A stretch of 44,499 bases of DNA from a virus. The notes under the pieces are model-generated. The model searched no databases. It was given only the letters and a program-made list of their open reading frames with translations, and was not told where the DNA came from. The translations under genes and the position numbers were made by a program. Location of the stretch: positions 1-44,499 of the IMG/VR virus record IMGVR_UViG_3300025138_000002, one strand, 5' to 3'. Position 1 is the stretch's first letter. Each line of letters begins with the position of its first letter. Shown here piece by piece: positions 1 through 44,499 of the stretch.

Positions 1-123
1 ACTAGACGCCTCTGTTATAATGGCGTCATGGATAGTGGCCAGCATTCTAGTGAGGCGATGCCTGCCGTCATGGCGCAGGGCGTCCAGCGACTGCTTATGG
101 CGTACAATGGCTCTGGCCATTAC
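1..123. repeat. Direct terminal repeat, left copy (contig circularity)
   Basis: These 123 bases are identical to 44377-44499 by direct reading. They lie inside the DNA polymerase coding sequence, and the reading frame is preserved when the two ends are joined, which gives a 44,376-bp circle. This fits an assembly overlap of a circular or circularly permuted genome better than a physical end repeat, which would normally lie outside an essential gene. Confidence 0.95.
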
Positions 124-1674
124 CGACAGCGCAGCGCGTTGTACCGGGTAGTTGGCGCATTTCGGAAGGTCAGGCTTGCGCCCCATGTAAATTGTCCCGC
201 CGTCAACCGTCCGAATAAAGCGGTCTTTTGCTGCTTCCTGCATCATCAGCCAGCGGTAGTTGAACGCGTCTGGGTATCGTGTGGCCCAAAAATCGATGTA
301 TTCCTGCGCAGCTGTCTCTGTTGTTTTCATTGTGCCTGCCAGCCCCAGCGCCCCTGACCCATAGATGATGCCAAAACTGACACCCTTTGCCTTAGAGCGC
401 AGCGCCTTGTCAGCGGCCACTGTCTTGTCAATCTTACGCCCGGCCATCTTTGCCGCCACCTCTGCGTGAACGTCCCCATAGACCACGTCCTCTAGCAGCT
501 GTGCGTCCTTAGACAGCAGCGCCAACACTCGCAGTTCTATGCCGCTGTAATCAAGGCTGACCAACTTGCGTCCTAACCCCGCGACAAAGCTAGTGCGAAC
601 CGATACAGGCTTGCCTAGTAGTTCACGGTCACGCGGCACTTGCTGCAGGTTTGGCCCGGATGAACTAAACCGCCCGGTCTTCGCATACCCAATGTTAAAC
701 CTTGCCCGGATGCGCTTGTCAGGTGACATGCGGCTGGCGTTTAAAAGGCTCTCGCCAAAGCTGTTGATGTATTTGTTGATTGTTTTGTATTCGGCCAAAG
801 TGTCCATAAATATCGCCAGCGGTGTGCCAATACACTTTGTGGACATCAAGCGCAGGCTCTCGTTTGTCATCGACATCTGCCCGGTGCGTTCTGTCTTGGG
901 CCATATCTTTGTGTACGCCTCTGGCAATAGCTTGGACAGGTAATCTGACCACTGCCTGTCGCTGTTAACGTTTGCCACGTCATCGTCTGACACTAGCTGC
1001 CTGATCTCTTGCAGGCGCTGGTGGCGTTCCTTTTGCCACGCATCCACAAGAGTGATGTGCGCGGCGTGGTCTAGCAACATGCCGCTGTCTTCCATTTCTA
1101 CCACTGCAGGCCACATGTCGTTAAGGGTATAGAAACCACCCCAACGCCCAGTGTCCGCTTGTTCCGACCAATGTTCCCACAATTTGTATGTCAGGTCAGC
1201 GTCTAGATACGCGTAGTCTAGCTGTTCTTTTGATAGGTCAGGCGCAGACCAATCACTGGCCTGCTGTTCCTTTGACATCACAATGTCCAAGTCCCACAGC
1301 ACCAGCTGGGCCAATCGAAAACTACCACCGCCAATGATGGCCCGGCGCATGTTTCCTACGTCCCACAATTTGGGGTGTGAATGGCCGTTCATAAACCAGC
1401 GGCCCTCAAACCCAACGTTAAACACTACCCATGTCCCCGCCTCAAACAGCCGTGCGTGTTTGCGAAAACTGTCAACGCCGATGGCGTCAAAATCTACTAA
1501 CGCCTGCACCCGTTTGTTGCACAGACTAACCAGCCGCACCCGGCCTTCTTTCGGCGCAAGGGACGTTGTTTCAAAATCGAGGGCGGTGGGGCCGTGTGTA
1601 ATGCAGTCAGCTATCGTGCGCTTTAGCGCAGATAAAGTTGACACCATTCTATATTCCTGTATATTTTCGCTCAT
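1..1674 (-). CDS. polA-like: DNA polymerase, family A (5' part; continues across the contig junction)
   Basis: Replicative DNA polymerase with proofreading exonuclease and polymerase domains. The exonuclease motifs are LDFET (residues 32-36), NVGFE (about 84-88, with Glu where Asp is usual) and YAYLDADLTY (about 154-163). The polymerase motifs are A, SLDYSGIELR (about 372-381); B, RSKAKGVSFGIIYG (about 425-438), with Phe at the position of E. coli Phe762; and C, TIHDAIITEA (547-556), with HDA instead of the usual HDE. The start ATG at 1674 follows the leader CAACGGAGATTGACT. No stop occurs before base 1; the gene continues on the circle at 44376 and stops at 44245, giving 601 residues. It sits downstream of a terminator, so it may depend on readthrough or a promoter not recognised here. 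The family assignment is firm. Confidence 0.95.
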   Translation of the reverse strand, partial: MSENIQEYRMVSTLSALKRTIADCITHGPTALDFETTSLAPKEGRVRLVSLCNKRVQALVDFDAIGVDSFRKHARLFEAGTWVVFNVGFEGRWFMNGHSHPKLWDVGNMRRAIIGGGSFRLAQLVLWDLDIVMSKEQQASDWSAPDLSKEQLDYAYLDADLTYKLWEHWSEQADTGRWGGFYTLNDMWPAVVEMEDSGMLLDHAAHITLVDAWQKERHQRLQEIRQLVSDDDVANVNSDRQWSDYLSKLLPEAYTKIWPKTERTGQMSMTNESLRLMSTKCIGTPLAIFMDTLAEYKTINKYINSFGESLLNASRMSPDKRIRARFNIGYAKTGRFSSSGPNLQQVPRDRELLGKPVSVRTSFVAGLGRKLVSLDYSGIELRVLALLSKDAQLLEDVVYGDVHAEVAAKMAGRKIDKTVAADKALRSKAKGVSFGIIYGSGALGLAGTMKTTETAAQEYIDFWATRYPDAFNYRWLMMQEAAKDRFIRTVDGGTIYMGRKPDLPKCANYPVQRAALSVMARAIVRHKQSLDALRHDGRHRLTRMLATIHDAIITEASS

Positions 1675-1724
1675 AGTCAATCTCCGTTGGCTGTCCAATG
1701 TACTGATCAAAATGTTGAAAAACT

Positions 1725-1751
1725 AAGGCCCGGTTGTTATGACCGGGCCTT
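1725..1751 (-). terminator. Intrinsic terminator after the 1761-2465 gene
   Basis: A perfect 10-bp stem (AAGGCCCGGT / ACCGGGCCTT) with a 7-base loop. Read leftward it is followed by AGTTTTTC, a U-tract. It starts 10 bases beyond the stop of the leftward gene at 1761 and stands before the DNA polymerase leader. Read rightward it is followed by TTAATTTTGTTTT, so it could act in both directions, but no rightward gene ends here. Confidence 0.85.
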
Positions 1752-1760
1752 AATTTTGTT

Positions 1761-2465
1761 TTACTTACCGCGCTTGCGCGTCTTCTTTTTCGGTACACCC
1801 TCTACCATTTCATCCTCTGACATTTCGCCAGCAAAGAATGCCGTGACTGCCACGCGGCCTACCCAAGCGTCCACAACCAGCTTAGGCTTGTAGTTGGTCT
1901 GGTCCTGCGCAGTGAAGGTTTCACTATCAAAGAACACCAGCGGGATGTGTGGCTCACCAGCTGCAACGCGCTCGACAATCTTTTTGAGAATGTCTTTGAT
2001 TGCGTTATTGCCAGACGCAGAGTTTGTGGTGAATTTAATTTGTTGGCGTCCCTCATCAGATGAGATTTCGCTAACGCCTAAACCCAGCGTCTTTTTCCAA
2101 CCTTCGCCCATGTTCTCCCGGTATGGGCCATGATCGTCTAGATCATCCTTTGACACCCGATTTGCAGCGCGGTTAAAAACACCCCACTCTACACGGTCTA
2201 CTGGGCGGTTGCCTTTCCAGCACGTCCAGCCTTCGACTACAGCCTTGGGTTCAAGCAGGAACAGCTGACCGGGGTCAATTTCTTCCTTGTCCCGGCCTAC
2301 GGCGTAGCGGCCTGTCTTTCCACTAAACGACATGAAGTCAAAGCCAAGAGGGCCAGACCCTTCGCCGCTGTCATCGATGATTTCGGACAGCCCGGCCATC
2401 ATGTCGGCGTCAGAGATTTCTGGCAGGTTGCCAGCAGATAAGTAGTTTGTCAGTTCATTTGCCAT
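1761..2465 (-). CDS. Acidic protein of unknown function, possible ssDNA-binding role
   Basis: A 234-residue protein with no motif I can name securely. It has an acidic N-terminal half rich in Asp, Glu and Gly, a beta-rich middle (residues about 75-200 with many Val, Phe and Thr) and a basic Lys/Arg tail (PKKKTRKRGK). The start at 2465 follows TTAGGAG with 9 bases of spacing, one of the few leftward genes without the CAACGGAG leader. It lies between the Cas4-like nuclease and the polymerase, and a strong terminator follows it at once. An ssDNA-binding role is only a guess from its place in a replication operon; single-stranded-DNA-binding proteins usually have acidic, not basic, tails. Confidence 0.75.
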   Translation of the reverse strand: MANELTNYLSAGNLPEISDADMMAGLSEIIDDSGEGSGPLGFDFMSFSGKTGRYAVGRDKEEIDPGQLFLLEPKAVVEGWTCWKGNRPVDRVEWGVFNRAANRVSKDDLDDHGPYRENMGEGWKKTLGLGVSEISSDEGRQQIKFTTNSASGNNAIKDILKKIVERVAAGEPHIPLVFFDSETFTAQDQTNYKPKLVVDAWVGRVAVTAFFAGEMSEDEMVEGVPKKKTRKRGK

Positions 2466-2507
2466 GGTATTGGCTCCTAAGTTGCGTACATTTTACATTT
2501 GTACAGG

Positions 2508-3494
2508 TTACAGTTGTTTGACCTCTAGACGCTCAGAAGGTGCGCCTATTGTTTCAAACATGGATAGATCGATGCCAGCCTGTGCAATTGCTTTGCGGTT
2601 AAGGCTAGCCCGACCTTTAACAGCCTTGAGCGATACTTGAACGCCCCCGACTACTAAGCGGTCAGCGTTGCGTGACAACACTTCTTGCTTAATTTCTTCG
2701 GTCAACATGTCCTTAGACTGTTTTAGTTGACCCTCTTGTATCTTGATGTCCAGAAACTGTTGGACAACGTCATGCAGATTACTGCCCCGGTTGCCGCGCT
2801 TGTCACCACCGCCGCCGCCTTCGACTGCCACACCACAGTCTGCCTTAAACGGGCAGCGGGTGCATTCCTTAGTGGTCTTACCTTCGCGGTCAAGGACATC
2901 AACATTGCGGGTGCGCAGTATCTTGTTAGCCCGGCCTGCCATTTTATCTAGAAACGAATGGTCACAGTCCACACGGTATTCGTGGATGATGTTATAGTTG
3001 CTGGCGTCCATATAAATAATGAGGCCATGCTCGATTTTTTTACCTTCAGCGTACCGCTGCTTGTTCATCAGGCACATGGCCAGCTTCAGTTGGGTGACGT
3101 GGCCACTGCGCGGCAAATTGCTTTTGTTAGTGCGCGGGTCGATGCTTTTAAATTCTATCGCAATTGGGTTTTCGCCTTCGTACTCCAGCACCCCATCAGG
3201 TGTTGCGCTGATCTTTGTGTCCGGGTCAGCAAAGCTGTGCTGTTGGTCCCCGGCCAGCGCCAGCGGCATGTTAGCAGCGGCCATACACTTTACAAAGTAG
3301 TCTTCCATGTGGTTGCCGCGCCGGGCAAAACCCCAATCTTGCGGCTCACCTTCGATGTCAGGCTGTTTGCTAAACCACTGCCGCCTTATGCAAGTGTCGG
3401 CTTCTGAAGCGTTCATAAATTTTGAACGGTCCACGTTAAATTTCTTGAGCGCATCAATAGCGTTTGCGCCAGCTAAAATGTTTTCTTTAATCAT
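2508..3494 (-). CDS. PD-(D/E)XK nuclease, Cas4/RecB-type with four-cysteine cluster
   Basis: A 328-residue protein with the RecB-family nuclease signature. His62 is followed by PDG with Asp100, then Glu114-Phe-Lys116 (the D...ExK core) and Gln135 in a helix, as in the QxxxY-type motif. Cys35, Cys211, Cys214 and Cys220 match the split cysteine layout that binds an iron-sulfur cluster in Cas4 and AddB nucleases. Expected role: DNA end processing or recombination in phage replication. ATG at 3494 overlaps the TGA of the upstream helicase (ATGA), and its leader CAACGGAGATAGACT lies within the helicase coding sequence, so the two are probably translationally coupled. The residues after 221 include a Gly-rich patch and a helical tail. 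Confidence 0.88.
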   Translation of the reverse strand: MIKENILAGANAIDALKKFNVDRSKFMNASEADTCIRRQWFSKQPDIEGEPQDWGFARRGNHMEDYFVKCMAAANMPLALAGDQQHSFADPDTKISATPDGVLEYEGENPIAIEFKSIDPRTNKSNLPRSGHVTQLKLAMCLMNKQRYAEGKKIEHGLIIYMDASNYNIIHEYRVDCDHSFLDKMAGRANKILRTRNVDVLDREGKTTKECTRCPFKADCGVAVEGGGGGDKRGNRGSNLHDVVQQFLDIKIQEGQLKQSKDMLTEEIKQEVLSRNADRLVVGGVQVSLKAVKGRASLNRKAIAQAGIDLSMFETIGAPSERLEVKQL

Positions 3495-4840
3495 AGTCTA
3501 TCTCCGTTGTTGGCTAACACCCGGACATGTTCAGCACGTTTTGTGCCGCTGATCCGAGCGATGGCTTTGTCGAGTTTAGTGTCGCTGACAAACGTGTCAA
3601 CATGCACAGGCTGTTCTTGGCCCATGCGGTGCAGCCGGGCATAGAATTGATCCATCACAGCTGGTGACCAATCTTCTTCAATTACGATGATACGATTGCC
3701 ACCGCGCTGCAGGTTTAGGCTCACGCCCATTGCGCTGATCTGACCGACCAGTACGTCAAGTTTCTTGTCGTTAAATTGCTCTTGCAACCAGACCTTTTTG
3801 TTAGCCCCGGTGCGACCATCCAGTGAATGCGTGACGTACTTCTTGCCTGCCAGCTGCAGCGTCAAGGCGTCGATCACGTCAGTATGCCATGCACCAACCA
3901 GCAGCGGCCCATAGCCTGCCTCTAAGCGGTCCACGATCTCTGCTACGCTGTGTTTAATCTTAGCGATGCCCAGCAGGCGGCGCATGGTGGCCAGTGCCTC
4001 ACTGTTTTTGTTTTCCTCTACCCACTGGTCACCCTGCTTGTCCGCGTTGCGCAGCATCTGGCGCAACTCTGCGCTTGGGTCAAGATCAACGACCAGACGG
4101 CTTTTTGTCAGGGCAGGCATTGCAGCCCAAACGTCAGACAGTTCGCGGCGCACGGCCATGCCTTCTTTAAACATCATGTAGTTAAGTTCATCAGTGTTAC
4201 GATTGCCGATCACAATGGTGGAAGGGAAACGTGCGCCGGGAAACTTTTGCTGCCGGGTGTTGCAGTACCGCAATTGAAATTTGTTGAGGGTCAGCTGGCC
4301 AATCTGGCGGCGCAGTTTGTCTGCCCCGGCGCGGATGATAAAAGGAAACAGATCGTCATTCCAGCGCGTCTGTGGTGTCCCGGTCAGCATCCAGCTATGG
4401 GTCACATAAGAACACAGACCACCCTGACCGAGGATAGCTTTGGTGCGCTTTGCTTTTGTAGATTTGAGCGCGTGGCTTTCGTCACAGATCATAATCTTGT
4501 ATCGCCATGTGCGCAGTTCCAGCGCCCGTTTGGTCGCGATCTCATATGACATGACGTGGCAGTGAGCCAGTGGGTCTAGATCGACCTTGCCTGTTTTGAC
4601 AAGCTGGGCGCGAAACTTGCAATGTTTGGTAAATTCTTCTGCCCACATGTGCAGCGCGATAGGCGGCGCAATAACCAGCACCCTGCCTTCTTCGATCAGT
4701 GTATCGCCTTGCAACCCTACAAGGTTGACGGCTTCTAATGCGGTGAGGGTTTTGCCTGACCCCATGCCTGAGAAACAACCAGCGAACTGTTTGCTGGCTA
4801 GAAAGGCGGCGTCTTCAATTTGATGTGGCATCAATTGCAT
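3491..4840 (-). CDS. SF2/SNF2-type DNA helicase
   Basis: A 449-residue two-domain RecA-like helicase. LMPHQ at the N-terminus resembles a Q motif; Walker A GMGSGKT is at residues 25-31, the DESH box (DESHALK) at about 118-124, and motif VI (ARLHRMGQEQP) at about 399-409. The domain order is that of SNF2-like ATPases, which remodel or unwind DNA. The start at 4840 is chosen for its leader ACAACGGAGAACAGACT, the one shared with neighbouring genes. The frame stays open upstream to an ATG at 4975, five bases after the ArdC stop, which would add 45 residues but has no clear ribosome site. With the adjacent Cas4-like nuclease it could form a helicase-nuclease pair, as in other phage replication modules. 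Confidence 0.9.
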   Translation of the reverse strand: MQLMPHQIEDAAFLASKQFAGCFSGMGSGKTLTALEAVNLVGLQGDTLIEEGRVLVIAPPIALHMWAEEFTKHCKFRAQLVKTGKVDLDPLAHCHVMSYEIATKRALELRTWRYKIMICDESHALKSTKAKRTKAILGQGGLCSYVTHSWMLTGTPQTRWNDDLFPFIIRAGADKLRRQIGQLTLNKFQLRYCNTRQQKFPGARFPSTIVIGNRNTDELNYMMFKEGMAVRRELSDVWAAMPALTKSRLVVDLDPSAELRQMLRNADKQGDQWVEENKNSEALATMRRLLGIAKIKHSVAEIVDRLEAGYGPLLVGAWHTDVIDALTLQLAGKKYVTHSLDGRTGANKKVWLQEQFNDKKLDVLVGQISAMGVSLNLQRGGNRIIVIEEDWSPAVMDQFYARLHRMGQEQPVHVDTFVSDTKLDKAIARISGTKRAEHVRVLANNGDRL

Positions 4841-4979
4841 AGTCTGTTCTCCGTTGTGGTGCAGCTGTTGACCCAAGGTATCTTCGCCGGGTGACCCAAC
4901 ACTGTGAAGTATTGATTGGCTACTGGGACCGTTGTTCAACAGCTGCGAGGCGTAGTGTAAGTCAGCTACTGACATACTG

Positions 4980-5855
4980 TCAAGCAGCAATCTTGGCGGC
5001 GTCAGTAACCTGCAAGTCCTGCAGGTACTGAGCGGCGGCGCTGGCCTTAGATGCGGCTTTAAAAATCGCATCGTTGTCAGCTTTTAAAACATTTAACCAG
5101 CTGGCCAAATACTGCGCGTGGTCCTGACGCGGCTGGCTTTCCAGACCCAGCATGGCCATTAAGAATGCGCTGCCCAATTCAGCAACCAATTCTTCTTTGG
5201 CATAACCTGTCTGGTCGCGGCCAAGGTCACGGTCACACCGCTCCATTACTTTTGTCCAGTGTACCAGTTCGTGCAATTCAGTAGAGTAGTAGTCTTCAGT
5301 GGTGTGGAACAGATCGAAATCAGGCATGGTGATTTCATCAGTGGCCGGGCGGTAAAATGCGCTATGGCCTGCAACGTTGATGGTCGCTGCTGTGTTGACC
5401 ACAAAGTCATCGACATGCGCGATGCGCTGCTTGCCTTCGACCTTAGTGGCTGGTGCAGGGTGAAACTTAGCTGGCAGGTTGTCGATCTGGTCAGCATTAA
5501 AAACGTTGTACGTCTTGAGCATTGGGATGCGTTTCTCATCACCAGTGGCTTTGTCTTTAATAGTGAGCGGCTTGTAAAACACAATCATTGTGCCTTTTTC
5601 GCCTTTGCGCACCTGACCGCCCAGTGCCTCTGCCTGCTTGTATGTCATCCAGTTTGGATTGCCAAAGCCTGCCATCATCAGGATGATTACATTGACGCCT
5701 TTGTAATATTCGCCATTGGACCGGGTGGGCATACCGCCCAGACCAGCACGGTTCCAAGGGCAAGACCATGCGCCAAGCGAGGTGCTGTCTTCTAGCTGCG
5801 CGATGATTGCGTTGGTGACGTTAGTCTTGATATCGTTTGCGGTAAGTTTAGCCAT
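4980..5855 (-). CDS. ardC: ArdC-type antirestriction protein (ssDNA-binding domain plus zincin)
   Basis: A 291-residue protein with the ArdC plan. The N-terminal domain (about 1-125) has the characteristic WSCPWNRAG and GVNVIILMM segments and WMTYKQAEALGGQVRKGEKG. The C-terminal zinc metallopeptidase-like domain has HELVH at 195-199 and a downstream KEELVAELGSAF helix that could supply the third ligand. Known ArdC proteins bind single-stranded DNA and protect incoming DNA from restriction; they occur on plasmids and phages and as parts of polyvalent proteins. ATG at 5855 follows CCAACGGAGAATGTATC. It is the first gene after the promoter at 5905-5932, as expected for very early anti-defence expression. 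Confidence 0.92.
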   Translation of the reverse strand: MAKLTANDIKTNVTNAIIAQLEDSTSLGAWSCPWNRAGLGGMPTRSNGEYYKGVNVIILMMAGFGNPNWMTYKQAEALGGQVRKGEKGTMIVFYKPLTIKDKATGDEKRIPMLKTYNVFNADQIDNLPAKFHPAPATKVEGKQRIAHVDDFVVNTAATINVAGHSAFYRPATDEITMPDFDLFHTTEDYYSTELHELVHWTKVMERCDRDLGRDQTGYAKEELVAELGSAFLMAMLGLESQPRQDHAQYLASWLNVLKADNDAIFKAASKASAAAQYLQDLQVTDAAKIAA

Positions 5856-5904
5856 GATACATTCTCCGTTGGTTAATGGGCCACTGCCCCTGTCTCTGTC
5901 TATG

Positions 5905-5932
5905 ATTATACACCGATCAGTGCCTGATGCAA
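5905..5932 (-). promoter_or_regulatory. Sigma70-like promoter for ardC and downstream genes
   Basis: Read leftward: -35 TTGCAT (5932-5927), a 16-base spacer, and -10 TATAAT (5910-5905). The spacer begins with CAGGCACTGAT, a core shared with the promoters at 6731-6758 and 42337-42365 and nearly so at 44009-44036. The ArdC start lies about 50 bases downstream. Confidence 0.8.
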
Positions 5933-5957
5933 GTATTAATTTTAACTTGCATCAGGC
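5922..5957. repeat. 13-bp perfect inverted repeat overlapping the ardC promoter
   Basis: GCCTGATGCAAGT at 5922-5934 and its exact complement at 5945-5957 are separated by an AT-only 10-base spacer. One arm contains the -35 box and the start of the shared promoter core, so the element looks like an operator. It also stands just past the stop of the upstream leftward gene (5964) and could form an RNA hairpin, but no U-tract follows on that strand. Confidence 0.8.
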
Positions 5958-5963
5958 TTTGTG

Positions 5964-6428
5964 TTAGCGCCAGTTGGCGGTCAGTTCAAAGACGTTGGCA
6001 ACACGCGCCCGGCGTCTGACGGCTTTGCTTTTAATGCTGACAACGTCCCCGGTCAGACCGCACACATATCTGCGACCCTGCACCAGCTGCCAGTGCCAGC
6101 CAGACACGATCAGGAACACGCGGTCAGCCGTGCGTTCTTTGACCGTGGCTCTGAGCCAAGCAGCCAAGGTCGGACCAGTGGTGCGGTTCAGATTAAACCC
6201 GATAGTGTGCGGGGTTGCTGTTATGTCGTACTGGTTCAGCACTTGGATCACTTCACGCGGGTGCGTCCCGGTGATCATTTTGCGGCCAGTGTTTTCGCGG
6301 ATGCGCCGGGCGGCGTCCCCGGTACAGATGCCAGTGATGGCGCTGATAACAGATGGACCGCAATAACGGTTTCTGTCGGCGCGGACAGTACCGTGGTTGA
6401 CGGGGCGAATTTTAAAAGATTTTGGCAT
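5964..6428 (-). CDS. Cysteine-peptidase-like protein (C39/papain-like fold), small early protein
   Basis: A 154-residue protein. RYCGPSVISAITG (Cys23) resembles the catalytic cysteine motif CGPxA/S at the head of a helix in C39-like and related peptidases. GWHWQLV (His112) resembles the catalytic His strand, and Asp128 (LTGDVVSI) could complete a triad. The middle contains a predicted helix-rich stretch with HPREVIQVL. The start at 6428 follows ACAACGGAGACTATACT. It is expressed just before ArdC from the arm's first promoter and so is likely early. Function is unknown; it could be a processing protease or a factor that disables a host protein. Only the motif spacing supports peptidase activity. 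Confidence 0.72.
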   Translation of the reverse strand: MPKSFKIRPVNHGTVRADRNRYCGPSVISAITGICTGDAARRIRENTGRKMITGTHPREVIQVLNQYDITATPHTIGFNLNRTTGPTLAAWLRATVKERTADRVFLIVSGWHWQLVQGRRYVCGLTGDVVSIKSKAVRRRARVANVFELTANWR

Positions 6429-6448
6429 AGTATAGTCTCCGTTGTTGT

Positions 6449-6462
6449 GGGGCTGTTGCCCC
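6449..6462 (-). other. Short hairpin between two leftward early genes
   Basis: GGGGC-4-GCCCC lies just after the stop of the gene at 6468. It has no strong U-tract read leftward, so it is more likely a weak attenuator or mRNA stabiliser than a full terminator. Confidence 0.35.
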
Positions 6463-6467
6463 TTTGA

Positions 6468-6680
6468 TTAGCGGGTGCGCAGCTTACCGATGCGGCGCAT
6501 ATGCTCCATGGAATAAGTCATGCCCTGATCGGCATAAAAGTTTTCACGCTCCGGGTTCCAACCCTTCATTGCGTCCCGCGCATTGCGGCAGTCGGTGATG
6601 ATGTATTGCAGCGCCGCATCGTCTACGGTCTTGGCGTGGGCTTCCCACTTGGTAAATTCTGCGGCGGTTGCTCCAGACAT
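6468..6680 (-). CDS. Hypothetical early protein, 70 residues
   Basis: A small, charged, probably helical protein with no recognised domain. Residues 1-35 are predicted to be amphipathic helix, followed by WNPERENFYADQGMTYSMEHM and a basic tail. The ATG at 6680 is preceded by TTAGGAGACACAC, a good ribosome site. It is the first leftward gene after the promoter at 6731-6758, so it is likely among the earliest proteins made; many such proteins in other phages redirect host functions, but nothing here shows that directly. Confidence 0.72.
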   Translation of the reverse strand: MSGATAAEFTKWEAHAKTVDDAALQYIITDCRNARDAMKGWNPERENFYADQGMTYSMEHMRRIGKLRTR

Positions 6681-6730
6681 GTGTGTCTCCTAAAGTGTGC
6701 AGCGGCCCAGTGCCTCTGCCTCTAAAAATG

Positions 6731-6758
6731 ATTATAACGATATCAGTGCCTGACGCAA
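6731..6758 (-). promoter_or_regulatory. Sigma70-like promoter at the head of the leftward arm
   Basis: Read leftward: -35 TTGCGT (6758-6753), 16-base spacer beginning CAGGCACTGAT, and -10 TATAAT (6736-6731). It drives the genes from 6680 leftward. Confidence 0.8.
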
Positions 6759-6780
6759 GTGCTAATATCAGTGTTTGACA
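6742..6780. promoter_or_regulatory. Tandem 13-base near-repeats in the divergent control region
   Basis: ATCAGTGCCTGAC (6742-6754) and ATCAGTGTTTGAC (6767-6779) differ at two positions and start 25 bases apart. The first is the leftward promoter core; the second ends in TTGACA (6775-6780), a consensus -35 box facing right. A matching -10 is not evident: the hexamer 17 bases on is CAGACT. The region 6681-6825 separates the two transcription arms, so a shared regulator binding both copies is plausible. Confidence 0.55.
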
Positions 6781-6825
6781 AAATAATTATTGTGGCGCAG
6801 ACTGCGCACTTCAACGGAGGAAGCT

Positions 6826-7050
6826 ATGACTATGAAAAACTATTTTTCTGCACGATCACAATTTGAACGCCAATATCATGCCAAGTGGGATCGTGCTTTG
6901 ATGCGATCTGCAGGCATGTCACATTGTTTGAACAGTGACGGCAGTGGCTTCAACGTTGACCTTGTCTGGCTTGAACGGGCGAGATATCAAACAGCGGCAA
7001 ACGCGAAACGCGCTTTGCTCTGGCAACAGCGGAGAACCACAGATGAATGA
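6826..7050 (+). CDS. Hypothetical protein, first gene of the rightward arm
   Basis: A 74-residue basic protein, rich in Arg, Gln and Ala, with no known domain. ATG at 6826 is preferred because TCAACGGAGGAAGCT precedes it; an in-frame upstream start at 6790 lacks a ribosome site. This is the only clear rightward gene that carries the CAACGGAG leader typical of the leftward arm. Its end overlaps the start of the primase-helicase by 8 bases, implying coupled translation. Confidence 0.72.
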   Translation: MTMKNYFSARSQFERQYHAKWDRALMRSAGMSHCLNSDGSGFNVDLVWLERARYQTAANAKRALLWQQRRTTDE

Positions 7051-9202
7051 TGAACTAATACAACAGGCGCTTATTGTTGGCGCAAAGTACCCGGTCTTTC
7101 CTACTAACCAGAAGATACCGTGTTGGTCGAATAAAGATTTGAACCTGCCAGCTGGGCAGGGCGGCTACAAGATAGCAACGCAAGACCCGGATGAAATCAG
7201 ACGGCTATTTTCACACAAGAACGCAACCGAAATTGCTGTGCCAATGGGGACAATGTCCGGGCTGCTGTGTGTGGACGTTGACCTATACAAAGGTGAAGGC
7301 ACGGCAGAGTGGATGGCTGACAACCAGCACTGGCTTGGCAGCACCCGCGCTCACAAGACGCGCAGCGGCGGTGTGCATTACATTTTTAAGCATGTGACAG
7401 GTGAGCGGTTTCCAGCAACGATTGCGCCGGGTGTGGACATCAAGGCAGGCGGCACGGGTTTTGTGTGTTGGCCACCGACTAAGGGCTACAGCCTCTTTAA
7501 TAAAAAGCCCATTAAATCTTTACCTATCCCTGAGTTTAAAGCAGCGCACCAGTACACCAATAAAATGGGGTCAACTACAACAGGCTCATTTAATGACGCG
7601 TCAGACGCTGATCTTATCGCTAGGGTACGCGAGGCCGATGAACTGTACCCCGCCCTGCGTACCCTCTCCTTTCGGCTTCCGACTAGACGCAAGCCTGATG
7701 GTGGGTTTCTTACGACAGCAGAACAGGCATCTATACTGACCAACATCATGCGTGAAAGCAAAGCGGTGGACCCGGCACATCCACGGCACAGTGATTGGCT
7801 CGACAGAATGGATAAGGTGCAGACGCTGGTGGACAGCGCGAACAAAAAGAACGACACCACCGTTGAGGTCAGTGACCGGGCGCTGGATGTTATCAACGCC
7901 GGGGACGCATTTATTGAAACGCAAAAGATAATTGCTGCCAGTGTGCGCCCGGTTGGTCCGCAAGCAGAGGTCACTGTCGAACAGATTGAACAGGCGCTGT
8001 CTGAGGATGAGGACGATGAACCTGACCCAGACTATCACGTCATCACAGCGCAAAGCACCCGCGCAAAAACGCTAGAGCCTATCAAGTGGATTGTTAACGG
8101 GATGATCCCAGAGCAATCAACGGTGTCGTTGGGCGGGACATCAAACGTGGGAAAGACCCGGTGGCTGGCGTCATTAGTAACGGCGTTGGCTGTCGGAGAT
8201 ACTATACGCATGGGCCTGCCCAGCTGCACAGCTGCCGTACCGTCATTGTGGTTTGCAAATGAGGAACGGGCAGCTGACATTGAACGGCGCATCAAAGCGG
8301 TGGTGCTGCAGAATGCAGACACCGACAGCCTGCCAATGGTGGTGCGTGGCAAAGACACAGGCATGATGCGTTTGGTTGCGCTTAATGAACTGGGCAATCC
8401 TGAGATCGACATGATTAACGTGACACGCATTGTTAAGCAGTCCCGGCGCATCGATGCAAAAATAATTATCTTCGACCCGTATGTCACGCTGTCTGATGCA
8501 ATGGATGAGAACAGCGCAGTGAGTGCCGGGACATTGACCCGTGCGTTCATTATGATTGCGTCATTGACAGGGGCAGCTGTGCTTCACGCGCACCACACGC
8601 CAAAGGACAGAAGCAAAGATGGTGATTGGTACAGGGCAGACAGCGGCGCATGGCGTGGGTCCGGGGCTATCTATTCTGCATTGGACTGTGGCTATACGCT
8701 GTCACCTTGGATGCCAAAGAACAGTGAAGAGCGGAAGCAGTGGCGAAACAAAACGCTCGACCTAAACCTTGGCCGCTGGGTTGTGTTGGACACTGGCAAG
8801 ATAAGGGAAGGCGCACCGCTAGAGCCAATCATATACGAACTGACCGGGCAAGAGATGGCCGAGGGTGAGGGCGCGGACATTGGTGTTTGTACGCTGCGCA
8901 GTGAGGCAGAGGCTGCAAACGTTTTGCTAGATGCTGACGTGGACAAACTGGAAGCCAGCGAGTTGGCAGAGGAAATAGGCGACACGTTGGGTCTGGGTAA
9001 GTTTAGCAAACTGAGCGAGATACATGCGAAGATGCAGGGGCAGACGATGTGGCCAGTGGTGGGTGACAGAATGTTTCCCCGTGATATGGTGAAGCTGCAC
9101 GTTATGTTTAAGGTAGCTGTTCACTGGTCAGGCGGTATTGTCAGGCTGGTATTGGATGATAACAAGAAAACCAACGGGCGCTGGACGCTCATAGTTGAAT
9201 AG
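7043..9202 (+). CDS. Primase-helicase: prim-pol domain plus RepA/DnaB-like ATPase
   Basis: A 719-residue protein that should prime DNA synthesis and unwind the fork. The N-terminal bifunctional primase/polymerase domain (about 1-200) has the acidic pair in CVDVDLYKG (about 76-84) and the His motif SGGVHYIFKH (about 108-117), with DIKAGGTGFVCWPPT further on. A linker of about 150 residues follows. The C-terminal RecA-fold ATPase has Walker A GGTSNVGKT (about 364-372), Walker B KIIIFDPYV (about 472-480) and HAHHTPKD (about 514-521), as in RepA-like hexameric helicases. ATG at 7043 is chosen for CGGAGAACCACAG just upstream and the 8-base overlap with the preceding gene; the open frame begins at 6935. 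Together with the leftward polymerase it forms the replisome. Confidence 0.9.
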   Translation: MNDELIQQALIVGAKYPVFPTNQKIPCWSNKDLNLPAGQGGYKIATQDPDEIRRLFSHKNATEIAVPMGTMSGLLCVDVDLYKGEGTAEWMADNQHWLGSTRAHKTRSGGVHYIFKHVTGERFPATIAPGVDIKAGGTGFVCWPPTKGYSLFNKKPIKSLPIPEFKAAHQYTNKMGSTTTGSFNDASDADLIARVREADELYPALRTLSFRLPTRRKPDGGFLTTAEQASILTNIMRESKAVDPAHPRHSDWLDRMDKVQTLVDSANKKNDTTVEVSDRALDVINAGDAFIETQKIIAASVRPVGPQAEVTVEQIEQALSEDEDDEPDPDYHVITAQSTRAKTLEPIKWIVNGMIPEQSTVSLGGTSNVGKTRWLASLVTALAVGDTIRMGLPSCTAAVPSLWFANEERAADIERRIKAVVLQNADTDSLPMVVRGKDTGMMRLVALNELGNPEIDMINVTRIVKQSRRIDAKIIIFDPYVTLSDAMDENSAVSAGTLTRAFIMIASLTGAAVLHAHHTPKDRSKDGDWYRADSGAWRGSGAIYSALDCGYTLSPWMPKNSEERKQWRNKTLDLNLGRWVVLDTGKIREGAPLEPIIYELTGQEMAEGEGADIGVCTLRSEAEAANVLLDADVDKLEASELAEEIGDTLGLGKFSKLSEIHAKMQGQTMWPVVGDRMFPRDMVKLHVMFKVAVHWSGGIVRLVLDDNKKTNGRWTLIVE

Positions 9203-9214
9203 GGAGTAATGATT

Positions 9215-9442
9215 ATGAAACACGATACATCAACAGACGGCGAGTTTACCGGGGTATGGCACAGCAAGAACCACAACAACGTTGTGTATTTGCAGACGCT
9301 GACCCCAAAGATGCTGCGCGATGACTGCGTAGTGTGCGGCGCAGATGAAGGATATATAAAAGATGAGCAAGGCAGGTCGCTGTGCGCGGCTTGTGGTGTG
9401 GTAGATGACGAGGGGATAAACTGCGATGATCCAACGGGATGA
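9215..9442 (+). CDS. Small zinc-ribbon-like protein
   Basis: A 75-residue acidic protein with two CxxC pairs (CVVCGADEG and CAACGV) about 18 residues apart, as in a zinc ribbon. The start at 9215 has GGGAG eight bases upstream; the ATG at 9209 is too close to that site. It overlaps the next short gene. The function is unknown; such small zinc proteins often bind nucleic acids or partner proteins. Confidence 0.65.
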   Translation: MKHDTSTDGEFTGVWHSKNHNNVVYLQTLTPKMLRDDCVVCGADEGYIKDEQGRSLCAACGVVDDEGINCDDPTG

Positions 9443-9581
9443 ATACATGCGCGTTGTCGAAGAGAACATTGGGCTGCGCGAACAGGTGGCTTTCTACATG
9501 CGCAAGCTGTTGAAAGAGGACCGCTTTGAAATGCACAAGTCGGGAACAAGTTTGCCACTTGAGCGGGGCAAAGATGTTTAA
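9426..9581 (+). CDS. Hypothetical small protein, 51 residues
   Basis: ATG at 9426 overlaps the end of the previous gene by 17 bases and has GAGGGGA upstream. The product is charged, with a predicted helix over most of residues 5-35 (many Glu, Arg and Leu). No domain is recognised. The overlapping arrangement and the ribosome site support it as a gene; its short length leaves doubt. Confidence 0.5.
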   Translation: MIQRDEYMRVVEENIGLREQVAFYMRKLLKEDRFEMHKSGTSLPLERGKDV

Positions 9582-9741
9582 ACGTAAGGGGTTACAGCTT
9601 GAGCGATCAAGTTCATGCTCAAGTTTGCACAACACAGAAAACGTGTGCAACTTCAACAACTTACAACTTGATCAACTTGTTCCCCCTAAAGGGGTACTAC
9701 CGCTGGGTGCGGCGCACCCATTTGGGGAGACAGTCAATTGA
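9574..9741 (+). CDS. Possible small ORF, 55 residues, overlapping a repeat-rich region
   Basis: ATG at 9574 overlaps the end of the previous ORF, and its TGA (9739-9741) overlaps the TTG start of the resolvase (TTGA), so the spacing suits a coupled gene. However, the segment is dominated by CAAGTT/CAACTT repeats and hairpins, which gives a Ser/Asn/Leu-rich product that does not look like a folded domain. It may be a leader through which translation is coupled, or no gene at all. Confidence 0.3.
   Translation: MFKRKGLQLERSSSCSSLHNTENVCNFNNLQLDQLVPPKGVLPLGAAHPFGETVN
9605..9679. repeat. Nested inverted repeats and CAACTT array before the resolvase gene
   Basis: GATCAAGTT (9605-9613) pairs with AACTTGATC (9665-9673). 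Inside it, AAGTTTGCACA (9621-9631) pairs with TGTGCAACTT (9644-9653) with one bulged T. CAACTT occurs four times, at 9648, 9657, 9664 and 9673, and its inverse-type half CAAGTT at 9608 and 9620, with another CAAGTTTG at 9547. It could be a protein-binding array, a replication origin element or a structured mRNA leader. Confidence 0.6.
9704..9718 (+). other. Perfect hairpin upstream of the resolvase start
   Basis: GGGTGC-GGC-GCACCC forms a 6-bp GC-rich stem with a 3-base loop. No U-tract follows, so a terminator is unlikely; it may shape the mRNA around the resolvase ribosome site (GGGGAGA, about 9724-9730). Confidence 0.4.
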
Positions 9742-10235
9742 ATATAATCGGCATCGATCCCGGCTTGTCTGGTGGCCTTGCACACATCGATATATCTAAC
9801 GGCAAGCTGACCTACATCGATGGCATCAGAATGCCTGTGCTGCAGATAAGCACGAAGGCAAAGGCTGTTAACGCAGTGGCAATTGTTGAGTGGTTTAACA
9901 AACAGCACTTTGATGCAATTGTTTTAGAGCGCGTTGCATCTATGCCGGGGCAGGGCGTGGCCAGCACGTTTGCGTTTGGCAGGGCCATGGGTGGTGTTGA
10001 GGCGTTGGCGCAGACAATGGCACACGAACATGACTGCCGCGTGATATACGCGTCCCCGGCTGTGTGGAAAAAGGCAATGGGCCTGTCATCTAATAAGCAG
10101 GCAAGCATGGACATGGCAGCGGTTACGTTTGGACACAACCCACTGTGGCAGGTCAAAGCAAACGATGGAATTGCAGAGGCTGCACTGATGGCAGCGTGGC
10201 ATTATCGACAACACGCACACAGTGTGTTAGACTAG
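9738..10235 (+). CDS. RuvC-type Holliday junction resolvase
   Basis: A 165-residue RNase H-fold endonuclease that resolves branched DNA before packaging. GIDPGLSGG (residues 4-12) supplies the first catalytic Asp, LERV (about 63-66) the Glu, and NDGIAEAALMA (about 141-151) the C-terminal acidic residue. The segment MPGQGVASTFAFGRAMG is typical of phage RuvC-like resolvases. The start codon appears to be TTG at 9738, after GGGGAGACAGTCAA, and overlaps the stop of the preceding small ORF; no in-frame ATG exists near the conserved start. It stands next to the terminase genes, as is common for packaging-linked resolvases. Confidence 0.9.
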   Translation: MNIIGIDPGLSGGLAHIDISNGKLTYIDGIRMPVLQISTKAKAVNAVAIVEWFNKQHFDAIVLERVASMPGQGVASTFAFGRAMGGVEALAQTMAHEHDCRVIYASPAVWKKAMGLSSNKQASMDMAAVTFGHNPLWQVKANDGIAEAALMAAWHYRQHAHSVLD

Positions 10236-10259
10236 TCGGTAAACAGATGGAGATAGCAC

Positions 10260-10412
10260 ATGGCCACAAAGCCCGGATTGTACGCCAACATAGCTGCGAA
10301 GAAGAAACGCATAAAAAATGGCAGCGGTGAAACCATGAGGAAAAAAGGCGCAGAAGGTGCGCCCAGCAACAAAGCGTTTAAGCAGAGCGCCAAGACTGCA
10401 AAGAAGAAATAG
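10260..10412 (+). CDS. Small Lys-rich phage protein, 50 residues
   Basis: A strongly basic protein (15 Lys) with the pattern MATKPGLYAN, GSGETMRKKGAEGAP and a KQSAKTAKKK tail, which I recognise as a widespread short phage protein family of unknown function, usually next to packaging or head genes. ATG at 10260 follows GGAGATAGCAC. It ends one base before the small-terminase start. DNA binding is likely from its charge but is inferred. Confidence 0.75.
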   Translation: MATKPGLYANIAAKKKRIKNGSGETMRKKGAEGAPSNKAFKQSAKTAKKK

Positions 10413-10413
10413 C

Positions 10414-11160
10414 ATGGCACAGGTGAAAAAGTATTACGTTTACACATTGACTGATCCGCGTGACCTCAAAGTTTTTTACATTGGCAAAGGCACAGCTGCA
10501 CGAAATTACGCGCACACTCACAAGCTGACGATGCCACAGTCAGACAACATGTCCCCCAAATCAAAATTGATACGCGACATCATTAACGATGGTGACGAGG
10601 TGGTCAGCACAATTGTCAAACGGTTCAGCGATGAACAAGCCGCGTATGATTTTGAAGCTGAGTTGATTGCGAAGACACCGGGCCTGCTAAACGCGATGGC
10701 TGGTGGCAGTGGGCGCAAGGCTAAAGATGAAAAGGCGCATGGGCTGACACCAAAGCAAGAGCGGTTCAGTCAGCTGGTCGCTGCAGGCAGCATGTCACAA
10801 GCAGACTGTTACCGTGAGGCTTACGATGCAGGCAACATGACTGACAAACAGATACATGAAGAGGCCAGCAAGCTAGCCAGCGGGAACCCAAAGGTTGCCC
10901 AAAGGATCGAACAGATAAAAGCCCCAGCTGTGCGAAATTCCCAGATAACACGCGAAGATATCTTGTCAGGTTTACACCGAGCGACTGAATTGGCTGAGAC
11001 AACTGCGCAAGCGGGGGCGATGGTTTCTGCATTGCGTGAGTTGGGCAAACTGATCGACGCGTACCCGGCAGAGCGCAAAGAGGTGCAGATCAACGATGAC
11101 ATGGTCAACAGAATACAGGCAGGCCGCAAGCTAGCGGCAGGGATACCTACTATTAACTGA
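10414..11160 (+). CDS. terS-like: Terminase small subunit fused to an N-terminal GIY-YIG nuclease domain
   Basis: A 248-residue fusion. Residues 1-100 form a GIY-YIG domain: YVY (8-10) and YIG (22-24) in FYIGKG, Arg30, a helix with Glu81/Glu83 (FEAELI), and Asn93 (LLNAMAGG). This is the layout of the LEM3-like GIY-YIG group, with the catalytic residues apparently intact. Residues 110-215 (LTPKQERFSQLVAAG, EASKLASGNPKVAQRI) match small terminase subunits that recognise phage DNA and bring it to the large subunit. ATG at 10414 is two codon-free bases after the preceding gene's stop; the open frame begins at 10357 with residues unlike the family. A nuclease on the recognition subunit could help cut the packaging site or attack competing DNA; activity is inferred. 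Confidence 0.85.
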   Translation: MAQVKKYYVYTLTDPRDLKVFYIGKGTAARNYAHTHKLTMPQSDNMSPKSKLIRDIINDGDEVVSTIVKRFSDEQAAYDFEAELIAKTPGLLNAMAGGSGRKAKDEKAHGLTPKQERFSQLVAAGSMSQADCYREAYDAGNMTDKQIHEEASKLASGNPKVAQRIEQIKAPAVRNSQITREDILSGLHRATELAETTAQAGAMVSALRELGKLIDAYPAERKEVQINDDMVNRIQAGRKLAAGIPTIN

Positions 11161-11173
11161 GGGAGACAGACCT

Positions 11174-11275
11174 ATGAAGAAGCCAACTAAGAAGCCAGCG
11201 GCCACTACAAAGAAGACGCCTAGTCGCAAGCAGCCTGCGAAGAAGATGAAGAAGCCAACATCTAAGAGATACTAA
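11174..11275 (+). CDS. Tiny Lys-rich protein, 33 residues
   Basis: About one third lysine with Pro, Thr and Ala, like a histone-tail-type peptide. ATG at 11174 follows GAGGGAGACAGACCT, a strong ribosome site, and its TAA overlaps the next ATG (TAATG). It is the second Lys-rich mini-protein flanking the small terminase. DNA neutralisation during packaging is possible but not shown. Confidence 0.6.
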   Translation: MKKPTKKPAATTKKTPSRKQPAKKMKKPTSKRY

Positions 11276-11466
11276 TGCCCTCTCAGGTACAGGGCAGGCC
11301 ACACGTCTGGCAAGCACCGCCACCGGGTCAGTCCCCGGTTGATGTGTGCATTGAGTGTGGTGAACGGCGCATCAGCCCCTACGAACAGACGGCATGTGAG
11401 CCTGACGCTGTCGGCGCATCACTGGGCCAGATAAGGACATTGCATGACTACAGCCCTATCGACTAA
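11275..11466 (+). CDS. Hypothetical small protein with CxxC
   Basis: A 63-residue protein with a Pro-rich N-terminus and CIECGERR followed by a further Cys about 15 residues on; possibly metal-binding. ATG at 11275 overlaps the preceding stop, and its end overlaps the large terminase start by 23 bases, so it is packed into the packaging operon. The function is unknown. Confidence 0.65.
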   Translation: MPSQVQGRPHVWQAPPPGQSPVDVCIECGERRISPYEQTACEPDAVGASLGQIRTLHDYSPID

Positions 11467-12928
11467 CACAGAGACGCAGCTGGCTGACCTTATGGCCGAA
11501 TGCTACGCCAACCCATTGCTGCATGTAATGGTCAGCTACCCATGGGGGCAGGGCCAACTAGACGGGCGCACTGGCCCGGACGTGTGGCAGGCTGAGTTTC
11601 TGCGCGAGGTAGGCAGCGAGGTACGCAAGCGAGGCTTCACCGGGCGCGATGCAGTTGACCCGCTACAGTTCAGCACGGCCAGCGGTCACGGCATTGGCAA
11701 GAGCGCCATCACGGCGTGGCTTATCCGCTGGGTCATGGACACCCGGCCATTCTGTAAAGGCGTGGTCACAGCGAACACATCCGAACAGCTGCGCACCAAG
11801 ACGTGGGCCGAACTGGCCAAGTGGCACGACATGAGCATCAGCAAGCACTGGTATCACATCAACAGCGGCGGCGGGTCCATGAACATGTACCACCGCGACC
11901 ACCGCAACACATGGCGCGTTGATGCACAGACTAGTCGCGAGGAAAACAGCGAGGCATTCGCTGGCCTACACGCTGCGTCATCGACACCGTTCTACATCTT
12001 CGATGAAGCATCAGCGATCCCGGACAAGATATTTGAGGTCCGCGAGGGCGGCTTGACCGATGGTGAGCCAATGACATTCGACTTTGGCAACCCGACACGA
12101 AACAGCGGCAGGTTCTATGAGAACATGGTCGGCAGGTTCAGACACCGCCTAATCAGACGGTTCATCGACAGCCGAGACGTGGCCATCACGAACAAACGCC
12201 TGCTTGACCAATGGGTCGATGACTACGGCGAGGACAGCGACTTCGTGAAGGTCAGGGTCAAGGGCGAGTTCCCCAGTGCCGGGGCGCTGCAGTTCATTGG
12301 CACAGACACTGTCGATGCCTGCGTTGGCATTGATGTGGCCGTGACACCCAACGATCCTGTGGTCATGGGCGTGGACGTTGCCCGGTTTGGTGACGATCAG
12401 TCTGTCATCGTGACCCGGCATGGCCGCGATGCTGAGAGCAAGCCATTGGAGCGATACCGTGGCGTGGACACCATGACGCTGGCATCCGAGGTGGCAAGGC
12501 TAGCCCGGCTGTATCGACCCGACACAATCTTCATAGACGGTGGCGGTGTAGGCGGTGGAGTAGTGGACCGATGCAGGCAGCTGGCTGTCGAGGTGGTCGA
12601 GATTAACTTTGGCAACAAGGCAACCATGGCAGGCTATGCCAACATGAGAGCGCAGTGCTGGGGCAACATGAAGGACGCCATAGCAGACGGCATCCGATTA
12701 CCTAACGACCCGGACATGAAGAGCGACTTGACCGGGGTGGAGTACGGCTACAATGTGCGCAACCAAATACAGCTAGAGAAAAAAGAAGACATGAAGAAGC
12801 GCGGCTTGCAGTCCCCGGACATTGCAGACGCCCTCGCATTGACATACGCGCACCCGGTACTGCCGACCCGCGCTGGCTACACCGGGGACGATTACGGCAA
12901 CGCTGAACACGAATACAACCCTTTTTAA
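11444..12928 (+). CDS. terL: Terminase large subunit
   Basis: A 494-residue DNA packaging motor. The N-terminal ATPase has Walker A SGHGIGKSA (about 80-88) and Walker B FYIFDEASA (about 182-190). The C-terminal RNase H-fold nuclease has GVDVARFGDDQS (about 308-319), FIDGGGVGGG (about 363-372) and PDIADALALTY (about 458-468), which supply the acidic residues. It drives DNA into proheads through the portal encoded downstream. The ATG at 11444 lies within the previous small ORF. The full-length match to the family is convincing. Confidence 0.95.
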   Translation: MTTALSTNTETQLADLMAECYANPLLHVMVSYPWGQGQLDGRTGPDVWQAEFLREVGSEVRKRGFTGRDAVDPLQFSTASGHGIGKSAITAWLIRWVMDTRPFCKGVVTANTSEQLRTKTWAELAKWHDMSISKHWYHINSGGGSMNMYHRDHRNTWRVDAQTSREENSEAFAGLHAASSTPFYIFDEASAIPDKIFEVREGGLTDGEPMTFDFGNPTRNSGRFYENMVGRFRHRLIRRFIDSRDVAITNKRLLDQWVDDYGEDSDFVKVRVKGEFPSAGALQFIGTDTVDACVGIDVAVTPNDPVVMGVDVARFGDDQSVIVTRHGRDAESKPLERYRGVDTMTLASEVARLARLYRPDTIFIDGGGVGGGVVDRCRQLAVEVVEINFGNKATMAGYANMRAQCWGNMKDAIADGIRLPNDPDMKSDLTGVEYGYNVRNQIQLEKKEDMKKRGLQSPDIADALALTYAHPVLPTRAGYTGDDYGNAEHEYNPF

Positions 12929-12972
12929 CCTGCGACTAGACGCAAGCTCAGATTTGATGTAGGATTGGCAAC

Positions 12973-13530
12973 ATGGCAAACGACACAAAGATATCAGCAA
13001 GAATAGACGTGACCCCCCTTAACCCTGACAACAGGCGTATGGTGCAGTCGCTCTATGATATTGGCGATGCTATTGTGAAGGAAAGCACCACGTTTAAATA
13101 TTATGTTATGAAAGATAAGATTGACGCGCTAGTCGCTGAACATAAATTGCATATGGATGACGTTGTCATCGACAGCAGGACGTGCTGCTTTATGGCGTTT
13201 GCTAGGTTTAGCGATGACGCCGACACCTACGAACAACAGCCGCCGACATGCGTGGGCGCTGTCGCAGGTTTTGTGAGTGACAGCTGGTTTGACGGCAGCA
13301 CCTCACTCAACGATTTCTTTTTATACGTTCACCCAGCCGCCCGGCGCACTGGCACTGCCGAAATACTGATCGGCAATTACGAGTTGTTTGGCAGAGAGAT
13401 TGGTGTGGACAAGATTAATTTAGGCATATCCACAGGGCTGCGTCAAAAGGCGCTTGGCCGCTTTTACGAGAATGCTGGCTACCAGCAATCCGCAACCCAA
13501 TACACTAAGGAGATAGCGCATGTGCTTTAG
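12973..13530 (+). CDS. GNAT-family acetyltransferase-like protein
   Basis: A 185-residue protein. The central LNDFFLYVHPAARRTGTAEIL carries the beta-strand and Arg-x-x-Gly-type acetyl-CoA loop of GNAT proteins, and GRFYENAGY near the C-terminus matches the usual final motif (Tyr near an N-x-GY/F turn). It sits between the large terminase and portal genes, a position where podoviruses often carry a GNAT-like protein. The substrate is unknown; modification of a virion or host protein is possible. The ATG at 12973 follows TAGGATTGGCAAC. Confidence 0.8.
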   Translation: MANDTKISARIDVTPLNPDNRRMVQSLYDIGDAIVKESTTFKYYVMKDKIDALVAEHKLHMDDVVIDSRTCCFMAFARFSDDADTYEQQPPTCVGAVAGFVSDSWFDGSTSLNDFFLYVHPAARRTGTAEILIGNYELFGREIGVDKINLGISTGLRQKALGRFYENAGYQQSATQYTKEIAHVL

Positions 13531-13741
13531 CAGCCCAAGCCCACCACCACCCCCACCACCGCCGCCACCCGTTCCAGCCGCTCCAATGGCTAGCGCAACG
13601 GCAAACGTGGCAGCGCGTAAAGCCCAGCAAAAGAGTACCAAGGCAAAGCAAGGCCAAGCGGGTACAATTAAGAACGTTGCAGGTGCGCAGGGTCTATTGG
13701 ACGATGCATACACAACGCAACCTACACTGTTAGGCTCGTAA
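13520..13741 (+). CDS. Proline-rich small virion-region protein
   Basis: A 73-residue protein starting MCFSSPSP and followed by a run of ten prolines, then an Ala/Lys-rich helix and a short tail. ATG at 13520 lies inside the end of the GNAT gene, after AAGGAGATAGCGC. Short proteins of this type, with Cys at position 2 and a polyproline stretch, recur just upstream of phage portal genes; their function is unknown. Confidence 0.75.
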   Translation: MCFSSPSPPPPPPPPPPVPAAPMASATANVAARKAQQKSTKAKQGQAGTIKNVAGAQGLLDDAYTTQPTLLGS

Positions 13742-13744
13742 ACT

Positions 13745-15481
13745 ATGGTAATGATCACTCCAGAAAACCTGCCCAAGGGGCAGATGCAAGGAAAGCAGGC
13801 GCGGGTCTACAAGCGGTGGAAGTCGCTTGAGAATGACCGCTCGTCATGGCGCTCTCACTGGATTGAGATTAGCGATTACTTACTACCCCGGCGAGGAAAG
13901 TACCTGCTTGAAAGCAGCAACAGCCGGGGCCGTAAGCGCAACAACAGGATCATCGACAGTTCACCTACCCAATCGCTGCGCACTATGGCAGCGGGGATGA
14001 TGTCTGGCATGACTAGTCCAGCCCGGCCATGGTTTCGCTTTGCGACACCTGACCCGGAAATGATGGACAATTACGCTGTGCGTGAGTGGGTCCAGAACGC
14101 AGAATTGGTGTGTAGAAACGTTTTAAACAACAGTAATTTTTACAATACAGTCTACAACATCTACTCCGAACTGGGCGCATTCGGCACAGCACCCCTATAC
14201 CGACAGCGATCCGACAGCCAAGTCATCAGGTTTCGGCCATTTACTGCAGGCGAATACGTCATTGCAGAGAACGACCAAGGAATTGTGGACACGTTAGGCC
14301 GCAACTTTACGATGACTGTCGGCCAGCTAGTCGAAAAGTTTATTGCAGACCCCGTCACTGGAGACATGGCGTGGGAAAAATGCTCTGCAGCTACAAAGAA
14401 ACTGTACGACACCGGGGAATACGACACCCTTGTGCCAATTATTCACATGATACAGCCACGGCGGCGCGATGAACGCGACCCTACAAAGCTGGACGCCAAG
14501 AACAAACCCTTCCAATCTTGCTATTTTGAAGAGGGCGGGGACGGTAAAACCTTTTTAGAGGAAGGCGGTTATGACACATTTCCTGCATATGTTCCTCGCT
14601 GGGACGTTCTTAGCGGTGATGTTTATGGCCGTTCTCCCGGCATGGATCATCTTGGTGATATTAAGCAATTACAGCAGGAACAGAAGCGTAAGGCGCAGGC
14701 GATAGACAAGATGGTCAACCCGCCTATGGTCGCACCGACCAGTTTGCGCGGACGGCCCACAACAGTAATACCGGGCGGCACAACATACGTTGACGCTACC
14801 CAAGGCAATCAAGGTTTTCAACCAGCGTACCAAGTGCAGCCTCGTATCCAAGAACTGATGATGGATATACAAGAGGTGCAAGGTCGCATTGGACGTGGAT
14901 TTTACGCAGACCTTTTCGCCATGATGATCGGCTCAGACCGCCGACAGATCACGGCTACAGAAGTGGCCGAGCGCCATGAAGAGAAGTTAGTGTTGCTTGG
15001 ACCTGTGCTACAACGTTTGAACGTTGAACTTCTGGACCCGCTGTTGAAAGACACGTTTGGGTTTGCCATGGAAGCTGGGTTGCTTCCTCCCCCTCCCGGC
15101 GACTTGGCTGGGCAGAATTTGCAGATTGAATACGTCTCTCTGTTAGCACAGGCCCAACAAGCAGCTGCAGCCACAGGCATTGAGCGCACTATGGGCTTTG
15201 CAGGCAACCTAGTCGCGGTTTTCCCGAACATTGTAGACAACATCGATGCAGACAAGGCGCTGCGCGAATACTCACACATTCTGGGCAACCCGACTGACAT
15301 TCTGGTAGATAGAACCCTTGTTGAACAGACAAGAGCCGCACGGGCGCAAGCAGAGCAAGAACAACAACAGATGCAGCAACAGATGCAAATGGGTGCAGCC
15401 GGGGCGCAAAGCGCCAAGGTGCTGTCTGAAACAGACACCCAGAACCCTAATGCACTCACTGAACTACTAGGGAGAGGATAA
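13745..15481 (+). CDS. Portal (head-tail connector) protein
   Basis: A 578-residue protein of the podovirus head-to-tail connector family (T7 gp8 type). Recognisable parts are WRSHWIEISDYLLPRRGKYL near the N-terminus, SLRTMAAGMMSGMTSPARPWF, FRPFTAGEYV, and the C-terminal RRQITATEVAERHEEKLVLLGPVLQRLNVELLDPLL helix. The tail is Gln-rich (EQEQQQMQQQMQM). It forms the ring through which DNA is packaged and to which the tail attaches. The start at 13745 may alternatively be the second Met, two codons on. Confidence 0.93.
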   Translation: MVMITPENLPKGQMQGKQARVYKRWKSLENDRSSWRSHWIEISDYLLPRRGKYLLESSNSRGRKRNNRIIDSSPTQSLRTMAAGMMSGMTSPARPWFRFATPDPEMMDNYAVREWVQNAELVCRNVLNNSNFYNTVYNIYSELGAFGTAPLYRQRSDSQVIRFRPFTAGEYVIAENDQGIVDTLGRNFTMTVGQLVEKFIADPVTGDMAWEKCSAATKKLYDTGEYDTLVPIIHMIQPRRRDERDPTKLDAKNKPFQSCYFEEGGDGKTFLEEGGYDTFPAYVPRWDVLSGDVYGRSPGMDHLGDIKQLQQEQKRKAQAIDKMVNPPMVAPTSLRGRPTTVIPGGTTYVDATQGNQGFQPAYQVQPRIQELMMDIQEVQGRIGRGFYADLFAMMIGSDRRQITATEVAERHEEKLVLLGPVLQRLNVELLDPLLKDTFGFAMEAGLLPPPPGDLAGQNLQIEYVSLLAQAQQAAAATGIERTMGFAGNLVAVFPNIVDNIDADKALREYSHILGNPTDILVDRTLVEQTRAARAQAEQEQQQMQQQMQMGAAGAQSAKVLSETDTQNPNALTELLGRG

Positions 15482-15483
15482 CT

Positions 15484-15789
15484 ATGGGCCAGCCCTTTGT
15501 AGTAAATGACAGCAGTGACGAAGCCCAGATCACCAAAGCTGAAAAGCAAATGGAAGATCGAACTAAAGACGTGGACACTATCATGTCCACAGAGCGCGGA
15601 CGTAGATGGTACTTCGACATGATTTTCGACAAATGCCACTTGCTGTCTAACAGCTACGTTCCACAAAACGCTGGGGGGACGGCCTACAATGAGGGTGTAC
15701 GACAGCTGGGTGTCCAGATGTACAACGCCGCAAAGGAAAGCCAACCAGCATTGTTTATGAAAATGCTAGAGGAGAACCACTTTGAATGA
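15484..15789 (+). CDS. Bbp19-like small virion-module protein
   Basis: A 101-residue protein. STERGRRWYFDMIFDKCHLLSNSYVP, TAYNEGVRQLGVQMYNAAKES and LFMKMLEENHFE follow the pattern of the Bordetella phage Bbp19 family, found between portal and scaffold or capsid genes. The molecular role is unknown. ATG at 15484 follows GGGAGAGGATAACT. Its 3' end overlaps the TTG start of the next gene. Confidence 0.82.
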   Translation: MGQPFVVNDSSDEAQITKAEKQMEDRTKDVDTIMSTERGRRWYFDMIFDKCHLLSNSYVPQNAGGTAYNEGVRQLGVQMYNAAKESQPALFMKMLEENHFE

Positions 15790-16432
15790 TCAATTAGAAA
15801 TCGACGCCGCACAGGATACTGTAGCGGCCCCGGAACAAGCCACGCAGGAAACTGCAGAGGCTACACAATCCCAAACCTTGCTGTCGGATGACGAAGGTAA
15901 AGGTGCTGACGCCGCAAGCGGCCCACCAGAAGACGGTGTGTATTCGTTTGAAGCGCCAGAGGACTACGAGGTAACAGACGCAGTCCAAGCAGAACTCGAT
16001 GTGTTTTCCAGCATTGCTAAAGACAGTGGGCTTTCACAGGCCCAGTATCAGCAGCTTGTTAGTTGGCAGATTGAGCGAGGCCGCGAAATGGGTACTGCCC
16101 AAGGAGCGGAATACGAGAAGCGCGTATCTAACTGGGCAGATCAAGCTAAAACAGATGAAGAATACGGTGGCGATGAAATCAACACCAATCTGAAGCTGGC
16201 AACGCAAGCCGTGGATAAGTTTTCGACAGCGGGTTTGAAAAGCATTTTAGCCAAAGCCACCCCGGACAACCCGGAGGGGCTGGGCATTGGTAACCACCCA
16301 GAGATGGTACGTTTATTTTATCGCATTGGTAAGGCCATGGGCGACAGTGATTTAGTTGTAGGCGGTACACCCGCAAGCACTTTGTCACCAGAGCAACGCA
16401 TGTTCCCGACAATGTATCCAACAAGCAATTGA
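15782..16432 (+). CDS. Scaffolding (capsid assembly) protein
   Basis: A 216-residue acidic protein. The N-terminus is rich in Glu, Ala, Gln and Thr and appears disordered; residues 50-140 are helical with YEVTDAVQAELDVFSSIAKDSGLSQAQYQQLVSWQIE, a pattern seen in podoviral scaffolds; the tail has HPEMVRLFYRIGKAMGDSDLVVGG. It should guide assembly of the capsid protein encoded next. The start codon is TTG at 15782 after GAGGAGAACCACT, since the nearby ATG is in a frame that closes at once. Confidence 0.85.
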   Translation: MNDQLEIDAAQDTVAAPEQATQETAEATQSQTLLSDDEGKGADAASGPPEDGVYSFEAPEDYEVTDAVQAELDVFSSIAKDSGLSQAQYQQLVSWQIERGREMGTAQGAEYEKRVSNWADQAKTDEEYGGDEINTNLKLATQAVDKFSTAGLKSILAKATPDNPEGLGIGNHPEMVRLFYRIGKAMGDSDLVVGGTPASTLSPEQRMFPTMYPTSN

Positions 16433-16450
16433 GTGTGAAAGGAGCTATTC

Positions 16451-17446
16451 ATGGCAACTCTCAGTTCCATTAATCCGACCCTAGCCGACTTGGCAAAGGT
16501 CACAGACCCGGACGGTTCTATTTCGGACGTGGTCGAAATTCTAAACCAGACTAATGAAATCCTTTTGGATATGACTTGGCTGGAAGGCAACTTGACTACA
16601 GGTCACCGTACAACTGTACGCGCTGGCTTGCCAACACCTACATGGCGCAAACTCTACGGCGGCGTTCAGCCGACAAAGAGCCGGGCCGTACAGGTCACAG
16701 ATAACTGTGGTATGTTGGAAGATTACGCAGAAGTGGACAAAGCACTTGTGGACATGGCAGGCAACCCTGCTTCGTTCCGCTTGCAAGAAGACCGTCCACA
16801 TATCGAAGGCTTGAACCAACAGGTCGCTACCACCCTCTTCTACGGCGATGAGAGTGTTAACGCTGAACGGTTCACAGGTTTTGCGCCTCGTTTTAACTCT
16901 TTGTCTGCAGCCAACGGTGAGAATATCATCTCAGGCGGCGGCAGCGGTTCAGACAACGGTTCAATCTGGCTGGTGTGCTGGTCACCACAAACGTGTCACG
17001 GGATCATTCCCAAAGGCTCGTCTGCAGGTATCTCACAGCGTGATCTGGGTGAAGTCACTATCGAAAACGTTGATGGTAATAACGGACGTATGCAAGCGTA
17101 TCGTTCACATTATCGCTGGGATGTGGGCTTATCTGTCCGCGATTGGCGTTATGTGGTGCGTATCGCAAACATTGACCGTTCTGCATTGACTTATAACGCA
17201 GCAACTGGGGCGCGTCTTAACGACCTCATGCACCAAGCCGTTACGCAGTTACCTGCGTCTTTGGGTCGGTGTGTATGGTACATGGATCGTTCCATGCTAT
17301 CCATGCTGCAACGCCAAACATCATCTGCAGTCAGTTCTTCTACACTGACCATGGATAACGTGGGTGGCACAATGCAGACTTCATGGGGCGGTTACCCAGT
17401 ACGCCGGGTAGACGCGCTTAAAGTCAACGAAGCAACCATCAGCTAA
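16451..17446 (+). CDS. Major capsid protein (BPP-1 Bbp17 / GP7 type)
   Basis: A 331-residue HK97-fold capsid protein. The features that place it are the N-terminal DPDGSISDVVEILNQTNEIL, TVRAGLPTPTWRKLYGGVQPTKS, LVDMAGNPASFRLQED, GDESVNAERFTGFAPRFNSL, and the C-terminal GGYPVRRVDALKVNE. This arrangement is that of the GP7/Bbp17-like capsid family. It builds the icosahedral shell with the cement protein encoded next. ATG at 16451 follows GTGAAAGGAGCTATTC. Confidence 0.93.
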   Translation: MATLSSINPTLADLAKVTDPDGSISDVVEILNQTNEILLDMTWLEGNLTTGHRTTVRAGLPTPTWRKLYGGVQPTKSRAVQVTDNCGMLEDYAEVDKALVDMAGNPASFRLQEDRPHIEGLNQQVATTLFYGDESVNAERFTGFAPRFNSLSAANGENIISGGGSGSDNGSIWLVCWSPQTCHGIIPKGSSAGISQRDLGEVTIENVDGNNGRMQAYRSHYRWDVGLSVRDWRYVVRIANIDRSALTYNAATGARLNDLMHQAVTQLPASLGRCVWYMDRSMLSMLQRQTSSAVSSSTLTMDNVGGTMQTSWGGYPVRRVDALKVNEATIS

Positions 17447-17463
17447 TCGAAAGGAGCAACCAG

Positions 17464-17907
17464 ATGATTATTGATGAAAGACTAGAGTTTTGCGATGCTA
17501 CAACGTTAACCACAGGCACTGGCACAAGTTTGCAGGGTGATGTGATCGACATTGGTAGTGAGCGCAATATCGGTATGGGGCAACCATTGTATTTGGTTAT
17601 CCAACTTACTGCAGCGGTAACTAGCGGTGGTTCTGCCACTGTTGATTTCCACCTTGTGTCAGACGCACAAGCGGCAATCGCCGTCGATGGTACTGAAACC
17701 AAGCACATGTCTACTGGCCCAGTGCCAAAGGCAGACTTGGTTCTTGGCAAACGTTTTGTAATGCCTATCCCTATGGGTAAAGCATACGAACAGTTTGTTG
17801 GTGTTGAGATTACCACAGCAGCAGCGGCACTTACCGCTGGCGCTATGGACGCATTCTTGACCTATGACCCAGCTGGCTGGACTGCGTATCCTGACGCAAC
17901 CAACTAG
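17464..17907 (+). CDS. Capsid cement protein (Bbp16 family)
   Basis: A 147-residue beta-rich protein, directly after the capsid gene, with DVIDIGSERNIGMGQPLYLVIQLTAAVTSGGSATVDFHLVSD, a pattern of the Bbp16 capsid cement family that decorates and stabilises the shell in BPP-1-like phages. ATG at 17464 follows GAAAGGAGCAACCAG. A strong terminator follows at once, suggesting that capsid and cement are made from abundant transcripts. Confidence 0.87.
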   Translation: MIIDERLEFCDATTLTTGTGTSLQGDVIDIGSERNIGMGQPLYLVIQLTAAVTSGGSATVDFHLVSDAQAAIAVDGTETKHMSTGPVPKADLVLGKRFVMPIPMGKAYEQFVGVEITTAAAALTAGAMDAFLTYDPAGWTAYPDATN

Positions 17908-17914
17908 TAAACTA

Positions 17915-17952
17915 GGGGTGAGGGTTACTATTAACCTTCACCCCACCTTTTT
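17915..17952 (+). terminator. Strong intrinsic terminator after the capsid and cement genes
   Basis: A 13-bp stem with one G-U pair, GGGGTGAGGGTTA (17915-17927) and TAACCTTCACCCC (17932-17944), with a CTAT loop, then ACC and five T. This is the best rightward terminator in the window and lies between head and tail genes. Confidence 0.9.
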
Positions 17953-17965
17953 ACGGGAGTGAAAC

Positions 17966-18274
17966 ATGAGAGCGAAATTTAAACAGGGGTTCTTTGCTGA
18001 GAACGGCGTCTTGTATGAGCCTGACACAACGCATGAACTGCCTGACCATTACCTAGACAAAGGGATGCTACCCGCTGACACTGTAATTATTGAAGGTGTA
18101 AAAGAGAGCGCCCCGGAACCTGACCCGGAAACCATGGCTAACATGATCCACAAAGGGCATGGACGATATGACGTATTTAACATGGGTGACCTTGTTGGGG
18201 ATAATTTAAAGAAAGCGGAAGCCAAAAAGTTGGTGGATGAGTTGAACGAACCAGAAGCACTAGAACTGGAGTAA
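17966..18274 (+). CDS. Hypothetical head-tail region protein, 102 residues
   Basis: An acidic protein starting MRAKFKQGFFAENGVLYEPDTTHELPDHYLDKGMLPADTVI, an SH3-like beta pattern often seen in short head-completion-region proteins, and ending in a helix with ADELNEPEALELE-type acidic character. It lies four bases before the tail adaptor gene. No firm family assignment. ATG at 17966 follows ACGGGAGTGAAAC. Confidence 0.78.
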   Translation: MRAKFKQGFFAENGVLYEPDTTHELPDHYLDKGMLPADTVIIEGVKESAPEPDPETMANMIHKGHGRYDVFNMGDLVGDNLKKAEAKKLVDELNEPEALELE

Positions 18275-18277
18275 CAC

Positions 18278-18901
18278 ATGGCATCTGACATTCAAATTGC
18301 GCGTATGGCGCTGGCACATGTAGGGGACCGTTTTGACATTTCCTCGTTGACTGAAGCCAGCACAGAGGCCGAACAGGTAAACCTGATGTTTACGCATGTC
18401 AGAGATCAAATGCTACGCGCACACCCGTGGAATTTTGCGAAAAAGTACGTCAGTCCTGCAGCCCTGTCTGGAACAGTACCGGGGCTGTGGACATACATGT
18501 ATTTGTACCCGGCAGACGCGCTGCGTATTTTAGGGCTTACTAACCCGGCAGGCAGAGATGCACCGCCGCTGCAGTATGAAACCGGGCGCAACGCGGCTGA
18601 TCAATACTGCATTTTTACTGACCAAGAAGACGTTGAACTTGTTTTTGTTAGTAGGGTCACAGACCCACAAGAATTTGACACCGAATTTACTATAGCGTTT
18701 TCCTACGCGCTTGCGTCTAGCGTTGCTATGTCGCTGACCGGGGATAACGGGCTGGCCACTAAACTAGCGCAACAAGCGCAATTAACACTGAACAGCGCCT
18801 TAGAAGGCGATAGCAGCGAAGGCATTGAACCTTCCTTTCCAGAAGCAAGCTGGATCACTGCGCGAGTAGGGACACACGTCAAAACAGTTTTTAATTCATA
18901 A
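18278..18901 (+). CDS. Tail tubular protein A-like head-tail adaptor
   Basis: A 207-residue protein that resembles T7 gp11-type adaptors, which form a ring under the portal. The helix-rich start IQIARMALAHVGDRFDISSLTEAS, the segment RDQMLRAHPWNFAKK, LYPADALRILGL, and AFSYALASSVAMSLTGD are the usual landmarks. It is placed directly before the nozzle gene, as in T7 (gp11-gp12). ATG at 18278 follows CTGGAGTAACAC. Confidence 0.9.
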   Translation: MASDIQIARMALAHVGDRFDISSLTEASTEAEQVNLMFTHVRDQMLRAHPWNFAKKYVSPAALSGTVPGLWTYMYLYPADALRILGLTNPAGRDAPPLQYETGRNAADQYCIFTDQEDVELVFVSRVTDPQEFDTEFTIAFSYALASSVAMSLTGDNGLATKLAQQAQLTLNSALEGDSSEGIEPSFPEASWITARVGTHVKTVFNS

Positions 18902-18910
18902 GGGACTACT

Positions 18911-21718
18911 ATGCCAAAGCTGATACAAACAAGTCTAAGTGGCGGCGAGATATCCCCGGCGGTTGCGGCGCGTGTTGACATCTCAAAGTACAAAAGCAGT
19001 GTGGCGCAAGCGACTAACATGCTTGTGCGTGTTCACGGCGGCATGTCAAACCGAACTGGTTTTAAATATGTAGCCCAAGTCAAAGACAGCAGCAAAGACG
19101 TGCGGTTGATCCCGTTTGCCTTTAACACAGAGCAAACATACATTTTAGAGTTTGGCGATTACTATGTCCGCGTAATTAAAGATGGTGGCCAAGTGCTGGA
19201 AAGCAGCGGCATCGACCCTATTACTGGCGCGACTAAGGCCAACCCTTGCGTAATTACTACAGGCAGCGCCCACGGTTTAGCTAGCGGTGACCAAGTCTAT
19301 TTCACAGGCGTGGGTGGCATGACTGAGTTAAACGGACGCACCCTCAACATCACGGTGCTTTCCACAACTACATTTAGTTTACAGACGTTAAACGGCGCAA
19401 CTGGCACAGACATTAACAGCACAAGCTACACTACTTACACTAGCGGCGGCAGCGTCAGCCGGGTTTTTGAGTTAGCAACACCTTATCCAGCAGCGTCATT
19501 ACGCGCATTAAAATATGTGCAGTCAGCTGACGTGATGACGGTGTGCCATCCAGATTACCCTCCGCAAGAACTTACACGAACTGACCATGACGCTTGGTCA
19601 ATAGGACCAATTGTATTTTACCCAACGCAACCCTTTCCCACCGGGCTGGGCGTAACCGTTACCACAACTGGCAGTGTCACAACTAAGTACGCTGTGACCG
19701 CTGTGAACGCGGACACTGATGAAGAAAGTCTGCGCGGTACTAGCGCAACGTTTACAATTACATTTGCTTCGCAAGCATCTGTTTGCGTGGTCACTACATC
19801 TAGCGCACACAGTTTAGTTATTGGTGATGAAATAAACATTGCTGCCGTGGCAGGCATGACTGAACTAAACGACAGACGTTATCGCGTTGGCACAGTCCCC
19901 ACTAGTACGACGATAACTCTAAACGACACCAGCATGGTCCCGGTCAACAGTTCTGGCTACACAGCCTACGACAGCGGCGGCACACTAGGTGTTGCGTTTA
20001 TTAAAATTACTAACGGCGCGTCTGACCCCGACAACGTTATTAGTTGGACAGCTGCAGACGGTGTTAGCCTGTACCACGTCTACAGAGATGACAACGGCAC
20101 GTTTGGCTTTATTGGGTCTACTGAGGTGACCTCTTTTACAGATAAAAACATTGACACTGAATTAACCGACACACCCCCGCGTGTACGCAACCCGTTTTTG
20201 CAGGCTGGATATTACCCGTCTACCGTTGCGTTTTACAATCAACGCCGGGTCTTTGCTAATTCTAACACTTATCCACAACGTATTTGGATGACACAAACCG
20301 CCAACATATCAAACATGGCCACATCTAATCCAGTGAAGGATGACGATGCGATCATCCTGACAATTGCAAGTATGCAAGTAAACGAAATACGCCACATGAT
20401 ACCATTGGCCCAGCTGATTGTGCTAACCAGCGGCGGTGAGTGGGAACTGGCAGGCGCAGGCGGCGCGGCATTAACCCCGTCATCTGTGGAAGTGATCCCG
20501 CAAACGTATTATGGCTCCACTGAGGTGCAGCCATTAGTGTCTGGTGCAAACGTTCTGTTCATTGAGCCGGGGCAGGTTGTCCGCGATCTGGGCTACCGTT
20601 ATGAGACAGACAGCTACACAGGCAACGACATCTCTATTTTGGCCCGGCACTTGTTTGAGGGCTTCAGTGTAACTGATTGGTCATTTGCCCAAGCACCTGA
20701 CAGTTCCGCGCACTGTGTACGCAACGATGGTAGGTTGTTGCACCTGACGTATTTAAAAGAGCAAGAGATTTTTGGTTGGACTACCAGCGAAACACGCGGG
20801 GACTTTTCTTCGTGCGCGACTGTAGAGGAAGACAACCAGCACGTTTTGTATGTTATTGTTGAGCGGTCTATCGACGGGCAGCTAGTTAAATATATAGAAC
20901 GCCAGCAGGAGCGGACTTACACACAGTTAGAAGACGCCTTCTATGTGGACGCCGGGCTGACTTACGATGTCCCCGTTGCAATTAGCGGTTACACGCAGGC
21001 AAACCCTGTAGTAATTACTGCGACTAGTCACGGGCTAGCAAATGGTGATACAGTAGATATATCAGAAATTCTAAAGGTGGATACCTCAGTGACAAAAGGC
21101 ACGTCCCTACAAGCTAATTTAAACCGCAACGGTTTTACGGTAGCTGACGTGTCCACAAACACTTTTTCGCTAAAGGCAAACAATGTGGCCGTGAACGGCA
21201 CTGCGTTTGCTGCGTACAACAGCGGTGGTAAAGTCCGCAAAGCAGTTACAAATATTTCGGGATTGTGGCACTTAGAAGGCCAGACTATTACAGGCGCGGC
21301 CAACGGCGATGTGCTTGACCCATTGACTGTAGTAAACGGCGCTGTAACTCTGCCGAACAAAGTTAGCCGCGTTCACTTGGGGTTGCCGTACTCTTCCACA
21401 GTGCAGACGCTGCGTTTAAATGTTCCATCTGGTGACGGCACAACAATCCAAGCAAGAGACAAAAAGATATCCCGTCTGACCGTGCGGACAGAAAAGACGA
21501 TGGGTTTAAAAGTAGGCCCGGACGCCGACACGCTGCGCGAAGTAAAGTTTGGCGTTCCCGGTACGTTTGGCCAGCCCCGTATTTTATATACTGGGGACAA
21601 AGACACCACGTTAAAACCCGCATGGGCAAAAGACGGGCAGTTTGTGATTGTGCAAGATGATCCTATGCCGCTGACTATTTTAAGCGTTATCCCTGACGCT
21701 ATTGTTGGGGGGAATTAA
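18911..21718 (+). CDS. Tail nozzle / tail tubular protein B-like
   Basis: A 935-residue tail protein. The N-terminus (TSLSGGEISPAVAARVDISKY, MLVRVHGGMSNRTGFKYVAQVK, LIPFAFNTEQTYILEFGDYYVRV) is typical of podoviral nozzle proteins. Three inserted beta modules share the pattern V-ITT-S-HGL-GD-V and end in a T-TFSL-type strand: about residues 106-165, 290-350 and 695-770. They resemble the FCCH/E1-type small barrels seen in phage tail proteins. The central part (LTSGGEWELAGA, VQPLVSGANVLFIEPG, VRDLGYRYETDSYTGNDISILARHLFEGF) is again family-typical. It forms the channel below the adaptor. ATG at 18911 follows AAGGGACTACT. Confidence 0.9.
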   Translation: MPKLIQTSLSGGEISPAVAARVDISKYKSSVAQATNMLVRVHGGMSNRTGFKYVAQVKDSSKDVRLIPFAFNTEQTYILEFGDYYVRVIKDGGQVLESSGIDPITGATKANPCVITTGSAHGLASGDQVYFTGVGGMTELNGRTLNITVLSTTTFSLQTLNGATGTDINSTSYTTYTSGGSVSRVFELATPYPAASLRALKYVQSADVMTVCHPDYPPQELTRTDHDAWSIGPIVFYPTQPFPTGLGVTVTTTGSVTTKYAVTAVNADTDEESLRGTSATFTITFASQASVCVVTTSSAHSLVIGDEINIAAVAGMTELNDRRYRVGTVPTSTTITLNDTSMVPVNSSGYTAYDSGGTLGVAFIKITNGASDPDNVISWTAADGVSLYHVYRDDNGTFGFIGSTEVTSFTDKNIDTELTDTPPRVRNPFLQAGYYPSTVAFYNQRRVFANSNTYPQRIWMTQTANISNMATSNPVKDDDAIILTIASMQVNEIRHMIPLAQLIVLTSGGEWELAGAGGAALTPSSVEVIPQTYYGSTEVQPLVSGANVLFIEPGQVVRDLGYRYETDSYTGNDISILARHLFEGFSVTDWSFAQAPDSSAHCVRNDGRLLHLTYLKEQEIFGWTTSETRGDFSSCATVEEDNQHVLYVIVERSIDGQLVKYIERQQERTYTQLEDAFYVDAGLTYDVPVAISGYTQANPVVITATSHGLANGDTVDISEILKVDTSVTKGTSLQANLNRNGFTVADVSTNTFSLKANNVAVNGTAFAAYNSGGKVRKAVTNISGLWHLEGQTITGAANGDVLDPLTVVNGAVTLPNKVSRVHLGLPYSSTVQTLRLNVPSGDGTTIQARDKKISRLTVRTEKTMGLKVGPDADTLREVKFGVPGTFGQPRILYTGDKDTTLKPAWAKDGQFVIVQDDPMPLTILSVIPDAIVGGN

Positions 21719-22197
21719 TGTTGCGCGAAATTAGAGACATGACGGTAGAGGATATTCCACAGGTGTTGGACTTATGCCGGGACATGGCAGCGCAAGGAAT
21801 AATGGCGAACTTTCCCCTTAACGAGGGGCGATCCGAATATGTGTTTAACCATATACTGGGGGACAGCGGTATTAATTTTACTGGCCCTGTGTTCGCTGAA
21901 GTTTTTGAAGTAGACGGCACAGTGCGTGGTTTCTTTGTAGGGCAGGTCACCACCCATGAATTTGTGCAGTGTCATATCGGCAGTGACTTAGGCTTTTATA
22001 TTGACCCCGACCACCGCGAAGGAACTTGGGGTGTTCGTTTAATTAAGAATTTTGAAGCGTGGTGCATGTCCCCGGACGTGCAGTGCGACATGATCAAGCT
22101 AGCGGTCTTTGCGGGTGTCGCTAATCAGCGCACTGCTGATCTGCTGACCCGGCTGGGATATTCAGACGCTGGGTCATTACACGCGAAGGAGATATAA
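21718..22197 (+). CDS. Second GNAT-like acetyltransferase in the virion region
   Basis: A 159-residue GNAT-like protein. It begins LREIRDMTVEDIPQVLDLCRDMAA, as many GNATs do, has VRGFFVGQVTTHEF and DLGFYIDPDHREGTWGVRLIKNFEAW (the acetyl-CoA-loop region, with RxGxxG weakened to REGTWG), and ends ANQRTADLLTRLGYSDAG, the usual last motif. It sits between the nozzle and internal core genes. Comparable genes in podoviruses are of unknown function. Its ATG overlaps the nozzle stop (TAATG). Confidence 0.82.
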   Translation: MLREIRDMTVEDIPQVLDLCRDMAAQGIMANFPLNEGRSEYVFNHILGDSGINFTGPVFAEVFEVDGTVRGFFVGQVTTHEFVQCHIGSDLGFYIDPDHREGTWGVRLIKNFEAWCMSPDVQCDMIKLAVFAGVANQRTADLLTRLGYSDAGSLHAKEI

Positions 22198-22198
22198 C

Positions 22199-22717
22199 AT
22201 GTGCGTCACCGCATTAGTAATTATGGCTGCAAGCACGGCCATGTCGGCCTACGGGGCGTATCAGCAAAGCAAAGCGCAACAGGCGTCCGCAAACTATCAA
22301 GCGCAGGTTCAAGCGAACAACGCAATTGCAGCGCGGGGTAACGCGCAGGCAATTACAGACCGCGCTAAAGTTGCGGAAAAAGAACACCGCATTCGGATTG
22401 GTCGGCAGATGGGTACAGCCAAGGCAGTAGCAGCTGGCCGGGGTGTTCTTGTAGACGATGAAAACAGTTCCCTTGATTTTATTTTGGGCGATGCCGCTCA
22501 GTACGGCGAATACGATATTGCAAAGATGCACGATGACGCCGCCCTCAGATCACGGCAAGCTAAGATTGAGGGCATAAACTTTGACGCGAAGAGCGCACTG
22601 GCATCGTTTGAAGCTGACAGCATTAACCCAACCTTTAACGCGGCCTCTACACTGCTATCTGGCACGGCCAGCATGGTCGGCCCGGCAACGCAAATGGGTT
22701 ATATTAAGACGGTTTAG
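22199..22717 (+). CDS. Internal virion protein, gp14-like
   Basis: A 172-residue protein with an N-terminal hydrophobic stretch (about residues 3-18, CVTALVIMAASTAMSAYGAY) then Gln/Ala-rich helix and a segment IGRQMGTAKAVAAGRGVLVDD typical of T7 gp14-like internal proteins, which are ejected first and help form a channel in the outer membrane. ATG at 22199 follows AAGGAGATATAAC. The gene order gp14-like, gp15-like, gp16-like follows T7. Confidence 0.85.
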   Translation: MCVTALVIMAASTAMSAYGAYQQSKAQQASANYQAQVQANNAIAARGNAQAITDRAKVAEKEHRIRIGRQMGTAKAVAAGRGVLVDDENSSLDFILGDAAQYGEYDIAKMHDDAALRSRQAKIEGINFDAKSALASFEADSINPTFNAASTLLSGTASMVGPATQMGYIKTV

Positions 22718-22726
22718 GAGCGCACT

Positions 22727-25423
22727 ATGGCAAGAGGACAAATACCAACGTTTGGCCCACAGGGTGAAGTCGGCAACATTCAGTTGCAGACTAACATTCA
22801 AGGCGGGTACTTAAACCCCGGACGGCCCAACGTTGAAAACGTGGGCAAGGGCTTAATGCAGCTGGCAGACGCCGGGTTTAAGATGGGCAACGCTCTGGTT
22901 GAAGCCGATGTTCGCGCTGGCAAACTAGCCGACAAGGCCGCTCTAATTGACGCGGAAACCCTGTGGGCAGAGTATTCTTTAAACAAGGAAATGAACTACC
23001 GGGGCAACGTGCGTGGACTTGGCGCTGGTAAAGGCTGGGCGCAAGGCAGCATCAATACAAACAAGCAAGAGTTGGCGCAGTTTATGAGCGGCAACATCTC
23101 TCTACAGGCTCCCCCCGGTGTTGATCAGGGCGCGTGGACAACACGCGTTAACAATTTAAATGCGCAGCTGCAAAAGCTGCGCCCAGAAAGTAAAGTTGCG
23201 CTGCAGCAGTTTGTTGGCCAGCAGTCAACTGCGTGGAACGCTAACGTTACGCGGTATCAGATTTCGCAGGCAGAAGCCGCGCTGGCGCAACAATTAAAAG
23301 TTAAAAGAGAGCAGGCCGCTTTAGCCGTGACAATTGCTGGCCCAGCAGATTTTGCTGGCTCGATGTTTAATTACTTGGTGACTACAAACCAGAGCAACCA
23401 AGCAGCTGGCGCAGTATCGGCTGGGGGCAGCAAAAGCGCAATTACAGTAGACACTACAACTGTAGGGACCAGAGCCATTGCAAAGGATGCGGCCAATCCC
23501 ACAAACGACGAACTGCGCGGTATTATTACTGACACGTCACCGTCTAAGTTATTTGACCCTGCGAACATGGTTGCTGTTAAAAAAGTGTACTTTGACGAAT
23601 TTCAAAACAAGCTAAACGGGCTGCTGACAAACAACGACTTTGAAAGTGCTAGGGCGTTTTTAACTACTTACTCTGACTTTAGCCTGTCCACTAGTCACCC
23701 AATAGACAGCCGCATTGTTGTCCCGGTTCACATTCAAGAGGCCATGCAGGCCAAAATAGTTGACGCTGAAAAGAGCGGGTATTTTGAAAGCGCCGCCACA
23801 GGTGTGGTTACGCAAAACAGCGGTGCGCTGCTAGCAGACAAAGTAAACGGCGAAACAGACGCGCTGGAAGCTGCGCAGGCGTTACTTGGTACACCCATTA
23901 AACAAATGAAAGACAACGCGTGGGTAAACCCCACACCCGACATTACAGGGCCGGGCCGCAGTAACATAACTAGTATGACACAAGCAGACGTGGACAGCGT
24001 GAAAACTAAAATACGCGCCAAGTTTGCAACGCATAACCGCCAGCAAGCAGCTGTAGAAGAACAGCAGGCACAGAAAATAATTGACAAGTGGGACGGCATT
24101 CTTGCTCAACACAAAAACACCAACGCCACTGGCGCGGCAGTATACCCGCAGGGACACACTTATAAGGAGTACGAGGGGTTATCTGAAACTGCGCGGTACA
24201 TAGTAGACCGCCGCTGGGCGCAACTAAATTCTGGCAACATAGGTGCTAAAGGCCCGACAGTTGTTAACAACGCTGCCATTGCTGCCGCGTGGACCGCTTT
24301 GCCACCATCTGCACAGGCAAAAGTGTCTTATGCCGACATGGTTAAAATAATTGAGGATAACGTTCCAGTAAGCAACACAGGAAGGATTGGCCAGCTGTGG
24401 GAAGCGTGGGGGAAGGTTGTAGGGTCCGCTCCGGGAATTGCTAAGGACGCACAAATTAAATTAGCAAGCACCAATGACGCTACAGCAAGAGACAATTTTG
24501 TAGCGGCAATGGCCAGCGCAAACACGGTGTTTAAGAATGCTGTTGAGCAAGGCAAAGCCAGATTGTTGACATCTTATGGCACGGGTACAAAGGCGGTAGA
24601 GCGCGGGAAAGCGGCGGCGATACTCTTTGAAAGCACCATGCAAGCTGAATACATGGAGAGGGCGTCACGCGGTGCAAATGGCGATCTGACTATGGACAAC
24701 AAAGATGTGGCTACTCTTCTGGCTGAAGTAACCCGGACCTTCAACACTAGTATCACGGCAGACCAAGGCGGTGTGTTTTCGTTTATTACCGGGTATGACT
24801 ACGGTGACCTTGGCAGCGGTAAGTATGGCATTTCACAGCTAACCTCTCCAATTAATGACCAGACGTACAGTGCGTTAAGCGAAGATGATAGAAAAACGCT
24901 AAAGGCCGCGCAGGTTGCATCGTTTGGGGATTGGAACAATAGTTATGACATGGGTGTTGTACCGCCTAGCGCGTACCTTGAGGTGGCGTCTCTGTACGCT
25001 AAGTCAGCGCCGTTGGCTAACACTGCCACAGGTAATCAGGCCAGCTTGCAGGGGCTGCAGCTGTTTACAGGAAACATGCACAGTTGGATTGAACAACAAG
25101 CTGGTGGCACTCTGCAGATAGGAAACTATTTTGAAGCCGCAAAGCGAGGCAGCTGGACAAACTCAACGGTAGAAAGGCGGCGCGAATTAATATACAAGAT
25201 GATAAACGCCACTTCCATACCGACCAGTGAGCGCCGCGCCAGATACACAGATAGTGGCGGTCAACCGTTATCTAACCAACGCAAGCCTATTATGGGAACA
25301 CGGGCTGGGGATGTTACGGCGGTGAGCGTCTACGGTCCTGCGCTGATGACTGAAACTACTGCTGGTCAAACACTATCCGCGCAAGATTACATTAATCAAC
25401 AAGCAAGGCTGTGGGCAAAATAA
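22727..25423 (+). CDS. Internal virion protein, gp15-like
   Basis: An 898-residue protein between the gp14-like and giant genes, in the place of T7 gp15. The N-terminus (GQIPTFGPQGEVGNIQLQTNIQGG, VENVGKGLMQLADAGFKMGNALVEA) resembles podoviral internal core proteins; the rest is largely helical with many Ala and Gln. It is likely packaged and ejected with the DNA to form part of the trans-envelope conduit. No enzymatic motif was seen. ATG at 22727 follows TTTAGGAGCGCACT; its TAA overlaps the next ATG (TAATG). Confidence 0.8.
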   Translation: MARGQIPTFGPQGEVGNIQLQTNIQGGYLNPGRPNVENVGKGLMQLADAGFKMGNALVEADVRAGKLADKAALIDAETLWAEYSLNKEMNYRGNVRGLGAGKGWAQGSINTNKQELAQFMSGNISLQAPPGVDQGAWTTRVNNLNAQLQKLRPESKVALQQFVGQQSTAWNANVTRYQISQAEAALAQQLKVKREQAALAVTIAGPADFAGSMFNYLVTTNQSNQAAGAVSAGGSKSAITVDTTTVGTRAIAKDAANPTNDELRGIITDTSPSKLFDPANMVAVKKVYFDEFQNKLNGLLTNNDFESARAFLTTYSDFSLSTSHPIDSRIVVPVHIQEAMQAKIVDAEKSGYFESAATGVVTQNSGALLADKVNGETDALEAAQALLGTPIKQMKDNAWVNPTPDITGPGRSNITSMTQADVDSVKTKIRAKFATHNRQQAAVEEQQAQKIIDKWDGILAQHKNTNATGAAVYPQGHTYKEYEGLSETARYIVDRRWAQLNSGNIGAKGPTVVNNAAIAAAWTALPPSAQAKVSYADMVKIIEDNVPVSNTGRIGQLWEAWGKVVGSAPGIAKDAQIKLASTNDATARDNFVAAMASANTVFKNAVEQGKARLLTSYGTGTKAVERGKAAAILFESTMQAEYMERASRGANGDLTMDNKDVATLLAEVTRTFNTSITADQGGVFSFITGYDYGDLGSGKYGISQLTSPINDQTYSALSEDDRKTLKAAQVASFGDWNNSYDMGVVPPSAYLEVASLYAKSAPLANTATGNQASLQGLQLFTGNMHSWIEQQAGGTLQIGNYFEAAKRGSWTNSTVERRRELIYKMINATSIPTSERRARYTDSGGQPLSNQRKPIMGTRAGDVTAVSVYGPALMTETTAGQTLSAQDYINQQARLWAK

Positions 25424-28400
25424 TGGAAAACCTCTCAGGTACACAGACAGCCTCTGGCATCTTGCAAGATGAAGACGAAAACAACAGCGCCGTTAGGCAG
25501 TATAACACAGACGGCATCCTGCCGTTTATGCTGCCCGTGGCTGGTAACACAGACGGGACAGGCCGTGAACTGGGGCCGCTAACGTCAGACGCAGCGCCAG
25601 TGGCAGTTGACGTGTCTGCAGCGGAAGTTTTAGGAAACGAAGAAGGCGACCTCACTGCTAAAGTTGCGCTGAACTTTCAAAACGCGGCGATGACAGAAAG
25701 CGACATTCCCCCGGAGTTGCGTACACAAATTACAGACGAAATTTTAAGCCGCCCCGGCATGGAATTTTTCACGCAGCGCAAAGGCGAGATTGAAGCCGTA
25801 GTGCAAGAAGAATTTGCAAAGCGGATGTATGACCAAAACATGGCGTGGCTAGAAGGTAACCCGCGTTTAAAATCGTTTTTTGCTGACCCGGTAAATAACA
25901 AACTGTCCCAGCGCGATATAAACGATGGCAGGCTACAATTTTTTATTCGTCAGGTAGACGCCATATCTGCGGGAAACAAAGCTACGGGCTGGTGGGATCA
26001 GACATTTGAAAATTTTTGGGAAGAGCAAGGAATAATTTTTAAGGACGCAGGCAGAGGTATAGCGTCAGGTCTTGGAAAGATGCTGTACTCATCTGGCGCA
26101 GCGCAATTACAAGCTAACCAAGCGCAGCTTATGGGGACACAAGCGTTGGTGGGGAAACTCTCTGGCGATACTAATGAAGAAATTGAAACAACGCTGAACA
26201 AGACTGCAATCACCCAACAGCGCCCATGGATTGAAGCCACACTTACTGCAGACGAACTAGCGGCGTATGACGCAGCTGACGGCACTACTCCAGACGGACA
26301 GTCGGTTCAGAACGAACTATACTTGAAGGCGCTGTCCGAAACTAAAATTGAAGTTTTTGAAGACGTACAAGAATTTACAGACGGCATGTGGGGTGGCCGC
26401 GAAAATGACAAACGCGCTCTGCGCATTATTCAAGCGCGTCTACCTGACGGCGGCAGCGCGTATTGGGTGCGGACAGTGCAAGGCGCTGTGGTGCAAATGG
26501 CTCCGACCATCACTGCAGGCATCCTGTCAGGCGGCACGTTATCTGCCCCGGCAGCGGTAACCTTCTTACAGGTATTCGGCAGGACATATGACACAGCTTC
26601 CCACCGGGAGGGCTGGACGCACGAACAGGCGCTGGGCGAAGCTGTATTTAAAGCTAGCGTTGAGATGGTTAGTGAACGCCTGCTGGTTATGGGTAAGCTG
26701 TTCCCCAGACGCCGGGGTGGCAATCCAAATGTTGTGGATGAGGTCGCAGGCAGCGCGCTAACCAAATTTTTAAAAGTGGCCGTTTTAGAAGGCGCACAAG
26801 AAACGTTTGTGGAAGCAGTAGATATTGCTTACGCCAACGGTATTTTAGATGAGGACATTGGGCTTCAAGAGGGCATTGAGCGATTAATTGCGGCGGGGCT
26901 AGTTGGCTTTGCTGTCGGTGGCCAGATGAAGCTAACCGTTTCTGGCATCAACATGGTCAAGACAGGCGTGTTGGGGAACAGGTCGCAAGAGTATATCGAC
27001 CAATTGAAAGCGGCAAACGATGCCGCACAGAACCTTGATCTAAAGATTGTAGCGCCCACAGCTGTGCAGGACTTAGTAGAGGCGGCGCAAGAAGACGCAA
27101 ACGCCACTGTGCTAGTTAACGCGCAGGCTGTTCTTGACCTACACCAAGACATTATACAGACAGAAGCGTGGCAGCTGGAAAACCCGGCTGACAACAACGC
27201 CAACACTGTGGCCGCTGCGCTTGGCATTAACATGGAAGAGTTAAAGGCCACTGCCGTTGAGGGCGGCGACATTTCTATTAAAACTAGTACGCTGGTAACG
27301 CTAGACCCAGCACAACTAGAAACCCTGTCATTAGATGTTCGCGAGAACATTGGCGCGTTTACCTTGCGAGAGCATCAAGATCAATTAAAAGCGCGACAGG
27401 CAGACGTTGAAGCAGTAACGCTGGCGCTACAAGAAAACCAAGCCGCGATGGAAGCCGAGGCCAAGCCCGGAGCGGCTATCTACGACCTAGTGCAGCAACA
27501 GGCAATTGACAGCAACGTAACCGCTGTTGAAGCCGACACTAGAGCCACGATGATCCAAGAGTTTTACGTTACTCAGTCGGCTCTATTAGAAAACCCAGAC
27601 GGCAGTAAGGTTACCCCGGAGCAACTGTTTGCCGAACAAAACGTTGTGTTTAAAAGCCCGACCACACCTGACGTGTCTTCTACCACTCTAGAAGTCCCTG
27701 CTACAGAAGCACTGGCGTCTGTAGTAATGGACACCGGGCCAGAGGCGTTAGTCCTCACCCCAGAACAATTAGTGCCGCCCGTGATTGCTACGCCAGAGAT
27801 GGCCGCGCCGTCATCTGACCCTGCTATTAATACATTGCCGTCCGCTAATACTGTGCAGCCTGATATCGGCACTGCCCCAGAGATAGGAACCGCACCTGTT
27901 ACTCCTGTTGCGCCTGACCCACAGGTCGCTGCAGAAACTGTAGACGCTGCCGCACAGGCGGCTGCAGTGGACACCACAGGGCCAGCTGCAGTTTCTGACG
28001 CACCTACTGATGCAGCGACAGCTGTTGAGCCTGTAGCCCCGCCTACAGCAGAGCGGCCTGCAGGAGAACTGCCGTCTGTTAACGATTTGACTGACAGAAT
28101 TAAAGCAGGGTTTTTAGAACAGAGCGCACCACAGCCGCCACTGACTACAGAACAAACGCTGGAACTGGAGCAATCGCAAGCAGTGATTGAAGGCCAGCAA
28201 GGCAGCATGTCTACACAGATTGCCACTACTGCAACCGCATACCCTAAAGTGGTGGAGCGGGTAGAGAACCAATTTTTAGAACGCCCGGTCACTACTATCT
28301 TAGACTACGGCTCTGGGTTGGGCTTTGGCAGTCAGTTGTTGGCGCAGTCTGGCCGGGACGTTGAAAGTTACGAACCAAACCCTGACCGGGCAATTGCGGC

Positions 28401-31400
28401 AGGCAACGTGCCAACATACGTTGACAGCAGCAAGGTCACTAAAAAATACGACCTAGTGATGAACTTAAACGTGTTGAACGTATTAGAACCCAAGCTGCGT
28501 GATGTGGTGCTGGCAGATATTATTTCTAAGATAGATGACGGCGGCGCAGCTGTGATCGGCACACGCGGGTGGACCGGGGACATTGCCACCGCAAAGAACG
28601 TGGACATGGCTGTTGAAGACAAAGCTGTGTGGGTAAATAAAAAAGACAAGAAGGTTTATCAAAAAGGCTGGGACGGCAACGAACTGCTAGACTACGTCAC
28701 TGCGCGGTTGCCCATAGGCTACACGGCAGTGAAGATATCTGGTGTCGGCAAGCGCGGCGTACTGATCAGAAAGAACGCCCCGGAAGACAGCGGCGTCACA
28801 ATGATGCCACTAAACCAAGACCCGATTGACGTGAACGAAAGTGTTGACCAAAGTCAGGAGAGGATTGTTGCGCAAGTCACTGGGCGTGAAGGCGATCTGA
28901 TTACTGTAACTGAAGCGCAGAACACAAAGAACAAAATCGTTGATAGTAGCGTAGTACCGCGCATTAACACCTTGCAGGAACTACTGGATAAGACAGGCGA
29001 GATTACAATAATTCCAACTATTGCTGACAGAACAGCAGCTGGTACAATTTTCTATGGCGCTGATGGTCAACAGTACATGGGTATTCCCGCACTAGGTGGG
29101 CCGTTCTTTCCCTTAACAATGCAAAACCTTGCAGGCGGTTATATCTGGGCTGACCGGGGCGCTGGAGTTGAAGCGTCAAAGCGTGAGAAAACGATGAAGA
29201 AGGGCGTGACCCACATGTTGGTTACGCTTGGCACAAACAACATGCACCAATCAAATACTACGGTGACGCAAGTTTATGTCCAAGATGTAGCCATGAAGTT
29301 AATTTCTGATTTGCGTCCCGGCACTAACAACCCCAACCCTATTACAAAAGAAAAACTGGCAGAAGTAATGCAGTTTTTTGAGAACATGGAGTTTACAGGA
29401 AACCCTGACAGCAAAAGTTACGCTAAAACTAAAGTGGTTATGGAAGAGGTTATGTCGTTTAAAGACGTAGGTTTTGACAGCCTGACAGACGGCACTGGTG
29501 GGGCTGCGCTAAACCAGTGGCTGCAGAATTTAAGTTTTGACGCCCGGAAGATTTGGCTAGACAAAATGGGTTCTAAAGAGATTGCTGGCAAGCTGGGCAT
29601 CGACATGCAGAAGATACTCGACACCACCCGTGAACCTACATTAAACACGCAGGGTCTGGGCGCTGGCGTAGTTTTGTTGGAGATTGACACAGCGTCTTGG
29701 GCTGAAGGCTCACAGCCTATTCAGCACCCCGACTTCCCCAGCGCCATGATGGGTAAAGTGGTCGGCGTGTTTGACACCCCGATATCATGGGACTTGCTGT
29801 GGCAAGACCACGTTGCAGCTGAAAAAGCGGCAGAGATTGCCAAGACAGGCGCACCACGAAAAACCCCACAAGAATACCGGGCGTGGACGCTTAAAGCGCC
29901 GCCCGTTACTTTAACGCAAGATTTAGTGAACCGCATAGGTAACCATAACGCTCCCGGTATTGACGGCGAGATGCAGGCACGGATGGTGCTGTCGATGGTG
30001 ACCAACGCAAACAACAAGCACTGGGGGGACGCCAACGTTGGTGATGGCGGGGTCAAACCAATTGATTACGCAGACGCTGTTGAACGCGTATCTGCAACCC
30101 AATCAGGCATGGCACAAAAGCCGGGCGAACTAGACGCGACTAAGGAAACGTACACTAAAAAAGATGGCACAGAAGCAACCCGCTCCATTAAAGGCACAGG
30201 CTTTAATGCCAAGCTGAAGATGGGCCGGGAGGGCAAAGAGGGTGGCTTGCTTTTGAGCCAGCTAGGCAAAACGCAGGCGTGGTCCCTGATCGAAATAACT
30301 CCGCGTGGCAAAAAGATTGTCAGCCTATTTAACTTAGAACAAAACACGCAAGGCATTGCAGAGACAGGTTTGATATTAGATGCGCTTGATCAAGGCGCAA
30401 CATTATCAGTTTCTGATCCAAGCAATCCTGTGTATAACCTGTTAGTAGATTTTGGCTTTACGCCGAATGCTTACGGCGAACTAGAATTTAAAGGAGAGGG
30501 CTTAACAGATGGCAGAACCTACACAGAAAGATATTTTAGAAGCGGCATTGAAAGCGTACTCAACGGAAGACCTGCAGCAAATGTCCAGAAAGTCTTTGAC
30601 CAGCTTATTGGGAATAATCAACAATCAACTCCGAGCGAACAAGCAGTTATCCAATACGGATATGACCCGCTTGCGAAGCCGTTTCGAGAAGGTACACTCA
30701 AGTCCCGCGCTAGAGAAATTGCGTTCGCTATCTCCAAACTCAACGACACAGCCCTCCGCAATTTAAAACTACCACTGCAGGCAAGGGCGTCAGTGTCGCG
30801 GATTATATCCAACCCGCTGCCGTTGTTCCAAGAGGAAGCGCCAAAGATACCTGCCAAAGAAATTGAAGCCAGACTGACGGCCACTACACTGCCGTCTGAC
30901 GCGGACGTGCTTGGTATGTTGGGCGGCTTTCCAAACTACCTCAACGGTGTGGCCACGTTTATGGCCGCGCAGCGCACTAAGCTAGTGCAGGGCAAGATGA
31001 CGCCACGGGACGTGGCCAAGGCATACGCCATCACTGTTGGGTCACAAGGCGCAGGCGCAATGAAGGTGTCAACGTTCCTTGCTAAGACCGGGTTCCAACC
31101 ATCCCCTGACTTTGTAGAACGCGGCATGATCCGACCAGAAGAGGCCATGGCCATGTGGTTTGGTACGCCTAATGGGCAAGCTGCGCTAGACGCAGTGTCC
31201 AAAGGCAACACCGACCCGGCTCTATGGGCAGAGTTGATCAGCTGGCGCAAGGCTTGGGGCGATGACCGTTTAGGCAACATGGGGCTGCTGAGTGACAAAG
31301 GCATAGCAATGCTTCCAGAGATTGTGGCCAACCTAAATGAAATGGGCAAACGCGCTGGCCGGGGCCAGAATGTTGCAGATGAAATGAACATAGAACTGCA

Positions 31401-34400
31401 GCGCCTTGGCGGCATTGCAGCTGCAAAAGGACCGTTTATCTCGCACCTGTTAGGCATGGGCGAAACGGTGACAATGGATGCAGTAGAGATTAATTTTTGG
31501 CTGACAGGTAAAGCAGACGTTAGCCGTTTAAAACCAGAACAGAAGGCGCTGGCGCAGGCAGTGGCAAAAAGTTCCAAAGGCAAGATATTGCTGCGCGACA
31601 TGGTGATGGCGCGTTTGGAAAATTTACGCGCAACCGGGCAAATTAAAATACCTGCAGGCATGGACCCCAAGGCGTACATGCACGTCATGCACCACTGGCT
31701 GTGGGATCGTGCCAAAGGCATAGAGACAACACACGCGGGGCTGTACAAAGGCATGACCGTGTACCAGCCTGCAGAGGTCGCATTGTTGCCTGAGAGCAAG
31801 CTGGAAAAAGTAGACAAGCAGTACGGCGTTGGCAAAAAGATGGGCAACGAAACCTATCTGCACAAGTCAGCAATGGATGTGCTGCCAGCGGACGTGCAGG
31901 CGCGTATAGCAGAGGCTGAACTGCCGCCGGGGCATGAGTGGGCGATTGTTAAATACAACAAGAAAACAGGCCAGATATCCCTGATCGAAAGTTACGATTG
32001 GGACACCGCGCATGAACCTACTGTAGGCAACAGCGTAATTTTAAAACCAGACGGCACGGTTAAACTACATAACGCGCCTTTGGCAGATGCAAACAAAACA
32101 ATTTACCACCACAAGTGGCTGTTTGTTCGCCCGGACTATGAGGGCTTTAACCATGTCGAAAGCAAGATGCGCTCTCGCACATGGCAGGCGCTGGGCAACT
32201 TAGACAGCAGACGCTATGGCCGAAAAGGTTTCTGGCAGGAAAATGTCCTGCCCCGACTAGAACCAAACTACTTGACCCAGACTGACACTGGCCCGGTTGG
32301 TCCGCGTGGCAGGTTCTATCAAGAGCAAGACGTATACGGCAACGTGTCTAACATTATTGAAATGACCAAGAACGCCGACAAATCTACATTTTTGCATGAG
32401 GCTGGCCACTTCTTTTTATTCCAGCAAAAGGCGCTGTTGACCGACACCCGGTTAACAGAAGACGGGCGCAAGCAGCTGACTAAGGACGCGCAGACTACTA
32501 CTGAGTGGTTCCGCAAAAACTCAGATCAAGTCTGGCAGGAAATGCAGGACATGATGCACAGCAGCCGTAAGGCCGCTGATGCCGCACCAGATGATTTTGC
32601 TAAAAAGGAACGCGCTGACCGCATAGAAGACGCTGTCGTATACGCCAGCAACCACGGTGGCGTGATGTATATGCGCGACATTGCCGACAACTTTATGAAC
32701 GGCAAAATGAACTACGGCACAGAATTAGAAATAGGTTTTCACGAACTGTGGGCGCGGGGAACTGAAAAGTATTTTGCCAGCGGTGAAGCGCCGTCTTCAA
32801 CGCTGCGCAAGGTGTTTGAAAATTACAGCGCGTGGTTGACTAAGATATACCGCAACCTGTCTAAGCTAAATGTCAATATTGACCCTGAGATTGCACAGGT
32901 GTTTAGCCGACTAGTCGCAATTGATGACGCGCTCACTAATGCAGCTGAAGGCGCAACTTACACTGTGCCACCCGAATTGTCCGCGCTTGCGTCAGTGGCT
33001 GAGACAGAGGCGCTAAACAAATTAGCGTCTGACGCCCAAACTGAGGCGCGGGACCAGATCACTGCCAAAGCGCAGCGTGAAATCAAACGCGAACAAGCAA
33101 AAGAACGCAAAGACGCAGAACTTAAAATAAAAGAGCGGGTCACAGCAGATGTAAAAGCGCGGCCAATATACGCTGCTATCAACTTGCTACGGCGCGGCAT
33201 GTTACCTGACGGCACAAAGCTAGATAAAAAGATGCAGCTGAACTACGCGCTGTTTAAAAAGCAGTACGGCGCAGAGACTATGCGAAAAATACAAGCCGCT
33301 GCACCCGGCCTGTTTACGAATAAGAAATCAAAAGAAGGCAGCACACCAGAAGACATTGCATCTGCTGTAGGTTTTGAAGGCCCGGATCAGATGGTTACTG
33401 CGTTGGCTGCAGGCAACTTTGCCAAGCAGGACGTAGTCATTGCGGATGAAACCACAGCTGCGATTAATGACGAACTAGGTGAGGTACTAAGCGAAGAACA
33501 GCTGGCAGAGATGGCTGACGAAGCGGTTAACAACGACAAGCAGCTGGACGTGCTGGCCGCACAGGCGCGAATACTGCGCCGGGTTATTACTCAGAACGCC
33601 CGTAAGCAGACAGACCGCAAAGCCACTGATTACGGCGTCACCAGTTCTGCCCGGCAAGACATTGATGCCGCAAAGGCTGCAAGAGCGGCGGCGCTGGCTG
33701 AGACAACGGCAGACACTACACAGACAGACGCGGCAGACGGCACTCTGGCTACGATTGCTGCAGAACAACAGCGGCAGTCTAACACTGGGCAACGCCGGGC
33801 GCAGACTAAGGCATCTGTTAAACTAAGCGAAATACTGCGCAACGTAAGCCTACCTGCAATCAAGGCCGCTGCTATCGATCATATTGCCAAGCTGCCCATA
33901 AGTCGGCTTCATGCTGGTAAATATCGCACTACTGCAGAACGCCTGACTAAAAAGTACGCACGGGCGCTGGTCAAGCGGGACTACGTTGAGGCCGAGGGGC
34001 TGCTTAACTTGATCATGCTGAACACCGCTATGTCAAAGGAAGCTGCGCGGGTTAAAACACAAATAACAAAAGACGTAAAATCGCTAGAGGAATTTGGCAA
34101 CCGCACTGATAAAAAGCTGCAGGACAGCTACGATGTTGATGTGGTCAATGTAATGCGGTCAATGCTGCACACCGTAGGCATTGGCAAACCTAATACCAAA
34201 AACATGGCTCCGGGTGAGGCGCTTGCCACACTGGTAGACATCGATCAGGAACTTGACCAAAATCTGACGGCGGTAGTAGCGCAGATTTCGGATATTGAAA
34301 TTGCGCTGCGCCAGATGCAGGAAGACGGCAATGCGGCAACTTATAAAGACATGTCTGTTGTGGACGTGCAGTCACTTGTTGAGGTGGCCACCGAACTGAA

Positions 34401-36729
34401 AAAGATTGCGCGGGAACGCAAGGTCTTATTCGTTGAGGGCCGCACCGTCACTATAGACGAGGTTGCAGATGAGATTGCGTCAGGTACGGCTGATCTTGTA
34501 AGAGAACGCAAAAAGAAGAAGGGCGTTCCTGTTGCTAACCGGGGAACCCAACAACAGCGGGGAAGACGTAAGTTTTGGGACAGTTTCCGCTCTTCACTTT
34601 TGACCACCGAACTGTGGTCACGATTTGCGGACAACAACAACCCGGACGGCCCTATCACTAGCAACATTGTGCGCCCGGTCTTAAACGCGGTTACTAACTA
34701 CAATCAGAAACGTGCTGTCCCTCTCAAGAAACTAGTGGACATGCTGCGTGGCGCTGGCTCACCGCTGAACGTGAAAATTAATGTTACCGCCAGCGAATTT
34801 ACAGACGCCGAGGGGAACCCTTGGTCGTTCTTAACTAAAGGTGAGATTATCCACGCACTGCTACACACAGGCAATGCCAGCAACTTTCGCAAGTTATTAC
34901 TTGGAGGCCAGAAGGCTGACGGCGTGTCATACGCGTTTGGCAAGGAAACGCCAGAAGGCACACTGGACACCACCCAGTGGGATGCGTTTGTTCAGCGCAT
35001 GGTAAACGAAGGGGTGCTGACCCAAGCAGATTTTCAGCTGGTGCAAGACATATGGGACTTGTTTGAAGAAACAAAGACCCCAGCACAAGCTGCACACAAA
35101 GAACTATATGGCTCGTTCTTTCCAGAGGTGGCGGCAGAGCCTGTGTCAACGCCATTTGGAATGCTGCGTGGCGGTTACGTCCCTGCCATTACTGATAACA
35201 GCATGAACACAGATGCAGCAAAGCAGGCGGCACAAGATGACGTGTCTCAGTTGCAAAGCAGCACCATGTTCCCGGCAGCTGAACGCGGCTTTACAAAGCA
35301 GCGGGTAGAGTACAACGAGCCGTTAGATTTAGATTTGGCAGGCTTGCCCCAGCACTTAGATAAAGTGATGAAGTTTACCTACATTAACCCAGCAGTGCAG
35401 ACTGCATCCCGGTTTATGCGCAATAAAAAGATCAGGGCTGCATTGAGCGCCATTGAGCCTATGGTAATTGAAAACACTATTCTGCCATTTTTGAGTAGGG
35501 CGGTCAGGCAAGAAACAACAAACCCGCAGGGCAGCGGAAACCTCAAACCGTTTGATCGGGCAGCAACGTGGTTAAACCAAGCTGTCGGCATGAACACAAT
35601 GACGTTAAATATTGTTAACTCTCTGCAGCAATCTACCGGGCTGGTGACCGCTGCAGTAATGATTAGCCCATTGAAATTGTCTTACGCAGCGATGCGGTTT
35701 AGGCAGGACGGCCAAGGGCTAAAGTCCTATGTAGCATCCCGTAGCCCGTTTATGCAGGTTCGTATGCAGGACAGCGTCAACGATATGATGCAGGGCATAG
35801 AGGATACTCTTCGCGCTACTAGTCCGCTTAAAAAGGTGCAGGGCAAAGCTAGCCAATACGCGTATATCACGCAGCAAATTATGCAGAACTTCGTAGACCC
35901 CATTGTCTGGTCAGCTGCAGAAAGCCAAGCCCGGACAAACGGCATATATGAAAAAGTATACACCGCGAACCTATCACGGGGCCGGGATACGGCGTTAGCT
36001 GCAGCTGAAGAAGCTGTGGCGCAGTACGCTGACCGTGTGGTGCGCGACAGCCAATCTCCAATGGGTGCGCAGGACATATCCACCTTTGAAGCTGGCGGCG
36101 CTATTATGCGCTTGTTCACTAAGTTTTACCGCTACTTCAACAACATGTATAATCTCAACCGCACAGAGTGGAAATTGAATGCCCGGCGCATTGGCTGGAA
36201 GGGCAAGCCCACCCGTGCGTTCTACATTTACGCGATAGGTTTTGCGCTGCCAGCCATTATTGCTGAAGGCATTGTGATGATGGCCAAAGGCCGTTTTGCA
36301 GATGAAGATGAAGAGATGGATACCCTGATGTTTGACATGTTGTTCATGTCGCAAGCTAAGATGGCAACGGCAATGGTCCCTGTAATTGGGTTGCCTGTAA
36401 CCGCTGGTTTGGGGCTGCTAACAGATCAAACCTACGATGACAAAATGAGCCTGTCCCCGGTCCTTAGTATTGCAGAAGGGTACGGCATGAACTTCTTGAA
36501 GTCAGCTGTTGCCAGAGCAACGGGAGAGATTGACACAGATGAAGAGGAAGTGCGCGAGGCCAAGGCGTATTTAAAAATGCTGGGGCTAATTCTGAAACTG
36601 CCAACAAATTGGTTTGCAAAAGGGCTAGAATATCAAATGAAAACTGACCGGGGAATGGTGGAGGGCAAAGACACGTCTGACATAATATCTGGTTATTTGC
36701 TTGGCAGAGATAAGACTGAGAACAGATGA
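25423..36729 (+). CDS. Giant polyvalent internal virion protein (3768 residues), gp16-position
   Basis: The largest gene, about a quarter of the genome, placed where T7 has gp16. Order of parts: N-terminal helical region; a hydrophobic stretch (about 356-384, PTITAGILSGGTLSAPAAVTFL) and another near 485-505; a Pro/Ala-rich linker (about 740-885); a methyltransferase-like domain (about 950-1110) with LDYGSGLGFG and DLVMNLNVLNVLEP; a long region of polyvalent-protein type; HEAGHFFLF (His at 2325), a zincin motif; a charged coiled coil (about 2535-2580); and a C-terminal region with membrane-like helices near 3600-3622 and 3646-3666. Polyvalent proteins are known to be packaged and injected to counter host defences. 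No lytic transglycosylase, as in T7 gp16, was recognised. ATG at 25423 overlaps the previous stop; an in-frame GTG at 25411 is less likely. Confidence 0.9.
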   Translation: MENLSGTQTASGILQDEDENNSAVRQYNTDGILPFMLPVAGNTDGTGRELGPLTSDAAPVAVDVSAAEVLGNEEGDLTAKVALNFQNAAMTESDIPPELRTQITDEILSRPGMEFFTQRKGEIEAVVQEEFAKRMYDQNMAWLEGNPRLKSFFADPVNNKLSQRDINDGRLQFFIRQVDAISAGNKATGWWDQTFENFWEEQGIIFKDAGRGIASGLGKMLYSSGAAQLQANQAQLMGTQALVGKLSGDTNEEIETTLNKTAITQQRPWIEATLTADELAAYDAADGTTPDGQSVQNELYLKALSETKIEVFEDVQEFTDGMWGGRENDKRALRIIQARLPDGGSAYWVRTVQGAVVQMAPTITAGILSGGTLSAPAAVTFLQVFGRTYDTASHREGWTHEQALGEAVFKASVEMVSERLLVMGKLFPRRRGGNPNVVDEVAGSALTKFLKVAVLEGAQETFVEAVDIAYANGILDEDIGLQEGIERLIAAGLVGFAVGGQMKLTVSGINMVKTGVLGNRSQEYIDQLKAANDAAQNLDLKIVAPTAVQDLVEAAQEDANATVLVNAQAVLDLHQDIIQTEAWQLENPADNNANTVAAALGINMEELKATAVEGGDISIKTSTLVTLDPAQLETLSLDVRENIGAFTLREHQDQLKARQADVEAVTLALQENQAAMEAEAKPGAAIYDLVQQQAIDSNVTAVEADTRATMIQEFYVTQSALLENPDGSKVTPEQLFAEQNVVFKSPTTPDVSSTTLEVPATEALASVVMDTGPEALVLTPEQLVPPVIATPEMAAPSSDPAINTLPSANTVQPDIGTAPEIGTAPVTPVAPDPQVAAETVDAAAQAAAVDTTGPAAVSDAPTDAATAVEPVAPPTAERPAGELPSVNDLTDRIKAGFLEQSAPQPPLTTEQTLELEQSQAVIEGQQGSMSTQIATTATAYPKVVERVENQFLERPVTTILDYGSGLGFGSQLLAQSGRDVESYEPNPDRAIAAGNVPTYVDSSKVTKKYDLVMNLNVLNVLEPKLRDVVLADIISKIDDGGAAVIGTRGWTGDIATAKNVDMAVEDKAVWVNKKDKKVYQKGWDGNELLDYVTARLPIGYTAVKISGVGKRGVLIRKNAPEDSGVTMMPLNQDPIDVNESVDQSQERIVAQVTGREGDLITVTEAQNTKNKIVDSSVVPRINTLQELLDKTGEITIIPTIADRTAAGTIFYGADGQQYMGIPALGGPFFPLTMQNLAGGYIWADRGAGVEASKREKTMKKGVTHMLVTLGTNNMHQSNTTVTQVYVQDVAMKLISDLRPGTNNPNPITKEKLAEVMQFFENMEFTGNPDSKSYAKTKVVMEEVMSFKDVGFDSLTDGTGGAALNQWLQNLSFDARKIWLDKMGSKEIAGKLGIDMQKILDTTREPTLNTQGLGAGVVLLEIDTASWAEGSQPIQHPDFPSAMMGKVVGVFDTPISWDLLWQDHVAAEKAAEIAKTGAPRKTPQEYRAWTLKAPPVTLTQDLVNRIGNHNAPGIDGEMQARMVLSMVTNANNKHWGDANVGDGGVKPIDYADAVERVSATQSGMAQKPGELDATKETYTKKDGTEATRSIKGTGFNAKLKMGREGKEGGLLLSQLGKTQAWSLIEITPRGKKIVSLFNLEQNTQGIAETGLILDALDQGATLSVSDPSNPVYNLLVDFGFTPNAYGELEFKGEGLTDGRTYTERYFRSGIESVLNGRPAANVQKVFDQLIGNNQQSTPSEQAVIQYGYDPLAKPFREGTLKSRAREIAFAISKLNDTALRNLKLPLQARASVSRIISNPLPLFQEEAPKIPAKEIEARLTATTLPSDADVLGMLGGFPNYLNGVATFMAAQRTKLVQGKMTPRDVAKAYAITVGSQGAGAMKVSTFLAKTGFQPSPDFVERGMIRPEEAMAMWFGTPNGQAALDAVSKGNTDPALWAELISWRKAWGDDRLGNMGLLSDKGIAMLPEIVANLNEMGKRAGRGQNVADEMNIELQRLGGIAAAKGPFISHLLGMGETVTMDAVEINFWLTGKADVSRLKPEQKALAQAVAKSSKGKILLRDMVMARLENLRATGQIKIPAGMDPKAYMHVMHHWLWDRAKGIETTHAGLYKGMTVYQPAEVALLPESKLEKVDKQYGVGKKMGNETYLHKSAMDVLPADVQARIAEAELPPGHEWAIVKYNKKTGQISLIESYDWDTAHEPTVGNSVILKPDGTVKLHNAPLADANKTIYHHKWLFVRPDYEGFNHVESKMRSRTWQALGNLDSRRYGRKGFWQENVLPRLEPNYLTQTDTGPVGPRGRFYQEQDVYGNVSNIIEMTKNADKSTFLHEAGHFFLFQQKALLTDTRLTEDGRKQLTKDAQTTTEWFRKNSDQVWQEMQDMMHSSRKAADAAPDDFAKKERADRIEDAVVYASNHGGVMYMRDIADNFMNGKMNYGTELEIGFHELWARGTEKYFASGEAPSSTLRKVFENYSAWLTKIYRNLSKLNVNIDPEIAQVFSRLVAIDDALTNAAEGATYTVPPELSALASVAETEALNKLASDAQTEARDQITAKAQREIKREQAKERKDAELKIKERVTADVKARPIYAAINLLRRGMLPDGTKLDKKMQLNYALFKKQYGAETMRKIQAAAPGLFTNKKSKEGSTPEDIASAVGFEGPDQMVTALAAGNFAKQDVVIADETTAAINDELGEVLSEEQLAEMADEAVNNDKQLDVLAAQARILRRVITQNARKQTDRKATDYGVTSSARQDIDAAKAARAAALAETTADTTQTDAADGTLATIAAEQQRQSNTGQRRAQTKASVKLSEILRNVSLPAIKAAAIDHIAKLPISRLHAGKYRTTAERLTKKYARALVKRDYVEAEGLLNLIMLNTAMSKEAARVKTQITKDVKSLEEFGNRTDKKLQDSYDVDVVNVMRSMLHTVGIGKPNTKNMAPGEALATLVDIDQELDQNLTAVVAQISDIEIALRQMQEDGNAATYKDMSVVDVQSLVEVATELKKIARERKVLFVEGRTVTIDEVADEIASGTADLVRERKKKKGVPVANRGTQQQRGRRKFWDSFRSSLLTTELWSRFADNNNPDGPITSNIVRPVLNAVTNYNQKRAVPLKKLVDMLRGAGSPLNVKINVTASEFTDAEGNPWSFLTKGEIIHALLHTGNASNFRKLLLGGQKADGVSYAFGKETPEGTLDTTQWDAFVQRMVNEGVLTQADFQLVQDIWDLFEETKTPAQAAHKELYGSFFPEVAAEPVSTPFGMLRGGYVPAITDNSMNTDAAKQAAQDDVSQLQSSTMFPAAERGFTKQRVEYNEPLDLDLAGLPQHLDKVMKFTYINPAVQTASRFMRNKKIRAALSAIEPMVIENTILPFLSRAVRQETTNPQGSGNLKPFDRAATWLNQAVGMNTMTLNIVNSLQQSTGLVTAAVMISPLKLSYAAMRFRQDGQGLKSYVASRSPFMQVRMQDSVNDMMQGIEDTLRATSPLKKVQGKASQYAYITQQIMQNFVDPIVWSAAESQARTNGIYEKVYTANLSRGRDTALAAAEEAVAQYADRVVRDSQSPMGAQDISTFEAGGAIMRLFTKFYRYFNNMYNLNRTEWKLNARRIGWKGKPTRAFYIYAIGFALPAIIAEGIVMMAKGRFADEDEEMDTLMFDMLFMSQAKMATAMVPVIGLPVTAGLGLLTDQTYDDKMSLSPVLSIAEGYGMNFLKSAVARATGEIDTDEEEVREAKAYLKMLGLILKLPTNWFAKGLEYQMKTDRGMVEGKDTSDIISGYLLGRDKTENR
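30509..30766 (+). CDS. Possible overprinted gene inside the giant ORF (85 residues)
   Basis: An ATG-started ORF in a different frame from the giant gene, preceded by AAAGGAGAGGGCTTAACAG, a strong ribosome site. The product is well composed: an acidic N-terminus, amphipathic helices (DILEAALKAYSTEDLQQM, LTSLLGIINNQLRANKQL) and a basic second half. Over the same bases, the giant frame uses AGA and CTC codons unusually often compared with its flanks, as expected if two frames constrain the sequence. No homologue is recognised; it could still be a chance ORF. Confidence 0.35.
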   Translation: MAEPTQKDILEAALKAYSTEDLQQMSRKSLTSLLGIINNQLRANKQLSNTDMTRLRSRFEKVHSSPALEKLRSLSPNSTTQPSAI

Positions 36730-36779
36730 CTAGACTAAAAACCAAAAACCTTGTACTCTACGACTAGTCGGAGATAAAT
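36730..36779 (+). other. Short intergenic segment with a CGACTAGTCG palindrome
   Basis: The only gap between the giant gene and the tail fibre gene. It holds AT-rich sequence and the perfect 10-base palindrome CGACTAGTCG (36762-36771), which overlaps the fibre gene's ribosome site (CGGAGATAAAT). No promoter or terminator is evident. Confidence 0.4.
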
Positions 36780-37709
36780 ATGACAGTAAGCACAACGACA
36801 AATCAATCCGGGCCGTTTACATGCAACGGCACAGTCAAAGCGTTTGACTACAATTTTCAGATTGTAGTCACAACAGATATTGTTGCGACATTAACAAACA
36901 GCACAACCGGGGTGAACACCATTGTCAGCCCTTCTGCGTACACTGTTGCAATTGTAGGGACAGGCGGCACGGTAACATTTACAACTGCCCCAGTGACGGG
37001 GCAGACGTTAACTATTGGGCGATCCACTGCGCAAACGCAATTAATTAATTTGGAAAATCTTGGGTCGTTGCAGCCCACTATCTTAGAAGGTGGCTACGAC
37101 AAACTGACCATGATGGTGCAGGACAGTGGCGCGACTAGTGACCGGGCAATTGTAGTGCCTGCCACAGACGCTGCTACGTTAAATAAAGAACTGCCTGTCG
37201 CCAGTTTACGCGCCAACAAGCTATTTGGCTTTGATGCGTCTGGACAGCCAGAAGCAACCACAGGCCGGGTCTTGTCTGGTAGTGGGTCTGGCAGTAGTTT
37301 GCCAGCCGGGGCAACCCCCACTGTAACAGTAACATTTTCGGCGTCTTCTGGAAATCTCGCCATTGCAATTGGCGTTCCCGCTGGGGCCACAGGCGATACT
37401 GGTGCTGCAGGGCAGGACGGCGTATTCAGTGCAGTAGCGAGTAAGTCAGAGGCAGAGACAGGCACAGATAATGTAAAGGGCATGTCTCCGCTGCGCGTAA
37501 AAGAAGCTATTTCATTCAACGCTAGTAACGTATCTAACGCCGCATTTTACGGCTTTAAAAAGACCAGCGGCGTCTTGCAAGTGGATCAAACCACTGCAGG
37601 CGGGTCTGAAGCCTTCACGTTAACTGATTATGACGATAGTCAGTTTGCATCCTTTGGCCTCACGTTTTCATTAACGGCGGCTGGCCATTTATTGGTCACA
37701 ACGCCGTAA
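36780..37709 (+). CDS. Tail fibre protein with T7 gp17-like N-terminus
   Basis: A 309-residue protein. Residues 1-130 (TNQSGPFTCNGTVKAFDYNFQIVVTTDIVATL, VTFTTAPVTGQTLTIGRSTAQTQLINL) match the N-terminal attachment region of T7-type fibres, which binds the tail adaptor and nozzle. A short collagen-like stretch (GATGDTGAAGQDG, about 200-213) and a beta-rich end follow. It is much shorter than T7 gp17 and has no long shaft, so it may act as an adaptor that carries the next protein. The ATG at 36780 follows CGGAGATAAAT. Confidence 0.85.
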   Translation: MTVSTTTNQSGPFTCNGTVKAFDYNFQIVVTTDIVATLTNSTTGVNTIVSPSAYTVAIVGTGGTVTFTTAPVTGQTLTIGRSTAQTQLINLENLGSLQPTILEGGYDKLTMMVQDSGATSDRAIVVPATDAATLNKELPVASLRANKLFGFDASGQPEATTGRVLSGSGSGSSLPAGATPTVTVTFSASSGNLAIAIGVPAGATGDTGAAGQDGVFSAVASKSEAETGTDNVKGMSPLRVKEAISFNASNVSNAAFYGFKKTSGVLQVDQTTAGGSEAFTLTDYDDSQFASFGLTFSLTAAGHLLVTTP

Positions 37710-37728
37710 GGCAAACAGGAGATAACAC

Positions 37729-39738
37729 ATGGCAACCATTGACGTAGGAAAAATTAAGTTTGTATGGAAAGGCGCGTATAGCTCCAGCACAACATACAGC
37801 GCGGATGATGTCGTATCATACCAAGGCACGTCTTGGATATATGTGAACACGACTGCAGCGGCGGGACAAACCCCGGCGGACAACGCGTACTGGGATATTA
37901 TGGCTGACGGCTCTAATCCAATGACTACTGCCGGGGACGTGATTTTTGGCGGTTCATCTGGCACGGCTACGCGGTTGCCCATTGGTGCGGTCAGTAACGT
38001 TTTAAAAGTGAACAGCACCACAGAAGTTGGCTGGGGAACAACCAGCGGTCTTGAAGGTTTAAAACCTCTAGGCACTAACATACCGCTGTTCGCACACACT
38101 ACAGACACTAACGTAAATGTTAAGTGGCCGTGGCTTGCGCAATACAGCGGCAAGTCTGGTGCTAGCGCAGATTACATTCCTTATGACGGGATGCCTAACG
38201 GGGGCTGTGGCCCTGTTAAACGAAACAAACGCTACTCCCGAAACGTTACCACTGGGGACGTGTTCTATTTCATTAATCAGAACTACGAGATTGTCCACAA
38301 GGGTAGTTCATACCAAGGTGGTAATGGTGGTACGCCAGATCAGATTAACGCCTACACTAGTTTGTATGCACCCATCTCAACAGAGTTTGGCGGCATGGCT
38401 AGTGGCGAATACTTTGTACGCATTTGGATGCGGTACAAATCGCAATGGGCAATGACTAACAAAGGCAACCTCTGGGTTTGGGGCGAGAATGCCTACGGAC
38501 AATTGGGACTAGGTGACACGGTTAACAGAAACCAGTGGGTGCGTAATCCTTATCTAGGTCCAGACGCGACCAACAACAGCATCACTTGTGAGGTGTCTTG
38601 CTTTGCCACTTGCGGTAACGAAACCGACAGCAACAGCACTTACAGCCAGAACTACGCCATCCTACATGACGGCAGGGTTTTAGGTTGGGGCAATAATACT
38701 GAGGGAGCGTTAGGTGTAGGTGACGCAACTGTCACACTAATACCTGAGTTGATATCCAGTTTGTCAGGTGTCGATATTATTACCATTGAGGGTGGTTACT
38801 CAAGTACCTACTTCTTAGATAGCACTGGCGATCTGTGGCATACAGGCGGGGATGACAGCGGCATTGGTAAAGGGTCTGCTAGAACAACGCCTGTCGTAAT
38901 GACCGGGGTAGACAACGTAGTTCAGTTTGCCGCGCATTTTTGTGATACTTACTGCAGCATCATAGCAACGCAAAATGACGGTGACAGCTACGCGATTGGT
39001 TACAACGGCTATGGTCAACTTGGTTTAGGTGACACTACTAACCGCGCAGCTTGGACGCAGACAGGTGGGTCGCTTAATTTTGCTGCCGTATGGTTTGACG
39101 GCACAGACAGCACCACGTCATCACACGCACTGACGGGAGTTCCCGGCGATCTGTTTGACACAACAACTGGAACGTCTGTCTATGGGTGTGGATACAACAG
39201 TTCTGGTAATTTAGGTCTTGGTAATACTACAAACAGTAGCGCGTGGGTGCAGCCGTCAACTGTCTCTTGGGGTACAAGTTATTTTAAAACGATAACTACA
39301 GCCGATGGTGCGACAGCGTCCACTAGCAACATGGTGTTTCCGCGAACATCTATTAAATATATGTTTCCTACGCCCACTTCAGAAGGCTCAAACTGCATGA
39401 CGTATGTGGACACGCAGGGCCGCATGTGGATAACCGGGTACAAGTATGTGGATTACGGTTACCGAGCGACAACAGGCACTACTACAGTAAACCTGCCGTA
39501 TCCTTACCCATCACCATGGATGCACACTTTGTCATCAGGCGAATGGTACAACGGTTCCGCGCAGGTAACGATTGAAGATTATTACTTTGATACAAGTCAC
39601 AGCACCACTACATATAACAACTTATGGCTCAGAACATCTGACGGCAACATATGGTTTATGGGCGATCAGGTATCCGCTGTGGGCGGTGGTGGTGGCATCA
39701 CCGGGCCAAGGGTCCACTGGGTTAGGATGGGAGTATAA
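37729..39738 (+). CDS. Receptor-binding-type tail protein with RCC1-like beta-propeller
   Basis: A 669-residue protein. Residues 8-60 (FVWKGAYSSSTTYSADDVVSYQGTSWIYV) resemble a carbohydrate-binding CBM5/12-like module common on phage fibres. From about 240 to the end, seven repeats of RCC1 type occur, beginning near residues 240, 310, 362, 414, 480, 559 and 634, with signatures such as LWVWGENAYGQLGLGD, VLGWGNNTEGALGVGD and YAIGYNGYGQLGLGDTTN; later copies are more divergent. RCC1 repeats form a seven-bladed propeller. Its place at the end of the tail genes suggests host recognition; enzymatic activity is not indicated. The ATG at 37729 follows CAGGAGATAACAC. Confidence 0.87.
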   Translation: MATIDVGKIKFVWKGAYSSSTTYSADDVVSYQGTSWIYVNTTAAAGQTPADNAYWDIMADGSNPMTTAGDVIFGGSSGTATRLPIGAVSNVLKVNSTTEVGWGTTSGLEGLKPLGTNIPLFAHTTDTNVNVKWPWLAQYSGKSGASADYIPYDGMPNGGCGPVKRNKRYSRNVTTGDVFYFINQNYEIVHKGSSYQGGNGGTPDQINAYTSLYAPISTEFGGMASGEYFVRIWMRYKSQWAMTNKGNLWVWGENAYGQLGLGDTVNRNQWVRNPYLGPDATNNSITCEVSCFATCGNETDSNSTYSQNYAILHDGRVLGWGNNTEGALGVGDATVTLIPELISSLSGVDIITIEGGYSSTYFLDSTGDLWHTGGDDSGIGKGSARTTPVVMTGVDNVVQFAAHFCDTYCSIIATQNDGDSYAIGYNGYGQLGLGDTTNRAAWTQTGGSLNFAAVWFDGTDSTTSSHALTGVPGDLFDTTTGTSVYGCGYNSSGNLGLGNTTNSSAWVQPSTVSWGTSYFKTITTADGATASTSNMVFPRTSIKYMFPTPTSEGSNCMTYVDTQGRMWITGYKYVDYGYRATTGTTTVNLPYPYPSPWMHTLSSGEWYNGSAQVTIEDYYFDTSHSTTTYNNLWLRTSDGNIWFMGDQVSAVGGGGGITGPRVHWVRMGV

Positions 39739-39740
39739 AC

Positions 39741-40112
39741 ATGGCTATAAAATTATATCAGTGGGACACTAGTGTTGTAGATATTCTTGTGTCACCAAGT
39801 AAGTTCGACGGCTCATACAAAATACAATGGCATCAACATGGTTATGTCAGCATGACGGTAGAGTTTGCTGCATTGTTCAACACGCTAAACGACAACGTGC
39901 TGGTCAAGTCAGACGCAGACGGGGTCACCGCTGTTAAAGCGTGGTTGAAGCCAAACACGGACAAAGAAAAAGTAACTAACATTCGCAAGAAATATGACGC
40001 TAATGCTGAGTTCTTTGCTCTACGCACTAACGATACTGCAATCAAAAATGACATAGCGTCTATTGTTGCAGCCGTAGAAACAGAGCGAGACACTTGGCTA
40101 GACGTGTCGTAA
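39741..40112 (+). CDS. Hypothetical protein after the receptor-binding gene
   Basis: A 123-residue protein with a beta-rich first half and a helical second half (IVAAVETERDTW); no known domain. It begins two bases after the preceding stop, with GGAGTATAAAC upstream, so it is co-translated with the receptor-binding protein. A role as a fibre accessory or assembly factor is plausible from position only. Confidence 0.72.
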   Translation: MAIKLYQWDTSVVDILVSPSKFDGSYKIQWHQHGYVSMTVEFAALFNTLNDNVLVKSDADGVTAVKAWLKPNTDKEKVTNIRKKYDANAEFFALRTNDTAIKNDIASIVAAVETERDTWLDVS

Positions 40113-40121
40113 GGGGGATGC

Positions 40122-40379
40122 TTGGATTGGCTGTCGGAGTACTGGCATCAAATTCTTTTCTTTGGTGTCATTATTGTAAATGCCGTCAGAGCCAGAGAAC
40201 AGCTGTCTGAAGCGCAGAAAGATTTAGCAATGCTGCACAAACAAGTTGAGCGGGTGCTGCGTTGGACGCAGGATCAGCAAGAGGCGTTGGTTAAACTAAG
40301 GGCTGAAGTAGATGTTGAAAAGGAGCAGAGAAAAATGTTGTGGGAGTTTACGAATAAAATAAGGGATATGCTAAAGTGA
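40122..40379 (+). CDS. Small membrane-anchored coiled-coil protein, lysis region
   Basis: An 85-residue protein with one N-terminal membrane segment (about 8-24, YWHQILFFGVIIVNAV) and a long coiled coil to the end. This architecture is like an inner-membrane spanin, but it is also compatible with other lysis-region proteins. The start is TTG at 40122 after AAGGGGGATGC; the ATG at 40118 opens a frame that soon stops. It opens a cluster of four membrane proteins and an endolysin. Confidence 0.65.
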   Translation: MDWLSEYWHQILFFGVIIVNAVRAREQLSEAQKDLAMLHKQVERVLRWTQDQQEALVKLRAEVDVEKEQRKMLWEFTNKIRDMLK

Positions 40380-40397
40380 TCCCGGACAGGTACAAAT

Positions 40398-40871
40398 ATG
40401 TTAGCAGAACTGGCCGCATGTAATGCTGCATTTCAAGTTATTAAAGCGACTGTTAAAAACGGCTCAGAACTTACACGCTGCGCTTCGCAGATCGGCGCTT
40501 TTATTAACGGCGAGGATGCTTTACGCAAAAACCTTAATAAGAAGAAAAATAGTTTCTGGGCTAAAGCAGGCGGCGCTGCAGACGGCAGCGATTTGGAAGA
40601 GTTCTTTGCGCTGGAAGAAATCAAAGAAAAACGCAAAGAGATAGAGCAGCTGATGATATTTGCAGGCCGTCCGGGCTTGCATGGAGATTGGGTTAATTTT
40701 CAAGTGGAAGCGCGAAAGCGCAGGAAGGCAGCGATAGAAGCAGAGCGAAAGCGCAAAGCCGAATTAGTTGAAAACATACTGAAAGGCACAGTGTGGTTTT
40801 TAGGCGCAATCACTGTGATCGGCGGGATAGGTGTGACGCTCTTTATTTTAAGACAGAAGGGGATCATATAA
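40398..40871 (+). CDS. Conserved-type phage protein with C-terminal membrane anchor
   Basis: A 157-residue protein. The N-terminus MLAELAACNAAFQVIKATVKNGSEL and the segment SDLEEFFALEEIKEKRKEIEQLMIFAGRPGLHGDWVNFQ are of a type I have seen in marine phages; the function is not established. After a basic coiled stretch, residues about 129-150 form a membrane helix (FLGAITVIGGIGVTLFIL), giving a tail-anchored layout. Its TAA overlaps the holin ATG (TAATG). The place suggests a lysis or membrane role. Confidence 0.75.
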   Translation: MLAELAACNAAFQVIKATVKNGSELTRCASQIGAFINGEDALRKNLNKKKNSFWAKAGGAADGSDLEEFFALEEIKEKRKEIEQLMIFAGRPGLHGDWVNFQVEARKRRKAAIEAERKRKAELVENILKGTVWFLGAITVIGGIGVTLFILRQKGII

Positions 40872-41287
40872 TGCTTACAGGAATATTATCGGCGCTGGTT
40901 GGCCCGGTTACAGACATCATATCAAAAACCATTCCAGACAAAGATGCAGCTGCAAAGATGGCGCATGAAATTGCGACACTTGCAGATCAGCAGGCGCACC
41001 AACAGGTGCTTGCACAATTAAAAGTTAACGCGGCAGAGGCTGCTAGCGGGTCGCTGTTTAAAGGCGGCTGGCGTCCCTGCTGTGGGTGGGTGTGCAGTAT
41101 TGCGTTGGCATACACCTACATTCTGCAGCCATTCCTAACGTTTGCTTTACTGGCCGCTGGTGTAGACCTGCCGCCGTTGCCGACACTGGCCACATACGAA
41201 CTACTACCAATTTTGCTGGGCATGTTAGGTCTGGGTTCCATGCGGACGTTTGAACGGTACAGCAACAAAATTCCAAAGGGGAAATGA
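40871..41287 (+). CDS. Holin, three-transmembrane type (GTA/phage 3TM family)
   Basis: A 138-residue protein. After an amphipathic helical N-terminus, WRPCCGWVCSIALAYTYILQPFLTFAL and YELLPILLGMLGLGSMRTFERYSN match the 3TM holin family, which permeabilises the inner membrane to release or activate the endolysin. ATG at 40871 is used because it overlaps the upstream stop and fits the family's length; an open frame runs further upstream. It is followed by the endolysin gene in a 4-base overlap (ATGA). Confidence 0.9.
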   Translation: MLTGILSALVGPVTDIISKTIPDKDAAAKMAHEIATLADQQAHQQVLAQLKVNAAEAASGSLFKGGWRPCCGWVCSIALAYTYILQPFLTFALLAAGVDLPPLPTLATYELLPILLGMLGLGSMRTFERYSNKIPKGK

Positions 41288-41766
41288 CCATGGGCAATTT
41301 TGAATTTAGCAAGCGATCCAGAAGCAAAATGGAAGGGATTGATACGCGACTAGTTGCCATTTCTAAAATGGCCATCAAGCGGTCTGTGTTTGATTTTGGC
41401 ATCACATGTGGCCTGAGAACTGAAGCAGAACAGAAGGCGCTCTATGCGGCAAAGGCAAGCCAGTGCGATGGCGTAAAGAATAAAAGTAAGCATCAGTCAG
41501 GCATGGCTGTAGACGTTGCCGTTTATATTGGCCCACGGCTATCGTGGGAGAGCAACCTGTATGATGATGTGTGTGACGCCTATGTGTCCGCTGCCCGGCA
41601 GCACGGTGGCGTAGGCTTACGCTGGGGCGGTGCTTGGCACATTGACAACATGCTAGAGTATGAAGGCACATCTGAGAACGCTACGCTACAGTATGTAGAT
41701 TTGCGGAGGTCACAGGGCAGGCGTCCATTTATGGACAGCGTCCACTTGGAGATATTCGACTTATGA
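41284..41766 (+). CDS. Endolysin, M15-family peptidase (L-Ala-D-Glu type)
   Basis: A 160-residue peptidoglycan peptidase. FGITCGLRTEAEQKALYAAKASQCDGVKN is followed by KHQSGMAVDV (His70 and Asp77, zinc ligands) and by WHIDN (His119), the third ligand, in the VanY/M15C pattern of T5-endolysin-like enzymes that cut the peptide stem. The size suits a single catalytic domain without a binding domain, as in phages of Gram-negative hosts. ATG at 41284 overlaps the holin stop. Confidence 0.93.
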   Translation: MTMGNFEFSKRSRSKMEGIDTRLVAISKMAIKRSVFDFGITCGLRTEAEQKALYAAKASQCDGVKNKSKHQSGMAVDVAVYIGPRLSWESNLYDDVCDAYVSAARQHGGVGLRWGGAWHIDNMLEYEGTSENATLQYVDLRRSQGRRPFMDSVHLEIFDL

Positions 41767-41972
41767 CAGATCAGATACCAGACAAAGCAGCGTATCAATC
41801 AAACAGGCGCAAAATGTGTTGGGTGTGTTTGACCATGCTATCGTTTATGGTCGCGGCGATCATTGTATCGCCAGAGCGGTACGGCTCACTACCAGCATTT
41901 GACATGGCATTCCTTGCGCTGTCAGGGCTGGTAGCGGCCTATTTCGGCGCAACCGCAATCGCCAAACGTTAG
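41763..41972 (+). CDS. Small two-transmembrane protein, lysis cassette
   Basis: A 69-residue protein with membrane segments at about 19-36 and 47-66 and a short basic end. ATG at 41763 overlaps the endolysin stop (ATGA). It could be a second holin, an antiholin or a pinholin-like protein. It ends tail-to-tail with the leftward gene at 41969, the stop codons overlapping by two bases; no terminator separates the arms. Confidence 0.72.
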   Translation: MTDQIPDKAAYQSNRRKMCWVCLTMLSFMVAAIIVSPERYGSLPAFDMAFLALSGLVAAYFGATAIAKR

Positions 41973-42301
41973 CGGATACGGCAAACAATAGAGCGCAACC
42001 GCGCACCGTTGTCGCGCATCCATTCGATAGGGCGCTGCCAGCTGCGTGTGCCGTTGTCACGCGCTACATCTGCGTCACGCCATTCTGAACACCTACGCGC
42101 CATCAGAGACGGCAGCTTGTGGCTGTATGCAAAGTCCCGGTCATAACGGCAGGCCATCATCAGGTCATACAGTTCTGCGCCGCGAACTGCCCGGCGGTTG
42201 TTGTACGTCTTACGGCAAGCAGTGCAGCAAAACCGGGCTTCCCGCTTTTTGCTAGTAAATTCTTCTGCACACTCATCACATGTTTTTTTAAAGATAGTCA
42301 T
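41969..42301 (-). CDS. Zinc-finger phage protein
   Basis: A 110-residue basic protein. CDECAEEFTSKKREARFCCTACRKTYNNRR (Cys8, Cys11 and the CCTAC group at 25-29) forms a zinc-finger of a type common in short phage proteins, followed by AVRGAELYDLMMACRYDR. It may bind DNA or RNA; no function is proven. It is the last gene of the leftward arm. ATG at 42301 follows CCAACGGAGAAACCTG; a sigma70-like promoter is 36 bases upstream. Confidence 0.78.
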   Translation of the reverse strand: MTIFKKTCDECAEEFTSKKREARFCCTACRKTYNNRRAVRGAELYDLMMACRYDRDFAYSHKLPSLMARRCSEWRDADVARDNGTRSWQRPIEWMRDNGARLRSIVCRIR

Positions 42302-42336
42302 CAGGTTTCTCCGTTGGCTGTGTTGCGACTAGTCAC

Positions 42337-42365
42337 ACTATGAACTAATCAGTGCCTGATGACAA
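42337..42365 (-). promoter_or_regulatory. Sigma70-like promoter before the zinc-finger gene
   Basis: Read leftward: -35 TTGTCA (42365-42360), 17 bases, and -10 CATAGT (42342-42337). The spacer contains CAGGCACTGAT, identical to the core at 5905-5932 and 6731-6758, but the -10 is degenerate. The promoter overlaps the 3' end of the small gene at 42345-42524. Confidence 0.6.
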
Positions 42366-42524
42366 CCATTTTTTAAACATTAATGTAAATTCTACTGAGC
42401 GGTCCTTTGGAACCCAGACGCAGCGCCTGTCGCTGTCTTGCTTTTTGCGGTCTGCGTATTCTTTCTGCGCTTGTGCGTGGGCCTGCCGCGCAACAGTCAC
42501 AGTGTCTAATTGTGGGTCAGTCAT
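42345..42524 (-). CDS. Small basic protein, 59 residues
   Basis: A short ORF with a helical first half (VARQAHAQAQKEYADRKKQ) and a second half CVWVPKDRSVEFTLMFKKWLSS that looks structured. ATG at 42524 overlaps the upstream stop as ATGACTGA, which indicates coupled translation. The function is unknown. Its last codons contain the core of the promoter for the next gene. Confidence 0.6.
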   Translation of the reverse strand: MTDPQLDTVTVARQAHAQAQKEYADRKKQDSDRRCVWVPKDRSVEFTLMFKKWLSSGTD

Positions 42525-42786
42525 GTTCTTGTCTCTTTTCTATGACCATCAACATTGTCCGGGCGTACCCGCCAATGTCGTTGATGCTATCAAGGTGGGT
42601 GGGGTTGTGAATTAACCGTGCCAACTTCACACAGATCATCTCCATGGCGTGGCGTAGCACGGGGTCGCTGCACTCTGCCAGAACGGCTTTGAGTGCAGCG
42701 GCACGTCTAAAGTCATCAAGCGGGTGGCCATAATCGGCCCCCCGCTCATTGACAATGTCAGTGGTAGTTTGGTCAAAATCAGTCAT
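42517..42786 (-). CDS. DUF6378-like phage protein
   Basis: An 89-residue protein. RGADYGHPLDDFRRAAALKAVL, HAMEMICVKLARLIHNPTHLDSINDIGGYARTM match a short helical phage family with the RG-x-YG-x-P and K-x-AR motifs (DUF6378 type), resembling MazG-like helical folds in general pattern only. ATG at 42786 overlaps the upstream stop as ATGACTGA; the frame is open to 42963 but the extension is Arg/Lys-rich and unlike the family. The function is unknown. Confidence 0.78.
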   Translation of the reverse strand: MTDFDQTTTDIVNERGADYGHPLDDFRRAAALKAVLAECSDPVLRHAMEMICVKLARLIHNPTHLDSINDIGGYARTMLMVIEKRQEHD

Positions 42787-43108
42787 TAAAACTGGGTGTT
42801 TCACGTTTGAGTATTTCGTGCGCCGCTTCAAGTGATTTATATCCCGCATCAATCTGGCGTTTGGCCGTCTGAAGAATGTCCTCTGCTTCGTCATACAGTT
42901 CAGCCCATTCTTCGCGATTGCGTCTGTGCGCTTCTGTGAGGTCTTCCTGCGCCGCCTTGTCAACGCGCAGCCCCTGCAGTTCTTCCAGAAGGTTTTGAAG
43001 CCACGCAGGCTGGTCGGGCATCAAGGATATATTTAACAGATCGTTGTCTCTGACAGGCATATGATCAGACCTGTTCGACAGGTGGTTCAATTCAGTTGGT
43101 TGGTACAT
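42779..43108 (-). CDS. Hypothetical coiled-coil protein
   Basis: A 109-residue acidic protein; residues about 30-105 form a long coiled coil (LLEELQGLRVDKAAQEDLTEAHRRNREEWAELYDEAEDILQ). No domain is recognised. ATG at 43108 follows TTAGGGAGCCTTTCCA and overlaps the end of the membrane HTH gene by 17 bases. A structural or adaptor role is possible. Confidence 0.72.
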   Translation of the reverse strand: MYQPTELNHLSNRSDHMPVRDNDLLNISLMPDQPAWLQNLLEELQGLRVDKAAQEDLTEAHRRNREEWAELYDEAEDILQTAKRQIDAGYKSLEAAHEILKRETPSFND

Positions 43109-43454
43109 TGGAAAGGCTCCCTAAATAATAAGCTACAATTAAAGAAAGAAAGAACCCGGCAAACAGTAGGGCGCGGGTAGGGATTAGGAACCCGTCAGGC
43201 GCGGCTTCTTCGCGGGGTTCAAACGACAGGGGGATAGGTGTGGGCAGATCGAACACCGGGTCAGGGACAGCCACAGAGGGCGCAGGGGCCATCAAGGTAG
43301 CGTCCCGGCGCATATGGGACAAACGAATAGACACGGCCTTAGACGTGCGCCCCAGTGCGTCTCCTATTACCGCTGGCTTATCACCTGCCAGATACATTTC
43401 GCGCAGCGTGGTTTCGTCAGCTACCGTCCATCTTGTTTTCATTTTAATATACAT
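43092..43454 (-). CDS. Membrane-anchored HTH (Myb/SANT-like) protein
   Basis: A 120-residue protein. Residues 8-50 (RWTVADETTLREMYLAG, IGDALGRTSKAVSIRLSHMRR) form a Myb/SANT-like helix-turn-helix of the kind found in small phage DNA-binding proteins. A Pro/acidic linker follows, then a membrane helix at about 94-113 (RALLFAGFFLSLIVAYYLG). This would tether a DNA-binding head to the inner membrane. The start is ATG at 43454 after GCAACGGAGATTGCAC; an in-frame TTG at 43460 lies too close to that site. The regulatory target is unknown. Confidence 0.78.
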   Translation of the reverse strand: MYIKMKTRWTVADETTLREMYLAGDKPAVIGDALGRTSKAVSIRLSHMRRDATLMAPAPSVAVPDPVFDLPTPIPLSFEPREEAAPDGFLIPTRALLFAGFFLSLIVAYYLGSLSNVPTN

Positions 43455-43477
43455 GTGCAATCTCCGTTGCGGTTGGC

Positions 43478-43507
43478 ACGGTAATTCAAGCGAACTTAAA
43501 TTACCGT
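43478..43507 (-). other. 13-bp hairpin with TTCG tetraloop in the leftward mRNA
   Basis: Read leftward: ACGGTAATTTAAG, TTCG, CTTGAATTACCGT, a 13-bp stem with one G-U pair and a loop that as UUCG is unusually stable. It lies between the stop at 43515 and the start at 43454. No U-tract follows, so mRNA stability, processing or attenuation is more likely than termination. Confidence 0.7.
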
Positions 43508-43514
43508 ACAGGGT

Positions 43515-43958
43515 TTAGCGTTTCTTGCACTCTGGCCCAATGCCGTCAGTCAAGCTGTCGGGGTGGGTCAGGGTGCGGTTGCATCTGCAGCAACGACCTT
43601 CGTGCTGCACAGATAATTTGGCAGGCATGTTGTCCTGCGCTAGGTGGCCCAACGCCCAAGACAATGCTTGAAATGAGGGCAATTCTGAACGGCCTTTTTT
43701 ACCAGCGACCAGTTCAAGATTAAATTCTGGTACAAAACCGATGTACATAAAATGCGAATAGTCAGTGTTGTCGCTACCGACCAGCACGTTAACAAAGTAC
43801 ATGCCGCCATACGCGCCTGTTTCTTTGTCTTTCTTTTGCTGCACTTTGTAGGTGTAATGTGTACCGCTGGCCAAAGACTTGAGAGTGAACATGGCACGGC
43901 CACCTTTAATAAAAGTGGTTGCGTCTTGGGCGTTTTCAAAAGGAACTACTGCAGTCAT
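43515..43958 (-). CDS. Early protein with DUF6011-like zinc-binding tail
   Basis: A 147-residue protein. Residues 20-85 are beta-rich (FTLKSLASGTHYTYKVQQ, GGMYFVNVLVGSDN, HFMYIGFVPEF); the C-terminus (Cys123, Cys124, Cys126 and Cys144, in GRCCRCNRTLTHPDSLTDGIGPECKKR-type order) matches the DUF6011 zinc-binding motif that ends several phage proteins. The function is unknown. ATG at 43958 follows ACAACGGAGATTTTAAC; the longer frame to 43982 has no ribosome site. First gene after the promoter at 44009-44036. Confidence 0.8.
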   Translation of the reverse strand: MTAVVPFENAQDATTFIKGGRAMFTLKSLASGTHYTYKVQQKKDKETGAYGGMYFVNVLVGSDNTDYSHFMYIGFVPEFNLELVAGKKGRSELPSFQALSWALGHLAQDNMPAKLSVQHEGRCCRCNRTLTHPDSLTDGIGPECKKR

Positions 43959-44008
43959 GTTAAAATCTCCGTTGTTGCACACGCGCTCTGCATCTGCTTC
44001 TGCTAGCG

Positions 44009-44036
44009 ATTATACACGCATCAGCGCATGACGCAA
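44009..44036 (-). promoter_or_regulatory. Sigma70-like promoter for the small regulatory cluster
   Basis: Read leftward: -35 TTGCGT (44036-44031), 16 bases, and -10 TATAAT (44014-44009). The spacer CATGCGCTGAT differs at two places from the core of the other promoters. It drives the gene at 43958 and those after it. Confidence 0.78.
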
Positions 44037-44045
44037 GCACTGATA

Positions 44046-44225
44046 TCATTTTAATTTATCTACAGGTTTGCAAATGCAATCTATGTCTGTGCGCTTGGTA
44101 ATGCCCAGCGGCACAGGCGCTTGTGTGTTGAGCGCGTTGGATATGTAGGTGCAGTGGTTCACGTCTGCAAACCGCTGCGACTGATTTATAATTTTGCCGT
44201 CTGCGTAGCACACCAGCAAAAACAC
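44046..44225 (-). CDS. Small secreted or membrane-linked protein, 59 residues
   Basis: Follows the polymerase stop after 19 bases. From a GTG at 44225 the frame encodes FLLVCYADG at the start (a short hydrophobic lead), then VNHCTYISNALNTQ and CICKPV; such Cys-containing small proteins with a C-x-Y-x(2)-A/N-L pattern recur in marine phages. No ATG or clear ribosome site precedes it, and the frame is open somewhat further upstream, so the start is uncertain. It ends 10 bases before the next promoter. Confidence 0.45.
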   Translation of the reverse strand: MFLLVCYADGKIINQSQRFADVNHCTYISNALNTQAPVPLGITKRTDIDCICKPVDKLK

Positions 44226-44244
44226 AATGACTGCTTCGATGGCG

Positions 44245-44499
44245 TCACCCCAATGCGCTCCAGTTCTGACCGATGCCCCCCTCTACAAGACCATCCAGTG
44301 GCGCACCCGGAAACAGGTCTTTGTATCCTTCCAGCATATCTAATTCCATTACCTCTAACACCTCTTGACTGTCCCGACTAGACGCCTCTGTTATAATGGC
44401 GTCATGGATAGTGGCCAGCATTCTAGTGAGGCGATGCCTGCCGTCATGGCGCAGGGCGTCCAGCGACTGCTTATGGCGTACAATGGCTCTGGCCATTAC
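44245..44499 (-). CDS. polA-like: DNA polymerase, family A (3' part; partial at the window edge)
   Basis: The C-terminal piece of the polymerase that begins at 1674. Its first 123 bases duplicate 1-123, including motif C (TIHDAIITEA). The unique part adds 43 residues after Arg/Ser of that overlap, running to a TGA at 44245 with EVLEVMELDMLEGYKDLFPGAPLDGLVEGG. The frame matches the left part exactly across the join. It is not a separate gene. Confidence 0.93.
   Translation of the reverse strand, partial: VMARAIVRHKQSLDALRHDGRHRLTRMLATIHDAIITEASSRDSQEVLEVMELDMLEGYKDLFPGAPLDGLVEGGIGQNWSALG
44377..44499. repeat. Direct terminal repeat, right copy
   Basis: Identical to 1-123 by direct reading; see the left copy. 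The repeat ends exactly at the window end, so its true extent on a physical molecule cannot be judged. Confidence 0.95.

Follow-up and report, generated by a model that had tools for sequence, protein, structure and literature searches.

Small terminases and terminase-linked nucleases

To our knowledge, small terminases (TerS) are regarded as non-catalytic DNA recognisers, and the large terminase (TerL) as the sole cutter of the packaging motor. TerS proteins of the Terminase_2 type, such as those of Pam5, Acinetobacter phage AP22 and SF6 (G1P), combine a helix-turn-helix (HTH), long helices and a tail, and are encoded directly before TerL. Known small terminases are proteins of 15-21 kDa without a nuclease domain (PMC9611059), in agreement with the initial annotation of the DNA described here, which held that they normally work without a nuclease of their own. 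A second nuclease can join packaging cleavage, as in HK97, where the HNH protein gp74 stimulates cos cleavage (PMC11331095). The region upstream of the terminase draws GIY-YIG nucleases, including T5orf172, as well as HNH nucleases; the authors of that work interpret this as a hot spot for homing and also note that the HK97 HNH protein works with the terminase (PMC10448857). GIY-YIG homing endonucleases are either free-standing or intron-borne, with NUMOD or minor DNA-binding modules. Two other enzymes provide close comparisons for the nuclease domain. CMoRE carries an N-terminal GIY-YIG domain, a flexible linker and a C-terminal DNA-recognition domain, and cuts the DNA that this domain recognises (PMC12923530), while the catalytic set of human ANKLE1 consists of Y453, Y486, H498, K519, E551 and N565 (PMC10287932).

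A GIY-YIG nuclease domain within the small terminase

The window, meaning the whole stretch of 44,499 nucleotides that was analysed, is an IMG/VR virus record (IMGVR_UViG_3300025138_000002) whose genes are ordered as in T7-like short-tailed phages: prim-pol/AAA protein, RuvC-like resolvase, fusion, TerL, GNAT, portal and capsid. The fusion gene (10414..11160, + strand) is a single open reading frame (ORF) of 248 codons with no internal stop, and its 248-aa product is a small terminase with an added N-terminal GIY-YIG nuclease. The joining of these two domains had been proposed in the initial annotation and is borne out by the single ORF and by the recovery of both folds with AF2 and Foldseek. 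Two separate genes or a frameshift in place of a fusion were rejected, as the ORF is unbroken and the in-frame starts near the linker are not conserved. One such start codon in the window protein, M95, has no Shine-Dalgarno sequence. Two other fusions (L042 and L082) have an in-frame ATG at residue 103, preceded in L082 by AGGAG; judged from sequence, translation from it could additionally give TerS without the nuclease, with L082 the more plausible case.

The LEM-3-type GIY-YIG nuclease domain occupies 10429..10698 (+; residues ~6-95), where it is matched by Pfam LEM-3_GIY-YIG PF22945 (E=1.2e-10, 42.1 bits, cut-off 27), a family that matches 20/20 proteins of alignment A4 (18 fusions and 2 stand-alone nucleases). 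In PHROGs the domain corresponds to phrog_5356 (7.5e-22). Among solved structures, PD-T4-3 (9u75) matches residues 7-100 with E=7.6e-14, and the padloc PD-T4-3/CMoRE match (1.7e-19) ends at residue 101. Foldseek retrieves PD-T4-3 and T4 EndoII with the first half of the fusion model, and also UvrC and I-TevI when the nuclease half is modelled alone (48 sequences). The ANKLE1 catalytic set is matched by Y10, Y22, H34, K49, E81 and N93, and the three tyrosines of the GIYxY-YIG motif are Y8, Y10 and Y22. The annotated landmarks Y8-V9-Y10, Y22-I23-G24, R30, E81 and N93 are all in place; E83, also listed, is a second glutamate, and of the two only E81 is invariant. On the strength of these residues, we propose that the nuclease would be catalytically competent. 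Its substrate cannot be read from them, because all GIY-YIG enzymes share them.

The second half carries the features of a small terminase. Pfam Terminase_2 (PF03592) matches residues 111-197 weakly (E=0.0033, 18.5 bits, below the 26.1 cut-off), and the same family is matched by 12 of the 20 A4 proteins, at best with 1.6e-11. PHROGs assigns the protein to terminase small subunits (phrog_51, E=1.3e-11; phrog_1595, E=1.9e-8), the small terminase of Pam5 (21di) matches residues 112-226 among solved structures (E=0.0015), and Foldseek aligns the second half with the SF6 TerS DNA-binding domain (2cmp/4zc3, prob 0.87). AP22-like TerS proteins are 37-41% identical to the fusion, and the unfused TerS of Bordetella phage IFTN is 50% identical to the core of fusion L258. 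The fusion gene lies directly upstream of TerL, with no other TerS candidate between them. Given its length of 248 aa and its GIY-YIG domain, which accounts for ~100 extra N-terminal residues relative to known TerS, the protein is a TerS variant and not an ordinary TerS.

Structure prediction, suggested in the initial annotation as a check, gave the GIY-YIG fold for the N-terminal half and an all-helical, TerS-like C-terminal half (AF2/Foldseek). In the AF2 model, strands 7-14 and 19-27, helix 48-58, strand 64-71 and helix 74-87 follow the beta-beta-alpha-beta-alpha GIY-YIG order. A flexible Gly/Lys-rich linker (10699..10743, +; residues ~96-110), which is the site of module exchange and appears disordered at 99-109 (pLDDT below 50), separates the nuclease from the helical half. 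There, an HTH followed by long helices reproduces the TerS fold: the HTH DNA-binding domain, placed by Terminase_2 and Foldseek, spans 10744..10899 (+; residues ~111-162), and the long-helix oligomerisation region with the C-terminal tail spans 10900..11160 (+; helices 159-175, 180-197, 200-213 and 228-242). With a pTM of 0.37, the model is unreliable as to the relative placement of the domains.

Likeness to described GIY-YIG enzymes is partial. The nuclease is ~40% identical to that of the type IV restriction enzyme CMoRE/PD-T4-3 (PDB 9u75, 9u7u), with which it shares the GIYxY-YIG motif and the order of N-terminal nuclease, flexible linker and C-terminal DNA-recognition part; however, it lacks the acidic lid and the 5hmC-sensing domain, has TerS as its recognition part, and belongs to a separate clade and a phage packaging gene, whereas CMoRE/PD-T4-3 is a bacterial defence gene. 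Loop 31-48 of the window protein holds 1 acidic residue, and an acidic run of 3 occurs among the fusions only in L258. With LEM-3/ANKLE1 the fusion shares PF22945 and the Y, Y, H, K, E, N catalytic set, but it is viral and has no LEM or ankyrin domains. The homing endonucleases T5orf172, Seg and I-TevI have the same fold and often lie near terminase genes; in contrast, the fusion is neither free-standing nor intron-borne, sits in-frame in TerS and forms a separate clade free of decay. Pfam found no NUMOD or other homing DNA-binding module in the window protein or the A4 proteins.

The terminase locus and its relatives

Directly upstream of the fusion, and as the initial annotation had read it, is a gene for a RuvC-like Holliday-junction resolvase (9738..10235, +; phrog_1770, E=2.8e-25). 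Between the two lies a 50-aa basic protein (10260..10412, +) whose stop abuts the start of the fusion, so that translational coupling of the pair is likely; two other fusion loci (L031 and L276) have a similar short ORF placed after the fusion gene. Downstream follow an epsilon15-like TerL of 494 aa (11444..12928, +; phrog_2, E=1.7e-42; 40% identical to epsilon15 TerL) and the portal, a head-to-tail connecting protein (13745..15481, +; PF12236, E=6.8e-168). GNAT acetyltransferase genes occur within the structural module at 12973-13530, between TerL and portal, and at 21718-22197. Elsewhere in the window, 4980-5855 (-) encodes an ArdC-type anti-restriction protein (ArdcN, 6.6e-32; MPTase-PolyVal, 1.6e-44), and a single ORF of 3,772 aa (25411-36729) lies downstream of the structural genes. 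No Pfam family matches it at E<=0.001; by eye, a HEAGH zinc-protease-like motif and a stretch resembling a methyltransferase can be made out, and its product is likely a polyvalent ejected protein.

The TerL motifs SGHGIGKS and FDEAS (Walker) and the RNase H-like aspartates D311, D365 and D459 are invariant, leaving both ATPase and nuclease motifs intact. The GIY-YIG domain as a stand-in for a lost TerL nuclease was therefore rejected. In L258, TerL (5673-6983) is a mosaic, its nuclease half being 49% identical to the window TerL and its ATPase half not aligning.

Neighbours were compared in a set chosen by TerL similarity, and thus blind to TerS, of which 49 loci extend 2 kb or more upstream. 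The fusion is present in 18 of these, and in 23 of the other 31 the same slot holds a ~100-aa basic protein that starts with GGRxKGTPNKTT (L293:2654-2953 and its equivalents) and belongs to phrog_11043, with no named family. From its position this is probably an alternative, nuclease-free TerS. A profile seeded on the short protein reaches the fusion in 7/18 loci. The similar C-terminal tail presumably accounts for this and, since its pattern is common to both, is probably a shared TerL-docking part. Among isolate relatives, Vibrio phage 1.185.O, whose TerL is 49% identical, is an example with a plain TerS of 152 aa. Because a nuclease-free TerS serves in relatives that share this TerL, the GIY-YIG domain is accessory and belongs to one TerS lineage.

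A resolvase is encoded next door in 16/18 fusion loci with enough upstream sequence and also in most unfused relatives; in both groups it is either RuvC-like or a PD-(D/E)XK protein (weak match to Hjc/PDDEXK_15, clear match to phrog_244). Replacement of a resolvase by GIY-YIG was accordingly rejected as a general rule. In a test of whether GIY-YIG replaces HNH, an upstream HNH gene was found in 0/18 fused vs 6/31 unfused loci (Fisher p=0.07). The GIY-YIG domain is thus neither required by the TerL type nor a substitute for the resolvase.

Conservation, phylogeny and module exchange

Homologues with the same domain pair, whose search the initial annotation had recommended, are numerous: 35 intact fusion proteins were aligned. 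A first scan with the pattern DPRxxxxFY[IV]GKG matched at least 119 viral and at least 118 bacterial stretches and gave eight further fusions among the matches listed, all of them viral. These pattern scans stood in for a multi-family GIY-YIG alignment, which was too diverse for a locus scan. In the second, a stricter DPRDL form that was exhaustive over viral contigs, 27/27 contigs carry GIY-YIG-TerS fusions, which is no unbiased rate, since the pattern was derived from known fusions. Five more came from the TerL scan. The fusions from the pattern scans form 13 clusters at 90% identity, with 33-86% identity between clusters, and TerL follows on the same strand wherever the DNA extends far enough.

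Across the family the nuclease is intact. Y10, Y22, G24, G26, R30, K49, E81 and N93 are kept in 35/35 fusions, and H34 in 32/35 (Ser in 3/35); no inactivated or decayed nuclease copy occurs among the 35 proteins. In close pairs, dN/dS is mostly 0.03-0.07 for the nuclease half (0.20 in one pair) and 0.06-0.39 for the TerS half, the nuclease half usually being under the stronger purifying selection. Such low values show that it is no decaying passenger. The fusion was not found in 50,697 isolate phage records: one search gave two jumbo-phage records that are covered over their full length but are not TerS, and the other searches gave none. The match to Erwinia phage pEa_SNUABM_22 (95% cover) was rejected because its C-terminus has no TerS pattern. 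No description of it was found in the open-access literature searched. TerS and LEM-3-type GIY-YIG domains are each known already, and their fusion, in an uncultured tailed-phage family, is real, old and strongly selected.

Stand-alone LEM-3-type GIY-YIG genes also occur near terminases. Among the matches listed, 22/111 other viral loci and 3/118 bacterial loci have such a gene immediately before TerS/TerL and in the same orientation; the isolate Rhizobium phage RHph_Y1_10 and the metagenome phage ctHz2215 also have one before TerS/TerL. In RHph_Y1_10 (L017, 3998-5464), two GIY-YIG genes flank a short TerS: the LEM-3-type gene (EVB56_065) precedes it, and a Seg-like gene separates it from TerL. 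A tree was built from 119 LEM-3-type domains, 13 of them fused; few columns for many rows leave its deep forks soft. The fused domains group in a single clade, which requires one change in 98% of bootstrap trees (branch support 97/49) and is distinct both from a cluster of homing-like viral domains and from one of bacterial PD-T4-3-like domains. A second supported clade (98/95) unites twelve stand-alone nucleases whose genes adjoin TerS/TerL.

The trees of nuclease, TerS and TerL conflict: L265 and L258 combine window-like nucleases with other TerS cores, and L265 also has another TerL type. Natural domain swaps are most evident in three fusions. L031 (3299-4048) and L276 (658-1452) are 99% identical in the nuclease and 100% in the oligomerisation part vs 48% in the HTH, a pattern in which target choice seems to reside in the HTH. 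Conversely, L031 and L323 are 96% identical in TerS and 44% in the nuclease half, that of L323 being nearer to L072/L111 (61-63%) than to L031; here the nuclease has been replaced, not lost, above a constant TerS. Beneath a constant nuclease the HTH is exchanged by recombination, and so is the nuclease above a constant TerS, yet a nuclease is always present. Recognition and cutting modules are exchanged independently in nature.

Possible roles of the fused nuclease

The initial annotation listed three roles, namely nicking at the packaging site, clearance of branched DNA together with the adjacent resolvase, and degradation of competitor DNA. The explanation we favour, to which we give about an even chance, is that the TerS-guided nuclease nicks or cuts phage DNA for packaging. 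From TerS biology, the core would form a ring whose HTH locates the packaging region of the concatemer, while the tail, common to the alternative short TerS, would dock on TerL. GIY-YIG domains on flexible linkers could then nick or cut the DNA held by TerS and so help TerL to start or finish packaging; we infer the cleavage itself as well as its site and timing. By analogy, TerS would thereby incorporate the function that has been proposed for the separate HNH protein of HK97. Both are second nucleases tied to the terminase, gp74 through the operon and a role in which it is thought to help the terminase cut, the fusion through a linkage that is observed; gp74 is, however, a separate protein with an HNH fold, whereas the fusion places a GIY-YIG fold within TerS. 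A guided cut is supported by the occupation of one slot by fusion and short TerS in same-TerL relatives, by the intact and strongly selected nuclease, by the HTH and nuclease swaps, by the stand-alone GIY-YIG genes before terminases, and by the precedents of HK97 gp74 and CMoRE. Against it, the TerL nuclease looks intact, so that a second nuclease is not obviously needed, and same-TerL relatives manage without one. A repeat search around the fusion gene gave no convincing pac/cos candidate. A more far-reaching version, in which TerS is itself a guided endonuclease, a ring with one GIY-YIG site per subunit that cuts HTH-selected DNA, so that TerS, and not TerL alone, makes or initiates the packaging cut, is a tentative idea that we consider somewhat improbable.

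It is unlikely, though worth weighing, that the tethered GIY-YIG domain instead debranches DNA, cutting forks, flaps and junctions that would stall the motor. T4 endonuclease VII clears such motor-stalling branches, and LEM-3/ANKLE1 acts at chromatin bridges. Nucleases that resolve branches (RuvC-, Hjc- or VRR-type) are common in the position next to TerS, and the domain family, LEM-3/ANKLE1 (PF22945), is a junction-selective nuclease (PMC10287932), but the same family includes a modified-base restriction enzyme (PMC12923530) and so does not fix the substrate. Moreover, GIY-YIG neither replaces nor tracks the resolvase, and a packaging cut is favoured over debranching because most fusions, and their GIY-YIG-free relatives, already have one upstream.

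Less probable still is a homing-like selfish element: terS would have captured a GIY-YIG gene that propagates itself through cleavage of insert-free terS alleles. The region upstream of the terminase is a known hot spot of homing-type nucleases, T5orf172 included (PMC10448857), RHph_Y1_10 has, in addition to its LEM-3-type gene, a Seg-like one that separates TerS from TerL, and the nuclease exchange on a constant TerS (L323 vs L031) could be gene conversion. However, the domain is read in frame with a packaging gene and has no homing module, 0/35 copies are decayed, purifying selection is strong, and the fused domains form one clade apart from homing-like GIY-YIG rows. A weapon that degrades host or competitor phage DNA with TerS oligomers as carrier is very improbable: the closest solved relatives, PD-T4-3/CMoRE, are defence restriction enzymes and T4 EndoII has the same fold, but the acidic autoinhibitory lid and modification-sensing domain of CMoRE are missing, and tight linkage to TerL and TerS function gives no call for such a role.

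The old and strongly selected fusion suggests that in these phages DNA is cut at the packaging machine in a manner not described before, and terminase-linked nucleases extend beyond HNH proteins. A lineage-wide TerS with an intact nuclease allows the place and time of the packaging cut to be tested in one protein, and the natural swaps, of the HTH with a constant nuclease and of the nuclease with a constant TerS, provide existing material for asking what determines the cut site.
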